Part shown: positions 1 to 64,000 of the stretch, in pieces | How positions within the stretch are numbered: the first letter of the stretch is position 1 | Layout of the letters: each line of letters opens with the position of its first letter | Assembly: GCF_026213295.1 (NCBI RefSeq) | Contig: NC_079415.1 | Coordinates: 24,191,847-24,255,846, forward strand | Length of the DNA stretch: 64,000 bases | Origin: Gadus chalcogrammus | Taxonomy: Eukaryota; Chordata; Actinopteri; Gadiformes; Gadidae | Reading direction: 5' to 3' | Notes under the pieces: model-generated | The model's input: the letters and a program-made list of their open reading frames with translations, nothing else | Databases searched by the model: none | What the model was told of the DNA's origin: nothing | Made by a program: the position numbers and the translations under genes

Positions 1-5
1 GAAAG

Positions 6-842
6 CAGTGGCGATTTCTCTAAGACTGCAAGGGAAGCTCAGCTTCCCCTAAAATTTCGAACATTAAATTGTCAAATATGTATTGTTGTGTTAACATTTC
101 ATTGACTACAAATTCGTTAAAATACGTTCATGTCGAAGACGAGTTCGATAAGAATCTTATCCAAGACTGACTCGATTTTGTTAACTTCTCATACATTCCC
201 GTAATGTCAATGCATTAGACCGTAGAAGCCGAGCGTCCATTCACTTCAATGAGACTGCATGGAACAGTTTTTTTCATTGCCTCGAAACTCGACGGTCATT
301 GGATAAATGCCCAGATTTGTCCCGCCCCCGGACGCTCAGCGTCTCTGGGGGTGGATGGAGCAGTGGGCTGGCCTGTGCTAGCCTGGACGCTGGGCTTCCG
401 CGTTATGATTGGAGGATCAGTCGAAAGTCTGAATCACTTTTTGATTGACAGCTATTTTGAGATATACACAGTCACTTCACTATCTGAGTTCAGTCCCATC
501 GCGGATTTTGCAAGTAAAGTCTCATGACAAACTGCAACACATTTCTTGGTATTTGCTTGGCGAAATTGCTTCCATTATTAATTTCTTACACTGTGAATAA
601 AACACATTTATTGTATTTCCTTGTTTCAGTTTAACATACTTTCCGCATTTCCTTGTTCCGAGATTAATATCGTTTCGTTAGTTCGTTCATTTATACTGTT
701 GGCTAGGTCGGAGTGAACTAGCCAGCTAGCATTTTCTTGAAAAGGAACGGAGGGCCGAATTGAGGTATAAATAAATTGACAACTATTTTGATGTAGGCCA
801 AAAATGAGCTTCCCCTCTTTAAAAGACCAACAGCCGCCACTG
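6..842. mobile_element. Non-autonomous hAT element
   Basis: The ends are inverted copies of CAGTGGCG (6-13 and 835-842). The 8 bp after the right end is GTTGAAAG and the window begins with its last five bases (GAAAG), which fits an 8-bp target duplication cut by the window edge. Eight-bp duplications and CAG...CTG ends are hAT hallmarks. I see no transposase ORF inside, so it is a MITE-like derivative. It sits inside the transposase pseudogene that resumes at 843. Confidence 0.8.
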
Positions 843-1295
843 GTTGAAAGGGCACCTGCATTCCATCAGCCTCTAAAATCTTTAAATCATTGAGAAATGG
901 CTTTAGAATGGGATCAAACCCATATTTCTTTAAATCCTCTGAGTGAAAGAGGGCAACAAGATGTATGTTCATCAACACAGAATTAAGCTTCGGGGAAAGA
1001 TAAAATAAAATTGCTGATAGAAATAAAATAAATGCAGCCAAGTTTGTGAATTCCCTTTTTTGAGCCTAATGGATTAGCAGTTTCAAAATCATCGTAGTAG
1101 AGCTGTATCTGCAAAGCATTTTTTCTTGTTGTGAGAATAAAATGTGGTTCCTGAAGTATGAGCCATCATTTACATCTCTGTAAAAACCCTCCTGGTGTGG
1201 TTTAGTTTTTTGGAAACTGTTAGAAAGTTCCCTGTTCCTAAACATAGATGAAAGAGACCCCATGATGGGTACATACATGAACTTGTCGTTTACAG
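843..1295 (-). pseudogene. CMC/EnSpm transposase, middle fragment (copy 1)
   Basis: Read on the minus strand this segment encodes blocks typical of teleost CMC/EnSpm transposases: MYVPIMGSLSSMF at the right, then a stretch containing YYDDFETANPLGS, then KLNSVLMNI and DLKKYGFDPILKPF. The blocks lie in different frames, so at least two frameshifts separate them. The right edge at 1295 continues in frame into the fragment at 7188 once the 5.9-kb insertion 1296-7187 is ignored. The left edge is cut by the hAT element 6-842. It would be the central part of a DDE transposase; the catalytic half is missing or lies outside the window. Confidence 0.75.
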
Positions 1296-1452
1296 GAAAT
1301 GTTAAGCTTGCTGGTAGTTCTACCAGGAGGACTCAAATCACGCGCGGCTGGCCGCCAATCACCAATCACCAGCTACCAATCACCTGCCTACACCTGCTCT
1401 ATAAAGAGTAGTCTAACATATGTCTTTGCTGCTCAGGTCTTCGTTCGACGCA
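1296..1452 (+). repeat. Ngaro-like terminal repeat A1
   Basis: Left terminal repeat, identical by eye to 6816-6972 through the shared end TCGTTCGACGCA. It begins at the junction with the disrupted transposase. Confidence 0.85.
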
Positions 1453-1548
1453 TGCTGCTGCTTTACTGTGCTTCTGATTATCTCGCATATCTCGTCGCTT
1501 AGTTGCTACGTCGGTTAATACACACCAAGAGGTCATAACTTCGGATTC

Positions 1549-2140
1549 GTGCTGGTCGGCCTACTACTTCTGGTCCCGGCAAGCGAGCGCAGAAAGCCGT
1601 TCTTTTCGGTCCCCGGTATCAACAACACCACCAACAAGTTCCCAACACGGACATCCACCCGGTTCTACAAACCCTCGCCGAGTTGGTGCAAAGCATTGGC
1701 GCCAGGATGGACGCCGTCGAAACGCCATGCGGAACTCCCGGACGGGTCCAGGCCCCCAACCCGCTGTCGTCGGTCGCCACGGCGCCTTTCTACTTCCAGC
1801 AACCATCAGGCTCCGCTTCCTCCGCCTTCACAGGCTACGCATGTTGCACGTTCCCTGCTACCATGGCTACTGCAGTCCCCGCGTTAGCCCCCGCAGCGTA
1901 TTTTCTCTCACAGCTCTACCAGTCCAGCTTCAGGATGCGGCTCCCTCGGTTGGGTTAGGGGGTTTCTTCCAAGGGCAATGGTTTGCTGAGGGATGGCCAG
2001 TCGAAGCTGGTACGTTCGCCCTCGGGTCAGAGTCGTCTGCGCTGTTTGAGCTTTACCCTATCGCAGCAGCTAGCGTTCTGTGGGGCAAAGCATGGCGGCG
2101 TTAACGTATAACCATGTTTTGCGATAACAAAGCAGCGTCA
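1549..2140 (+). pseudogene. YR-retrotransposon gag-like and RNase H remnants
   Basis: Two broken pieces of coding sequence. The first (about 1640-1960) is a proline/alanine-rich gag-like stretch containing LVQSIGARMDAVE. The second (about 1966-2135) contains SSALFELYPIAAASVLWG followed, after a stop, by MFCDNKA; this resembles the RNase H region of DIRS-type elements, where the D of CDN is catalytic. The sequence then jumps to a recombinase-like tail (KRLGRWSSTAYGFYIR) near 2140, so RT and most of the recombinase are deleted here. Frames are broken, so no protein is expected. The domain assignment is from family memory. Confidence 0.55.
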
Positions 2141-2580
2141 AAACGGCTGGGAAGGTGGTCTTCCACAGCATACGGATTTTACATCCGGTTGAATTCGTTG
2201 AGTTCGTTGCACACGTCGGTGTGGTACAACACAGAACTCGACGTTCGCAATCAAAGGTTCATAATTATCTTTATACCGTGTACTGTTTGGTTAACTCCTT
2301 GTGTCTGAGGTTTTTCCCTTCACTTTAACATGAATGAAGTTGATGGGTTTTAGGCACTGTGGTAACTGATTATTACTAAAAGGTTTTTATTGACGAAGGG
2401 CCTTTTAGATTGGTTCAGCTGCTGCTCACTAACTCTCACGTTCCTCTGCTCGCAATGCGATTCACATATCGTTCAATTTATTCAAAAGATCCAAAGACAA
2501 AGAACAGGTACATTATGGTATCATTTTATATGATTATTTATAGTCTTATTGTTAATAGCTTCAGTCGCGTTGGTATTTAA

Positions 2581-3190
2581 TTTTTCATTTGCTCGTTTAG
2601 CTACGTATGACAGTTAACAATGTTGGTGTAGGCCTATTACAATTATTTACGCGTGTAGGCCACTCCAACTCGCTCGATATTTCAAAAAGATTAGTGTGCT
2701 CTCTCAGAGCTGGGAGATTTCATCCTTATTTTAACATATTACTCGAGACGGTGTTTTCTCACAGTTCTACGGGTTCATGCGTTCTCGGGTTCATGCGTTC
2801 ATGCGTCCACGTCTCCTACTCAGACTTTTCCCCTACACGGGGTATTTAATTTTTCATTTGCTTGTTTAGCCATGTATGTCAGTTAACAATTTTGGTGTAT
2901 TACAATTATTTATGTGTGTTGGCCACTCCAACTCACTCGATATTTTGAATAGATTAGTGTGCTCTCTCTGGGAGTTTTCATCCTTATTTTAACATATTAC
3001 TCGAGTCAGTGTTTCTCACAGCGTTCTACGGGTTCATGTGTTCTACGGCTTCATGTGTTCTACGGGTCATGCGTTCTACGGGTTCATGCGTTTTACGGGT
3101 TTATGCGTTCTCGGGTTTATGCGTTGGGTTTATGCGTACACGTCTCCTACTCAGACTTTTTCCCCTACACGGGGCCTGACTTTCGCTGAT
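2581..3190 (+). repeat. 280-bp tandem duplication with a short minisatellite
   Basis: The block starting near 2581 (TTTAATTTTTCATTTGCTCG) recurs from about 2847. Each copy ends in reiterated TCTACGGGTTCATGCGTTC-type units, two or three at 2765-2800 and about six at 3025-3135. Short ORFs across it are repeat artefacts. Confidence 0.75.
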
Positions 3191-3294
3191 GTCACCTTCT
3201 CTGCAAGGCATTTTTTCATCTAAAAGCGATAGCCTAGGAGCAGCTGTTACTATTATCATTTCAAGAATCAACAACTCTCTGTCCTTACGCTTCC

Positions 3295-3591
3295 ATGTTC
3301 CTTTATCTCAAGCTTCGGCAACGCACGTCCCCGAATCACCTGTTTATTTGCGGCCTGCCAATGACTAAAGGGTGGTTCAGAGTCAATCTCGCGACGGTGG
3401 TAGAAGGGTGCGGCCCACCATCTCCCCTCTACATTGGCCACTCCTTCCGGATTGGAGCGGCGACCACAGCCGCTGAACAAGGGTTGCCGGTCGCGTCTAT
3501 CAAACGGCTGGGAAAGCGGTCTTCCACAGCTTACGAATCCTACATCCGGTCGAATTCATGGTTCTTCCTTCAAGCGCACACGATGCTCTAA
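3295..3591 (+). pseudogene. Tyrosine recombinase C-terminal fragment (Ngaro/DIRS-like)
   Basis: The 98-codon open stretch contains GHSFRIGAATTAAEQG followed by IKRLGKRSSTAYESYIR. These are the HxxR box and the tyrosine box (Y in AYESYIR) of DIRS/Ngaro tyrosine recombinases, which join the circular cDNA to the target. The upstream catalytic Arg region and the N-terminus are absent, so this is a remnant. Its tail recurs near 2140 and 4830, showing that the recombinase end has been duplicated within the element. It independently supports the YR assignment made from the A/B repeats. Confidence 0.8.
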
Positions 3592-5520
3592 CGTCGGTTA
3601 AGGCAGGTTTATCACGTTTGCTACTACAGCTGTTTTTGGCGGCCTGTTTCCATTCTAGTTTTAGTCTTTGTGTCAAGGTGTCACTTTTGTTTTTATTAGT
3701 TTAGACACGTTCATACTCTTTCTAGTGATATGTGATAAGTATTTTAAGGAGCTGCATTTCCCTCACATAGCCACAATGGGAGCAAGACCTTATTGAAGGC
3801 TGCTCCACCACAGAAGGAGCCGAAGCCTTTACGTCACCCCGGCCACGCCCACTAGGCCACGCCCACTTGACGTCCTCTCTAGCGGGTGGTTTCGAACTCG
3901 AGAGGCCAGAGATCAATAGGTAGACGGCAGAGAGCCACCCCGGGCCTAAGTAGATCACGGTATTTTCCTCTCACACGCGTTAGATACAATTCCCTCCGTT
4001 AAGCTTCAGTTACCATACCGAAACATGCCGACTTTATAATAAATGAAGTCAGTTAAAAGCATCCCGGGATTGGACAACTTTCTTCAAGAATATGCAACAT
4101 ATTGAAATTCCGTTTAGGTATTATCAAAGATACAAGTGCGTAGATTTGATAAATAAGGTAAACGGTCGAAAATTGATGTTATGTCTTAAACAGTTGAAGT
4201 TCCGTTTGGACAAAACGTTATTACAGTTTATCGCCTAGTTTAGGTCAACGGAAATGAAGACATTTTAGCAGTCTTATTTTGTAAAACACTTTCAGTCTCG
4301 TTTGTATTCGCCAACAACATCGCACTACGCATTTAATTATAGTTATTGTCATATGACCAGCATTGTTTTCCTCACGCGATAAAGGTTTGTCGATGACGAC
4401 ATTTAGTCATCATTTTCGGTGTCAAAAGCAACACTATTTGCAACTACTGATGGTGGTGGTTATCAGGTACTAAACTCATAAAGCAAAATTCGGCTATATA
4501 ACTCAAGGTTAACCTGCAGCAACCCCGGCAAGTTCGACCACGTCGGTGGATCATCTAGAAAACACTCTTTGAGTTTGGTGTCACGTTGGTGGCATATCAT
4601 GGAAAAAATAAAACTCAAGGTTCGCTACGGCGACCCCGGTGAGTGCGTTGACCAAAGCGCAGCGGTAACAACTCGGGCACTCGTGACTATGACCACGTCG
4701 GCGGCACGTTATCTATTACTCATGGTTGACTGCAGTAACCCCGGTGGGTCAACGCACAACTGGGGCACAACTCAGGCACTAGTCGTGAGTTCGTTGCACA
4801 CATCTGTGCGGTACAACACAGAACTCTACGTCCTACATCCGGTCGAATTCAAGGTTCTTTCTTCAAGCGCACACGATGCTCTCTAACGTCGGTTAAGACA
4901 GGTTTTACACGTTTGCAACCATAGCTGTTTTTGGTGGCCTGTTTCCTTTCTAGTGTTGGTCTAGTCTTGTGTCAAGCTGTCATTTTAGTTTTTTTTAGTT
5001 TTAGTTACATTCATACTCTTTCCAGTGTTATCGTAATTCCATTTAGATATTATCGAAGTTACAAGTGCGTAGTTTTGTTAAATAAGGTAAATGGTTGAAA
5101 ATTGATGTTATGTCTGGAACAGTTGAAGTTCCAGTCGAACAAAATAACGTTATAAGTCTTTATCGCCTAGTTTAGGTCAATGAAAATGAAGAGACATTTT
5201 AGCAGTCTTATTTTCGTAAAACACTTTTTAGTCTTGGTTTATTCGCCAACTATATTGTACTATGCATTTAATCACTGCTATTGTCACATGCCCAGCATCC
5301 ACGTTGCGTCCAGTCTCGTTTTTCTCACGCGATAAAGGTTTGTTGATGACGACTTAGTCATAATTTTCATTGCCAAAAGCAACACTATTTGCAACTACCG
5401 GCGGTGGTGGTTATCAGGTACTAAATTCATAAAGCAAAATTCGGTTTCATAACTCAGGTTAACCTGCAGCAACCCCGGCGAGTGTGACCACGTCGGTGGA
5501 TCATCTAGAAAACACTCTTG
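3530..5520 (+). repeat. Large direct duplication (about 0.95-1.3 kb period)
   Basis: 3530-3720 (recombinase tail onward) recurs at about 4830-5030, and 4100-4560 recurs at about 5036-5520, including TTATCAGGTACTAAA and the start of the CACGTCGGTG repeats. The copies have diverged by scattered substitutions. Confidence 0.7.
3722..3960 (-). other. Possible short SINE-like insertion
   Basis: A segment absent from the otherwise parallel duplicated copy near 5030. On the minus strand it contains GAGTTCGAAACC, close to a pol III B box, and GC-rich repeats of GGCCACGCCCAC. I see no clear A box, poly-A tail or target duplication, so the SINE idea is weak. Confidence 0.25.
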
Positions 5521-6340
5521 AGTTCGCTGTCACGTCAGTGGCGTACATAGGAAAATAAAACTCAAGGTTGCAGCGGCAACCCCGGTGAGTGCGTTGACCA
5601 CGTCGGTGGTAACAACTCGGGCACTCGTGAGTATGACCACGTCGGTGGCACGTTATCTAATACTCATGGTTTGACTGCAGTAACCCCGGTGAGTGCGTTG
5701 CTCACGTCGGTGGGAACAACTCAAGCACTCGTGAGTTCGTTGCGCACGTCGGTGCGGTACAACTCATCACTCTAGTTCGTTGCAGCAACCCCGGTGAGTG
5801 CGTTGCCCACGTCGGTGGGAACAACTCAAGCACTCGTGAGTTCGTTGCGCACGTCGGTGCGGTACAACACAGAACTCCACGTTCGCTGCAGCAACCCTGG
5901 TAGTGCGTTGACCACGTCGGTGGGCACAACTCGGGCACATGCAAATTTAATTACCACGTCGGTGGCATAATATCAAACACTCAAGTGCAGGGCACTCGGA
6001 GTTCATTGAACACGTCGGTGTTCAACACGGAAGTACACAATATTTGCTGCAGCAACACCGGTGAGTGCGTGACCACGTCGGTGGCACATCAAGGGCACTC
6101 GTGATTTCGTTGACCACGTCGGTGTTCAACATGGAAGTTCACAATACTTGCTGCAACAACACCGGTGAGAGCGTGACCACGTCGGTGGCACATCGAGGGC
6201 ACTCGTGAGTTCGTTGACCACGTCGGTGGTTCAACGCGAAAGCACTCAGGTCACGCAGCGACCCCGGAGAGTGAATCGACCACGGCAGTTGGTACAGCAC
6301 GAAAGCACTCGTGGCTCGCTGCGTAACAGCTGCAGAGTGC
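4500..6340 (+). repeat. CACGTCGGTG minisatellite
   Basis: Irregular tandem units of roughly 60-100 bp, each carrying one or two copies of CACGTCGGTG or CCACGTCGGTGG next to CCCCGGTGAGTGCGTTG and GGGCACTCGTGAGTTCG. I count well over fifteen copies of the core. ORFs through it are repeat translation. Confidence 0.8.
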
Positions 6341-6651
6341 TCTAAATTTTAATTGATCTCGTTGAGGTATTTCATGTCAACTGCTTCTACGTGATTCATC
6401 GATCTCGCTGACGGTTTTAAGCTTATCGTTTTACGGTATGTATGATTGACTCTTAATATGTCGTATATTGGGTATGCCTTTTATCTTCCAGAAGCAGTAT
6501 AGATCCTTGTCCACTTCTTCTACGCAGGTATGTATGGTCTCATTACCCCCTTTCGCTATTCTATTTTTGGGGTCGGCTCCGCCCCTGCCAGTCCCGGCAG
6601 GACATGCCGAGTTATCACCTATTTCCGGCGTAGGCCTACGTCCTCTCTTTT

Positions 6652-6815
6652 GGGGAAGGCTCCACCCCTGCTAGTCCTGGCAGGATACGCCGAGTCCGCA
6701 CGTCACCCTGGATCAGTGACGGGGCTCATGCCAAAGATTTACCATGCAAAATATTCCCATGTCGTTATTTAAATAAATCCTGTTCATACTTATCAGTGAT
6801 CGAGTCTTTATGGGA
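6652..6815 (+). repeat. Ngaro-like terminal repeat B1
   Basis: Starts GGGGAAGGCTCC and ends GAGTCTTTATGGGAGAA. It matches 7021-7187 and directly abuts A2. An older partial copy lies at about 6568-6605. Confidence 0.85.
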
Positions 6816-6972
6816 GAAATGTTAAGCTTGCTGGTAGTTCTACCAGGAGGACTCAAATCACGCGCGGCTGGCCGCCAATCACCAATCACCAGCTACCAAT
6901 CACCTGCCTACACCTGCTCTATAAAGAGTAGTCTAACATATGTCTTTGCTGCTCAGGTCTTCGTTCGACGCA
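6816..6972 (+). repeat. Ngaro-like terminal repeat A2
   Basis: Second copy of the A repeat (compare 1296-1452), placed between B1 and B2 as the split-direct-repeat architecture requires. Confidence 0.85.
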
Positions 6973-7020
6973 CCTCCATCCACCCCACCACCACCAGGTC
7001 GGCCTCAGTCTACTTGTCCA

Positions 7021-7187
7021 GGGGAAGGCTCCGCCCCTGCTAGTCCTGGCAGGATACGCCGAGTCCGCACGTCACCCTGGATCAGTGACGGGGCTCATGC
7101 CAAAGATTTACCATGCAAAATATTCCCATGTCGTTATTGAAATAAATCCTGTTCATACTTATCAGTGATCGAGTCTTTATGGGAGAA
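7021..7187 (+). repeat. Ngaro-like terminal repeat B2
   Basis: Right end of the element, a near-identical copy of B1. The disrupted transposase resumes at 7188. Confidence 0.85.
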
Positions 7188-7851
7188 CTTGCCTATATGT
7201 TCCTGTTGTTCTATCTCTGCGTGTATCAAAACGCACACCAAGAATATACTCCACTGGTTCCACTATTTTCCATTTTTCTTCTAAGGGGTTCTTTCGTTTA
7301 GATTCTGTGTTAAGAGATGAAAATGGATTTTCAAGCTGACCAAAACAATCCTGAACTTTTTTCAATGTGTCTCCGGATGCTTCAGATGACAAACATTCAA
7401 CAACGGTTTATTTTGCATGGGCATGGATGTCATCGACCAGTTCCTCCATTGAACCAACTAAACCCTGCACCGTACTTTCAGGAACTCCTGAGGATTGCAG
7501 TTGAGCAATAACAGAGCTGCACATGTCTAGTATTTTCGTTTTATCAATTGGAATGTGTGTAGTGACAGTCGCAGGAGGATCTACATTAACTACATTAGAA
7601 ACAGAAGCTCCAACATTAGTTGCAGGAACAAACTCAACATCACTGACGGAATCTGAATCACCACCATCCTTATGTGCTCGAGATAAGTGCCGCTGGTAAC
7701 CGAAGTATGTGCAAAAAACAAATGAACAACCAGCCTCTCCACAACGCAAACGCAAAGACCTTCCTGGGTACAATCCATGCTGGAACTTCAAATGTCGACA
7801 TAACAATGAACAATTTCTGTGCTGTACCTTGCAAATGTAACATGTAAACAT
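7188..7851 (-). pseudogene. CMC/EnSpm transposase N-terminus with C2H2 zinc fingers (copy 1)
   Basis: On the minus strand, an ATG at 7851 opens 147 codons carrying two C2H2-like fingers: CYICKVQHRNCSLLCRHLKF, then C-x4-C ending with H..H in YFGYQRHLSRAH. An acidic linker and the conserved block SSGVPESTVQGLVGSMEELV follow. A TAA at 7408-7410 interrupts the frame; the same frame resumes with ENPFSSLNTESKRKNPLEEKW and EPVEYILGVRFDTRRDRTTG up to the Ngaro insertion at 7187. This is the DNA-binding N-terminus found on teleost CMC transposases (family memory). The stop, the insertion and downstream frameshifts make it a pseudogene. Its ATG lies only 24 bp past the stop of the accessory gene at 7876. 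Confidence 0.8.
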
Positions 7852-7875
7852 TTCAAGTCAGAAATGAGTTCCTCT

Positions 7876-10800
7876 TCAAAATGAACTGTGAAGAAGTCTT
7901 ACTCTAATTTCCTTCACCCGAGGGGTCTCCTTCACACTGCCAACGTCAATGCCATACACGGTTGTCTGGATGAAGGTGTAGAAGTTGCACAGCGCCTCAT
8001 GATAGGACACAGCAAAAGCAAACTGTGCCTTGAAGAGCTCGTCAAAGGCAGCAACTCCAGTCTGCGTCTTGGAGGGAATGGCCTTTTGGTCCAGGATGAT
8101 GTAGAAATTCTGGATGCTGTTTTTTCGTTCTCCAACACACAGGAGAAAGGGCTGAGCAGGGCCAGTTTCCTTCAGGAAGGTCTCCATGCTTCTCCCCACC
8201 TAAGAGAGAGGGAGAGAATGAATTCCATGGAATAAAATGTCGGGATTTGGTGTGGAATGCCAGGACTGTTTCCTAGAATTAGGATACAATCTTCAATGAC
8301 TAGAGGAGCAAAATTATTTTTCATTTCACAAGCAATTAATTTCAAATTAGGACAAAGCTGCACTTGTTAGAAACCTTTTTTTTTCCAAAAGAAGAAATCT
8401 GCACCCCATGTCACAAAATTACTATCAGCCCTTGAGAACCCAATACTACTAAAATACTTTAAACACAATTGTAAGAACAGACCTTAAGGAACTTCACCAG
8501 GCGGACAGTAGCAACCGTTGTGCTGATCTTTGCAGACTTCTTGCCCTTGGATGTTGGAGGCAACAGGTGAAGCAACAGGCAGATGGCGGCAACCTCACAG
8601 TCCCATACTACTGAAAGAAAATGAAAAAGAAAACACCATTGCAGTTACCTGAATGACTTTACCAATGTCTTCTCAATGTTCACTTACAGAGACTCTGAAT
8701 TTGCTCTAGATAGCTTTGTTGATTGTTAATGTTAAATGAAAGGAAGTATATTTGTGCTGCAGTGATGTCATTTGAATGTAAAAATAGTATTGCACAATAA
8801 AGACAAAAGAAAACAAAAACTGGATCACAGATATTTCTTTATATGACACAAAGCCATGTTCAACAACCTCTTAGTGTTGCCTTAAACACTTTCCCTGGAG
8901 TGAAAGCCAGCAGATTAAAAAAAAATCAGGCTCTAAATTATTTTTGATGCATGGAATACAGTTAATGCCCTAGAGAGGCATGCGTAGTCTAAAGTCTCTC
9001 ATTTACACTTACCACCATCATCATCATCAGATTCCTGTTGGGCAGACAAAAGGAGGTCATCCACGTGCACACTTCGAGGAAGATTTTTGCACTCCGCAAT
9101 GACCTTCGGTTTGAAGAATGTTGGCCATTTAGCGAGGAATTTACCAGTCACTTCATCACCAACGAGCATATTGAAGTCTTGGTCGATCTTAAACACAAAA
9201 TATGACATGAAAAAATACATTAGAGGGCAAACAAATAAAGACAGAACAAAGCTGTCAACCAGTCATTATTTCTTACCAAGCCTGGTGTGTCGAGGAATCT
9301 TGGAAAAAGGTCTAGGACAGTGGAAGCTGTGGCTGGGTCTTGAACAACCTTTTGTCTTTTCCGAAATGTTGCCTTCATTTTTTCTTGGACGAGGGTTGTG
9401 TCACTTGAGTGCCTCATCACTGATATAGCTTCATTGCATTCATCACCTGACAACTGTCTAACAGGTGAATGCATGCTGCGCTGAGTCTTAGGGCCATCCT
9501 GAAAGCTGGACCTTGATTTCTTGATCTCTTGGGCAGAGTTGCGCTGCACAGTTTTCAGCCTCCATGCCAGGTAACCAGAACCACTCTGGTGATCATAGAA
9601 ATGCTCCTGTAGATCACATTGCAAAAGAATAATCCATTACCTGGTTTAGAACAAGGAATGATCCTGAACAGGGCTGTGTCATGCTTTTAATTCAATGCAT
9701 TGAAGCACTGCAGCATGGATGTATATTTATATCAATACTTACATAACCATTCTTTGAATCCGGGTCCTTCAAATTTGGGAACAAGGTTGTAATGCCAAGT
9801 GCGTGCGTACTGCGGATATTTACTGGAGGGATCCTCCTGCAAAAAGATAGATGAATTACTAAAGTGATACTTCACCCATAAATCAAGTGGCTGAAAAAAG
9901 GTTTAATTGCAGGCTGTGCTAGAATTTTGTTTAAAAAAAAAAGTGACTTTTCCGGTAATAGTTTATTTTGAAATATAAAAAAACATAAAGGGAAAACAGT
10001 GTAAAACATGTAAGGGACATAGTGAAACTATGGCTGCATATCTAATGGTACGGCCACACCAAACGCGTTACTCGCGTTAGGGGCGTCGAAAATCTGCATT
10101 TTTGCATAGAGAACCATTGGTTTAGGAGCGTAGACGCGTTACACGCGTAGAAGCTAAGGGATAATGTATAGAACGCCGGTCATTATCGGGAAAATAAGCA
10201 CCGACAGGGCGAACAGGACACCGACGCACAGCGGAGGTGTCTTGCTTCGCCCTGAAGGGGCTTATTTTCGATAATGACCGGCGACGTTCTATAGGCTACA
10301 TTATCCCGCTTATTACACGGCTACTTGCCAAAACGAAAAAAAAAAACTTCACATGGTGTGTCTTTTTACAATTTATAATTCGTTACCAGCATTCGTAGTG
10401 TTGATCAGCAGAGAAATAGTCCGCCGAACGTCTTTGGTAGCAACCAAAGACGCTGGGGTTGCGCGCGCACGGGACAAGCCCATAAGGCGAAGCCTAGACG
10501 GCGTAGCCTACATGAAATAGAACGGAGCCTTCCACGCCATTGAGAAGACCCGTGTAGCCTAATGCCCGGTGTTCAGTTACCCAACATTTATCGCATGCAT
10601 TTATTAGCTCCTTAATGTTGTCCAAGTGGAACATTTGTAGCTTTATTAATCGCTAAATAAATAGTATGTGTTATTTTTTTAATTTATTTTTTCGGTTTTC
10701 GTTTACTGATTTTTCCTAAACGGTTATGATTTACTAACCGGTTACACGTGTACACGTGTACCCGGTTCAGTGACGTGCAGTCAGGGTAGGCAAGGTAGGC

Positions 10801-12480
10801 ACTGCCTACCCTGACAAAATTCAAACGTAAAAATGTTTATTAAATAATTTTATTTAATAAACTTGTATTTGTATTTGTACCGAGTATTCTTGTGTTTTAT
10901 ATATGCAATATATACGTTATTCCAATTGTTTAGACGTTACGATGACAATTGTATCAGTTACGCAACATCAAATACAAAAAACCGGTAGAATAAGCAATGC
11001 CTTTGCTGTCCATTCATTGTGAACGGCAACGAAAAACTGATGTGGCGCATGCGCACTTCGATCCTGTATTCTTTAACATCTACGCCGAAAGGCACAACTC
11101 TGCTGTGCCTTTGTACGTAAATATGTTATGCCAGTAATCATCTACGCTACGTATCAAACATGGACCAATCGAAATCGAGATATTACTGGACATTTGCGCA
11201 GCTGACGTCATTACACCGGCTACACGTAATCCCCGCTAAACTCAAAAAGTTAAAATGACAGCAGTGTAAAAATATCTACCGATATTTTAGAGCTAAGAAA
11301 TTTCTCTAAACTCAACTTTACTAGCAAAAATGAGCTACTGGCAAAAGGGAGGCCTATGCCAACACTTGATGCACTCTTGCAGAAAAAGGGACCGAAAATT
11401 GTTCGCTCGTTTCAAACGGATTGGTACGAGAAAAATGATTGGCTTTGTGGCTGTGCCACCAGTCAGCGGCTGTTCTGCCATCCCTAAGGATGGCAGAACA
11501 ATTAAGGATACAGTGGTTGTATTCTGATGATGTGTGTGTGCGTGCGTGTGGGAGAGTGAGAGTAATAGACGATATGTCATCCTGATTTGATTTTTTTTTA
11601 TTTATGCAGGGGCGGAGTGGGACACAAAAATCTCAGTGCCTACCCACTTACTGACTTCACCGCACGTCACTGACCCGGTTACACCCCTAGTGGCCGTACC
11701 ATAAGACTTGGATTATGCAGCACAAAGACTGAGAATGTGCTGTGTACATTTTGCTTTTGTTGTGCTGTTGTCAATATTAATAGTAATCATTATTATTACT
11801 GTAATCATGATAGAAAAATATATATTTGAATTGAACACAGAAATTGTAAAATATTATATTATGAACATTGGTAAAATCAATATGTGTTTATAAGTGTGCA
11901 ATACTTACCCATGGCTCTCTACCATGTCAGCCACAAGTATGTTGATCATCCTTCTTCTTGTACCATCCGACAGACTCTTTGTTTTCTCGTATTCTGTGAT
12001 TATTTTGGTCACTGCATCGACAATTTGAAACAACAATTGCCTAGCATTCAAACATTTCAGGTAGACGACAAGAACATATTTGAATTCAATTCAATTCAGT
12101 TTATTTCAGTTTAAATTAATAAAACACATCATCATACATGGGTTAAAAATGCCAGAATTAGCCAAAAGGCTATTTTTCATCTGTAGTCCCCTGGCATGGG
12201 GTTAGACCAATACATTTCTTCTCTGGTGTGTTGCCCCTTTTGCAGAGATGTTTTTTTTCTTTTTTAAACAAATACTCATTTATTATCTGCAGCTTCAGAC
12301 CTTAGTTTAAAAGGTCACTTACATCGCGAGCATTGCTGCTGTCAGGGGGTCCTTCAATCAGCCGTTTTCTTCGAGCTATAATTGTTGAGTCTGAGCTTGA
12401 AGATGCCCCATGGGATGCACGTGATGGTGACCAATCAGATAAGGATGAGCCCTCTGAAGACTCTCCAACACTGTTGTCTA

Positions 12481-12573
<93 letters not shown>

Positions 12574-13001
12574 TATATTTTAAAGTTTGACAATATAACT
12601 ATTTTGGATATAAATTATTACATTTAAAATAGTTATGAGAAATATAAGGTTGCGTTTTCTTACCATTGCAATCTTCAGTGCAGGCCTTGAAGGACACCTG
12701 AGATGACTTCAAAAGCTCATCAAAGATGTCAGAATCCACTTCAACTCCTGCAGAATCCTTGAGCATCAAAGCAGTAAAACCTGACAAATTGAATTTTGCC
12801 AGCACTAAAACAAAAGACAATTTGGATTATAGCATAACTTCCAAGTAAGTTACACATACAACATTGTAAAACCAGAAGACATGGATAAAGCTTGACACTT
12901 TAGTTACCTCCTTGTAAAAATTCAGAGAAACTGAAGACCTCCTCCACCTTTGGTACCCTGACCCATTTGCTCACCCCCTTATATTCGACAGGAACCAGCA
13001 T
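7876..13001 (-). CDS. Spliced 'SAMD3-like' transposon accessory protein (copy 1, nine exons)
   Basis: Exons on the minus strand, all with GT-AG ends: 13001-12908, 12804-12664, 12477-12323, 12040-11909, 9836-9743, 9606-9277, 9187-9013, 8610-8483, 8199-7876. Exons 1-2 form a CIDE-N/PB1-like ubiquitin fold (VPVEYKGVSKWV, then LKDSAGVEVDSDIFDELL). A Ser-rich linker precedes a helical region (ITEYEKTKSLSDGTRRRM). Later exons carry GSGYLAWRLKTVQR, FLAKWPTFFKPKVI and NFYIILDQKAIP, blocks I know from teleost proteins annotated as SAMD3-like and carried by CMC transposons. Phases agree across exons 5-9; the exon 3 to exon 4 join is one base off, so either a boundary is wrong or the gene carries a frameshift. 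Its cellular role is unknown. Exons 1-5 lie in the left arm of the large palindrome. Confidence 0.7.
10170..10292. repeat. Hairpin repeat (first of three copies)
   Basis: Inverted arms GCCGGTCATTATCG... and ...CGATAATGACCGGC enclose paired GGGCGAA/TTCGCCC segments, giving a stem-loop of about 120 bases. Further copies are at about 30026-30148 and 33471-33592. Confidence 0.75.
10768..11672. mobile_element. hAT MITE nested in the Harbinger-like MITE (left arm)
   Basis: Inverted ends CAGTGACGTGC / GCACGTCACTG are flanked by the perfect 8-bp duplication ACCCGGTT (10760-10767 and 11673-11680). Length 905 bp, with no transposase. The copy in the right arm, 28644-29548, has the same length and the same duplication. 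Confidence 0.88.
12481..12571 (+). repeat. (CA)n microsatellite beside a splice acceptor
   Basis: About 45 CA units. On the gene strand it is a (TG)n tract ending immediately before the TAG acceptor of accessory exon 3 (exon start 12477), so it replaces the usual pyrimidine tract. Confidence 0.95.
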
Positions 13002-13009
13002 GTCTCCAC

Positions 13010-14276
13010 CTTCAAAGGAAAGAATGGCATTTATATATAAATAAATAAAACACATTCTAAAAAGCATAAAACAGCATGCACATGATTAAACAAGACAAAA
13101 TAGTTGGTTTAAAAGGGAGGACTGAAGTTAAGAATGAAGAACATGATTATTCCTCCTCTCCTCTTATCTGTCCTCCTGTGCTCCTGTGAGCCTGTCTGTG
13201 CTGCTGCTGATAGTCAACAGCGCTATACAGGCAAACTAAGCTAAACAGAAAGGACATACAGACAGCTTTTTGTTAAGCTTGTTTGTAAGAGTTAGCCAAC
13301 ATGCTGTAAGCTGCTGCTGAGCTAGCGAGCTACAGAGCATATAAAAAAATATCTGTGCCGTTTTATTGCAGTTACTTACAGTTTCTACGAGCGTAGTTCA
13401 CGGCTACACGCCGTCGGGTTATCTCATACCGCACCGGTATGAGATAACCCGCACCGTGGAGCAGGTCCAGGCAGACCTCCTATACCGCACCGCGTGCAGC
13501 GCGCGTTGGTGAAGGCTGGCAGTCGTGGCCGCAGCGGGCCAACTGCACTGTGTAACTCCAGCATTGAGATAACAACTACCAGAGTTTGTTGCGGCTATGA
13601 CTAAGCATAAATCTATCTACATATACTACTCCCTTAATTTCAAAAAGATACTAGGTATTATTAACTTCTCCTTATGAGTGATAGCGAAAACTCACCTGTC
13701 CTCTCCTTCCTCGACTGTGCCCAGTGCCCACCCTCTCCGGCTCTCCTCAGTTTATTCGTCAGCAAAGTGAAACTTATATTTTCGATGTTTGCGAGTAAAA
13801 AGAAAGACAAGCACATTTAATTAAAAAAAAATCTCAGATATTACTGATATTATACTCTCGACAGCCGGAGTGAAAATTAGCTACCATCTTTACCAAGTTT
13901 ATGCTAGCAATCGCCAGTTCGACAAAAATCTATTTAAAATGGGATTAGAAAGTAACAGACAGCATATATCCATACAAAAGCAAACAAACTAAGTTTTTCG
14001 AATTATTTAAGCGTTTATCAACCGCACAACATTAACCCTAACCAAGTTTAACTTACCACAGCGGTTAGAAAGATGGCTACCGAAAGTTCTGGATCAGCTC
14101 TGGATGGCGCTTCTTTGCAAATGTGAAATGTGGGGGTGTGGTCAAATCAACACTCACGGTGTGAGAATCCCCTAACGACCGAAATCTACACCAACACTTT
14201 CATCAAAAAACTCTCCTGGTGTACATTATGATCAATTCAGTGTTAAAATAACACTGCACCCTGTTGATTAACACCA
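13010..14276. other. 5' flank of the accessory gene; no further gene seen
   Basis: Between the first coding exon and the CACTA terminus. It may contain untranslated first exons: minus-strand donor-like sites follow CGGCTGTGGTAAGTT-type sequence near 14055 and a GAGAGGACAGGTGAGT site near 13695. A perfect short hairpin, GGGTTATCTCATACC / GGTATGAGATAACCC, lies at about 13416-13452. 14195-14276 is rich in CAACACT/AGTGTTA motifs. The mirror image is at about 26045-27312. Confidence 0.5.
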
Positions 14277-16200
14277 ACACTGAAAAATTGGTAACCCTTC
14301 CTTTTACAGTCCCCTAATTACTAGGTATTTACCCGGTACATGCATGGTAAATTATAGTGTATTACTGGGTAATTACCACTGGTAATAAGAAGGTAAATAC
14401 AGAGGTAGTTACCCGGTAAATACATGGTAAATCATAGTGTATTACTGGGTAATTACCACTGGTAATAAGAAGGTAAATACAGAGGTAGTTACCCGGTAAA
14501 TACATGGTAAATCATAGTGTATTACTGGGTAATTACCACTGGTAATAAGAAGGCAAATACAGAGGAATTATCCGGTAAATTATAGTGTATTACTGTGTAA
14601 TTACCACTGGTAATAAGAAGGTAAATACAGAGGAATTACAGCTGATGTACCAAGTAAAACCTCCACTATTACCCATCAACTCAACTAAGTAGCGTGTAGT
14701 TGTAACTGTTTTAGGTTGGTAATAACTCCGATATTGTGTACTTCCTAGGAAATTAGGCAACCAATTCTTAGAAAAACCTATTATCCAAGGTTTATGTTGG
14801 TAACAGCCCAAATTTAATGATATATCTAGAAATTAGCATAGTACTTTCCAATAAAATACTTTTTCTTAGTTATTATTCATAGCTACACCCATTTAGAAAG
14901 GGTTTATTCAGTTTACCACTATGGAATTACTTACCTGGTAACAACCTCTGCAGGAAGTTTTCCTCTGGTGTCATGGTACATCTTCTTAAATACTGGGTAC
15001 AAAGCCGTTTGTTTCCATGGTATTACCAGGTTCTTACCATATCATTTATAATAGATACATTCCATTGTCCATGCAGTCAACACAAACTTGTACCATGTAC
15101 GTTCTGCGACGTTACCAAGTAAAACACGACAATTTACCCAGTAAGTAAGCTGAAACTGTACTGTAAAAGGAAGCCTCGTTTGTTTCCATGGTATTACCAG
15201 GTTCTTACCATACAATTTGTAATACATTATTCCCTTTTCCATGCAGTCAACACAAACTTGTACCATGTACGTTCTGCGACGTTACCAAGTAAAACACGAC
15301 AATTTACCCAGTAGTTAAGCTGAAACTGTATTGTAAAAGGAAGCCTCGTTTGTTTCCATGGTATTACCAGGTTCTTACCATATAATTTGTAATACATTAT
15401 TCCCTTTTCCATGCAGTCAACACAAACTTGTACCATGAACGTTCTGCGACGTTACCAAGTAAAACACGACTATTTACCCAGTAAGTAAGCTGAAACTGTA
15501 CTGTAAAAGGAAGCCTTGTTTGTTTCCATGGTATTACCAGGTTCTTACCATATAATTTGTAACACATTATTCCCTTTTCCATGCAGTCAACACAAACTTG
15601 TACCATGTACGTTCTGCGACGTTACCAAGTAAAACACGACAATTTACCCAGTAATTAAGCTGAAACTGTACTGTAAAAGGAAGCCTCGTTTGTTTCCATG
15701 GTATTACCAGGTTCTTACCATATAATTTGTAATACATTATTCCCTTTTCCATGCAGTCAACACAAACTTGTACCATGTACGTTCTGCGACGTTACCAAGT
15801 AAAACACGACAATTTACCCAGTAATTAAGCTGAAACTGTACTGTAAAAGGAAGCCTCGTTTGTTTCCATGGTATTACCAGGCTCTTACCATACAAGTTGT
15901 AACTGGTTATTCCCTTTTCCATGCAATCAACACAAACCATATATGTTCTGCAACATCGTTCACCAGTAGTTAAGCACTTTAATTGTTGTTATAAAACCCC
16001 AAACCACTGTTGATGAAAGACGTATTAAAATTAAACATAATCAAAGGCTTATCTTTCAAACAATGCATATCTCACAAACAGGCACTGAACACTGAAGAAA
16101 TCGGACAAACAAAAGAGCCGTCCACATCAACTCAATTTAAATGTTACTGATGGTGTTTTCATAAAACACATGACAGTGTTATGGCAAGTGACCACAAGGA
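14277..16200. mobile_element. CACTA-type terminus with subterminal repeats (left arm)
   Basis: Begins CACTGAAAAATTGGTAACCC, the CACTR end expected for CMC/EnSpm. Inward lie about four 70-80-bp units rich in GGTAA/TTACC (14330-14640), a unique stretch (14640-15008) and the 170-bp array. Dense short repeats just inside the ends are characteristic of CACTA elements, where the transposase binds. I cannot see a matching outer end or target duplication. Confidence 0.6.
15008..15945 (+). repeat. 170-bp tandem array (left arm, about 5.5 units)
   Basis: GTTTGTTTCCATGGTATTACC recurs every 170-171 bp at about 15008, 15178, 15348, 15519, 15689 and 15859. Each unit contains ACTGTAAAAGGAAG and GGTAA motifs. 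Because 170 is not a multiple of three, the serial 69-codon ORFs here are repeat artefacts. Confidence 0.92.
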
Positions 16201-16204
16201 AGAC

Positions 16205-16415
16205 TGCTTCAACCTCTACAATTTGAATAAGTGGTGAATGCCATGCAGCAATCTGCCTATGGGAGCATCTTCGTGGTCATTCGCAAACCAATGAGTCCAC
16301 TCGATGAATGAGAGATGACTCTTTAGTGTCTTCTCTGTGAGGTATCCCTGCAGTCTCCACATCTGGGATTTGAAGGCTGGCCAAGACCTGACCAGGTACT
16401 TCCAAATCTCCCCTT
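16205..16415 (-). CDS. Last exon of an unrecognised element gene (left arm)
   Basis: The minus strand reads an open stretch of about 65 codons ending in a stop near 16205, preceded by a TTCTTGAAG acceptor-like site. It includes SQMWRLQGYLTEKTLKSHL, then WTHWF and APIGRLLHGIHHLFKL. The right arm copy (about 23752-23947, plus strand) is also open and differs by a few residues, which suggests past coding constraint. I do not recognise the family. Its position just inside the CACTA terminus and subterminal repeats suggests the 3' end of an accessory gene carried by that CMC element. Upstream exons would have lain where the satellite array now sits. Confidence 0.4.
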
Positions 16416-16626
16416 CAAGAATCAGAAGACAAGAAAATAAACATTAGGACTGTCAATTAATTAACATTTCTAGAACATGTAGAAGTCAAGGATTATTTTG
16501 TTTATCAGTTAAGAAAGGATGCAAGTCCTCTGGCCATTGTGTTTGGTCATATTGAAAAGAGAAAAAGGCATAGCCATAAAACCGTGGTGAAGTTAGTTTG
16601 AAGTTGGATATTCGACGGATATTCGG

Positions 16627-19117
16627 CCATTCATTTCCTATGGAAAATTACTTTTTGCTCAATAGCTTCCGAGTTATAGGACCCAGAGGCCCCAGACCAA
16701 TGTTGACCTGTCCTACTATGTGGTACTAACAACACACACCTCACTAAAAAATAATATTTTGCTCCTCCTATTTTATTTAAATATTTTAAGAATCCCATTC
16801 ATTTCCTATGGGAAATTGCTTTTTGCTCAATAGCTTCCGAGTTATAGGACCCAGAGGCCCCAGACCAATGTTGACCTGTCCTACTATGTGGTACGAACAA
16901 CACACACCTCACTAAAAATTAATATTTTGCTCCTCCTATTTTATTTAAATATTTTAAGAATCCCATTAATTTCCTATGGGAAATTGCTTTTTGCTCAATA
17001 GCTTCCGAGTTAGAGGACCCAGAGGCCCCAGACCAATGTTGACCTGTCCTACTATGTGGTACTAACAACACACACCTCACTAAAAATTAATATTTTGCTC
17101 CTCCTATTTTATTTAAATATTTTAAGAATACCATTCATTTCCTATGGAAGACGGCTTTTTGCTCAATAGCTTCCGAGTTATGGGACCCAGAGGCCCCAGA
17201 CCAATTTAGACCTGTTCTACTATGTGGTACTAACAATACACACCTCACTAAAAATTAATATTTTGCTCCTCCTATTTTATTTAAATATTTTAAGAATCCC
17301 ATTCATTTCCTATGGAAGACGGCTTTTTGCTCAATAGCTTCCGAGTTATGGGACCCAGAGGCCCCAGACCAATTTAGACCTGTTCTACTATGTGGTACTA
17401 ACAACACACACCTCACTAAAAATTTATATTTTGCTCCTCCTATTTTATTTAAATATTTTAAGAATCCCATTCATTTCCTATGGGAAATTGCATTTTGCTC
17501 AATAGCTTCCGAGTTATAGGACCCAGAGGCCCCAGACCAATGTTGACCTGTCCTACTATGTGGTACTAACAACACACACCTCACTAAAAATAATATTTTG
17601 CTCCTCCTATTTTATTTAAATATTTTAAGAATCCCATTCATTTCCTATGGGAAATTGCTTTTTGCTCAATAGCTTCCGAGTTATAGGACCCAGAGGCCCC
17701 AGACCAATGTTGACCTGTCCTACTATGTGGTACTAACAACACACACCTCACTAAAAATTAATATTTTGCTCCTCCTATTTTATTTAAATATTTTAAGAAT
17801 CCCATTCATTTCCTATGGGAAATTGCTTTTTGCTCAATAGCTTCCGAGTTATAGGACCCAGAGGCCCCAGACCAATGTTGACCTGTCCTACTATGTGGTA
17901 CTAACAACACACACCTCACTAAAAATTAATATTTTGCTCCTCCTATTTTATTTAAATATTTTAAGAATCCCATTCATTTCCTATGGAAGACGGCTTTTTG
18001 CTCAATAGCTTCCGAGTTATGGGACCATGAGGCCCCAGACCAATTTAGACCTGTTCTACTATGTGGTACTAACAACACACACCTCACTAAAAATTAATAT
18101 TTTGCTCCTCCTATTTTATTTAAATATTTTAAGAATCCCATTCATTTCCTATGGAAGACGGCTTTTTGCTCAATAGCTTCCGAGTTATGGGACCCAGAGG
18201 CCCCAGACCAATTTAGACCGGTTCTACTATGTGGTACTAACAACACACACCTCACTAAAAAATAATATTTTGCTCCTCCTATTTTATTTAAATATTTTAA
18301 GAATCCCAATCATTTCCTATGGGAAATTGCTTTTTGCTCAATAGCTTCCGAGTTATAGGACCCAGAGGCCCCAGACCAATGTTCACCTGTTCTACTATGT
18401 GGTACTAACAACACACACCTCACTAAAAATTAATATTTTGCACCTCCTATTTAATTTAAATATTTTAAGAATCCCATTCATTTCCAATGGGAAATTGCTT
18501 TTTGCTCAATAGCTTCCGAGTTATAGGAGCCAGTGGCCCCAGACCAATGTTGACCTGTCCTACTATGTGGTACTAACAACACACACCTCACTAAAAATTT
18601 ATATTTTGCTCCTCCTATTTTATTTAAATATTTTAAGAATCCCATTCATTTCCTATGGGAAATTGCATTTTGCTCAATAGCTTCCGAGTTATAGGACCCA
18701 GAGGCCCCAGACCAATGTTGACCTGTCCTACTATGTGGTACTAACAACACACACCTCACTAAAAAATTATATTTTGCTCCTCCTATTTTATTTAAATATT
18801 TTAAGAATCCCATTCATTTCCTATGGAAAACGGCTTTTTGCTCAATAGCTTCTGAGTTATGGGACCCAGAGGCCCAGACCAATGTTGACCTGTCCTACTA
18901 TGTGGTACTAACAACACACACCTCACTAAAAATTAATATTTTGCTCCTCCTATTTTATTTAAATATTTTAAGAATCCCATTCATTTCCTATGGAAAACGG
19001 CTTTTTGCTCAATAGCTTCTGAGTTATGGGACCCAGAGGCCCCAGACCAATTTAGACATGTTCTACTATGTGGTACGAACAACACACACCTCACTAAAAA
19101 TTAATATTTTGCTCCTC
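16627..19117 (+). repeat. 167-bp satellite array, left (about 15 monomers)
   Basis: Monomers run from CATTCATTTCCTATGG through CTCAATAGCTTCCGAG, GAGGCCCCAGACCAAT and TATGTGGTACTAACAACAC to TTTAAATATTTTAAGAATC. Period is about 167 bp. Two subtypes occur: one with GGGAAATTGC, TTATAGGACC and GTTGACCTGTCC, another with GGAAGACGGC, TTATGGGACC and TTTAGACCTGTTC. Confidence 0.95.
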
Positions 19118-20065
19118 CAGAAACCCAGAAACCCCAGACCAATGCAGACCAACACAGCCTGACTACGAGAACATCAAATACCGACTGTTGGCCAAGGCAC
19201 TTGAACGTCGGTGGCTGACGGGAAAGGTACCCTTCGGCGTAGTCTGCAGACGGAAATGGGGTGCTCCAGCAGCCGATTCACTCCTGTATTAACCCGACTA
19301 CGTCTCCAATAGACGCTGTGAGCATCTCTCCTATTGGATGTTTTTTTGGATATTTTTCTGTGAAAATGGCGGAAATACTTTTTATTCTGGGTGGGTAAGA
19401 TATTTATGCATAGTTACACTATTAAAATTGTTTACGTAAAAATTTTAGTGAGCGTTCCGCAGCATTGAGAAGAGCTGGAATAAATAAATAAATATGTTTA
19501 TATATTTATTTATTATATACGGAGACCACCAGACTTCCTCGAAGCAACGAGAATGGTCTATTAAATTCAAAATGGGATTTAAGGGATACAGTGCCATACG
19601 GTCCATCGCCATACGTCAATATGAATTAAATTCATAGAATTTACGAGTCGATGGTCAATGGTCGGATACAGATCTTGTTATAACGACAATTGAATAAAAG
19701 CTATGGTCTACTTATAATATTATAACAAAATAATTGTACATTTAATTATTTATATAATATATATTTTAATATTTAATTAATTAAATACAATAACGTCTGT
19801 AAACATGTGCCATGCCTAGGTTTTTTGGCCTTTTCTTTTCAATGGGCCTGCGTCCACGTCACGTAACTCTCATGGTTGCTATGTCAGCCCCCTCTGCTCC
19901 TTACATGGCTCCAAACCACGTGGGCGGCAACGGAGCTGCCGTCAATTATGTTGTTTTTGTCATAGGGTCCGCTGTTTAGGAAATAGACAGATATTCCAAG
20001 GTTTCCTTCGAAAGGCACCTTGGAATATGTATCTATTCCCTGCAGTTTAGACATAATTAATACAA
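19118..20065. other. Spacer between the mirrored satellites
   Basis: Not part of the inverted repeat. 19118-19330 holds a short open stretch on the plus strand (YENIKYRLLAKALERRWLTG) bounded by an acceptor-like TCCTCCAG and GGAAAGGTACCC; it could be a decayed exon but is unsupported. 19480-19800 is AT-rich. 19840-20055 is a diverged copy of the repeat at 34570-34800, recognisable by GGAGCTGCCGTCAATT and AATAGACAGATATTCCAAGG. Confidence 0.55.
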
Positions 20066-22500
20066 CATTGGTCAACATTGGTCTGGGGCCTCTGGGTCCC
20101 ATAACTCGGAAGCTATTGAGCAAAAAGCCGTCTTCCATAGGAAATGAATGGGATTCTTAAAATATTTAAATAAAATAGGAGGAGCAAAATATTAATTTTT
20201 AGTGAGGTGTGTGTTGTTAGTACCACATAGTAGAACAGGTCTAAATTGGTCTGGGGCCTCTGGGTCCCATAACTCGGAAGCTATTGAGCAAAAAGCCGTC
20301 TTCCATAGGAAATTAATGGGATTCTTAAAATATTTAAATAAAATAGGAGGAGCAAAATATTAATTTTTAGTGAGGTGTGTGTTGTTAGTACCACATAGTA
20401 GAACAGGTCTAAATTGGTCTGGGGCCTCTGGGTCACATAACTCGGAAGCTATTGAGCAAAAAGCCGTCTTCCATAGGAAATGAATGGGATTCTTAAAATA
20501 TTTAAATAAAATAGGAGGAGCAAAATATTAATTTTTAGTGAGGTGTGTGTTGTTAGTACCACATAGTAGGACAGGTCAACATTGGTCTGGGGCCACTGGC
20601 TCCCATAACTCGGAAGCTATTGAGCAAAAAGCCGTCTATAGGAAATGAATGGGATTCTTAAAATATTTAAATAAAATAGGAGGTGCAGAATATTATTTTT
20701 TAGTGAGGTGTGTGTTGTTAGTACCACATAGTAGAACAGGTCTAAATTGGTCTGGGGCCTCTGGGTCCCATAACTAGGAAGCTATTGAGCAAAAAGCCGT
20801 CTTCCATAGGAAATTAATGGGATTCTTAAAATATTTAAATAAAATAGGAGGAGCAAAATATTAATTTTTAGTGAGGTGTGTGTTGTTAGTACCACATAGT
20901 AGAACAGGTCTAAATTGGTCTGGGGCCTCTGGGTCCCATAACTAGGAAGCTATTGAGCAAAAAGCCGTCTTCCATAGGAAATGAATGGGATTCTTAAAAT
21001 ATTTAAATAAAATAGGAGGAGCAAAATATTAATTTTTAGTGAGGTGTGTGTTGTTAGTACCACATAGTAGAACAGGTCAACATTGGTCTGGGGCCTCTGG
21101 GTCCTATAACTCGGAAGCTATTGAGCAAAAAGCAATTTCCCATAGGAAATGAATGGGATTCTTAAAATATTTAAATAAAATAGGAGGAGCAAAATATTAT
21201 TTTTTAGTGAGGTGTGTGTTGTTAGTACCACATAGTAGAACAGGTCTAAATTGGTCTGGGGCCTCTGGGTCCCATAACTCGGAAGCTATTGAGCAAAAAG
21301 CCGTCTTCCATAGGAAATGAATGGGATTCTTAAAATATTTAAATAAAATAGGAGGAGCAAAATATTAATTTTTAGTGAGGTGTGTGTTGTTAGTACCACA
21401 TAGTAGAACAGGTCTAAATTGGTCTGGGGCCTCTGGGTCCCATAACTCGGAAGCTATTGAGCAAAAAGCAATTTCCCATAGGAAATGAATGGGATTCTTA
21501 AAATATTTAAATAAAATAGGAGGAGCAAAATATAAATTTTTAGTGAGGTGTGTGTTGTTAGTACCACATAGTAGGACAGGTCAACATTGGTCTGGGGCCT
21601 CTGGGTCCTATAACTCGGAAGCTATTGAGCAAAAAGCAATTTCCCATAGGAAATGAATGGGATTCTTAAAATATTTAAATTAAATAGGAGGTGCAAAATA
21701 TTAATTTTTAGTGAGGTGTGTGTTGTTAGTACCACATAGTAGAACAGGTCTAAATTGGTCAGGGGCCTCATGGTCCCATAACTCGGAAGCTATTGAGCAA
21801 AAAGCCGTCTTCCATAGGAAATGAATGGGATTCTTAAAATATTTAAATAAAATAGGAGGTGCAGAATATTAATTTTTAGTGAGGTGTGTGTTGTTAGTAC
21901 CACATAGTAGGACAGGTCAACATTGGTCTGGGGCCTCTGGGTCCTATAACTCGGAAGCTATTGAGCAAAATGCAATTTCCCATAGGAAATGAATGGGATT
22001 CTTAAAATATTTAAATAAAATAGGAGGAGCAAAATATTAATTTTTAGTGAGGTGTGTGTTGTTAGTACCACATAGTAGGACAGGTCAACATTGGTCTGGG
22101 GCCTCTGGGTCCTATAACTCGGAAGCTATTGAGCAAAAAGCAATTTCCCATAGGAAATGAATGGGATTCTTAAAATATTTAAATAAAATAGGAGGAGCAA
22201 AATATTAATTTTTAGTGAGGTGTCTGTTGTTAGTACCACATAGTAGGACAGGTGAACATTGGTCTGGGGCCTCTGGGTCCTATAACTCGGAAGCTATTGA
22301 GCAAAAAGCAATTTCCCATAGGAAATGAATGGGATTCTTAAAATATTTAAATAAAATAGGAGGAGCAAAATATTCATTTTTAGTGAGGTGTGTGTTGTTA
22401 GTACCACATAGTAGGACAGGTCAACATTGGTCTGGGGCCACTGGCTCCTATAACTCGGAAGCTATTGAGCAAAAAGCAATTTCCCATAGGAAATGAATGG
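20066..22500 (-). repeat. 167-bp satellite array, right (about 15 monomers)
   Basis: Reverse-complement array of the same monomer as 16627-19117, again with both subtypes intermixed. Order of subtypes is not a perfect mirror of the left array, so the arrays have been rearranged since or were never exact copies. Confidence 0.95.
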
Positions 22501-22555
22501 CCGAATATCTGTCGAATATCCAACTTCAAACTAACTTCACCACGGTACCTCACCG

Positions 22556-23328
22556 GGTGCAAGTTAGCCTCCGGTTTGATATTCGCCGGATATTCGGTTT
22601 ACCACCCAATCGGATTCATCAACATAAGTGCAATACATTACGGGCTTAGTATGTTGAGGACGGTTTAGGACACCATATCGCGAAAAATCACAAACACATG
22701 TTGTCGCCATCGATGTCTGTGCAACTACGTCATTTAGGTTCTCTGGCTGCTACCTGTTTTAGGGACCGTCAACAAGTTACACTCACCGACTGGTGGCAGA
22801 GACACCATGGAATTGTTTCTGGAAATAAATCATATAAAATAACATAAAAATCACAAAAAAATACATTTTGTCACCTGATTGTAGTAGTAGTTGCCAATGG
22901 TGGGCTGCTACTTACTGCAGGTAACTTTGCTAATATATTGCATTATTGTTAAACGGGATGCAATTAATAATTTCAAATATAGTTTGGTAAATTTTTCGAA
23001 TATTAAACTATTAACTGCATTATGATTAACTATATTGCAATATATTTGTGTGATTCATTTCCTGAAACAATTCCATGGTAACGTCTCTGCCAACAGTCGG
23101 TGAGTGTAATTTGTTGACGGTCCCTAAAACAGGTAGCAGCCAGAACGTAAATGACGTTGTTGCACAGACATTGATGGCGACAACATGTGTTTGTTATTTT
23201 TCGCGATACGGTGTCCTAAACCGTCCTCAACATACTAAGCCCGTAATGTATTGCACTTATGTTGATGAATCCGATTGGGTGGTAAACCGAATATCCGGCG
23301 AATATCAAACCGGAGGCTAACTTGCACC
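22556..23328. mobile_element. Short foldback (MITE-like) element inserted in the right arm
   Basis: Inverted repeats of about 275 bp begin GGTGCAAGTTAGCC and end GGCTAACTTGCACC, around an AT-rich 220-bp core (22834-23050). The terminal motif GATATTCGCCGGATATTCGG resembles the edge motif of the satellite-bearing element next to it, so the two may be relatives. It is absent from the left arm. Confidence 0.8.
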
Positions 23329-23583
23329 TGTTGAGGTGGCATGCTCCGGTAGAGCTGCTCTTTAGCATCGCGCTAACCGGGGCTAACAGAGCCTGTCTCT
23401 TCCCGTCCTACTAACTGTACTTATGGGAGAGAGCCCGATTAAATCCGGATATTTTAATAAATTGGGTGTTATAGGTTTTAGACAACATGTCCGAGTTATT
23501 TGAATGACAGAAGCTCCGCTAGCTCGATGCTAAATGGCTAACCGGAGCTAACGGCCTGTCCCCTCCCGTCCTATTAACTGTAT
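23329..23583 (+). repeat. Right-arm-specific insertion tail with two direct repeats
   Basis: Two diverged direct copies of about 65 bp, each with CTAACCGG..GCTAAC, CCCGTCCTA and TTATGG, spanning about 23366-23428 and 23525-23590. Together with 22548-23328 this is missing from the left arm. Confidence 0.6.
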
Positions 23584-23751
23584 TTATGGCTATGCCTTTT
23601 TCTCTTTTCAATATGACCAAACACAATGGCCAGAGGACCAGCATCCTTTCTTAACTGATAAACAAAATAATCTTTGAGTTCTACATGTTCTAGAAATGTT
23701 CATTCATTGACAGTCCTAATGTTTATTTTCTTGTCTTCTGATTCTTGAAGG

Positions 23752-23947
23752 GGAGATTTGGAGGTACCTGGTCAGGTCTTGGTCAGCCTTCAAATCCCAG
23801 ATGTGGAGACTGCAGGGATACCTCACAGAGAAGACACTAAAGAGTCATCTCTCATTCATCGAGTGGACTCATTGGTTTCCGAATGACCACAAAGATGCTC
23901 CCATAGGCAGATTGCTGCATGGCATTCACCACTTATTCAAATTGTAG
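23752..23947 (+). CDS. Last exon of an unrecognised element gene (right arm)
   Basis: Mirror copy of 16205-16415. The open stretch starts after the acceptor-like TTCTTGAAG and ends at a TAG near 23947, with WTHWFPNDHKDAPIGRLLHG where the left copy reads a slightly different WTHWF region. The same function statement applies: unrecognised, probably an accessory gene of the CMC element whose terminus lies at about 26040. Confidence 0.4.
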
Positions 23948-24234
23948 AGGTTGAAGCAGTCTTCCTTGTGGTCACTTGCCATAACACTGTCATGTGTTTT
24001 ATGAAAACACCATCAGTAACATTTAAATTGAGTTGATGTGGACGGCTCTTTTTTTTGGCCAATTTCTTCAGTGTTCAGTGCCTGTTTGTGAGATATGCAT
24101 TTGTTTGAAAGATAAGCCCTTGATTTTGTTTAATTTTAATGTCTTTCATCAACAGTGGTTTGGGGTTTTATAATAACAATTAAAGTGCTTAACTACTGGT
24201 GAACGATGTTGCAGAACATATATGGTTTGTGTTG

Positions 24235-25325
24235 ATTGCATGGAAAAGGGAATAACCAGTTACAACTTATATGGTAAGAGCCTGGTAATACCATGGAAAC
24301 AAACGAGGCTTCCTTTTACAGTACAGTTTCAGCTTAATTACTGGGTAAATTGTCGTGTTTTACTTGGTAACGTCGCAGAACGTACATGGTACAAGTTTGT
24401 GTTGACTGCATGGAAAAGGGAATAATGTATTACAAATTATATGGTAAGAAGCTGGTAATACCATGGAAACAAACAAGGCTTCCTTTTACAGTACAGTTTC
24501 AGCTTAATTACTGGGTAAATTGTCGTGTTTTACTTGGTAACGTCGCAGAACGTACATGGTACAAGTTTGTGTTGACTGCATGGAAAAGGGAATTATGTAT
24601 TACAAATTATATGGTAAGAACCTGGTAATACCATGGAAACAAACGAGGCTTCCTTTTACAGTACAGTTTCAGCTTAATTACTGGGTAAATTGGTGTGTTT
24701 TACTTAGTAACGTCGCAGAACGTACATGGTACAAGTTTGTGTTGACTGCATGGAAAAGGGAATAATGTATTACAAATTATATGGTAAGAAGCTGGTAATA
24801 CCATGGAAACAAACAAGGCTTCCTTTTACAGTACAGTTTCAGCTTAATTACTGGGTAAATTGTCGTGTTTTACTTGGTAACGTCGCAGAACGTACATGGT
24901 ACAAGTTTGTGTTGACTGCATGGAAAAGGGAATTATGTATTACAAATTATATGGTAAGAACCTGGTAATACCATGGAAACAAACGAGGCTTCCTTTTACA
25001 GTACAGTTTCAGCTTAATTACTGGGTAAATTGGTGTGTTTTACTTGGTAACGTCGCAGAACGTACATGGTACAAGTTTGTGTTGACTGCATGGAAAAGGG
25101 AATAATGTATTACAAATTATATGGTAAGAACCTGGTAATACCATGGAAACAAACGAGGCTTCCTTTTACAGTACAGTTTCAGCTTAATTACTGGGTAAAT
25201 TGGTGTGTTTTACTTGGTAACGTCGCTGAACGTACATGGTACAAGTTTGTGTTGACTGCATGGACAATGGAATGTATCTTATAAATGATATGGTAAGAAC
25301 CTGGTAATACCATGGAAACAAACGG
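24235..25325 (-). repeat. 170-bp tandem array (right arm, about 6.4 units)
   Basis: Mirror of 15008-15945 with one more unit; the landmark GTACATGGTACAAG recurs at about 24383, 24553, 24723, 24893, 25063 and 25233. The copy-number difference shows array change after, or during, formation of the palindrome. Confidence 0.92.
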
Positions 25326-25649
25326 CTTCGTGCCCAGTATTTAAGAAGATGTACCATGACACCAGAGGAAAACTTCCTGCAGAGGTTGTTACCAGGTAAG
25401 TAATTCCATAGTGGTAAATTGAATAAACCCTTTCTAAATGGGTGTAGCTATGAATAATAACTAAGAAAAAGTATTTTATTGGAAAGTACTATGCTAATTT
25501 CTAGATAGTACATCTTTACATTTGGGCTGTTACCAACATAAACCTTGGATAATAGGTTTTTCTAAGAATTGGTTGCCTAATTTCCTAGGAAGTACACAAT
25601 ATCGGAGTTATTACCAACCTAAAACAGTTACAACTACACGCTACTTAGT

Positions 25650-26045
25650 TGAGTTGATGGGTAATAGTGGAGGTTTTACTTGGTACATCAGCTGTAATTC
25701 CTCTGTATTTACCTTCTTATTACCAGTGGTAATTACACAGTAATACACTATAATTTACCGAATAATTCCTCTGTATTTACCTTCTTATTACCAGTGGTAA
25801 TTACCCAGTAATACACTATGATTTACCGGGTAACTACCTCTGTATTTACCTTCTTATTACCAGTGGTAATTACCCAGTAATACACTATGATTTACCATGT
25901 ATTTACCGGGTAACTACCTCTGTATTTACCTTCTTATTACCAGTGGTAATTACCCAGTAATACACTATAATTTACCATGCATGTACCGGGTAAATACCTA
26001 GTAATTAGGGGACTGTAAAAGGAAGGGTTACCAAATTTTCAGTGT
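25650..26045. repeat. CACTA terminus and 80-bp subterminal repeats (right arm)
   Basis: Mirror of 14277-14700: GGTAA/TTACC-rich units followed by the end complementary to CACTGAAAA at about 26040. A direct copy of its inner part lies at 30546-30868. Confidence 0.75.
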
Positions 26046-27748
26046 TGGTGTTAATCAACAGGGTGCAGTGTTATTTTAACGCCGTATTGATCATAATGTA
26101 CACCAGGAGAGTTTTTTGATGAAAGTGTTGGTGTAGATTTCGGTCGTTAGGGGATTCTCACACCGTGAGTGTTGATTTGACCACACCCCCACATTTCACA
26201 TTTGCAAAGAAGCGCCATCCAGAGCTGATCCAGAACTTTCGGTAGCCATCTTTCTAACCGCTGTGGTAAGTTAAACTTGGTTAGGGTTAATGTTGTGCGG
26301 TTGATAAACGCTTAAATAATTCGAAAAACTTAGTTTGTTTGCTTTTGTATGGATATATGCTGTCTGTTACTTTCTAATCCCATTTTAAATAGATTTTTGT
26401 CGAACTGGCGATTGCTAGCATAAACTTGGTAAAGATGGTAGCTAATTTTCACTCCGGCTGTCGAGAGTACAATATCAGTAATATCTGAGATTTTTTTTTA
26501 ATTAAATGTGCTTGTCTTTCTTTTTACTCGCAAACATCGAAAATATAAGTTTCACTTTGCTGACGAATAAACTGAGGAGAGCCGGAGAGGGTGGGCACTG
26601 GGCACAGTCGAGGAAGGAGAGGACAGGTGAGTTTTCGCTATCACTCATAAGGAGAAGTTAATAATACCTAGTATCTTTTTGAAATTAAGGGAGTAGTATA
26701 TGTAGATAGATTTATGCTTAGTCATAGCCGCAACAAACTCTGGTAGTTGTTATCTCAATGCTGGAGTTACACAGTGCAGTTGGCCCGCTGCGGCCACGAC
26801 TGCCAGCCTTCACCAACGCGCGCTGCACGCGGTGCGGTATAGGAGGTCTGCCTGGACCTGCTCCACGGTGCGGGTTATCTCATACCGGTGCGGTATGAGA
26901 TAACCCGACGGCGTGTAGCCGTGAACTACGCTCGTAGAAACTGTAAGTAACTGCAATAAAACGGCACAGATATTTTTTTATATGCTCTGTAGCTCGCTAG
27001 CTCAGCAGCAGCTTACAGCATGTTGGCTAACTCTTACAAACAAGCTTAACAAAAAGCTGTCTGTATGTCCTTTCTGTTTAGCTTAGTTTGCCTGTATAGC
27101 GCTGTTGACTATCAGCAGCAGCACAGACAGGCTCACAGGAGCACAGGAGGACAGATAAGAGGAGAGGAGGAATAATCATGTTCTTCATTCTTAACTTCAG
27201 TCCTCCCTTTTAAACCAACTATTTTGTCTTGTTTAATCATGTGCATGCTGTTTTATGCTTTTTAGAATGTGTTTTATTTATTTATATATAAATGCCATTC
27301 TTTCCTTTGAAGGTGGAGACATGCTGGTTCCTGTCGAATATAAGGGGGTGAGCAAATGGGTCAGGGTACCAAAGGTGGAGGAGGTCTTCAGTTTCTCTGA
27401 ATTTTTACAAGGAGGTAACTAAAGTGTCAAGCTTTATCCATGTCTTCTGGTTTTACAATGTTGTATGTGTAACTTACTTGGAAGTTATGCTATAATCCAA
27501 ATTGTCTTTTGTTTTAGTGCTGGCAAAATTCAATTTGTCAGGTTTTACTGCTTTGATGCTCAAGGATTCTGCAGGAGTTGAAGTGGATTCTGACATCTTT
27601 GATGAGCTTTTGAAGTCATCTCAGGTGTCCTTCAAGGCCTGCACTGAAGATTGCAATGGTAAGAAAACGCAACCTTATATTTCTCATAACTATTTTAAAT
27701 GTAATAATTTATATCCAAAATAGTTATATTGTCAAACTTTAAAATATA

Positions 27749-27750
<2 letters not shown>

Positions 27751-27834
<84 letters not shown>
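27751..27834 (+). repeat. (GT)n microsatellite (right arm)
   Basis: Mirror of the 12481-12571 CA tract, about three units shorter, again ending at the exon 3 acceptor TCTAG. Confidence 0.95.
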
Positions 27835-27835
<1 letters not shown>

Positions 27836-28614
27836 TAGACAACAGTGTTGGAGAGTCTTCAGAGGGCTCATCCTTATCTGATTGGTCACCATCACGTGCA
27901 TCCCATGGGGCATCTTCAAGCTCAGACTCAACAATTATAGCTCGAAGAAAACGGCTGATTGAAGGACCCCCTGACAGCAGCAATGCTCGCGATGTAAGTG
28001 ACCTTTTAAACTAAGGTCTGAAGCTGCAGATAATAAATGAGTATTTGTTTAAAAAAGAAAAAAAACATCTCTGCAAAAGGGGCAACACACCAGAGAAGAA
28101 ATGTATTGGTCTAACCCCATGCCAGGGGACTACAGATGAAAAATAGCCTTTTGGCTAATTCTGGCATTTTTAACCCATGTATGATGATGTGTTTTATTAA
28201 TTTAAACTGAAATAAACTGAATTGAATTGAATTCAAATATGTTCTTGTCGTCTACCTGAAATGTTTGAATGCTAGGCAATTGTTGTTTCAAATTGTCGAT
28301 GCAGTGACCAAAATAATCACAGAATACGAGAAAACAAAGAGTCTGTCGGATGGTACAAGAAGAAGGATGATCAACATACTTGTGGCTGACATGGTAGAGA
28401 GCCATGGGTAAGTATTGCACACTTATAAACACATATTGATTTTACCAATGTTCATAATATAATATTTTACAATTTCTGTGTTCAATTCAAATATATATTT
28501 TTCTATCATGATTACAGTAATAATAATGATTACTATTAATATTGACAACAGCACAACAAAAGCAAAATGTACACAGCACATTCTCAGTCTTTGTGCTGCA
28601 TAATCCAAGTCTTA

Positions 28615-30270
28615 TGGTACGGCCACTAGGGGTGTAACCGGGTCAGTGACGTGCGGTGAAGTCAGTAAGTGGGTAGGCACTGAGATTTTTGTGTCCCACT
28701 CCGCCCCTGCATAAATAAAAAAAAATCAAATCAGGATGACATATCGTCTATTACTCTCACTCTCCCACACGCACGCACACACACATCATCAGAATACAAC
28801 CACTGTATCCTTAATTGTTCTGCCATCCTTAGGGATGGCAGAACAGCCGCTGACTGGTGGCACAGCCACAAAGCCAATCATTTTTCTCGTACCAATCCGT
28901 TTGAAACGAGCGAACAATTTTCGGTCCCTTTTTCTGCAAGAGTGCATCAAGTGTTGGCATAGGCCTCCCTTTTGCCAGTAGCTCATTTTTGCTAGTAAAG
29001 TTGAGTTTAGAGAAATTTCTTAGCTCTAAAATATCGGTAGATATTTTTACACTGCTGTCATTTTAACTTTTTGAGTTTAGCGGGGATTACGCGTAGCCGG
29101 TGTAATGACGTCAGCTGCGCAAATGTCCAGTAATATCTCGATTTCGATTGGTCCATGTTTGATACGTAGCGTAGATGATTACTGGCATAACATATTTACG
29201 TACAAAGGCACAGCAGAGTTGTGCCTTTCGGCGTAGATGTTAAAGAATACAGGATCGAAGTGCGCATGCGCCACATCAGTTTTTCGTTGCCGTTCACAAT
29301 GAATGGACAGCAAAGGCATTGCTTATTCTACCGGTTTTTTGTATTTGATGTTGCGTAACTGATACAATTGTCATCGTAACGTCTAAACAATTGGAATAAC
29401 GTATATATTGCATATATAAAACACAAGAATACTCGGTACAAATACAAATACAAGTTTATTAAATAAAATTATTTAATAAACATTTTTACGTTTGAATTTT
29501 GTCAGGGTAGGCAGTGCCTACCTTGCCTACCCTGACTGCACGTCACTGAACCGGGTACACGTGTACACGTGTAACCGGTTAGTAAATCATAACCGTTTAG
29601 GAAAAATCAGTAAACGAAAACCGAAAAAATAAATTAAAAAAATAACACATACTATTTATTTAGCGATTAATAAAGCTACAAATGTTCCACTTGGACAACA
29701 TTAAGGAGCTAATAAATGCATGCGATAAATGTTGGGTAACTGAACACCGGGCATTAGGCTACACGGGTCTTCTCAATGGCGTGGAAGGCTCCGTTCTATT
29801 TCATGTAGGCTACGCCGTCTAGGCTTCGCCTTATGGGCTTGTCCCGTGCGCGCGCAACCCCAGCGTCTTTGGTTGCTACCAAAGACGTTCGGCGGACTAT
29901 TTCTCTGCTGATCAACACTACGAATGCTGGTAACGAATTATAAATTGTAAAAAGACACACCATGTGAAGTTTTTTTTTTTCGTTTTGGCAAGTAGCCGTG
30001 TAATAAGCGGGATAATGTAGCCTATAGAACGTCGCCGGTCATTATCGAAAATAAGCCCCTTCAGGGCGAAGCAAGACACCTCCGCTGTGCGTCGGTGTCC
30101 TGTTCGCCCTGTCGGTGCTTATTTTCCCGATAATGACCGGCGTTCTATACATTATCCCTTAGCTTCTACGTGTGTAACGCGTCTACGCTCCTAAACCAAT
30201 GGTTCTCTATGCAAAAATGCAGATTTTCGACGCCCCTAACGCGAGTAACGCGTTTGGTGTGGCCGTACCA
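28615..30270. mobile_element. Harbinger-like MITE (right arm)
   Basis: Mirror copy of 10046-11701, same length (1656 bp), with TTA flanks at 28612-28614 and 30271-30273. It contains the hAT MITE 28644-29548 and the hairpin at about 30026-30148. Confidence 0.75.
28644..29548. mobile_element. Nested hAT MITE (right arm)
   Basis: Mirror copy of 10768-11672, 905 bp, flanked by the 8-bp duplication AACCGGGT (28636-28643 and from 29549). Confidence 0.88.
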
Positions 30271-30545
30271 TTAGATATGCAGCCATAGTTTCACTATGTC
30301 CCTTACATGTTTTACACTGTTTTCCCTTTATGTTTTTTTATATTTCAAAATAAACTATTACCGGAAAAGTCACTTTTTTTTTTAAACAAAATTCTAGCAC
30401 AGCCTGCAATTAAACCTTTTTTCAGCCACTTGATTTATGGGTGAAGTATCACTTTAGTAATTCATCTATCTTTTTGCAGGAGGATCCCTCCAGTAAATAT
30501 CCGCAGTACGCACGCACTTGGCATTACAACCTTGTTCCCAAATTT

Positions 30546-30868
30546 GAGTTGATGGGCAATAGTGGAGGTTTTACTTGGTACATCAGCTGTAATTCCTCTG
30601 TATTTACCTTCTTATTACCAGTGGTAATTACACAGTAATACACTATAATTTACCGGATAATTTCTCTGTATTTACCTTCTTATTACCAGTGGTAATTACC
30701 CAGTAATACACTATGATTTACCATGTATTTACCGGGTAACTACCTCTGTATTTACCTTCTTATTAACAGTGGTAATTACCCAGTAATACACTATGATTTA
30801 CCGGGTAACTACCTCTGTATTTACCTTCTTATTACCAGTGGTAATTACCCAGTAATACACTATAATTT
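30546..30868 (+). repeat. CACTA subterminal repeats joined to truncated exon 5
   Basis: A direct (not inverted) copy of sequence starting at 25651, beginning GAGTTGATGGG, with about four 80-bp units of TTACC/GGTAA type. The switch from exon 5 occurs within the shared tetramer TTGA. Its right end abuts the truncated LINE. Confidence 0.8.
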
Positions 30869-31774
30869 AATAACACCCGTAGTTTTGCTGTGTAGAGGAA
30901 TGTAGAGCTGGGTGTCATCCGCGTAGCAATGGAAACTAATTCCGAAGCTGCGGATAACGTCGCCCAGGGGAAGCATGTAGATTGCAAAAAGTAATGGACC
31001 AAGGACCGACCCTTGTGGTACGCCAAAGCGTAATTTACAGTGCTTTGATTCTGAACCCTCATGAAGCACAAATTGGGTTCTATCTGTTAGGTACGATTCA
31101 AGCCAACCAAGAGCCGTACCCCCGAAACCAACATAGTGCTCAAGACGGTGAAGAAGAGTGCTGTGGTCGATCGTATCGAACGCAGCGCTCAGGTCCAGCA
31201 GCACAAGCATTGAGCTTGTATTTTTATCCAAAGCAAGAAGGATGTCATTTACAACTCTTGTAATAGCAGTTTCAGTTGAGTGGAAATTCCCGAACCCCGA
31301 CTGGAAAGGTTCAAAGAGATTATTCCTCGTCAGATAATCAACGATTTGCTTTGCTACAATCCTTTCCTGTACCTTGGACAGGAAGGGCAGATTCGATATA
31401 GGCCGATATTTCCTGACTAATTCAGGATCTAGGCCAGGCTTTTTGAGTAGCGGTTTTAACACTGCAGCCTTGAAATTGGAAGGAACAATTCCTGTTGAAA
31501 ACGAGAGATTAATAAGGGAGAGGATTGCAGGCCCCGCCGTGGGAAGAAGTTCCTCAAGAACCCTGGAAGGGAGAGGATCCAACATACAAGTTGTTGGCTT
31601 TGATGCCTTTATCACCCTTTCAAGTTCCACCAAAGGAATTGCCTTGAACTCCAAGAGAGTTGCGTCAGAGTTCCCCATCCTGCCCCACAGGGTGTGTAGG
31701 ACAAGCCGCCCGGCAAGCATCAATTTCCTCTCTAATTGATTGAATCTTATTCTCAAAGAAATCCATGAATTCAC
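30869..31774 (-). pseudogene. L2/CR1-type LINE reverse transcriptase, 3'-truncated
   Basis: The minus-strand frame from 31774 carries RT blocks in order: KYRPISNLPFLSKV, NLFEPFQSGF, LLDLSAAFDTIDHSTLLHRL (catalytic D), GVPQGSVLGPLLF and CYADDTQLY, the YADD catalytic box at about 30914-30925. The frame ends some 14 residues after YADD, where the LINE meets CACTA repeats, so thumb, C-terminus and 3' UTR are missing. It would have copied LINE RNA at a nicked target. L2/CR1 placement rests on overall motif style. Frameshifts join it to the endonuclease part. Confidence 0.85.
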
Positions 31775-33070
31775 CTGCCACGATCGAGCAGCCTACGGTC
31801 TGAGTCCGTTTCTGAGTGAGACTCCTCACCGTGTCAAAAAGAAACTTAGGATTGTTTCTATTGAAGTTGATGATACTGGAAAAGTAGGCGTTCATGGCAA
31901 TAGTCAGCGCACCCTTATAGGTGAGCAGACTGTTATGCCATGCAAGATGAAAATACCTCAAATTTAGTCGAGCGCCATTTGAGTTCAAGGATCCTGCAGC
32001 TTCGCTTCAGAGCGCGCGTTTCTGCATTAAACCAGGGGGCTGGTTTTTTCAATGTTCGTTTTTTAGTTACGTTCGGAGCAACTGAATCAATGGCAACAGA
32101 CAAGGCAATGTTGAGGTCATCAGTAAGGCACTCCACAGAACCACTATAGTTACAAAGAGGTGCAAGTGAGCCAGAAACTTATCTGCCATAGCTGTAATGG
32201 TTGCAGGTGTGATGCGGCGACAGCTGAAAGTAGCTTGCTGATCGTCGCAGGGGCAGGATACCACCACCTGGAAAGTGAGCAAAAAGTGGTCTGATAAAGC
32301 TGAGGTGTAGGAAGCTAGAGACCACTAGCTGTGAAATGTCTACACCGCGGGTCAGAACGAGATCCAGCGTGTTTCCACCGATGTGGGTTGGGTGCTGGAC
32401 GAGCTGTTTGAAGCCAAGCGTATCTGTAATGGACAGAAAAGCCCTTGCGAGGGCATCAGATGGGTTATTCACATGAATGTTGAAATCCCCAATGAGCAAA
32501 ATATTGTCTGAGTATGTAGCCAGATCATCTGCAAAGTCAGAAAACTCATCAACAAAAACTGAATACGGTCCTGGGGGACGGTATACTACAGCTAAAACGA
32601 AAGAGTCTCGAACTCGTTTCGCTTCTCGGGGAGCTGAGGTGCAGAGCGCTAGCACCTCAAAGGATCTGAAAATATATCTATTCTTTGGCTTTAAATTAAG
32701 CTTAGAATTAGATATCAGGGCTACTCCACCACCTTTCTTAACTTCTCTAGATACTTGGGTGCTAACGTAATGGGGTGGAGTTGCTTCGTTTAGGGCTAGA
32801 AGCTCATCTGGTTTTAACCAGGTTTCACAAAGCCCCAGTATGTCGATCTTTTTATCAATAATTAGATCATGGACCAAGAGCGCTTTAGATGAAAGCGACC
32901 TTATGTTCATGAACCCTATTCTGAGTGCTTCCTTTTTATTATTTTCAGAGGGAGTCCGGTTAACACTCAGCTCTGAAACGGTCAAGGGGATGCCGCGGTT
33001 TCGACATACTGGTTGCGGCCCTCGCCTGCGGGTTTTACACCTCGAGACAGCGCGAGGCCGCACCACCGTA
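31775..33070 (-). pseudogene. L2/CR1-type LINE apurinic-like endonuclease and linker, frameshifted
   Basis: From about 33070 the minus strand reads an endonuclease: RIGFMNIRSL (N), ILGLCETWL (E of the active site), VVYRPPG, LIGDFNIHVN (D and N), then HIGGNTLDLVLTRG. After about 32280 the reading moves through at least two further frames (LTFQVVVSCPCDDQQATFS, then APWFNAETRALKRSCR) before the RT. At least three frameshifts make it a dead copy. The N-terminal sequence shares SELSVNRTPSE with the LINE fragment at 50.7 kb. Confidence 0.82.
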
Positions 33071-33830
33071 CATATCAACCCGGTCTCACGAAAATACGTG
33101 ACACTGTCACGTTATTTAATCTTGAAACGTGATCAGGGACACGTATTTTCAAATTTTTCGTGTCAAAAAGCAGAAATTTCAAACCCATGTATTTCAATTG
33201 GAAATATTTGTCGTGTCACTAAGCACGACCTCCAAACTAAGGTTCTGTCCGGGAGCGTTCTCCCTAATGTCCCTTAAGGAGCTCCGTACAGAACATTTAT
33301 TGTAAAAAATTGTCTGTGATAACTAACAATATGACAGCTTTCGGCCACCCGTTTACGGGTGGCCGGCTGATTCGTTACGGGTGGTAACGAATCAATTTTA
33401 AAAAAGACAGCATGTGAAGTTATTTTTTCCTTTTGGCAGTAGTCGTGTAATAAGCGGGCTAATGTATAGAACGTCGCCGGTCAATATCGAATATAAGACC
33501 CTTCAGGGCGAAGCAAGACACCTTCGCTGCGCGTCGGTGTAGGCTGTTCGCCCTGGTGGGGCTTATTTTCCCGATAATGACCGGCGTTCTATGCATTATC
33601 CCTTACATATATATTTAGCAGAGTAGACTAAATGTGAACAAAGTTACATATGTATTAAAAAAAATGTTGGGTTGAAATCGGGCTCGGGCTCATAAATATA
33701 GTTAATCTGTCGGGGCGGGGTGGGCTCGGACAGAACGTGCACCGGCTCGGGCTTGATTTTCTTTATTGATCGAATGGGAAATGCAACAGGCCTATTTTAG
33801 GACCGAATCACCGTTAAACTAGTTTCTAAT
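33071..33830. other. Repeat fragments; no gene
   Basis: Starts CAACCCGGTCTCACG, similar to the outer end of palindrome 2 (CAACCCGGTATCACG). Short hairpins occur at 33338-33360 (GGCCACCCG/CGGGTGGCC), and the third copy of the 120-base hairpin repeat lies at 33471-33592. 33680-33760 is a GGGCTCGGGCTC-rich stretch. Confidence 0.5.
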
Positions 33831-34169
33831 AACATTTCTAGCGAGAAATATACTTTTTACTTGCATAATCTTTAGTCAGTGATTATGTCTGATCTTTAGT
33901 TTTATAGTTATTAAGAAGATTTTATCGGCTCGCTCGCATGTTTCAACGACGTCAGGCTGCTAGGGACGCTGCTTTCGCTAAACTAGCAGCTCACGTGTTT
34001 CCTGCGTTTGTGTTATTAAACCTTTATGTAGCCTAACTTTCAATGATATCATCTTGTTAGAAACACGTATATCTGAGAGCCAACCCAGTCGCCAAAAGCA
34101 CACGTTGACAGTGTCCATTTTCGTGAACACTGGATTACGTCGCATTTCAACATAAAATAGCGTGTTATA

Positions 34170-34263
<94 letters not shown>

Positions 34264-34265
34264 GC
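33830..34265 (+). repeat. Palindrome-2-related repeat with (CA)n tract
   Basis: Matches about 45070-45520 and, inverted, 48850-49310 (TTTCTAGCGAGAAATATAC, AGCCAACCCAGTCGCC). It ends in an uninterrupted (CA)n at about 34172-34261, whereas the palindrome copies carry interrupted CA/CG tracts. Confidence 0.8.
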
Positions 34266-35130
34266 ATTTCGCTGCTAAAACAACAACAACAGATATTCCC
34301 TCAATTATTATTACTTTTTTGGATTATTGCAGAAAAATTAGCATCTTTGAAGCACCTCCTCAAAAACTGAAAATAAATAAATAAATAAAAATATCTGTGC
34401 TCCAAAGAACGAAATGTAAACCAATGCATTCTGAATGGGAGTGTTTCTCCGATTTTTCCATGCTACACAGAACGAAATGTAAACCCATGCAAATAAAGAC
34501 TGCATGTTCATAATAATTTAAATATCATTAATCTCCTGAGTGTGTAGGGTGGTATTCTATTTTTTTCAACTGGGCTGCATCCAGTCACTTGACCGTCATG
34601 GTTGCTATGGTGGTTGCTTTCGACCGCCCCCTCTAATCCTTACATGGTTCTAAAAACCACGCGGCAAAGGAGCTGCCGTCAATTGTGTTGTTTTGGTCGT
34701 AAACTAGGGTCAGATGGTTAAAAAATAGACAGATATTCCAAGGTATCCTTAAAAGGCAGCTTGGATGTTTTTATTTTCTGCGGTTTAGACTTCTTCTATA
34801 ACCTATTTTTGAAAGCAAAACTCCAAGCTCATTGATTTAACGAGGCAGGGTTATTTGAAACAATTTATTAAATAAATATTTATGAGAGGTCATTCCTTCT
34901 CCTGAGTTTGCTTCCTATTTATGTCTAGTGTACAACCCTACTGTCCACAAGCATCACCCCCCCCTCCCCATATGGATTTGGAGAATTGTTGCAACGTCCC
35001 AGTGGTGGTGGTATCATATACATGAAAGAGGGCATTCAATTATACTACAATGATCAATTAGGAGGCCGAAGCCCTAAAGGAAGTGATGCAATAGGTGACT
35101 GAGTCGACAACATTTAAGTAAGCCTTGGGG
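34266..35130. other. Repeat-derived, no gene
   Basis: Contains two copies of GAACGAAATGTAAACC near 34410 and 34470, also present at 43755 in palindrome 2. 34570-34800 matches the palindrome-1 spacer at 19840-20055. 34800-35130 shows nothing I recognise. Confidence 0.5.
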
Positions 35131-35444
35131 TCTCTTATATATCAAAGGGGGTCTCTAAGGACGCATATACGCTTCAACCTGTTGCTCCAGCCATACAGGA
35201 AATGACTCAGCAAGTGCTCCATCTCTTTGCATCTCACCCAGCGGCTCGCTTGCAAGATTTTGGCCTGAAGTTCTTCCCAGACCTACACCGTAGCCATCCA
35301 ACCTGCATATCTGAGAATCAGGCCTCTCTTTAATAATGACAAAAAGTTATGAGAGAAATACACATATACTTTTGTTGTCTCATAAGCGGCGTGGTGCTGG
35401 CTCCTTTTGACCTTTTGACCCCAGACTTCTGAGGGAATAGCTGA

Positions 35445-36075
35445 ATCAATTCATTAGTCAATCAGAAGTATGAAAATATCTTCCCGGTGGCGTAAGAGGG
35501 CGAACAAGGTGTCCTTCAACATCTACGCTTCCAGGCGATTGCAACGGTGCCACACATGATCATATTCGAACATGTTTAATGGTAGTAATTAGCTGTCGAA
35601 ATTGGCGGACTTAATCAATAATGAGCAGCTATTGATTTGCTTCCCGATAGACATTTGTGACAAATTACATGTTATTTAGCATCTACACGTTGAGCTGAGT
35701 CCAATGACACCAAGCATGACAATCTAGCAAATGGTAACATGTATTTTACATGGTACATATGGTCTAGGACATGATCTCGGTGTGGCAAGAGGGCGAGCTT
35801 GATCTCATTGGACTCAGCTTAACGTGTAGATGCTAAATAACATGTAATTTGTCAAAAATCTCCATCGGGAAGCAAATCTATAGCTGGTCATTATTGATAA
35901 AGGCCTCCAAAATTGACAGCTAATTACTACCCCGAAACATATTCAAATATGATCATGTGTGGCACTGTTGCAATCGCCTCGAAACGTAGATGTCAATTAA
36001 AGGACACCTTGTTTGCCCCGTTACGCCACCGGGAAGATATTTTCATACTTCTAATGGATTGATTCATATTTGAAG
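35445..36075. repeat. 630-bp imperfect hairpin (copy 1 of 3)
   Basis: Inverted arms of about 310 bp meet near 35760. Landmarks: AATATCTTCCCGGTGGCG / CGCCACCGGGAAGATATT, and TAGCATCTACACGTTGAGCT / AGCTTAACGTGTAGATGCTA. Other copies at about 45775-46410 and 47975-48600. Confidence 0.85.
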
Positions 36076-36558
36076 GTTCTCGGAGTGAGACTTTAAGCGG
36101 CTGCAGCAGAAGTGTTGAGACGAAAGATGATATCAAGACATTTATAGAATATACAGATTCACATTATGATTCTTCGTCATAACTATCCGACCAAACATCC
36201 TTCACATTCACCGAGCGAAGATTATGAAAGTCCAGGCCCCCCTCCATCTCGTTGCACCTGCACCCAGCAGCTCGCTTGCATGATTTTGGCCTGAAGTTCT
36301 TCCCAGACCTTCACCCTAGCCATCCAACATGCATATCTTAGAATCAGGCCTCTCTTTAATAGTGACAAAAAGTTATGAGAGAAATACACATTAACTTTTT
36401 GTTATCTCATAAGCGGCGTGGTGCCGGCTCCTTTTGACCTTTTGACCCCAGACTTCAAAAACGTGGCAACAGGCCAGCTGTGCCTACACACCTTAAGCCA
36501 CAAATGTACACATCCATCCCACAAAAAATGGGGACTAGAAACGAACCTCTGTCTTATA
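36076..36558 (+). repeat. Palindrome-2 arm copy truncated at the CACTA end
   Basis: Matches about 46407-46893, up to CCTCTGTCTTAT, where it is replaced by the CACTA terminus at 36559. Confidence 0.8.
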
Positions 36559-37217
36559 CACTGTAAAAAATATCTACTTGGTTCTACTTAAAATTATAAG
36601 TTTCCCAGCTGCCTTAAAATTTCAAGTAAAAACAACTCATTATTTTGAGTCTAGTTAAGCTTTGAATTACCTTCTGTGAGTCAACATGACTGAACAGTTA
36701 TTGTCGTTTCAACTTTGCTATGCAAGTTCAAAATAAAGTGAACTAACTTATGTGTATTCTGTTTACTTAACCCCATTAGTGGCTTCAACTTGTAATTTAA
36801 ATTTAAGAATATGTTTTATTCATCAATATGCATTCCGTACACTTATCCTCTTTAGTGGGTTCAACCTTGTAATTTCAATTAAGTAATTTCTTTGAATCAG
36901 CTTATCAAGTTAAGATTATCTAAAATAATGTCTTGTTTTCACTTAACAATTAGCTACAAAAACACAAATTTAGTACAAAATGTTTCTTTTTATTAAAACC
37001 AATGTTAAGCCAATAAAAGCTACACAAGCTTGTGAATGTACAGTACAACAGTAGTTTCCCACTCTGGGCATTTGCGTGCATGAACGTACACTACAACAGT
37101 AGTTTCCCACTCTGGGTGTTGGCGTGCATGAACGTACACTACAACAGTAAAACAACAAAAACACAAAATCACGTCATTTTTTTTGCATTACCATTCCATT
37201 CCCGAGTGGGGCATGCT
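36559..37217. mobile_element. CMC/EnSpm element copy 2: left terminus and 3' flank
   Basis: Begins CACTGTAAAAAATATC, a CACTG end typical of fish CMC/EnSpm elements, cutting into the palindrome-2-related repeat. Inside is AT-rich sequence and two direct copies of a 50-bp unit (AACGTACACTACAACAGTAG) at about 37085-37150. The element's genes begin at 37218 on the minus strand; the other terminus is not found because palindrome 2 replaces the 5' part of the transposase. Confidence 0.65.
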
Positions 37218-37361
37218 TTACAGTTTATACCTCAGGAGCTTGTTTCGGACACCGTGGACTCTGGCAGAGGCCTCATCTGGTTTGATCTTCATCACTACCT
37301 TCTGCAGGAACTCAAAGGAATACTTCATGGCTCGTGGATACTCAAGGTTAACGCAGTAGAT

Positions 37362-39779
37362 CAGAGGTTCCCAACCTTTAGACTGCTGAGGCCCAAATTA
37401 AATTCTGAAAATCTTCCGCGGCCCACCCACAATTTTGCATATTCATAACTATGAGACGACAATGAGATTAAGCATTTCTTCATTTATTGAATGTAATTTT
37501 GAACAACGTTCTGTTTAAAATAAAAAAAACTGTTCAACATATTGGCATAACCTATAAATAAATTTAACTGTTCATTGAATTCATAAACTTTTAATTCATA
37601 AATATTCGTTCATACCTGACCTACGCTAATGAGAAGGTTGATGCTGCATAGCCAATGTCAAAGACTTGATGTTTGGCTGAATGGATGTCAGCTTTAAACG
37701 GAGATCTGGCTCAACATCCAGTTTATTCCTATACTTTGTCTTTAATACCACGAGCACGGAAAAACCAGTTTCACACAAATATGTGGTGCTAAAAGGCATC
37801 AGAAACATCAATGCCTTGTTTGCCAAATCAGTGTATTCTGTGTGTGTGTGCATCCAGAAATGTGTTAACTCCTTCTGTGTGAAGACATGTTTCAAAGCAG
37901 AGTCACAAGATAACTCCACAAGGCTGTCTTGCTCTTTGGAGCTCAGACCTGCGAGGACATCCTCATTACGGGAGGCAAACGGATTCTGAATCCAGCGGTG
38001 CTGTTCGCTGAGCACCGGGAAGTACACCCGGAGTTGTGTCCGCAGGGTCTGCAGGTGTTCTGTGACGGCATCTGCCACAGAATCCGGGATCTGCCTTTCC
38101 TCTTGAATGAGAAGTTCTGATAGATTGTCGAAGGACTCATAGTAGTTCTGTCGGGCCCGTCTCTCCCATAGCTCGAGCTTCCGAATTGTGGCCTCTATCT
38201 TACTGTGGACATGGAATGTGGTCACAGCTTTTCCCTGCAAGGATAGATTGAGTCCATTTAGGTAGCCGAATATGTCAGCCAAATAGGTCAACTTACAGAT
38301 CCACTCGAAGTCACCAAATCGGTCTGACAAGTCAAACCGAGAGTCGAGGAAAAATGTTCTGAGTTCGTTCCGAAGTTCAACGAGTCGAGTGAGCACCTTG
38401 CCACGCGAAAGCCACCGGACTTCGGTGTGCAGGAGAAGCTGTTGGTGCTCGCTCCCCATCTCTGAACATAATATGGAGAACAAGCGTGACTGTAGTGGAC
38501 GACTTTTAACAAAATTCACCGCTCTCACCGCTTCTTCTAAAACGGTCTTTAACTCTGCAGACATAGTCTTTGTAGCCAGTGCCTCTCTGTGTAGGCAGCA
38601 GTGGACAGCTGTCATCAGCGGAGCTACGGCTTTGACCCTTTTTGCGACTCCATTGAGTCTCCCCACCATAGCTTGTGCTCCGTCAGTGCTGAGCCCAACA
38701 CACTTCGTCCAGTCGATATCATTGGAAACCACGAATGCATTCAGAGATTCAAAAATGGTTTCCGCGGTAGCACGTGACGGTAAAGGTTTGCAAAACAAAA
38801 CATCTTCATGTATCTCCCCTTCAAATTCATATCTGACGAAACAAAGTAAATGCGCAAAGTTAACAATGTCTGTCGACTCATCAATTTGGAGAGCATAAAA
38901 GCGGCTTGCTCTTACTCTGCTTATTAGCTGTTTTAACACATCTGTAGCCATGTCGTCAATGCGTCTCTTTACTGTGTTGTCTGACAAAGAAATCAAGTTC
39001 AGTTTTTTGGCAGCTTTCTCACCGATCATCACTTCCACCATCTCTTTGGCAGCGGGAAGAAAAAAATCCTCACTGATTGTGTGTGGCTTTCCTGTTCTTG
39101 CTATTCGCTGCGCCACCCGATAGGACACCTCCACAGCCTTGGCATTGTCGCTAGCACTACTTAGACATGTGGATTCAATTGTTCTCTTACGCATCCGATA
39201 TTCTGCCAGCTTATTTTCAAAAAATTCCCGTGGCTTGGAAGAGTACTGTCCATGTTTCGTGTCCTTGCATGGTTTTAGAGCCTCGTTTGATAAAACCTCA
39301 GAGCACAACACACAGACAGGCAGGGGATCGTGTTCAGGCCCCACACTTGTAAATCCCAGTGACAGATATTCTTCTGAATACTTCCTACGAGGTCTTTTCT
39401 TCGCTGGCTCACTATGGTCTTCTGATTCGAGGTTGTTAACTACTTTACTTCTTATTTTTCCACCTAACAACCACTGCTCCATGATTAGCACGTAACCGCT
39501 CTGGAGGTGTGCAGCACGTAACGAGAATAGAACATTACCCATAATCAAACGATCCGACCAACCCCGCCAAATCCAGCAGAACAACCGATTTCGTAGCCTA
39601 GAAACTATTTGAACACATTTCGTTAATCTAATCATCTACTTAAACCATTCAATCCTTTTTAGTAATCCGTCATTATATTTTTGTTTGTTTGTTATAAATT
39701 CAGATTTTTCTTTTTTAATCGAAAGGTCTCCCACGGCCCACCTGCAATACCTCGGCGGCCCACAGGTTGGGAACCACTG
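37362..39779 (-). mobile_element. Autonomous-type hAT element (ZBED5-like)
   Basis: Inverted ends CAGAGGTTCCCAACC (left) and GGTTGGGAACCACTG (right) are flanked by the perfect 8-bp duplication CAGTAGAT (37354-37361 and 39780-39787). Length 2418 bp; it contains one long transposase ORF and has landed in the last exon of the accessory gene. Confidence 0.93.
37626..39482 (-). CDS. hAT transposase, ZBED5/SCAND3-like
   Basis: An uninterrupted ORF. The ATG at 39482 (MEQWLLGGKIRSK) is preferred over the upstream one at 39635 because homologues I recall begin near here; this gives 618 residues. A basic KKRPRRK (28-34) precedes a BED-like finger with CVLC (57-60) and one His (H76); the usual preceding His appears lost in a short deletion. 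Catalytic DDE residues seem present: D201 in LQIDESTD, D267 in GLSTDGAQAM and E571 in CETGFS inside the C-terminal hAT dimerisation region. CCLH at 295-298 is also typical. It cuts and pastes elements bearing the CAGAGGTTCCC ends. Intact core but a doubtful DNA-binding finger. Confidence 0.88.
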   Translation of the reverse strand: MEQWLLGGKIRSKVVNNLESEDHSEPAKKRPRRKYSEEYLSLGFTSVGPEHDPLPVCVLCSEVLSNEALKPCKDTKHGQYSSKPREFFENKLAEYRMRKRTIESTCLSSASDNAKAVEVSYRVAQRIARTGKPHTISEDFFLPAAKEMVEVMIGEKAAKKLNLISLSDNTVKRRIDDMATDVLKQLISRVRASRFYALQIDESTDIVNFAHLLCFVRYEFEGEIHEDVLFCKPLPSRATAETIFESLNAFVVSNDIDWTKCVGLSTDGAQAMVGRLNGVAKRVKAVAPLMTAVHCCLHREALATKTMSAELKTVLEEAVRAVNFVKSRPLQSRLFSILCSEMGSEHQQLLLHTEVRWLSRGKVLTRLVELRNELRTFFLDSRFDLSDRFGDFEWICKLTYLADIFGYLNGLNLSLQGKAVTTFHVHSKIEATIRKLELWERRARQNYYESFDNLSELLIQEERQIPDSVADAVTEHLQTLRTQLRVYFPVLSEQHRWIQNPFASRNEDVLAGLSSKEQDSLVELSCDSALKHVFTQKELTHFWMHTHTEYTDLANKALMFLMPFSTTYLCETGFSVLVVLKTKYRNKLDVEPDLRLKLTSIQPNIKSLTLAMQHQPSH

Positions 39780-41957
39780 CAGTAGATGATCCCCAGAAGC
39801 ATGGTGAAGCTGGATGGCACATCCTTGAAGTTGTGTAGCACAATGTTTTCTTCAACCACAACTGCCACATCGAAGACCTCTGGAAAGGCATCCTGGTTGT
39901 CACCTTCGTAGGCCAAGTTGCATCCCCTTCATGGCTGCAGCCAGACTCTCACCATGGGCCTTGAAAAACAGAAAAAAATGGTGGTAATGTTTGGGTCTAG
40001 AAGTACATGCGCTGCAAAGCTACTTAAGTCTGTCATCATAAACCTTGACATGCTTTCGGGCTAATAAGAGTCTCCTTGGGATTTCCGTTGTGAGTGTGCA
40101 AGTGCATTCTATGTGCAATGCTGAGAGGTTACTGCTAATCTTCTAATCACCACTATTCTACCCATCCCTCCTCCTCCCCATCACTACCATTCTGCCCCTC
40201 ACTCTTCCCCACATCACCACTATTCGGCTGCCACAGGACTTTATCACCCCCCATGAGTGGATCTAATACAATCCGTGTTAAAGATTGTGTGTATGTGTGC
40301 TATTATGCATGACAGAAAAAGATCTTACATCACACATCCTAATGATGTCGGATGGGTCTTCAGATAGGTAGTGTGGCAGACCCAGTAGAGCAGCAGTCCT
40401 TCTCCTTTCGTTTGTGTTCTACAAGACAAATATAAGCAGTGATGAGATTTTATTGCAAACATAACACCTGGTGCCCAATTTTAGAATTCTCAGCTCGTCT
40501 ACTCACATCTTTCTTCACACAGTCTAAAATGGCTTTCAGTGCAGGCTTCTTCCCCGACTTGGTCACAGCTTCGTACACTTCAAGCAGTCTTGGTACCAGG
40601 TCATCAAGTCCGTTGAGGAATGACTCAAGAAGGTCTGTGCTTACGATTCTTTTGAACTCCGCCCGAATCTGAGAAAAAGACAAAAAGGTTAAGAGCTTCG
40701 AGAACAGATATACAAAGCATAGAATCACCATTTGGTAAGCTAAGGTTGTCTTGTCAAAGGCTTTCATCCACTCAGTTATACTAACTGCAAGACTCAATGC
40801 AAAAATGTAATCCAGCTCTTCCTGGAGGGAAGCTCACACATTGATTTCCGGTCAAACATATTTGGATTAAGTGACTAATCTCAGGCCGAGTTGTTTATTG
40901 TGATACCTGTCTCTCACAGAACATGGCCGGCCATCTGGTCATGACATCCCCGATGAGAGGTTGATCCCCTACGATCTCCTTTCTGCGCTTGGAGAATGTG
41001 GCAGACATCAGCTCCTCTATCCGTTGATGATCCAGGTCCTTTTTCAGCATTTCCACCTGGATTGGATTGCACAAGCACAAGGACACATACTAAGACAAAA
41101 TAGTAGGCTTCACAAACACAAAACCAAAGTGTAGGTATGATGTGTATGCGTGTATATGATGTACCTCAATCATCCTCCGCTTCCCTTCCATGTCTTCAGC
41201 ACTCAGTCCTTCAGGGGGATCTGGACAGTAGTGGACCTCGCCCTTCTTTGACTTCTTCACACGTGATCCCTTGGCATCTTCGCCTATTCTTTTGTTGACT
41301 CTCACCTCTGGGCATCCAGCTGCACTTAACTTCTGCCGATAGTTTCCGAGCTTAAACTTCAGGCTGTGGAACCAGCCGTACCAACCCATTCCAGAACCTG
41401 GCTCTTTGAGACTGGCATGCTTCTCCACAAGCGCCTTTGCAACATTCTCGTAGTGTTGCCTCTCAGGATAAGGACTAATCTTTGACATGCTGTCTGCAAG
41501 TGTGTCCAGGATATCGGTTTTCATACCTTTAGGAATCACCATCACAGATCCATCTTTTGCATGTCTTCTATTTGCTTCTTGCAGCGTGAGTTCAACGTCA
41601 TGTGAGAACTGTGGAATCGGGAAGGGATCAGGCCATTGCTGGGAGTCAGATTCCCCACTACTGAGAGATGGAAGGCTGGCTGTATCCAATGTGGAAACTG
41701 AGAGAGCTGCATCAGCTGTGAACAACACTTTCAATGTTGCTCGTTCCTCAGGAAGGTCTCGGATGTCGGTCAGGTTGGTCAGCTGATCCTTGAATGCAGG
41801 GTCCTCAAATTGTAAAATAAATCCACCTCTCAGGGAAAGGTTTGCACGCAACACCTCGCACAGTTCCTCAACACTCTGGGGGGTGTTTTCGATGGAAAGG
41901 CGTCTGATATCCGTTTCACAGAGGACAACTCGCAGCAGCATCGTGGATCACTTCAAC

Positions 41958-42205
41958 CTGAAATTGGAGAAGGAAAAAGGTTTCATCCCCTGTATACATA
42001 CAAAAATAATGGTTACTCCTAGAAAGATTTGTAAAACACAAGAGGGTTAATTATTTTGGATCAGGCTGTTAAATGTTATTTTGCAGGACATCCAACACCT
42101 GGATTGCTGCTAGAGAGATTTGGAAACATTGCAAGAGGGTTAATTATGCAGGATAACAGTGACGACTTATACTCAGATACCCCCACACTCAAACTTACCG
42201 CAGCC
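41958..42205. other. Gap between transposase and accessory gene
   Basis: Contains the acceptor-like TTTCAG before the accessory start exon (exon edge 41957) and two diverged direct repeats with GCAAGAGGGTTAATTAT-type sequence. No ORF of note. Confidence 0.5.
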
Positions 42206-43652
42206 TTAAAGCAAGAAAGTTCTGGGAGTGGCTAACAGGCGCCCCTGGATGAAGTATGACACAAGTGGCATGTAGTCATTGAGATCCTCTGGTTTCACCA
42301 AGAGACACTCAGCAGGGCTTTTTTTCACGAGATGGTAACTCCTCAAATGCTCCACGTAGAAGGTCGTAAAACGCTCAATGAAGAAACAAACATGACCAGC
42401 CAGCACAATGCATATTTCCAAAATCCTTCCGAAGTCTGGTAGTCCACTTGTACTTCCAACAGAGAGTATCATTCCCTTTGAATACTGCGTTCCATTTAAG
42501 AAGATACTAGGGGTCAGTCCAACTGTGTCAACATCACTGAATCTATTCAAGATTGCTAGTCTAACACCACCATCTAAGACTTCCAGGCAGATATCAGTCA
42601 CTTTTGCCGTCTCAGTCTCAGGCTTGAAAATGCTAGCCATTTCAAGATAATATGCAAGCATAAGTTGGTGTCTTGAGGCCATGGTAAGCAGAATGTTTTT
42701 AAAGTTATTGGCATCACGCACTACCTTTTTAAAGAAAGAATGTTTAGCCTCAAACCTGATTGTCCAACACTCTATTAAGGGTCCAAACCTTTGAATTAGG
42801 CATGGATAATGCTCAATGAAGTGATGTTTGGGGCGTAACTTGTAATCTGGGAAAACTGTCAGTAGTAACTGTCTATGATCTGATATTTTGGACTGCAAAT
42901 AACAAAGTGAGTCTAAAGTGTAAGATGGAGTTGCCAAGAGCTCAACCAAGTCTTTCAGTTCAAGGACTATTTCCCATGTTTGATCTCCTTCTGGAACACG
43001 GTGGCCGATGATAAGGGGAAGGAAACGCACAAGACTCAAATTTTCGTGGCCATTACCACCTACAGTTCCAGTCTTTCGAAAAGTTGAAGGAATTTTCTCG
43101 GGACAGTTTGTCTTATCAGAGAATTTAAAAGGAAAGCTCTGTATTTCACTATTGAGCTCTTCTAATTTGAAATACTTCTTTGAAATCAAATCTGCAAGGC
43201 ACAGACTTAGTTCTACAGGTACAATCCCTTCCAACACATCATGCAAGAAATCAGGTGGAAAGCCTGTGCATGTGTGAAATCCTGTCAGGCTGTTGAGAGG
43301 GCAGTCTCGTTTCACACCATCAACAGATGCAACGTCACTCTGCTTCAACACATTTACAGCTTCATCAAATGACTCTGGTGACCTTAAAACAAAGTTCCCA
43401 GTTCTAACATCACACGTCTGTATGTCTTTACGACTAACTAGACAAAACCTACAAAACTTCTCAACATTGAACGACTCTTGGAAACCACCTAAGGAATGTG
43501 CAGCTAAGTTGTCAGCAGCAACAAACAAGATGGTGCCTTTAACATTACACCCTAGTTTGTCTACAAACACACCAACTGTTTCAAGACATTTAATATCGTC
43601 AATCAGTGGCTTCAAAACACTATCATAACCATAAATCCTGACATGCTCAACC
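42206..43652 (-). pseudogene. CMC/EnSpm (CACTA) transposase, 5'-truncated (copy 2)
   Basis: About 482 codons stay open to a stop at 42206. The family blocks appear in order: GYDSVLKPLIDDIKCLE; an acidic residue in VAADNLAAHSLGGF (about 43513) followed by CRFC; PPDFLHDVLEGIVPVELSL (about 43225-43255); PKHHFIEHYPCLIQRFGP; and RFEAKHSFFKK (E at about 42754). This matches the TNP2-like plan of plant and animal CACTA transposases, with D..D..E candidates all present. The 5' half (zinc fingers, MYVPI block) is missing because palindrome 2 starts at 43653; the open frame merely runs on into the palindrome. Gene order here is transposase then accessory gene, opposite to copy 1. Confidence 0.82.
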
Positions 43653-43825
43653 TTCAACCCGGTATCACGCAATTGCGTGCTCCTGCGCACGAACGTTAAT
43701 CTATCGAAGCGTGTTCCCGAGCACGATAGTCCGACTTTTTGCGTGTTACACAAAACGAAATGTAAACCAATGCATTCTGAATGGGAGTGTTCTAAGACAA
43801 TTAACGTGCTCCACAAAACGGTACG

Positions 43826-43905
43826 AGAGAGAGAGAAAGAGAGAGCGGGAGGGACAGAGAGAGAGAGAGAGAGCGAGAGAGCGAGAGAGAGGCTTCAGAA
43901 AGGGT
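43826..43905 (+). repeat. (GA)n microsatellite, left arm
   Basis: Purine-rich GAGAGA tract, mirrored by CTCTCT at about 50455-50515. Overlapping short ORFs here are artefacts. Confidence 0.9.
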
Positions 43906-44339
43906 GTGCGCAGATAGTACAGTGCACCCTAGTTATGTTTATGCCAAAACCTATATATATAATTAGGCTGTGGAAATTGCAATAAGTTAAGAACACAACT
44001 TCGCACGTTGAGCACACAGCCGTGTGACTCGTTTATTTTGTAAAAAAGAAAACCGGAAAACAAAGCGTGCTGAAGGTAAACAAATCCAGCATGGTCTGTG
44101 ACGTCATGAGACGCACGTAATCCTTAGGGACCGCGATCCCTGAACCACCAAGAACGTAAATGACATGCAGTAAACAACAACACAATTGAAAGAACAACAC
44201 ATAACGAAATACTGTAGGTGAATTATGTTACGGTCACTACAAGGCTATAATTATATTATTTAGCGTGTAATGAGACAATCTATAGCCAAATTGTCGAAGA
44301 TGCCCGAGAATCTTCGGGGATATCAGCATGGGAAATCGG

Positions 44340-44455
44340 CGAATCAGACCCATGAAGGGGGGGGGGGGGGGACACGTTAGTTGAAGGGGGGGGGGGGGGG
44401 GGGGGGGGACACGTTTGTTGAGGGGGGGGGAGACACGTTTGTAGGGGGGGGGCAC
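44340..44455 (+). repeat. Poly-G runs, left arm
   Basis: Four G runs of 8-24 bases separated by GACACGTTNGTTGA spacers. The mirror C runs lie at about 49928-50018 with different lengths, as expected from slippage. Confidence 0.92.
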
Positions 44456-44754
44456 GCTCGACAACGAGAGTTGGTTTTTATTGAACGCTCGACAACGAGA
44501 GTTGGTTTTTATTGAACGAGACTTCAACACGGAACAGCTGCACGAAACGATGGTCACGTCAGTCTCGGTGACGGTGTCGACAATAATGAACACACAAACA
44601 ATGTTAATAGAACAACACACAACCACATAACATCCCGAACCCATTAACCCCACTTAATCCTAACAACAAAACAAGTTAACAAAAGCCCCATTTGTCAACT
44701 GAGAACCCCAATTCCCAGAATCCCCCGCGGCTCCGGAACACGGCGTAGCTTATA

Positions 44755-45150
44755 TTAATCTTTATTATCTGAATGGGAAATGCAATATTTTAGGACAGAT
44801 ACACCATTAAACGCGTTTTTTAATGACATTTCTAGCGAGAAATGTACATTTTCCTTACATAATCTTCAGTCAGTGAACGTGTATGATCTTTATTAATCTT
44901 TATTATCTGAATGGGAAATGCAATATTTTAGGACAGATACACCATTAAACGCGTTTCTAATGACTTTTCTAGCGAGAAATGTACATTTTCCTTACATAAT
45001 CTTCAGTCAGTGAATGTGTATGATCTTTATTAATCTTTATTATCTGAATGGGAAATGCAATATTTTAGGACCGATTCACCGTTAAACGTGTTTCTAATAA
45101 CATTTCTAGCGAGAAATATACTTTTTACTTGCATAATCTTCAGTCAGTGA
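44755..45150 (+). repeat. Three tandem 135-bp units, left arm
   Basis: TAATCTTTATTATCTGAATG starts each unit at about 44755, 44894 and 45030; each also contains TTTCTAGCGAGAAATGTAC. The mirror is at about 49220-49625. Confidence 0.88.
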
Positions 45151-45774
45151 TTGTGTCTGATCTTTAGTTTTATAGTTATTAGGATTTGATCGGCTTGCTC
45201 GCATGTTTCAACGACGTCAGGTTGCTTTCGCTAAACTAGCAGCTCACGTGCTTCCTGCGTTTGTGTTATTAAACTGTTACTTTATGTAACTTTTAATGAT
45301 ATCATCTTGTTAGAAACACGTATATCTGAGAGCCAACCCAGTCGCCAAAAGCATACGTTGACAGTGTACTTTTCGTGAACACTGGATTACGTCGCATTTC
45401 AACATAAAATAGCGTGTTATACACACACACACGCGCACGCACAGACACACACACACAAGCACACACAAGCACACACACGCACGCACAGACACACAGACAC
45501 ACACACACGCACACGGTGCATTTCGCTGCTAAAACAACAACAAAAAAATATTCCCTCAAATATTATTACTTTCAAAACGTTGGGCAAAATGGCCAATAAT
45601 ATCATTTTTTATTTGGGATGCTTCTAGGATATTTTGGGTGGATTTTGAACGGTATGTGGGGGGCACGTTTTTTGCAGGACCTGGCAACCCTGCGCTGTTG
45701 CCCGAGATCTGGATCCACCCCGGCGTGGTGCTGTCTCCTTTTGACCTTTTGACCCCAGACTTCTGGGGGAATAG

Positions 45775-46410
45775 CTGAATCAATTCATTAGTCAATCAGA
45801 AGCATGTAAATATCGTCCCGGTGGCGTAAGAGGACGAACAAGGTGTCCTTCAACATCTACGCTTCCAGGAGATTGCAACGGTGCCACACATGAGCATATT
45901 CGAACATGTTTAATGGTAGTAATTAGCTGTCAAAATTTGAGGCCTTAATCAATACTGAGCAGCTATTGATTTGCTTCCCGATAAAGATTTGTCACAAATG
46001 ACATGTTATTTAGCATCTACACGTTGAGCTGAGTCCAATGACACCAAGAACGACACTCTAGCTAATGGTAACATGTGTTTTACATGGTACACCTAGGTCT
46101 AGGACATGATCTCGGTGTAGCAAGAGGCCGAGCTTGATCTCATTGGACTCAGCTTAACGTGTAGATGCTAATTAACATGTAATTTGTCAAAAATCTCCAT
46201 CGGGAAGCAAATCTATAGCTGGTCATTATTGATAAAGGCCTCCAAAATCGACAGCTAATTACTACCCCGAAACATATTCAAATATGATCATGTGTGGCAC
46301 TGTTGCAATCGTCTCGAAACGTAGATGTCAAAGGACACCTTGTTTGCTCTGTTGCACCACCGGGAAGATATTTTCATACTTCTAATGGATTGATTCATAT
46401 TTTAAGGTTC
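45775..46410. repeat. 630-bp hairpin inside left arm (copy 2 of 3)
   Basis: Same foldback as 35445-36075, centred near 46088. The third copy is at about 47975-48600 in the other arm, so each arm of the large palindrome contains a smaller palindrome. Confidence 0.88.
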
Positions 46411-47084
46411 TCGGAGTGAGACTTTAAGTGGCTGCAGCAGAAGTGTTGAGACGAAAGATTATATCAAGAGATTTATAGAATATTCCCATTCACATTATGA
46501 TTCTTCGTCGTAACATCCGACCAAACATCCTTTACATTCACAGAGCGAAGATTATGAAAGTCCAGGCTCAGCAAGTGCTCCATCTCGTTGCACCTGCACC
46601 CAGCGGCTCGCTTGCAAGATTTTGGCCTGAAGTTCTTCCCAGACCAACACCCTAGCCATCCAACATGCATATCTGAGAATCAGGCCTCTCTTTAATAATG
46701 ACAAAAAGTTATGAGAGAAACACACATTAACTTTTTGTTATCTCATAAGCGGCGTGGTGCCGGCTCCTTTTGACCTTTTGACCCCCGACTTCAAAAACGT
46801 GGCCACAGGCCAGCTGTGTCTACACACCTTTAGCCACAAATGTACACCTCCATCCCACAAAAAATGGGGACTAGAAACTAACCTCTGTCTTATGTACATT
46901 TACTGTACTGTTGGAGGTCACGCCCCTTTGCCGACCTTTTCGAGATAGCTAGGGATGCTAAAATGTTTACACACATTTCCCGGGGCCCCGTGTACGACAT
47001 ATCCGAGATTTGGAGTTCTAGCCCTTAGAGAAAAAAAGTTTTCCCAAATGGAGTGTCATTTGGACAAAGCCCCTCAGAAGTGTA

Positions 47085-47307
47085 GCCTGCAAGACCTAAT
47101 GGTTCAGAATGTGGCGGAAAAATAGTTTTTGAGATAGGAAGGTCCTACCGCCCTGAAATTTTAATACCTTATTCTAGGGCCTAACTGGGACCTCCGCACC
47201 GAAACTTGGCCCGGTCGGACCCCGAGGGCAGGAAGGGGGGGCCTGCCCTCGGGGTCTGACCGGGCCAAGTCTCTTGGGCAGGAAGGGCCCCCCCTTCCTG
47301 CCCCTTC
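47085..47307. other. Central spacer of palindrome 2
   Basis: 223 bp not mirrored between the arms. It contains its own hairpin: ACTTGGCCCGGTC / GACCGGGCCAAGT flanking CCCCGAGGGCAGG / CCTGCCCTCGGGG (about 47204-47270). Confidence 0.85.
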
Positions 47308-50300
47308 CTGTCCAAATGAAACTCCATTTGGGAAAACTTTTTTTCTCTAAGGGCTAGAACTCCAAATCTCGGATATGTCGTACACGGGGCCCTGGGAAAT
47401 GTGTGTAAACATTTTAGCATCCCTAGCTATCTCGAAAAGGTCGGCAAAGGGGCGTGACCTCCAACAGTACAGTAAATATACATAAGACAGAGGTTAGTTT
47501 CTAGTCCCCATTTTTTGTGGGATGGAGGTGTACATTTGTGGCTAAAGGTGTGTAGACACAGCTGGCCTGTGGCCACGTTTTTGAAGTCGGGGGTCAAAAG
47601 GTCAAAAGGAGCCGGCACCACGCCGCTTATGAGATAACAAAAAGTTAATGTGTGTTTCTCTCATAACTTTTTGTCATTAGTAAAGAGAGGCCTGATTCTC
47701 AGATATGCATGTTGGATGGCTAGGGTGTAGGTCTGGGAAGAACTTCAGGCCAAAATCTTGCAAGCGAGCCGCTGGGTGCAGGTGCAATGAGATGGAGCAC
47801 TTGCTGAGCCTGGACTTTCATAATCTTCGCTCTGTGAATGTAAAGGATGTTTGGTCGGATGTTACGACGAAGAATCATAATGTGAATGGGAATATTCTAT
47901 AAATCTCTTGATATCATCTTTCGTCTCAACACTTCTGCTGCAGCCACTTAAAGTCTCACTCCGAGAACCTTAAAATATGAATCAATCCATTAGAAGTATG
48001 AAAATATCTTCCCGGTGGTGCAACAGAGCAAACAAGGTGTCCTTTGACATCTACGTTTCGAGACGATTGCAACAGTGCCACACATGATCATATTTGAATA
48101 TGTTTCGGGGTAGTAATTAGCTGTCGATTTTGGAGGCCTTTATCAATAATGACCAGCTATAGATTTGCTTCCCGATGGAGATTTTTGACAAATTACATGT
48201 TAATTAGCATCTACACGTTAAGCTGAGTCCAATGAGATCAAGCTCGGCCTCTTGCTACACCGAGATCATGTCCTAGACCTAGGTGTACCATGTAAAATAC
48301 ATGTTACCATTAGCTAGAGTGTCGTTCTTGGTGTCATTGGACTCAGCTCAACGTGTAGATGCTAAATAACATGTCATTTGTGACAAATCTTTATCGGGAA
48401 GCAAATCAATAGCTGCTCAGTATTGATTAAGGCCTCCAATTTCGACAGCTAATTACTACCATTAAACATGTTCGAATATGCTCATGTGTGGCACCGTTGC
48501 AATCTCCTGGAAGCGTAGATGTTGAAGGACACCTGGTTCGTCCTCTTACGCCACCGGGAAGATATTTACATGCTTCTGATTGACTAATGAATTGATTCAG
48601 CTATTCCCCCAGAAGTCTGGGGTCAAAAGGTTAAAAGGAGACGGCACCACGCCGGGGTGGATCCAGATCTCGGGCAACAGCGCAGGGTTGCCAGGTCCTG
48701 CAAAAAACGTGCCCCCCACATACCGTTCAAAATCCACCCAAAATGTCCTAGAAGCATCCCAAATAAAAAATGATATTATTGGCCATTTTGGCCAACGTTT
48801 TGAAAGTAATAATATTTGAGGGAATATTTTTTTGTTGTTGTTTTAGCAGCGAAATGCACCGTGTGCGTGTGTGTGTGTGTGTGTGTGTCTGTGTCTGTGT
48901 GTCTGTGCGTGCGTGTGTGTGCTTGTGTGTGTGTGTCTGTGCGTGTGCGTGTGTGTGTGTGTATAACACGCTATTTTATGTTGAAATGCGACGTAATCCA
49001 GTGTTCACGAAAAGTACACTGTCAACGTATGCTTTTGGCGACTGGGTTGGCTCTCAGATATACGTGTTTCTAACAAGATGATATCATTAAAAGTTACATT
49101 AAGTAACAGTTTAATAACACAAACGCAGGAAGCACGTGAGCTGCTAGTTTAGCGAAAGCAACCTGACGTCGTTGAAACATGCGAGCGAGCCGATCAAATC
49201 CTAATAACTATAAAACTAAAGATCAGACACAATCACTGACTGAAGTTTATGCAAGTAAAAAGTATATTTCTCGCTAGAAATGTTATTAGAAACACGTTTA
49301 ACGGTGAATCGGTCCTAAAATATTGCATTTCCCATTCAGATAATAAAGATTAATAAAGATCATACACATTCACTGACTGAAGATTATGTAAGGAAAATGT
49401 ACATTTCTCGCTAGAAAAGTCATTAGAAACGCGTTTAATGGTGTATCTGTCCTAAAATATTGCATTTCCCATTCAGATAATAAAGATTAATAAAGATCAT
49501 ACACATTCACTGACTGAAGATTATGTAAGGAAAATTTAAATTTCTCGCTAGAAATGTCATTAGAAACGCGTTTAATGGTGTATCTGTCCTAAAATATTGC
49601 ATTTCCCATTCAGATAATAAAGATTAATATAAGCTACGCCGTGTTCCGGAGCCGCGGGGGATTCTGGGAATTGGGGTTCTCAGTTGACAAATGGGGCTTT
49701 TGTTAACTTGTTTTGTTGTTAGGATTAAGTGGGGTTAATGGGTTCGGGATGTTATGTGGTTGTGTGTTGTTCTATTAACATTGTTCGTGTGTTCATTATT
49801 GTCGACACCGTCACCGAGAGTGACGTGACCATCGTTTCGTGCAGCTGTTCCGTGTTGAAGTCTCGTTCAATAAAAACCAACTCTCATTGTCGAACGTTCA
49901 ATAAAAACCAACTCTCGTTGTCGAGCATGCCCCCCCCCTACAAACGTGTCTCCCCCCCCCTCAACAAACGTTTCCCCCCCCCCCCCCCCCCCCCTTCAAC
50001 TAACGTGTCCCCCCCCGCCGATTTCCCATGCTGATATCCCCGAAGATTCTCGGGCATCTTCGACAATTTGGCTATAGATTGTCTCATTACACGCTAAATA
50101 ATATAATTAAAGCCTTGTATAATTATCACCTACAGTATTTCATTATGTGTTGTTCTTTCAATTGTGTTGTTGTTTACTGCATGTCATTTACGTTCTTGGT
50201 GGTTCAGGAATCGCGGTCCCTTTAAGGATTACGTGCGTCTCATGACGTCACAGACCATGCTGGATTTGTTTACCTTCAGCACGCTTTGATTTCCGGTTTT

Positions 50301-50684
50301 CTTTTTTACAAAATAAACGAGTCACATGGCTGTGTGCTCAACGTGCGAAGTTGTGTTCTTAACTTATTGCAATTTCCACAGCCTAATTATATGTATAGGT
50401 TTTGGCATAAACATAACTAGGGTGCACTGTACTATCTGCGCACACCCTTTCTGAAGCCTCTCTCTCGCTCTCTCTCTCTCTCTGTCCCTCCCGCTCTCTC
50501 TTTCTCTCTCTCGTACCGTTTTGTGGAGCACGTTAATTGTCTTAGAACACTCCCATTCAGAATGCATTGGTTTACATTTCGTTTTGTGTAACACGCAAAA
50601 AGTCGGACTATCGTGCTCGGGAACACGCTTCAATAGATTAACGTTCGTGCGCAGGAGCACGCAATCGCGTGATACCGGGTTGAA

Positions 50685-51236
50685 CACTCAGCTCTGTCAT
50701 GCGATTTAACATGCGATTTGACATGCGCTTTTGCACCACCGTACATATAGGTACAGCGTTAATTTCAGAGGGAGTCCGGTTAACACTCAGCTCTGAAACA
50801 ATTGGTGCAATAGATCCTGGTTCAGCTAACCCATCTGCTGTTCTAGACTCTGCAACGTAGACTATCATGTTGCTAGCAGGTTTGCTAAACTCCTGCAGCC
50901 CAGCGTGCTGTGAGTGGATGAGTTACGCCTGGCTAAGACATCTATCTATGTTTTTTGACATAATTGAGGCGCCTAACCCAGTAGGGTGTAGGCCGTCTCT
51001 CATGAGCACACCAGGGCGACCCCACAGGGAGGGCCAGTTATCTATGAAACCAAAGCCCTGCTCTGAACTATATCGTGCCAGCCAGTGATTTAGAGACAAT
51101 AATCTACTATAGCCCTCATCATTACCCTTATCGGGCAGAGGGCCAGAGAGAATTAATCGATGCCGACACATCTTTCTGGCGAAGTCACAAAGCCTAGCTA
51201 TGTTGCTTTTTGTGACCTCAGTTTGTCTTGTCCTAG
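50685..51236 (-). pseudogene. LINE ORF1 fragment with SGNH-esterase motifs
   Basis: Reading leftwards from 51236 on the minus strand gives RQTEVTKSNIARLCDFARKM, HRLILSGPLPDK, LLSLNHWLARY, GFIDNW and RDGLHPTGLGASIMSKNI. This is the second half of the SGNH-hydrolase-like ORF1 of fish L2/CR1 LINEs; DGLH is the catalytic Asp-His block. The matching first half with HVGTND (block III) lies at 59409-59450, beyond the Gypsy insertion. Towards 50760 the sequence carries SELSVNRTPSE, also found at the start of the 33-kb LINE endonuclease. It is a dead fragment. The left edge meets palindrome 2. Confidence 0.75.
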
Positions 51237-51974
51237 TGTAACGGAACAAATAAAATGAGTATGTGTATAGTTAAATCCTGTATCATTGGGTCAAGACTTT
51301 TATTTTGATATGTTGTTAATGTTGTATTCCGGATATCCTGCAGCAGAAAAGACGGTAACTGCTGCAGGTAGGTTGAGCATAAAACGTGTCCGCATGAAAC
51401 TTTTATTAAAGTAATTCATTGATTCAGTAATTCATCAATATCATTGTCACTTATCTGTAGACGGTTGTTTAATACACTCTTCATATATTTGGCATTGTAT
51501 TGTTTCTTTTATTTGAGTTTTGATTTTCGTTTGCATTTGTAATATTGTATGTATTTTGTCTAGGCGGACCAGGAAATGCTCTAAACCTGTCCTTTATGTT
51601 GCTGACCCATTGTGCAGGTAACCGATAGGTTGTTTTAGTTAAATGTATGTTTATAATCCCACTTGTGGCGTTGCTAGCATTCAATGCTAGCATTCAAAAT
51701 CTAGCCGGTCCCGCCATTTTTACATGCAATACCGCTGGTCGCCACATGAGGGGAGGGATCACCTGTTTATGCGCGCTGTTTAGCGCAACTGTTTTAAATA
51801 TATATAATAAATTATAGAGCAGAAAAGACGGTAACTGCTGCAGGCGGACCAGGAAATGCTCTAAACCTGTCCTTTATGTTGCTGACCCATTGTGCAGGCA
51901 ATAAAACCGCTGCATCCAATGCTGAGCGTCCGAGTCCAATGCTTGAAGGGAAACAAAACACAACGCAGGTTACA
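51237..51974 (+). repeat. Gypsy 5' LTR
   Basis: TG...CA ends. A TATA-like tract (about 51797-51811) and AATAAA (51900-51905) suggest U3 extending to about 51825 and R around 51825-51925. The LTR carries an 80-bp sequence twice, once interrupted and once joined: segments 51342-51367 and 51564-51617 recur fused at 51818-51897. Confidence 0.95.
51368..51563 (+). other. Intron-like segment inside the LTR
   Basis: Begins CAG|GTAGGT and ends TTTTGTCTAG|G after a T-rich stretch. It separates two segments that are directly joined 450 bp downstream. A second GT..AG block (51618-51817) follows. Splicing is inferred; a 3-bp AGG microhomology at the joint allows a plain deletion instead. The 3' LTR has the same arrangement. 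Confidence 0.5.
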
Positions 51975-51975
51975 G

Positions 51976-51993
51976 TGGTGCCGTGATCCCGGA
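51976..51993 (+). promoter_or_regulatory. Primer binding site
   Basis: TGGTGCCGTGA begins two bases after the LTR. It is complementary to the 3' end of tRNA-His as I remember it (11 bases exact); later bases match only in part. Confidence 0.65.
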
Positions 51994-52217
51994 TTCAACT
52001 GATTGGTCGCTGACCAACAACCCTTACCGGAGGGCCTGTTACCATTCCCACACTGGAGATCAACTGAGAACACTTGGGTATTGTGTTATATTTGGGGAAC
52101 TGTAGAATATATGAAATGTTATGAGTGGATATTAATGTGACTGTTTTAGTGCACATCGACATTTTGTATTTTTTTTTATTACTATTTTTTTTTCTTCTCT
52201 CCGTCTTTTCCATTGTC

Positions 52218-53591
52218 ATGGCTGGCTCACGGGTTACTGGAGCTCAAGGCTTTCTGACTCCTGTTAGTGTGGGTCGGGGTAGAGGTGTGTTGGGGTTGCC
52301 TATCCCTTTCCCTCAGCTTAGTGCGTCTGTGGGTACTACTGTAGGGATGGCAGCGAGGTCTCCACGTCCTGTTGTTAGTGACACACCACACGCTGCTCAC
52401 ACAGAACAAAATAGTTTCCCTGCGCAACAGGCCCCCTGCACTTCCACTCCTTTAACTACAGAGGACCTTGTAGGCCAGATGAGTGGCATCGTGCAACACA
52501 TAGGTCAACAACTAGCAGACAGCATTCTCACACACTTGGGTAGGTCTAGTCCTGCGGCGGCTTTGTCTACTCCAAGTGTACACAGTGGTAGCTACGCTCC
52601 AGCTCAGGACTCTGTGTCATCATCTCAGCTACATGTAATGAGTCAGAGGAAGGTGAGAGATCCCCCTACTTTCAGAGGTGAGAATTCAGACTCAGTTACT
52701 CTTGAAGAGTGGATTGAGCTAATGCAAACTTTCATAAAGAAGGGAGGTCTATCTATTGGAGAGCAGGGGGAAGAGATTCTCATCCATTTAAGGGGCAAGG
52801 CCAAGGATGTAGTCAAAGTGGGCATTAAATCAAGTGGCGTTGACATCAGACATAGTCCAGCTTCTATCTATAGCCTTTTAAGGAAGCATTTCAGTTGCAA
52901 GCAGTTTTCACCACTGCCTCTGCAAGACTTCTACACAACCTTCCCTGAACCACGGGAAGATCCCTTTGACTACTGGCTTCGCCTTAACTGTGCTGCTGAT
53001 ATTGCTGCCGAGTGTCTCCTGGAACAGGGTAAGCAGCAAGACAGCTTGTCCATTGAGGTCACACGTATGTTCATTAGGAACTGCCCAGATTCCGGTCTAT
53101 TGCTCACTTTTCGTTCTAAGACCATCGACAAGTGGTCGGCTGCAGAAGTGCAAGAAGTTTTGGATGAGTACCACTCAGAGAAGGTCATCAAAGCAGCAGG
53201 GGTAGGGAAAGATGGGGCTGTTGGGGAGAAGAACGTGGCTGTGAACAGGATGGAGGTGGAGAGTAGCCTAGCTCCCCTGTGTAGCGCTCAGCCAACACCA
53301 CAGTCCACATCAGCTGATCACTCTGCTCTGGAGAGGATGATTGGTATGATGGAGAAGGTTCTTATGAATACTGCTCAGTCCAGATCAGCGGATAGAAGGA
53401 CAAGTGGTCTACCTCGTATTCAAGGTCTTAAAGACACACCGTGTTTAGTTTGCAAAGACCCCTCTCATTCTGCCTTGTCACACTGTAAGGATAACAGACT
53501 GTGTTTCCAGTGTTTTTCTCCTGACCATGCAAGGGACAGATGTCCACGTAGGGGACAGAGTGCAGTACCCGGTGGCCAGGCGTCAAACTAA
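52218..53591 (+). CDS. gag: Gypsy Gag polyprotein
   Basis: The ATG at 52218 (MAGSRVTGAQGF, context GTCATGG) is preferred over one 31 codons upstream that would add a hydrophobic leader of untranslated-region character. This gives 457 residues ending in TAA at 53589-53591. The middle shows a capsid-like region (VRDPPTFRGENSDSVTLEEW, then FDYWLRLNCAADIA). Near the C-terminus are two cysteine/histidine clusters: CLVCKDPSHSALSHC and a zinc knuckle CFQCFSPDHARDRC (CX2CX4HX4C). Gag packages the element RNA into particles. Pol lies in the -1 frame, open from 53552, overlapping the gag end by 40 bases. Confidence 0.9.
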   Translation: MAGSRVTGAQGFLTPVSVGRGRGVLGLPIPFPQLSASVGTTVGMAARSPRPVVSDTPHAAHTEQNSFPAQQAPCTSTPLTTEDLVGQMSGIVQHIGQQLADSILTHLGRSSPAAALSTPSVHSGSYAPAQDSVSSSQLHVMSQRKVRDPPTFRGENSDSVTLEEWIELMQTFIKKGGLSIGEQGEEILIHLRGKAKDVVKVGIKSSGVDIRHSPASIYSLLRKHFSCKQFSPLPLQDFYTTFPEPREDPFDYWLRLNCAADIAAECLLEQGKQQDSLSIEVTRMFIRNCPDSGLLLTFRSKTIDKWSAAEVQEVLDEYHSEKVIKAAGVGKDGAVGEKNVAVNRMEVESSLAPLCSAQPTPQSTSADHSALERMIGMMEKVLMNTAQSRSADRRTSGLPRIQGLKDTPCLVCKDPSHSALSHCKDNRLCFQCFSPDHARDRCPRRGQSAVPGGQASN

Positions 53592-56500
53592 CAGATCTGC
53601 GTGTGGGGGAGGACCACGTAGATTGTGAAAGTGTGCTTCCCAATTCTAGCTTTGAGGCTTTTTCTGACTATGAATCTCTTAGTCAGTTGTACAGTAGTGA
53701 TTGTTCGTCAGAGAAGACAGTTATTTTTCAGAATTTGCAGACAGTTCCCAGGTCTGATAGTTTATTTTACACATCAGTTTCAATAGTGAATGGACTCTCT
53801 TTCAAAGCGCTTATTGATAGTGGATCCATGGCGTGTACTCTTAGTGAGTCTGCTGAAGCCATGTTGTTGAAATACATTCCAGGCATTTCAAAGCAGTCAG
53901 CTCAAGATATTGTGATTGTTGGCTGTGGAGGCCATCGTGTCACTCCAACAGCAATCTATGACCTCCAAGTCAGTGTGTACGGTTATTCAATGACTGTTCC
54001 CACTTTAGTTGTCCCAGGTCAATCTGAGGAGATGATTCTGGGCAGTAACGTCATCAAAAGGCTTTTGACGTGTCTGAGAGAGGCAGGTGGCAATTGGAAG
54101 CTCACGTCCATGCCCAGCAATAACCAGAGTGATGAATGCTCTCAGTTTTTGTCCCTTTTCTCCAACACTCAGAGGTGGAGAGGTGAGTCTGTGCCAGACA
54201 GAGTGGGCACTGTAAAGCTCATGAGAAGTGTGACATTAGAGCCACAAACAGAGCACCTGGTTTGGGGTAAGCTACCCGTGTCTTCAGCCTTGTCTGTGGG
54301 TAGCACAGTCATCGTTGAGCCGACCAAGTCAAGATCAAGACCTAAGCAGATAATGGTTGGCAGAGTGATCACACCGCTTTGGGGTGATGGCTCCATTCCG
54401 ATGAAAGTTATAAACCCAACCAATCATAGAATAGTCCTGAGGAGAAATGCTAAGATAGCCGACGTGTCACCTTGCATTGCTGTGGAAGACCTGCCACAGC
54501 CAGAACAGATCAAGTCAAATGTGCAGTGTACGGACAGCAGCCCCTCAACTCCCTCAACTCCCAGGTCAGAGGAAGAGATGAAACGTGCCTTGTGCAGTTT
54601 GAACCTCCCTGACATCGATCTGGAGTCTTGTGAGGTGTCGGCACACTGGAAAGACAAGCTGCTCCAGACCATTGAGAGATATGAGTCAATATTCTCAAGA
54701 GACAAAATGGACTGTGGAGAAGCCAGTGACTTTGTCCATCGCATTCATCTGGCTGATGACCGACCCTTTCGTTTGCCTTACAGGCGTATACCACCAAGCC
54801 AGTATGCTAAACTAAGGACGACTCTGAACGACATGGAGGAGAAGGGAATCATTCGCAAGTCACACAGTGATTATGCATCTCCCCTCGTGCTTGTCTGGAA
54901 GAAGAATGGCGATTTAAGGATTTGTACAGATTTCAGGTGGTTGAATGCTCGGACGGTCAGAGACGCCTACCCGTTGCCTCACCAGTCTGATGTGTTGGCT
55001 GCACTGGGCGGGAACGTCTTCTTTTCCACAATGGATCTGACATCAGGCTATTACAATGTGCCTTTGCAGGAAGAGCATAAGAAATGTACAGCCTTTTCTT
55101 CTCCTTTCGGCCTGCACGAGTACAACAGACTGCCTCAGGGTCTCTCAAACAGTCCAGCCACATTCATGAGAATGATGATGTCAATCTTTGGCGATGAGAA
55201 CTTCAGCAGTGTCCTGTGCTATCTGGACGATCTCATGGTGTTTGCTCCTTCCGAGTCTGTGGCCCTTCAGCGTCTTGAAATGATCTTCTCCCGTCTGTCG
55301 AGTCACAATCTGAAGCTGGCCCCAAAGAAATGTTTCTTCTTAAGACGTTCTGTTAAATTCCTTGGCCACATAATCTGTGAGAAAGGCATTGAGACGGATC
55401 GAGACAAGGTCGAGGCCATCAGCAAAATCCAGAGAGTTGATCTGATGGAGGCTGACGGGCAGACACCATGTTCAAAGAAGATCAGATCGTTCCTTGGTAT
55501 GGTGATGTATTATCAACATTTTATTGAGGGATGTTCTGCGAAGGCCAAGCCACTCTTCAAGTTGACAGCAGGGTCCAGTAAGCAGACTCGTGGGAAGTTG
55601 GGGAGAAAGCCAAAAAAACGGCCGAGTGTCACTAAACTCGCCCCTACTGATTGGACACCTGCTTGTCAGCAGGCCTTTGAAGTCCTGAAGTCAGATCTGC
55701 TACAGAGTGTGACCTTAGCTCACCCAATGTTCGACCAGCCTTTCATTCTGGCTGTTGACGCGTCTTTTGACGGAGTTGGAGCAGTCCTCTCTCAAGTCCC
55801 TCCTGGTGAGGAGATAGCAAGACCGGTAGCCTTTGCCAGCAGAACGTTGTCTCGGTCACAGATGAACTACCCTGCTCATAGACTTGAATTCTTTGCACTG
55901 AAGTGGGCTGTTTGTGAAAAGTTCAGCCATTGGCTTAAGGGAAGACATTTCACAGCATGGACTGACAACAACCCTTTGACATACATTTTGACAAAGCCCA
56001 GACTGGATGCCTGTGAACAGCGATGGGTGGCTAAACTTGCATCATACAGCTTTGACATAAAGTATGTCCCAGGCCCTAGAAACATTGTGGCAGATGCTTT
56101 AAGCAGAGAACCCTTCGTCCAGTCTTGCGTAAGCCACCGCATTGTTACCGAGCCATACATGTCTCTCTTGAGAAATTTCAGTGGTGTTGTGGATGACACA
56201 GTCCAAAATGCCTTCAGGTACTCCAACAATCATCAGATGGTCCTGAGATCAGGCAAAAATCCACATAACACGTCCGCCGACGAAGCCTCAGACACTGGTT
56301 CGGTCGGAGCTCCAGATGTTTCAGCTGTTCTGGAAGCTCATTCCAGTGGTGGTCTGAGTGAAGTCCTGGGTGCGAGTCCGGCTGTTCCTCAACTGCAGCA
56401 GGTTGACTCCCCCATTCCTCACAGCAGTCTTGTGAACCAACAAGGGCAGGATAGTACGATCAGCCGAGTCCTCTACTATATCGAGAGACGGCGGAAGCCA

Positions 56501-58300
56501 TCGAAAAATGAGAGAACAGATGAGTCCTTCAGTGTGCGCCAGCTCCTGAAGTATTGGGACAGGCTCGTTATCCATGATGGCTTACTGTGCAAGGTGAGAA
56601 AAGATCAAGGCATGAACAGACGACTTTTTCTCTTTGTCGTGCCCAACTCTCTCAAAGCGCAAGTACTGAATGGAATTCATGATTCCGCTGGTCACCAAGG
56701 GAAGAGCCGAACGCTGTCTCTGGCTAGGCAGAGATTCTTTTGGGTTGGCATGAAAAGAGACGTTGATGATCATGTGAAAAACTGTCATCGCTGTGTTGTT
56801 GGAAAGACACCAGAGCCCGGTGCTTCTGCTCCACTTGAGAGCATCCGCACATCGGAGCCGATGGAACTGGTCTGCATTGACTTTTGGTCTGCAGAGGTCA
56901 ATGATGGGAAGTCCATGGATGTGCTTGTTGTGACTGACCATTTTTCCAAAATGGCTCATGCATTCCCATGCAAAAATCAGTCCGCTAAGCAAGTGGCTCG
57001 GAAGCTCTGGGATGATTTCTTTCTCGTATACGGTTTCCCTAGGAGGATTCATTCTGATCAGGGAGCGAACTTTGAAAGCAAGTTGATCAGGGAGCTGTTG
57101 ATTCTTTCGGGTGTCGAGAAGTCGCACACAACACCATACCACCCCATGGGCAATGGCGTGGTTGAAAGATTCAACAGGACCCTTGGGTCCATGATCAGAA
57201 CGTTGCCTCCTAAATCCAAAGCAAAGTGGCCCCAGATGTTACAGCTACTCACCTTCTGTTACAATTGCACAGAGCACGAGACAACAGGCTTTGCACCATT
57301 CCATCTGATGTTCGGTAGAGTCCCTCGTCTCCCAGTTGACGTCCTGTTTCAAACTGTGGTTTCTGACGATGTTGTGGTGGGTCACAATGAGTTTGTGTCA
57401 CACCTGAAGAAAGACCTGCGTGAAGCGGTGCAGATTGCACAAAGACACAGTCAGAAAGAACAGACTAGACACGCAAGGCTCTATAACAGGAAGGTCAAGG
57501 GGTCACCTCTAATCATTGGTGACAGAGTGCTCGTTGCGAACAGAGGTGAAAGAGGGAGAAGGAAGTTGACTGACAAATGGGAGTCAACAATGTACGAAAT
57601 TGTGGCTGCAAACCCTGACATCAATGTCTACAAGATCAAAGACGTTGCCTCTGATAAACTGAAGGTAGTCCACCGAAATCTACTGCTTCCTGTGAACTTC
57701 TTACCGATTGGTGATGGAGAAGACACCCACACCAGGGGTAGTGGTGAGGTGGTTCCTGAAGTCAGCCCTTCGGAAGAAGTAGATCACAGAGGCGAGGTGG
57801 TGCCTGAAGTCAATCCTGTAGTTGAGGTGGATGTCAGTGAGGGGATGGTTCCCAAAGTCAACCTCCCAGGTGAGATTGATGGCAGCGTTGACCGGACTGT
57901 ACACTGGGTGCTGTCCAGCCCTGATGATTCTGAGTTGGAGGATCGACAGACTAGCCTCTCTGAAGGACCTGATGTGTCTGATTGGGTGTCTGAGCCATTT
58001 CACTCAGCTAGTGTCATCGGCAGTGATCGGAGGTTGGAGGACAGTGATTTTCCCCCTATAATCAATGGTCGACACAGTGCTGAGCTCCACCCCGTGGTCA
58101 TTGCACATGAAGAGGTATCCACAGATGCACTTCCAGTATGCACTCAACCTCTGGGTGTTGAAGACACAGTAGCTCGAACCAGACGAGGCAGGGCTGTCAA
58201 CCCTCCAGAGAGGCTCATTTGCGAAATGAATGAACAAGTCCTTGACACTTCAGAGTCCACAGTGAACTCTTTCATTTATTTAGTTAAAAGTTTGTTTTGA
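53552..58300 (+). CDS. pol: Gypsy Pol polyprotein (PR-RT-RH-IN)
   Basis: Continuous frame of over 1565 codons. No ATG opens it, so expression by -1 frameshifting within 53552-53591 is likely. Counting residues from 53603: protease IDSGS (D72) with ILGSNV near 145; reverse transcriptase D478 and YLDD (540-543); RNase H D719, D788 in TDNN and D831 in VADALS; integrase zinc finger H1026, H1031, C1061, C1064; and catalytic D1093, D1152, E1188 (VCIDFW, HSDQG, VERFNR). An acidic C-terminal tail of about 200 residues has three imperfect repeats of the VVPEVNP type. All catalytic residues are present with no stop, so this copy could be autonomous. No chromodomain is obvious. Confidence 0.95.
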   Translation, partial: GTECSTRWPGVKLTDLRVGEDHVDCESVLPNSSFEAFSDYESLSQLYSSDCSSEKTVIFQNLQTVPRSDSLFYTSVSIVNGLSFKALIDSGSMACTLSESAEAMLLKYIPGISKQSAQDIVIVGCGGHRVTPTAIYDLQVSVYGYSMTVPTLVVPGQSEEMILGSNVIKRLLTCLREAGGNWKLTSMPSNNQSDECSQFLSLFSNTQRWRGESVPDRVGTVKLMRSVTLEPQTEHLVWGKLPVSSALSVGSTVIVEPTKSRSRPKQIMVGRVITPLWGDGSIPMKVINPTNHRIVLRRNAKIADVSPCIAVEDLPQPEQIKSNVQCTDSSPSTPSTPRSEEEMKRALCSLNLPDIDLESCEVSAHWKDKLLQTIERYESIFSRDKMDCGEASDFVHRIHLADDRPFRLPYRRIPPSQYAKLRTTLNDMEEKGIIRKSHSDYASPLVLVWKKNGDLRICTDFRWLNARTVRDAYPLPHQSDVLAALGGNVFFSTMDLTSGYYNVPLQEEHKKCTAFSSPFGLHEYNRLPQGLSNSPATFMRMMMSIFGDENFSSVLCYLDDLMVFAPSESVALQRLEMIFSRLSSHNLKLAPKKCFFLRRSVKFLGHIICEKGIETDRDKVEAISKIQRVDLMEADGQTPCSKKIRSFLGMVMYYQHFIEGCSAKAKPLFKLTAGSSKQTRGKLGRKPKKRPSVTKLAPTDWTPACQQAFEVLKSDLLQSVTLAHPMFDQPFILAVDASFDGVGAVLSQVPPGEEIARPVAFASRTLSRSQMNYPAHRLEFFALKWAVCEKFSHWLKGRHFTAWTDNNPLTYILTKPRLDACEQRWVAKLASYSFDIKYVPGPRNIVADALSREPFVQSCVSHRIVTEPYMSLLRNFSGVVDDTVQNAFRYSNNHQMVLRSGKNPHNTSADEASDTGSVGAPDVSAVLEAHSSGGLSEVLGASPAVPQLQQVDSPIPHSSLVNQQGQDSTISRVLYYIERRRKPSKNERTDESFSVRQLLKYWDRLVIHDGLLCKVRKDQGMNRRLFLFVVPNSLKAQVLNGIHDSAGHQGKSRTLSLARQRFFWVGMKRDVDDHVKNCHRCVVGKTPEPGASAPLESIRTSEPMELVCIDFWSAEVNDGKSMDVLVVTDHFSKMAHAFPCKNQSAKQVARKLWDDFFLVYGFPRRIHSDQGANFESKLIRELLILSGVEKSHTTPYHPMGNGVVERFNRTLGSMIRTLPPKSKAKWPQMLQLLTFCYNCTEHETTGFAPFHLMFGRVPRLPVDVLFQTVVSDDVVVGHNEFVSHLKKDLREAVQIAQRHSQKEQTRHARLYNRKVKGSPLIIGDRVLVANRGERGRRKLTDKWESTMYEIVAANPDINVYKIKDVASDKLKVVHRNLLLPVNFLPIGDGEDTHTRGSGEVVPEVSPSEEVDHRGEVVPEVNPVVEVDVSEGMVPKVNLPGEIDGSVDRTVHWVLSSPDDSELEDRQTSLSEGPDVSDWVSEPFHSASVIGSDRRLEDSDFPPIINGRHSAELHPVVIAHEEVSTDALPVCTQPLGVEDTVARTRRGRAVNPPERLICEMNEQVLDTSESTVNSFIYLVKSLF

Positions 58301-58648
58301 GATTCAGCATATAGGTACTAGATGTCAGTGTAGTCAGTCTATAGACACAGTAAGACACAGTTAGAGATAAGTATCATTTATAGCAATATTTGAGGTGTAA
58401 CAGGCATCTCAAGAGTCTACTTTTGGTCTTGTGGATGGCGCCATCACATTCCTTAAGTACTCCTTAGTTGGAGGATTCCTTAATCGACAGCTAGTGATAT
58501 TTGGTTTTATTGACTTGTTAGTGCCTGTATAATTTTTTTTTTTTTTTTTCTCGGTTTTGAGGCCTAGGAGGTATTTTTTTTATTATTTGTTTCTATCTCT
58601 CTACCTCTTTATTTTGGTGAGTGTTCTACCGCTACGTCCCCAATTTAG

Positions 58649-58668
58649 CAGGATTTAAGGGAGGTGTA
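58649..58668 (+). promoter_or_regulatory. Polypurine tract
   Basis: AAGGGAGG (58657-58664) lies four bases upstream of the 3' LTR, the expected plus-strand primer. Confidence 0.7.
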
Positions 58669-59404
58669 TGTAACGGAACAAATAAAATGAGTGTGTATAG
58701 TTAAATCCTGTATCATTGGGTCAAGACTTTTATTTTGATATGTTGTTAATGTTGTATTCCGGATATCCTGCAGCAGAAAAGACGGTAACTGCTGCAGGTA
58801 GGTTGAGCATAAAACGTGTCCGCATGAAACTTTTATTAAAGTAATTCATTGATTCAGTAATTCATCAATATCATTGTCACTTATCTGTAGACGGTTGTTT
58901 AATACACTCTTCATATATTTGGCATTGTATTGTTTCTTTTATTTGAGTTTTGATTTTCGTTTGCATTTGTAATATTGTATGTATTTTGTCTAGGCGGACC
59001 AGGAAATGCTCTAAACCTGTCCTTTATGTTGCTGACCCATTGTGCAGGTAACCGATAGGTTGTTTTAGTTAAATGTATGTTTATAATCCCACTTGTGGCG
59101 TTGCTAGCATTCAATGCTAGCATTCAAAATCTAGCCGGTCCCGCCATTTTTACATGCAATACCGCTGGTCGCCACATGAGGGGAGGGATCACCTGTTTAT
59201 GCGCGCTGTTTAGCGCAACTGTTTTCAATATATATAATAAATTATAGAGCAGAAAAGACGGTAACTGCTGCAGGCGGACCAGGAAATGCTCTAAACCTGT
59301 CCTTTATGTTGCTGACCCATTGTGCAGGCAATAAAACCGCTGCATCCAATGCTGAGCGTCCGAGTCCAATGCTTGAAGGGAAACAAAACACAACGCAGGT
59401 TACA
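58669..59404 (+). repeat. Gypsy 3' LTR
   Basis: Near-identical to 51237-51974, two bases shorter, with the same interrupted and joined 80-bp duplication (58772-58797, 58994-59047 and 59248-59327). Confidence 0.95.
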
Positions 59405-59408
59405 CTAG

Positions 59409-59450
59409 CATCGTTGGTGCCGACATGAACTACAATGTTGTCGAAACTTA
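59409..59450 (-). pseudogene. LINE ORF1 fragment, first half of SGNH domain
   Basis: The minus strand reads IVVHVGTND, SGNH block III, and is contiguous in frame with the fragment ending at 51236 once the Gypsy element is ignored. Beyond about 59450 the LINE similarity stops. Confidence 0.65.
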
Positions 59451-60693
59451 TTATTGTGATCTATATGCTGCTCCTTATTTTTACATATTTGTATTTACTT
59501 ATCTTTATTTAGTTTATCTTGTATTGTTGCTGCTATGTGGCAGTTTGGTAGCCAAGCCTAAGGAGTTGACTCTTGTGTACAATGAGATGTAATAAAAGTA
59601 ACTCGGATCGCAAAGGTGCGGTAGGGAGGGGGCGGTATAGCCCAGGGCCCCGTTTCCCGAAAGCGTCGTTAGCCTAAGTGGATTGTGAAGTGCGTCGAAA
59701 GGGCATCGTACAGTTTTCACCGCGTTTCCCGAAAGCATCGTTGGGAACGAACGTCTTGAAAACGCTCGTAGCTAACGAGTACTCCAGGGGTGCTCGTAGG
59801 TACTCGTAGGACGCTAAGAGCATCGTCAGCTATAGCCTCAGTGGCATCACCATCGGACATTCCGTGTATTGGATGCGTTTTATTAAAACGCATTGCGCCT
59901 TTATGTTCTTAGTTTGGTAATTAATAAAGATTATTAATTAATTTAGTGATAAAGATGTTAAAATGGTAAAATGTTAAAATAAAACGGGACAGTCCAGAAA
60001 ATGTTTGCGCAGGCAGGGCACTCAAAATGTGTGAGAGAAAGTGGGGGGATTTGTGCAGACTGACATAGGCTACTCATAAAACGTAGCATAAAATAATGAA
60101 AAAAATAAATTAAATTAAAATTAATTAAATTAAAAAAAATTAAAAAAAATTAATAAAAAATAAAAAATAAAGAAATAATTTTTTTTATAAAAAACAAGCA
60201 AAGGAGCAGGCAAAAGGCTGGTGTAGCCCTGTACAAAAACCACAAGTTACAGAGCATAAAAAATAATTAACAGTATAATAAAATGCTGTGTTTAATGTTC
60301 ATAAATAAATAGAGTTCATAATAATAAAATGGGTTAAAATGTGTGCGGGTTAAAAGCATAAATATAATACGTTTAATAAAACTATTTACAGTTAAAACAT
60401 AAATTAATATAAAGGTCTTTAAGTTTATCAAGTCTAAAATATTTGTGAATTCAGGATATAAAAGAGGAAAAAGCCGTGTTTATGTTTAACTTAACCTTTT
60501 ACCTGTCACACGTAAATCATTTAATTTGTTTTGTCTTTGGTTGTATTAAAACTTCACAAGCCAATCCGAATAAAGTCTCAACGTGTAAAGGGCGGGACTA
60601 GTGCAGCAGGTTAGCGTGGGGAGTAGTGAGCACATGTAGAGAAAGAAACCTGACCTGACCTGAGAGCTAAGAGGAGGCATCGTAGTGTCGGAA
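59451..60693. other. Intergenic repeats, no gene
   Basis: 59645-59765 carries two copies of CGTTTCCCGAAAGC, a motif common at ends of fish MITEs, but no matching terminus is clear. 60090-60200 is a low-complexity A/T run. 60200-60690 shows no ORF or repeat I recognise. Confidence 0.5.
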
Positions 60694-61210
60694 GCTTAAA
60701 GACTCAGAGCACAACTATCCAGTCCATCAATTGGAATTTCTGGCATTAAAATGGGCTGTCGTGGACAAGTTTCACGATTACTTGTATGGAGCTAAGTTTA
60801 CTGTAAGAACTGACAACAACCCATTAACATATGTGTTGACCTCTGCCAAACTCAGTGCAGTCGGACATCGTTGGCTCGCTGCCCTTGCCACCTACGAGTT
60901 CACCATCCAATATCGACCTGGGAGGCAAAATATCGATGCTGACTTGTTGTCTCGACAATACTCTCCAGAGGAGGCTAAAGAGTGGACGAGTGTCCCACCT
61001 GCTGGCATCAAAGCCCTCTGCAAGCGAGCCTGCATCAGTGGAGAGGCTGATGTGCCCGACAGATTGGTGGACCAGTTGGGAGCTCCTGCTGCAGCTGTAC
61101 CAGAAGCTTATGTGTTCCCAGTGAACCTTAGCATGAACGTGCTGGATCAGCTAAGTCCGAAAGATATCCAGGCATCACAAGACATGGACCCAACAATTGT
61201 GGGCCATTAA
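60694..61210 (+). pseudogene. Second Gypsy element: RNase H remnant
   Basis: Opens abruptly in the RNase H domain (YPVHQLEFLALKWAV), continues TDNNPLTYVLTSAKL and GRQNIDADLLSRQ, and stops at TAA 61208-61210. The 5' part (gag, PR, RT) is missing. It differs from the intact Gypsy pol in sequence and linker, so it is a separate, older family. Confidence 0.85.
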
Positions 61211-62239
61211 AGAAGGATCTGGAAAAGAATAAAGGGCTGACACGCTCAAAAAATGATTCACCTGAGACTGTGTTGCTCTTACGCGAAAGCCGAAAGTTGG
61301 AATTAAAGGATGGATTACTCTACAGAGTAAAAGAAAAAACATGCGGAAAACAGATCAAACAACTTGTCTTACCAGCCAGATACCGCCCAATGGTGTTAAG
61401 GTCTCTACATGATGTTGAATCAAATAACAAGTAATGGCCCTTTAGATTTAGTCTGCATTGACTTTTTGTAGATAGAGCCTGACTCTAGAGGTGTTGCTAA
61501 TGTGTTAGTAGTGACAGAACATTATACACGTTACGCACCAGCATTTGCTACAAAAGATCAAAAGGCTATCACCGTTGCAAGAGTATTGTGGGAGAAGTAT
61601 TTTGTGCACTACGGCCTACCTGCACGGATACACTCGGATCAAGGACGAGATTTTGAAAGTCGCCTGATCAAAGAACTCTTGTCCATGCTTGGGGTTCGGA
61701 AGTCAAGAACATCCCCCTATCACCCACAAGGGGACGCACAACCAGAAAGGTTCAATAGAACACTTTTAGCAATGCTTGGTACCCTGGACACTGTCAAGAA
61801 ACAAAGTTGGAGTCAACATATCACCCACCTGGTACATGCATACAATTGCACCAAGAATGATTCCACAGGATACTACCCTTATCATCTCATGTTTGGAAGG
61901 GAGGCAAGGTTACCCATTGACATCTGTTTTGGGATCTCGCCAAATGGTGAAAGTGAAACCTCTTACCAACAGTACGTCGCCAGGATGAGGAAAGAGTTAC
62001 AAAAAGCCTACCAACTGGCATCTGACGCTGCTACAAAGAGTCATCTGAAAAACAAAGCTCGTTATGACCACCGTGTGAGAGATTCACCTTTGGAGAAAGG
62101 TGACAGAATTCTCATTTAGAATTTGGGTCTAAAAGGCAAGCATAAACTCCAAGATCGATGGAAATCAACACCATATGTTGTTGTGGAGAAGTTGCCTAAT
62201 CTGCCTGTTTACAAGGTCAAACCAGAGCATGGTACAGGT
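61211..62239 (+). pseudogene. Second Gypsy element: integrase remnant
   Basis: A frame running to about 61425 (LRESRKLELKDGLLYRVKE) is cut before the HHCC finger, which is deleted. The core follows: VCIDFL then an in-frame TAG near 61471, VTEHYTRYAPAF, HSDQGRDFESRLI and QPERFNRTLLAM, so the D, D, E residues remain. Another TAG at 62117-62119 precedes KDRW/VYKVKPEHGT-type C-terminal sequence. Stops and the deletion make it non-functional. It continues at 63466 beyond the hAT insertion. Confidence 0.85.
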
Positions 62240-63457
62240 CAGGGATGGAAATTAACACCCGCCACACGCCATTTGCGGGTGGATTTGTATGGTGGCGGGT
62301 GAATTGTGTCACTTCACCCGCCACTGTGGCGGGTAATACTTTCCAGTCAGGTCCGATCAAATTTGCATATCTAATACATTCGTTATACGGCGCTGCACAG
62401 TTCCACAACCATTACTGTCAACATCCGGGCCCCTTCTTCCTCTACGCCTCTTTTGCTGAACTGCGACTGTCAATATCCGGGATAATATCGGTAACAGGGC
62501 TCTCAAGTCTCACGCGTTCGGCGTGAGACACACGCAATTCAACCCATGCACACGCTCACACGCCACACGGTATGGTAACCAGACGTCCTCTTTTGCCCGG
62601 ACAAGCCCTCTTTTTGACACACTTTTAAAAAATGTGTGTCGGAATTTCAAAATCGTCCGGGATTTTATTAAAGCCTCATATATGTTCACATTGAATTTGA
62701 GTTGCGTTTCTCTGGGTCGTTCACAAACTAGTTAGGCTACGCCCTCCCCTACTCAGTTCTGTTCGCTTCGCATTGGTGGAAGTGAGTAGGGGGAGTGGTT
62801 AAGTAGAGCCTTCAGATTGGACGGTTTGACCTACTCAGTTACCGTCGTGTTTTGTATTTATTATTTTACCATTATTGTTTTATAGGGACAAACATTAACA
62901 CATTTCTCCTACAGGGGATTGATAAAGTTCTATCTATTGAACAGAAAGAAACACTTGGTCATACTTTACACACTTTACCACAGCATTGGCCTACTGAATG
63001 CCACAGATATATTTTCAGCATTGGACTGAATGCCACACATATTTTCTTCTGAATATTAGTGTTAAGGGCATATAATGCTTACTATCATACGTTAGTTACC
63101 ATGTCTGTGTGGACACATTTGTATACAGTCACATGTAAATACAAAAAAACAAATGTTCCTATTGACTTATGATGGTGTAGCCATGCATGTTGTTTTATTA
63201 TTAATGTCAATTCGTTTTTTAATGAAAATACTTTGTATAGATGAATTATCCCCAAACTTGTCATCGTAACACCAACTGATGTGTATGAAAAACACTTTTC
63301 TTATCTATTGTTACTATTATATTGTTTAAAATGTACGCATATATTAAAAAATATATAGCGTATAAAAAGCGGCTGGTAAAAAAGATGAGTGGCTGGTAGA
63401 TTTTTAAATCTACCTGCCACAGTGGCTGGTGGGCAAAAAAGTAAATTTCCATCTCTG
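62240..63457. mobile_element. hAT MITE inside the second Gypsy
   Basis: Inverted ends CAGGGATGGAAATT and AATTTCCATCTCTG with the perfect 8-bp duplication GTACAGGT (62232-62239 and 63458-63465). 1218 bp; GGCGGGT/GGCTGGT-rich subterminal repeats near both ends; no transposase. Confidence 0.92.
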
Positions 63458-63465
63458 GTACAGGT

Positions 63466-64000
63466 GTGGTAAAAACTCTTCACCGAGACCACCTGTTGCC
63501 CATCGGGGTCACATGGTTAGGTTGTCTAACCAATCAGATGATACAAACTCTGCTCGGAGACCTGTAACAAGAGCTCAACTTACCCGGAAACATCTATCAA
63601 CCAAGTCTGAAGAAGGTGACACAGAGTCCTCAGGCTCAGAGTTTGAAACTGTCCACAATCCTCCAGATTTTGATGTGGATGAGGTCAGGAAACGATTAAA
63701 CATGATAAATCAACCTGTGGAGGATGAACAGAGTCAGAGTTCTGAAGAAAGTGAAAACTCTGAAGAGGAAAACTGTGAAGCTGCAGAAAATCAACAACTT
63801 ACAGAAACAGAGTATGAGGAACCGCCTGAAGGTGCTGCACCTCCTCTGTCACACTCTTATGTCCAAGAGACATATACTGAATCTGCGGAAGATTTGCAAG
63901 ATTCAGAAGAGGGAGCAAGCTCACCTCTGTTAAACAGAGCCAGACGTGATAAAGCTGCTAAAAGCGCTAGAAGTGAAAGTGAAAGGTCTTCTACAATCCG
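63466..64000 (+). pseudogene. Second Gypsy element: Pol C-terminal tail
   Basis: Resumes in frame after the hAT insertion (KTLHRDHLLPIG, a motif typical of Gypsy Pol after the integrase), then a long acidic, serine-rich tail with RRPVTRAQLTRKHLS and PPDFDVDEVRKRLNMI. It is still open at the window edge. An acidic tail also ends the intact Gypsy pol at 58.3 kb, so it is a shared feature of these families. Confidence 0.75.

What the first reader, a model, noticed from the sequence alone, without database searches (positions are those of the whole stretch)
51342..51897. Gypsy LTR contains an interrupted and a precisely joined copy of the same sequence, with GT-AG ends
Segments 51342-51367 and 51564-51617 are separated by a 196-bp block with a strong donor (CAG|GTAGGT) and a T-rich acceptor (TTGTCTAG). 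At 51818-51897 the same two segments sit fused. A second GT..AG block (51618-51817) lies between. One reading is that a spliced LTR-derived RNA was reverse-transcribed and captured in the LTR by template switching. That would be a record of splicing inside an LTR, with the TATA-like tract just upstream of the joined copy.
Basis: partly seen in the sequence, partly recalled or inferred. Interest (0 to 1): 0.8.

Follow-up and report, generated by a model that had tools for sequence, protein, structure and literature searches.

The report
LTR repeat rewritten from spliced RNA
A fish jumping gene carries in each of its end repeats one copy of an 80-base sequence split by an apparent intron and one copy already joined, and comparison with its relatives suggests that the joined copy is repeatedly rewritten from spliced RNA, which would let this end repeat keep an intron through copying.

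Summary
The 196-bp block (I1) looks like a real intron: 0 of 200,000 random deletions had both splice sites as strong, and its two ends are its best conserved 10-mers across 13 loci. The host genome shows an old, shared layout, not a one-off capture: 22 of 35 LTR sequences compared hold both copies, and subfamily-defining changes appear alike in both copies of the same LTR (six of six between window and L021). Best explanation: RNA starting near 51342 is spliced inside the LTR; its strong-stop cDNA pairs with the joined copy at the RNA's 3' end and overwrites it. No RNA was available, so start site, splicing and frequency are inferred. A TATA box before the joined copy, one element with joined-copy-only changes, and L027 argue against rewriting in every cycle.

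The parts
51237..51974 (+). 5' LTR of the Gypsy element (738 bp, TGTAAC...GTTACA)
   Evidence: 99.6% identical to 58669-59404; CTAG at 51233-51236 and 59405-59408
51237..51341 (+). A: left end of the LTR; inferred to hold the upstream start site at or near its right end
   Evidence: position only; no promoter test
51342..51367 (+). E1, upstream copy (inferred first exon)
   Evidence: identical to 51818-51843
51368..51563 (+). I1, inferred intron of 196 nt
51564..51617 (+). E2, upstream copy (inferred second exon); its end is both acceptor-like and followed by a donor
   Evidence: identical to 51844-51897; acceptor score top 1.9%
51618..51817 (+). X: promoter-like block with TATATATAA at 51799-51807; poor intron by itself
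51618..51897 (+). I2, inferred intron (X plus joined copy); splicing it joins E2 to U5
   Evidence: donor plus acceptor 16.1 bits
51818..51897 (+). Joined copy E1E2, inferred to act as R and to be rewritten from spliced RNA
51898..51974 (+). End of R (AATAAA at 51900-51905) and U5
   Evidence: boundary inferred
51976..51993 (+). Primer binding site, resembles the 3' end of tRNA-His (recalled, not tested)
52218..53591 (+). gag-like open frame from its first ATG
   Evidence: no Pfam match
53603..58300 (+). pol open frame: protease, RT, RNase H, integrase
58669..59404 (+). 3' LTR with the same layout

Best explanation
The LTR holds a split exon pair (E1, I1, E2), a promoter-like block X and a joined copy E1E2 followed by U5. 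RNA that starts at or near E1 in the 5' LTR is spliced twice inside the LTR: I1 (51368-51563), and I2 from the end of E2 to the end of the joined copy (51618-51897). Its leader is then E1E2-U5. Minus-strand strong-stop cDNA of this leader cannot pair in one stretch with the interrupted copy but pairs perfectly with the joined copy near the 3' end of the RNA; synthesis then runs on through X, E2, I1, E1 and A. The joined copy thus serves as R and is overwritten from the spliced upstream copy, while the introns survive because they lie in the part copied from the unspliced 3' end. Shown: the layout in 22 LTR sequences, conserved splice ends, joint evolution of the two copies. Inferred: the upstream start site, splicing of both introns in the RNA that is copied, the transfer step and how often it happens.
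For: Splice sites of I1: 0 of 200,000 random deletions and 0 of 11,800 deletions with at least 3 nt of microhomology were as strong. Both ends of I1 are its best conserved 10-mers in 13 loci. The donor after E2 (CAG|GTAAC) and the acceptor at the end of the joined copy recur where they can be read. 22 of 35 LTR sequences compared hold both copies, intron upstream only. Window and L021 differ at the same 6 of 81 positions with the same states in both copies; L014 has a private change in both copies. Parsimony 29 steps for joint against 35 for independent evolution, 7 columns to 1; 0 of 2 x 3000 simulations of independent copies gave 7 such columns. In the window-L021 comparison the 80 bp change as fast as their flanks (5/80 against 7/105, 9/169, 16/194, 5/75). 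In L023 the joined copy is E1 directly on U5, as exon skipping would give.
Against: No RNA evidence. A TATA box lies in X just before the joined copy, and X-like sequence occurs elsewhere in the genome without E1E2, so a start inside the joined copy, which needs no splicing, is likely to exist too. L010 and L048, two LTRs taken as one element, share two joined-copy-only changes. In L027 the joined copy reads GCTTATAACC as the upstream copy of the old locus L036 does, while its upstream copy reads GCTTAAAACC as in L021: possibly an old state that was not rewritten. L021 and L030 now have TG instead of AG at the I1 acceptor; L021 nevertheless has perfectly matching copies, so this must be a later change if the model holds. 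L023 and the short LTRs can also be deletions between repeats. In L011 and L014-L017 the joined copy shows only 0-1 changes in 80, somewhat fewer than the flanks.
Confidence: 0.72

Rival explanations
1. Start at the TATA box in X: the joined copy is the ordinary R, transcribed as such, and the interrupted copy is a passive passenger in U3. The match between the copies is kept by homologous switching of reverse transcriptase or by DNA gene conversion between the repeats, without splicing.
For: TATA box 51799-51807; X-like sequence without E1E2 elsewhere; the repeats do recombine: L024 lacks exactly one E2-to-E2 unit that its presumed partner L042 has; joined-copy-only changes in L010/L048.
Against: Conversion would have to act on E1 (26 nt) and E2 (54 nt) separately and never carry I1 into the joined copy or out of the upstream one: 0 of 22 paired sequences show that. 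It leaves the strong, conserved splice sites unexplained.
Confidence: 0.17
2. Plain deletion: the joined copy arose from a duplicate of E1-I1-E2 by a 196-bp microhomology deletion (AGG at both ends), not by splicing.
For: 3-nt AGG microhomology at the ends of I1.
Against: 0 of 11,800 such deletions in the window had splice sites as strong; 150 were GT-AG at all. Does not explain joint evolution.
Confidence: 0.03
3. Intron gain: the joined form is older and I1 was inserted into the upstream copy at the base of the family, for example by reverse splicing.
For: LTRs of the form A-E1E2-U5 exist: L034 and the older L045.
Against: L034 shares E2 states with intron-bearing relatives, and deletion between the E1 repeats, or transfer of the spliced leader to the upstream E1, gives the same form. 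It concerns only the first origin and would not replace the rewriting.
Confidence: 0.06

Closest known systems
Artificial intron test in a yeast Ty element and later intron reporters (PMC12786077, passages)
   Same: An intron is removed by splicing and the spliced form enters the new DNA copy
   Different: Artificial and lost for good; here both forms are kept side by side
Caulimovirus DNA lacking exactly an intron (PMC4498817, passages)
   Same: Reverse-transcribed spliced RNA
   Different: Deleted genomes beside the normal one; no stored joined copy used as R
Foamy virus with splice donor in the LTR R region (PMC3185757, passage)
   Same: Splice donor inside the LTR
   Different: Splicing reaches beyond the LTR; R is not split by an intron
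Plant LTR elements Ogre and EVADE with introns (PMC12786077, passages)
   Same: Functional introns in LTR elements
   Different: Introns give subgenomic RNAs and are not described as lying in the LTR in the passages seen
Penelope-like elements that keep introns (recalled; no text read)
   Same: Retroelement copies that carry introns
   Different: Not LTR elements; no joined partner copy known to me

Membership tests
Gypsy (Ty3-type) LTR retrotransposon | Two near-identical LTRs with TG..CA ends and target-site duplication | tested here: met
Gypsy (Ty3-type) LTR retrotransposon | pol order protease, RT, RNase H, integrase | tested here: met
Gypsy (Ty3-type) LTR retrotransposon | tRNA primer binding site next to the 5' LTR | tested here: inconclusive
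   tRNA-His-like by recall; ARAGORN found no tRNA in the window to compare with
GT-AG spliceosomal intron (I1) | Strong donor and acceptor, conserved among relatives | tested here: met
   acceptor lost in L021 and L030
GT-AG spliceosomal intron (I1) | Removed from RNA | not testable with these tools
   no RNA data; only the joined copy in DNA
GT-AG spliceosomal intron (block 51618-51817) | Usable acceptor at 51817 | tested here: not met
   -3.85 bits, top 72% of AG sites
Processed retrocopy (joined copy) | Exons joined exactly, intron absent | tested here: met
   contiguous in all 22 paired sequences apart from small private indels
Processed retrocopy (joined copy) | Sequence follows its source copy | tested here: met
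   exceptions L010/L048 and L027
R region of an LTR | Starts at the transcription start site and recurs at the RNA 3' end | not tested
   no RNA; TATA and AATAAA placed on either side

The most novel reading that the evidence does not exclude
A split-R LTR element: in ordinary replication the genomic RNA's leader is spliced inside the LTR, and in most cycles R is made afresh from that spliced leader, so that the LTR keeps two introns which reverse transcription would otherwise erase. RNA from the upstream start (after splicing) and from the TATA start (unspliced) would carry the same leader.
Probability: 0.45. Interest if true: 0.85.

Novelty: new variant of a known kind. Interest (0 to 1): 0.72.

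Why it matters
Introns are expected to be lost from anything that replicates through spliced RNA. This LTR suggests a way to keep them: hold the joined product as a second copy and use it as the strand-transfer repeat. It would be a natural record, left in DNA and repeated through the family's history, of splicing in the RNA that an LTR element reverse-transcribes, so that splicing, promoter use and strand transfer can be followed by comparing sequences. It also warns that placing R by the TATA box can mislead, and gives a test case for joint evolution of repeats driven by reverse transcription.

Tried and rejected
Second GT..AG block 51618-51817 as an intron: acceptor too poor. A, I1 and X as diverged copies of each other: no similarity above shuffles; X against U5 was the one pair above 499 of 500 shuffles and was not followed. 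Known RNA family in 51200-52150: none up to E = 1. Relatives in viral contigs, prokaryote genomes and plasmids: none. Short forms as splice products: L034 and L045 (A-E1E2-U5), L031 and L024 (A-E1-I1-E2-U5) fit splicing but equally deletion between repeats; since L024 and its presumed partner L042 differ, deletion is the safer reading there. A second LTR for L023: none found in the 8.7 kb searched, so exon skipping could not be tested there. Loci sharing only X (16 fetched, L049-L064): in the exact-repeat scan I recognised no interrupted-plus-joined pair; they look like another repeat family. Dropped before the paired count: L013, L032, L035 and L037 (fragments, not entered), L045-L047 (not entered), L001-L008 (same places as others); of the 35 sequences entered, 13 lack one of the two copies (L012, L022-L026, L028-L031, L033, L034, L036); upstream E1 of L019 and L027 is absent and was left out.

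Full report
What is there. The finding lies in the 5' LTR of a young Gypsy-type element: LTRs 51237-51974 and 58669-59404, TGTAAC...GTTACA ends, CTAG on both sides, one substitution and one 2-bp indel between them; a gag-like frame 52218-53591 and an open pol frame 53603-58300 with protease, RT, RNase H and integrase domains. The closest database pol proteins are from unnamed contigs (best 83%), and the named ones among the best are from fishes. The window's assembly has 630 Mb. Four other LTRs in it (L039, L040, L041, L043) are identical over all 738 bp, so the family was active recently.

The observation. I name the parts A (51237-51341), E1 (51342-51367), I1 (51368-51563), E2 (51564-51617), X (51618-51817), joined copy (51818-51897) and U5 (51898-51974, including the end of R). 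E1+E2 equals the joined copy in 80 of 80 letters, and the 3' LTR repeats all of it. I1 has a donor in the top 0.27% and an acceptor in the top 4.6% of the window's GT and AG sites, a T-rich end, and its last AG before the acceptor lies 46 nt upstream. A random deletion readable as GT..AG with both sites this strong occurred in 0 of 200,000 trials, and in 0 of 11,800 deletions with 3 nt or more of microhomology, although 150 of these were GT-AG. The weight matrices were recalled and rounded, so the scores are approximate.

The second block. 51618-51817 starts with a fair donor but ends in an AT-rich stretch (acceptor -3.85 bits, top 72%). The end of E2 itself, CTGACCCATTGTGCAG, is a strong acceptor (top 1.9%), and in the joined copy it is followed by U5. 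The pair 51618/51897 scores 16.1 bits. Splicing I1 and this longer I2 out of an RNA that starts at E1 gives E1-E2-U5: letter for letter the joined copy and what follows it.

Relatives. The genome search with 51342-51897 gave 42 matches (a lower bound by the tool's own words). One search added three older places (L045-L047), and one search places that share only X. I fetched 57 stretches. Of 35 LTR sequences entered in the comparison (33 loci and the two LTRs of the window), 22 hold both an upstream and a joined copy; in these 22 the I1 sequence stands before the upstream E2 and is absent from the joined copy. L019 and L027 have lost the upstream E1 or all but its end. Not in the count: L023, whose joined copy is E1 directly on U5, and the old copy L046 (65% to L036 over the matched part), in which I read A, the start of E1, the end of I1, the end of E2, X, a joined copy and U5. 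Other forms are A-E1E2-U5 (L034, L045) and A-E1-I1-E2-U5 (L031, L024); several loci are cut short by other sequence.

Conservation. In an alignment of 13 LTRs down to about 74% identity, the first 10 bases of I1 have a mean majority fraction of 0.992 and the 10-mer starting at 51554, at its other end, 0.985; these are among the best 10-mers in I1, against a median of 0.915, and bases 11-60 average 0.718. Exceptions: the acceptor AG reads TG in L021 and L030; L028 has an altered E1 end, where the automatic score picked the wrong place.

The two copies evolve together. If the copies had been inherited separately since before the subfamilies split, upstream copies should resemble upstream copies. 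Instead, window and L021 differ at 6 of 81 positions upstream (E1 13, 15, 17; E2 18, 19 and an inserted T) and at the same 6 with the same states in the joined copy, while inside each of the two loci the copies are identical. L014 has a private change at E1 25 in both copies. In 13 of 22 paired sequences the two copies are identical; the other nine differ at 1-5 counted positions, and L009 also by a 4-nt insertion. Most of these differences are seen in one locus only. The others are a CpG site shared by L019 and L027, two joined-copy-only changes shared by L010 and L048, and L027, whose joined copy has GCTTATAACC like the upstream copy of the old L036 while its upstream copy has GCTTAAAACC like L021; the last may be an old state that was not rewritten. 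Between window and L021 the 80 bp are not specially constrained: 5/80, against 7/105, 9/169, 16/194 and 5/75 for A, I1, X and U5; in the nearer group L011 and L014-L017 they show 0-1 changes. On a lineage tree that I assumed from overall identity (9 loci, 18 sequences), joint evolution needs 29 steps and independent evolution 35; 7 columns favour the first and 1 the second. In two sets of 3000 simulations of independent copies, none had 7 such columns.

Mechanism. A spliced RNA is the simplest carrier of the upstream states without the intron. If RNA starts at or near E1, its spliced leader E1E2-U5 is copied first, as strong-stop cDNA, and the only uninterrupted partner at the 3' end of the RNA is the joined copy. 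Transfer there overwrites the joined copy and regenerates the whole LTR, introns included. This gives the joined copy a role (R), explains the double signals at the end of E2 (acceptor, and donor after it in the upstream copy), and sets the direction of copying. The first letters of E1 would escape rewriting when transfer happens before the RNA end is reached, which would fit L010 and L048 (changes at E1 7 and 10). This paragraph is inference.

Limits. No RNA was available. X contains a TATA box, and X-like sequence occurs elsewhere without E1E2, so a promoter in X is likely too, and then only part of the RNA would be of the spliced kind. Conversion between the repeats is not excluded, though it would have to respect the exon borders each time. 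L023 and the short LTRs have deletion explanations. The first origin of the intron is not resolved. All comparisons come from one genome.

Known work. Passages seen: the artificial intron test in a yeast Ty element and introns in plant LTR elements (PMC12786077); caulimovirus DNA lacking exactly an intron (PMC4498817); the foamy virus splice donor in R (PMC3185757); the definition and length range of R (PMC12789967). Phrase searches for introns in LTRs found no like case: 5 papers, judged from the listing; one of them, PMC5542766, seen as passages, concerns a vector called LTR1; 0 papers. Broader searches were seen as listings only. The library lacks most subscription journals, so I say only that I did not find it there.

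Verdict. A real and unusual LTR layout: very probably spliced inside the LTR, with a joined copy that is recurrently rewritten from spliced RNA. New variant of a known kind.

Noticed in passing
9769-14501 and 25821-30547: Long inverted arms, reported 100% complementary (2798 and 2014 nt stretches), on either side of satellite-like arrays with 168-170 nt spacing; real palindrome or assembly effect not tested.
   Followed up: no
45421-47066 and 47309-48954: Second inverted pair, 1646 nt, 98% complementary, 242 nt apart.
   Followed up: no
30860-31774, minus strand: Open frame with a reverse transcriptase domain (RVT_1, E 8e-29), LINE-like by its look.
   Followed up: partly
37626-39635 and 42206-43816, minus strand: Long open frames (669 and 536 aa) without a Pfam match at E 0.001.
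   Followed up: partly
60731-62119: Pieces of a second Gypsy-like pol (RNase H and integrase matches) just downstream of the element.
   Followed up: partly
L024 and L042 (contig C19): Two LTRs about 7 kb apart, presumed one element, differ by exactly one E2-to-E2 unit (458 against 738 bp), showing that the repeats recombine.
   Followed up: partly
L047 and L049-L064: X-like sequence continues into other repeated DNA without E1E2, so X or its relative belongs to a further repeat family.
   Followed up: partly
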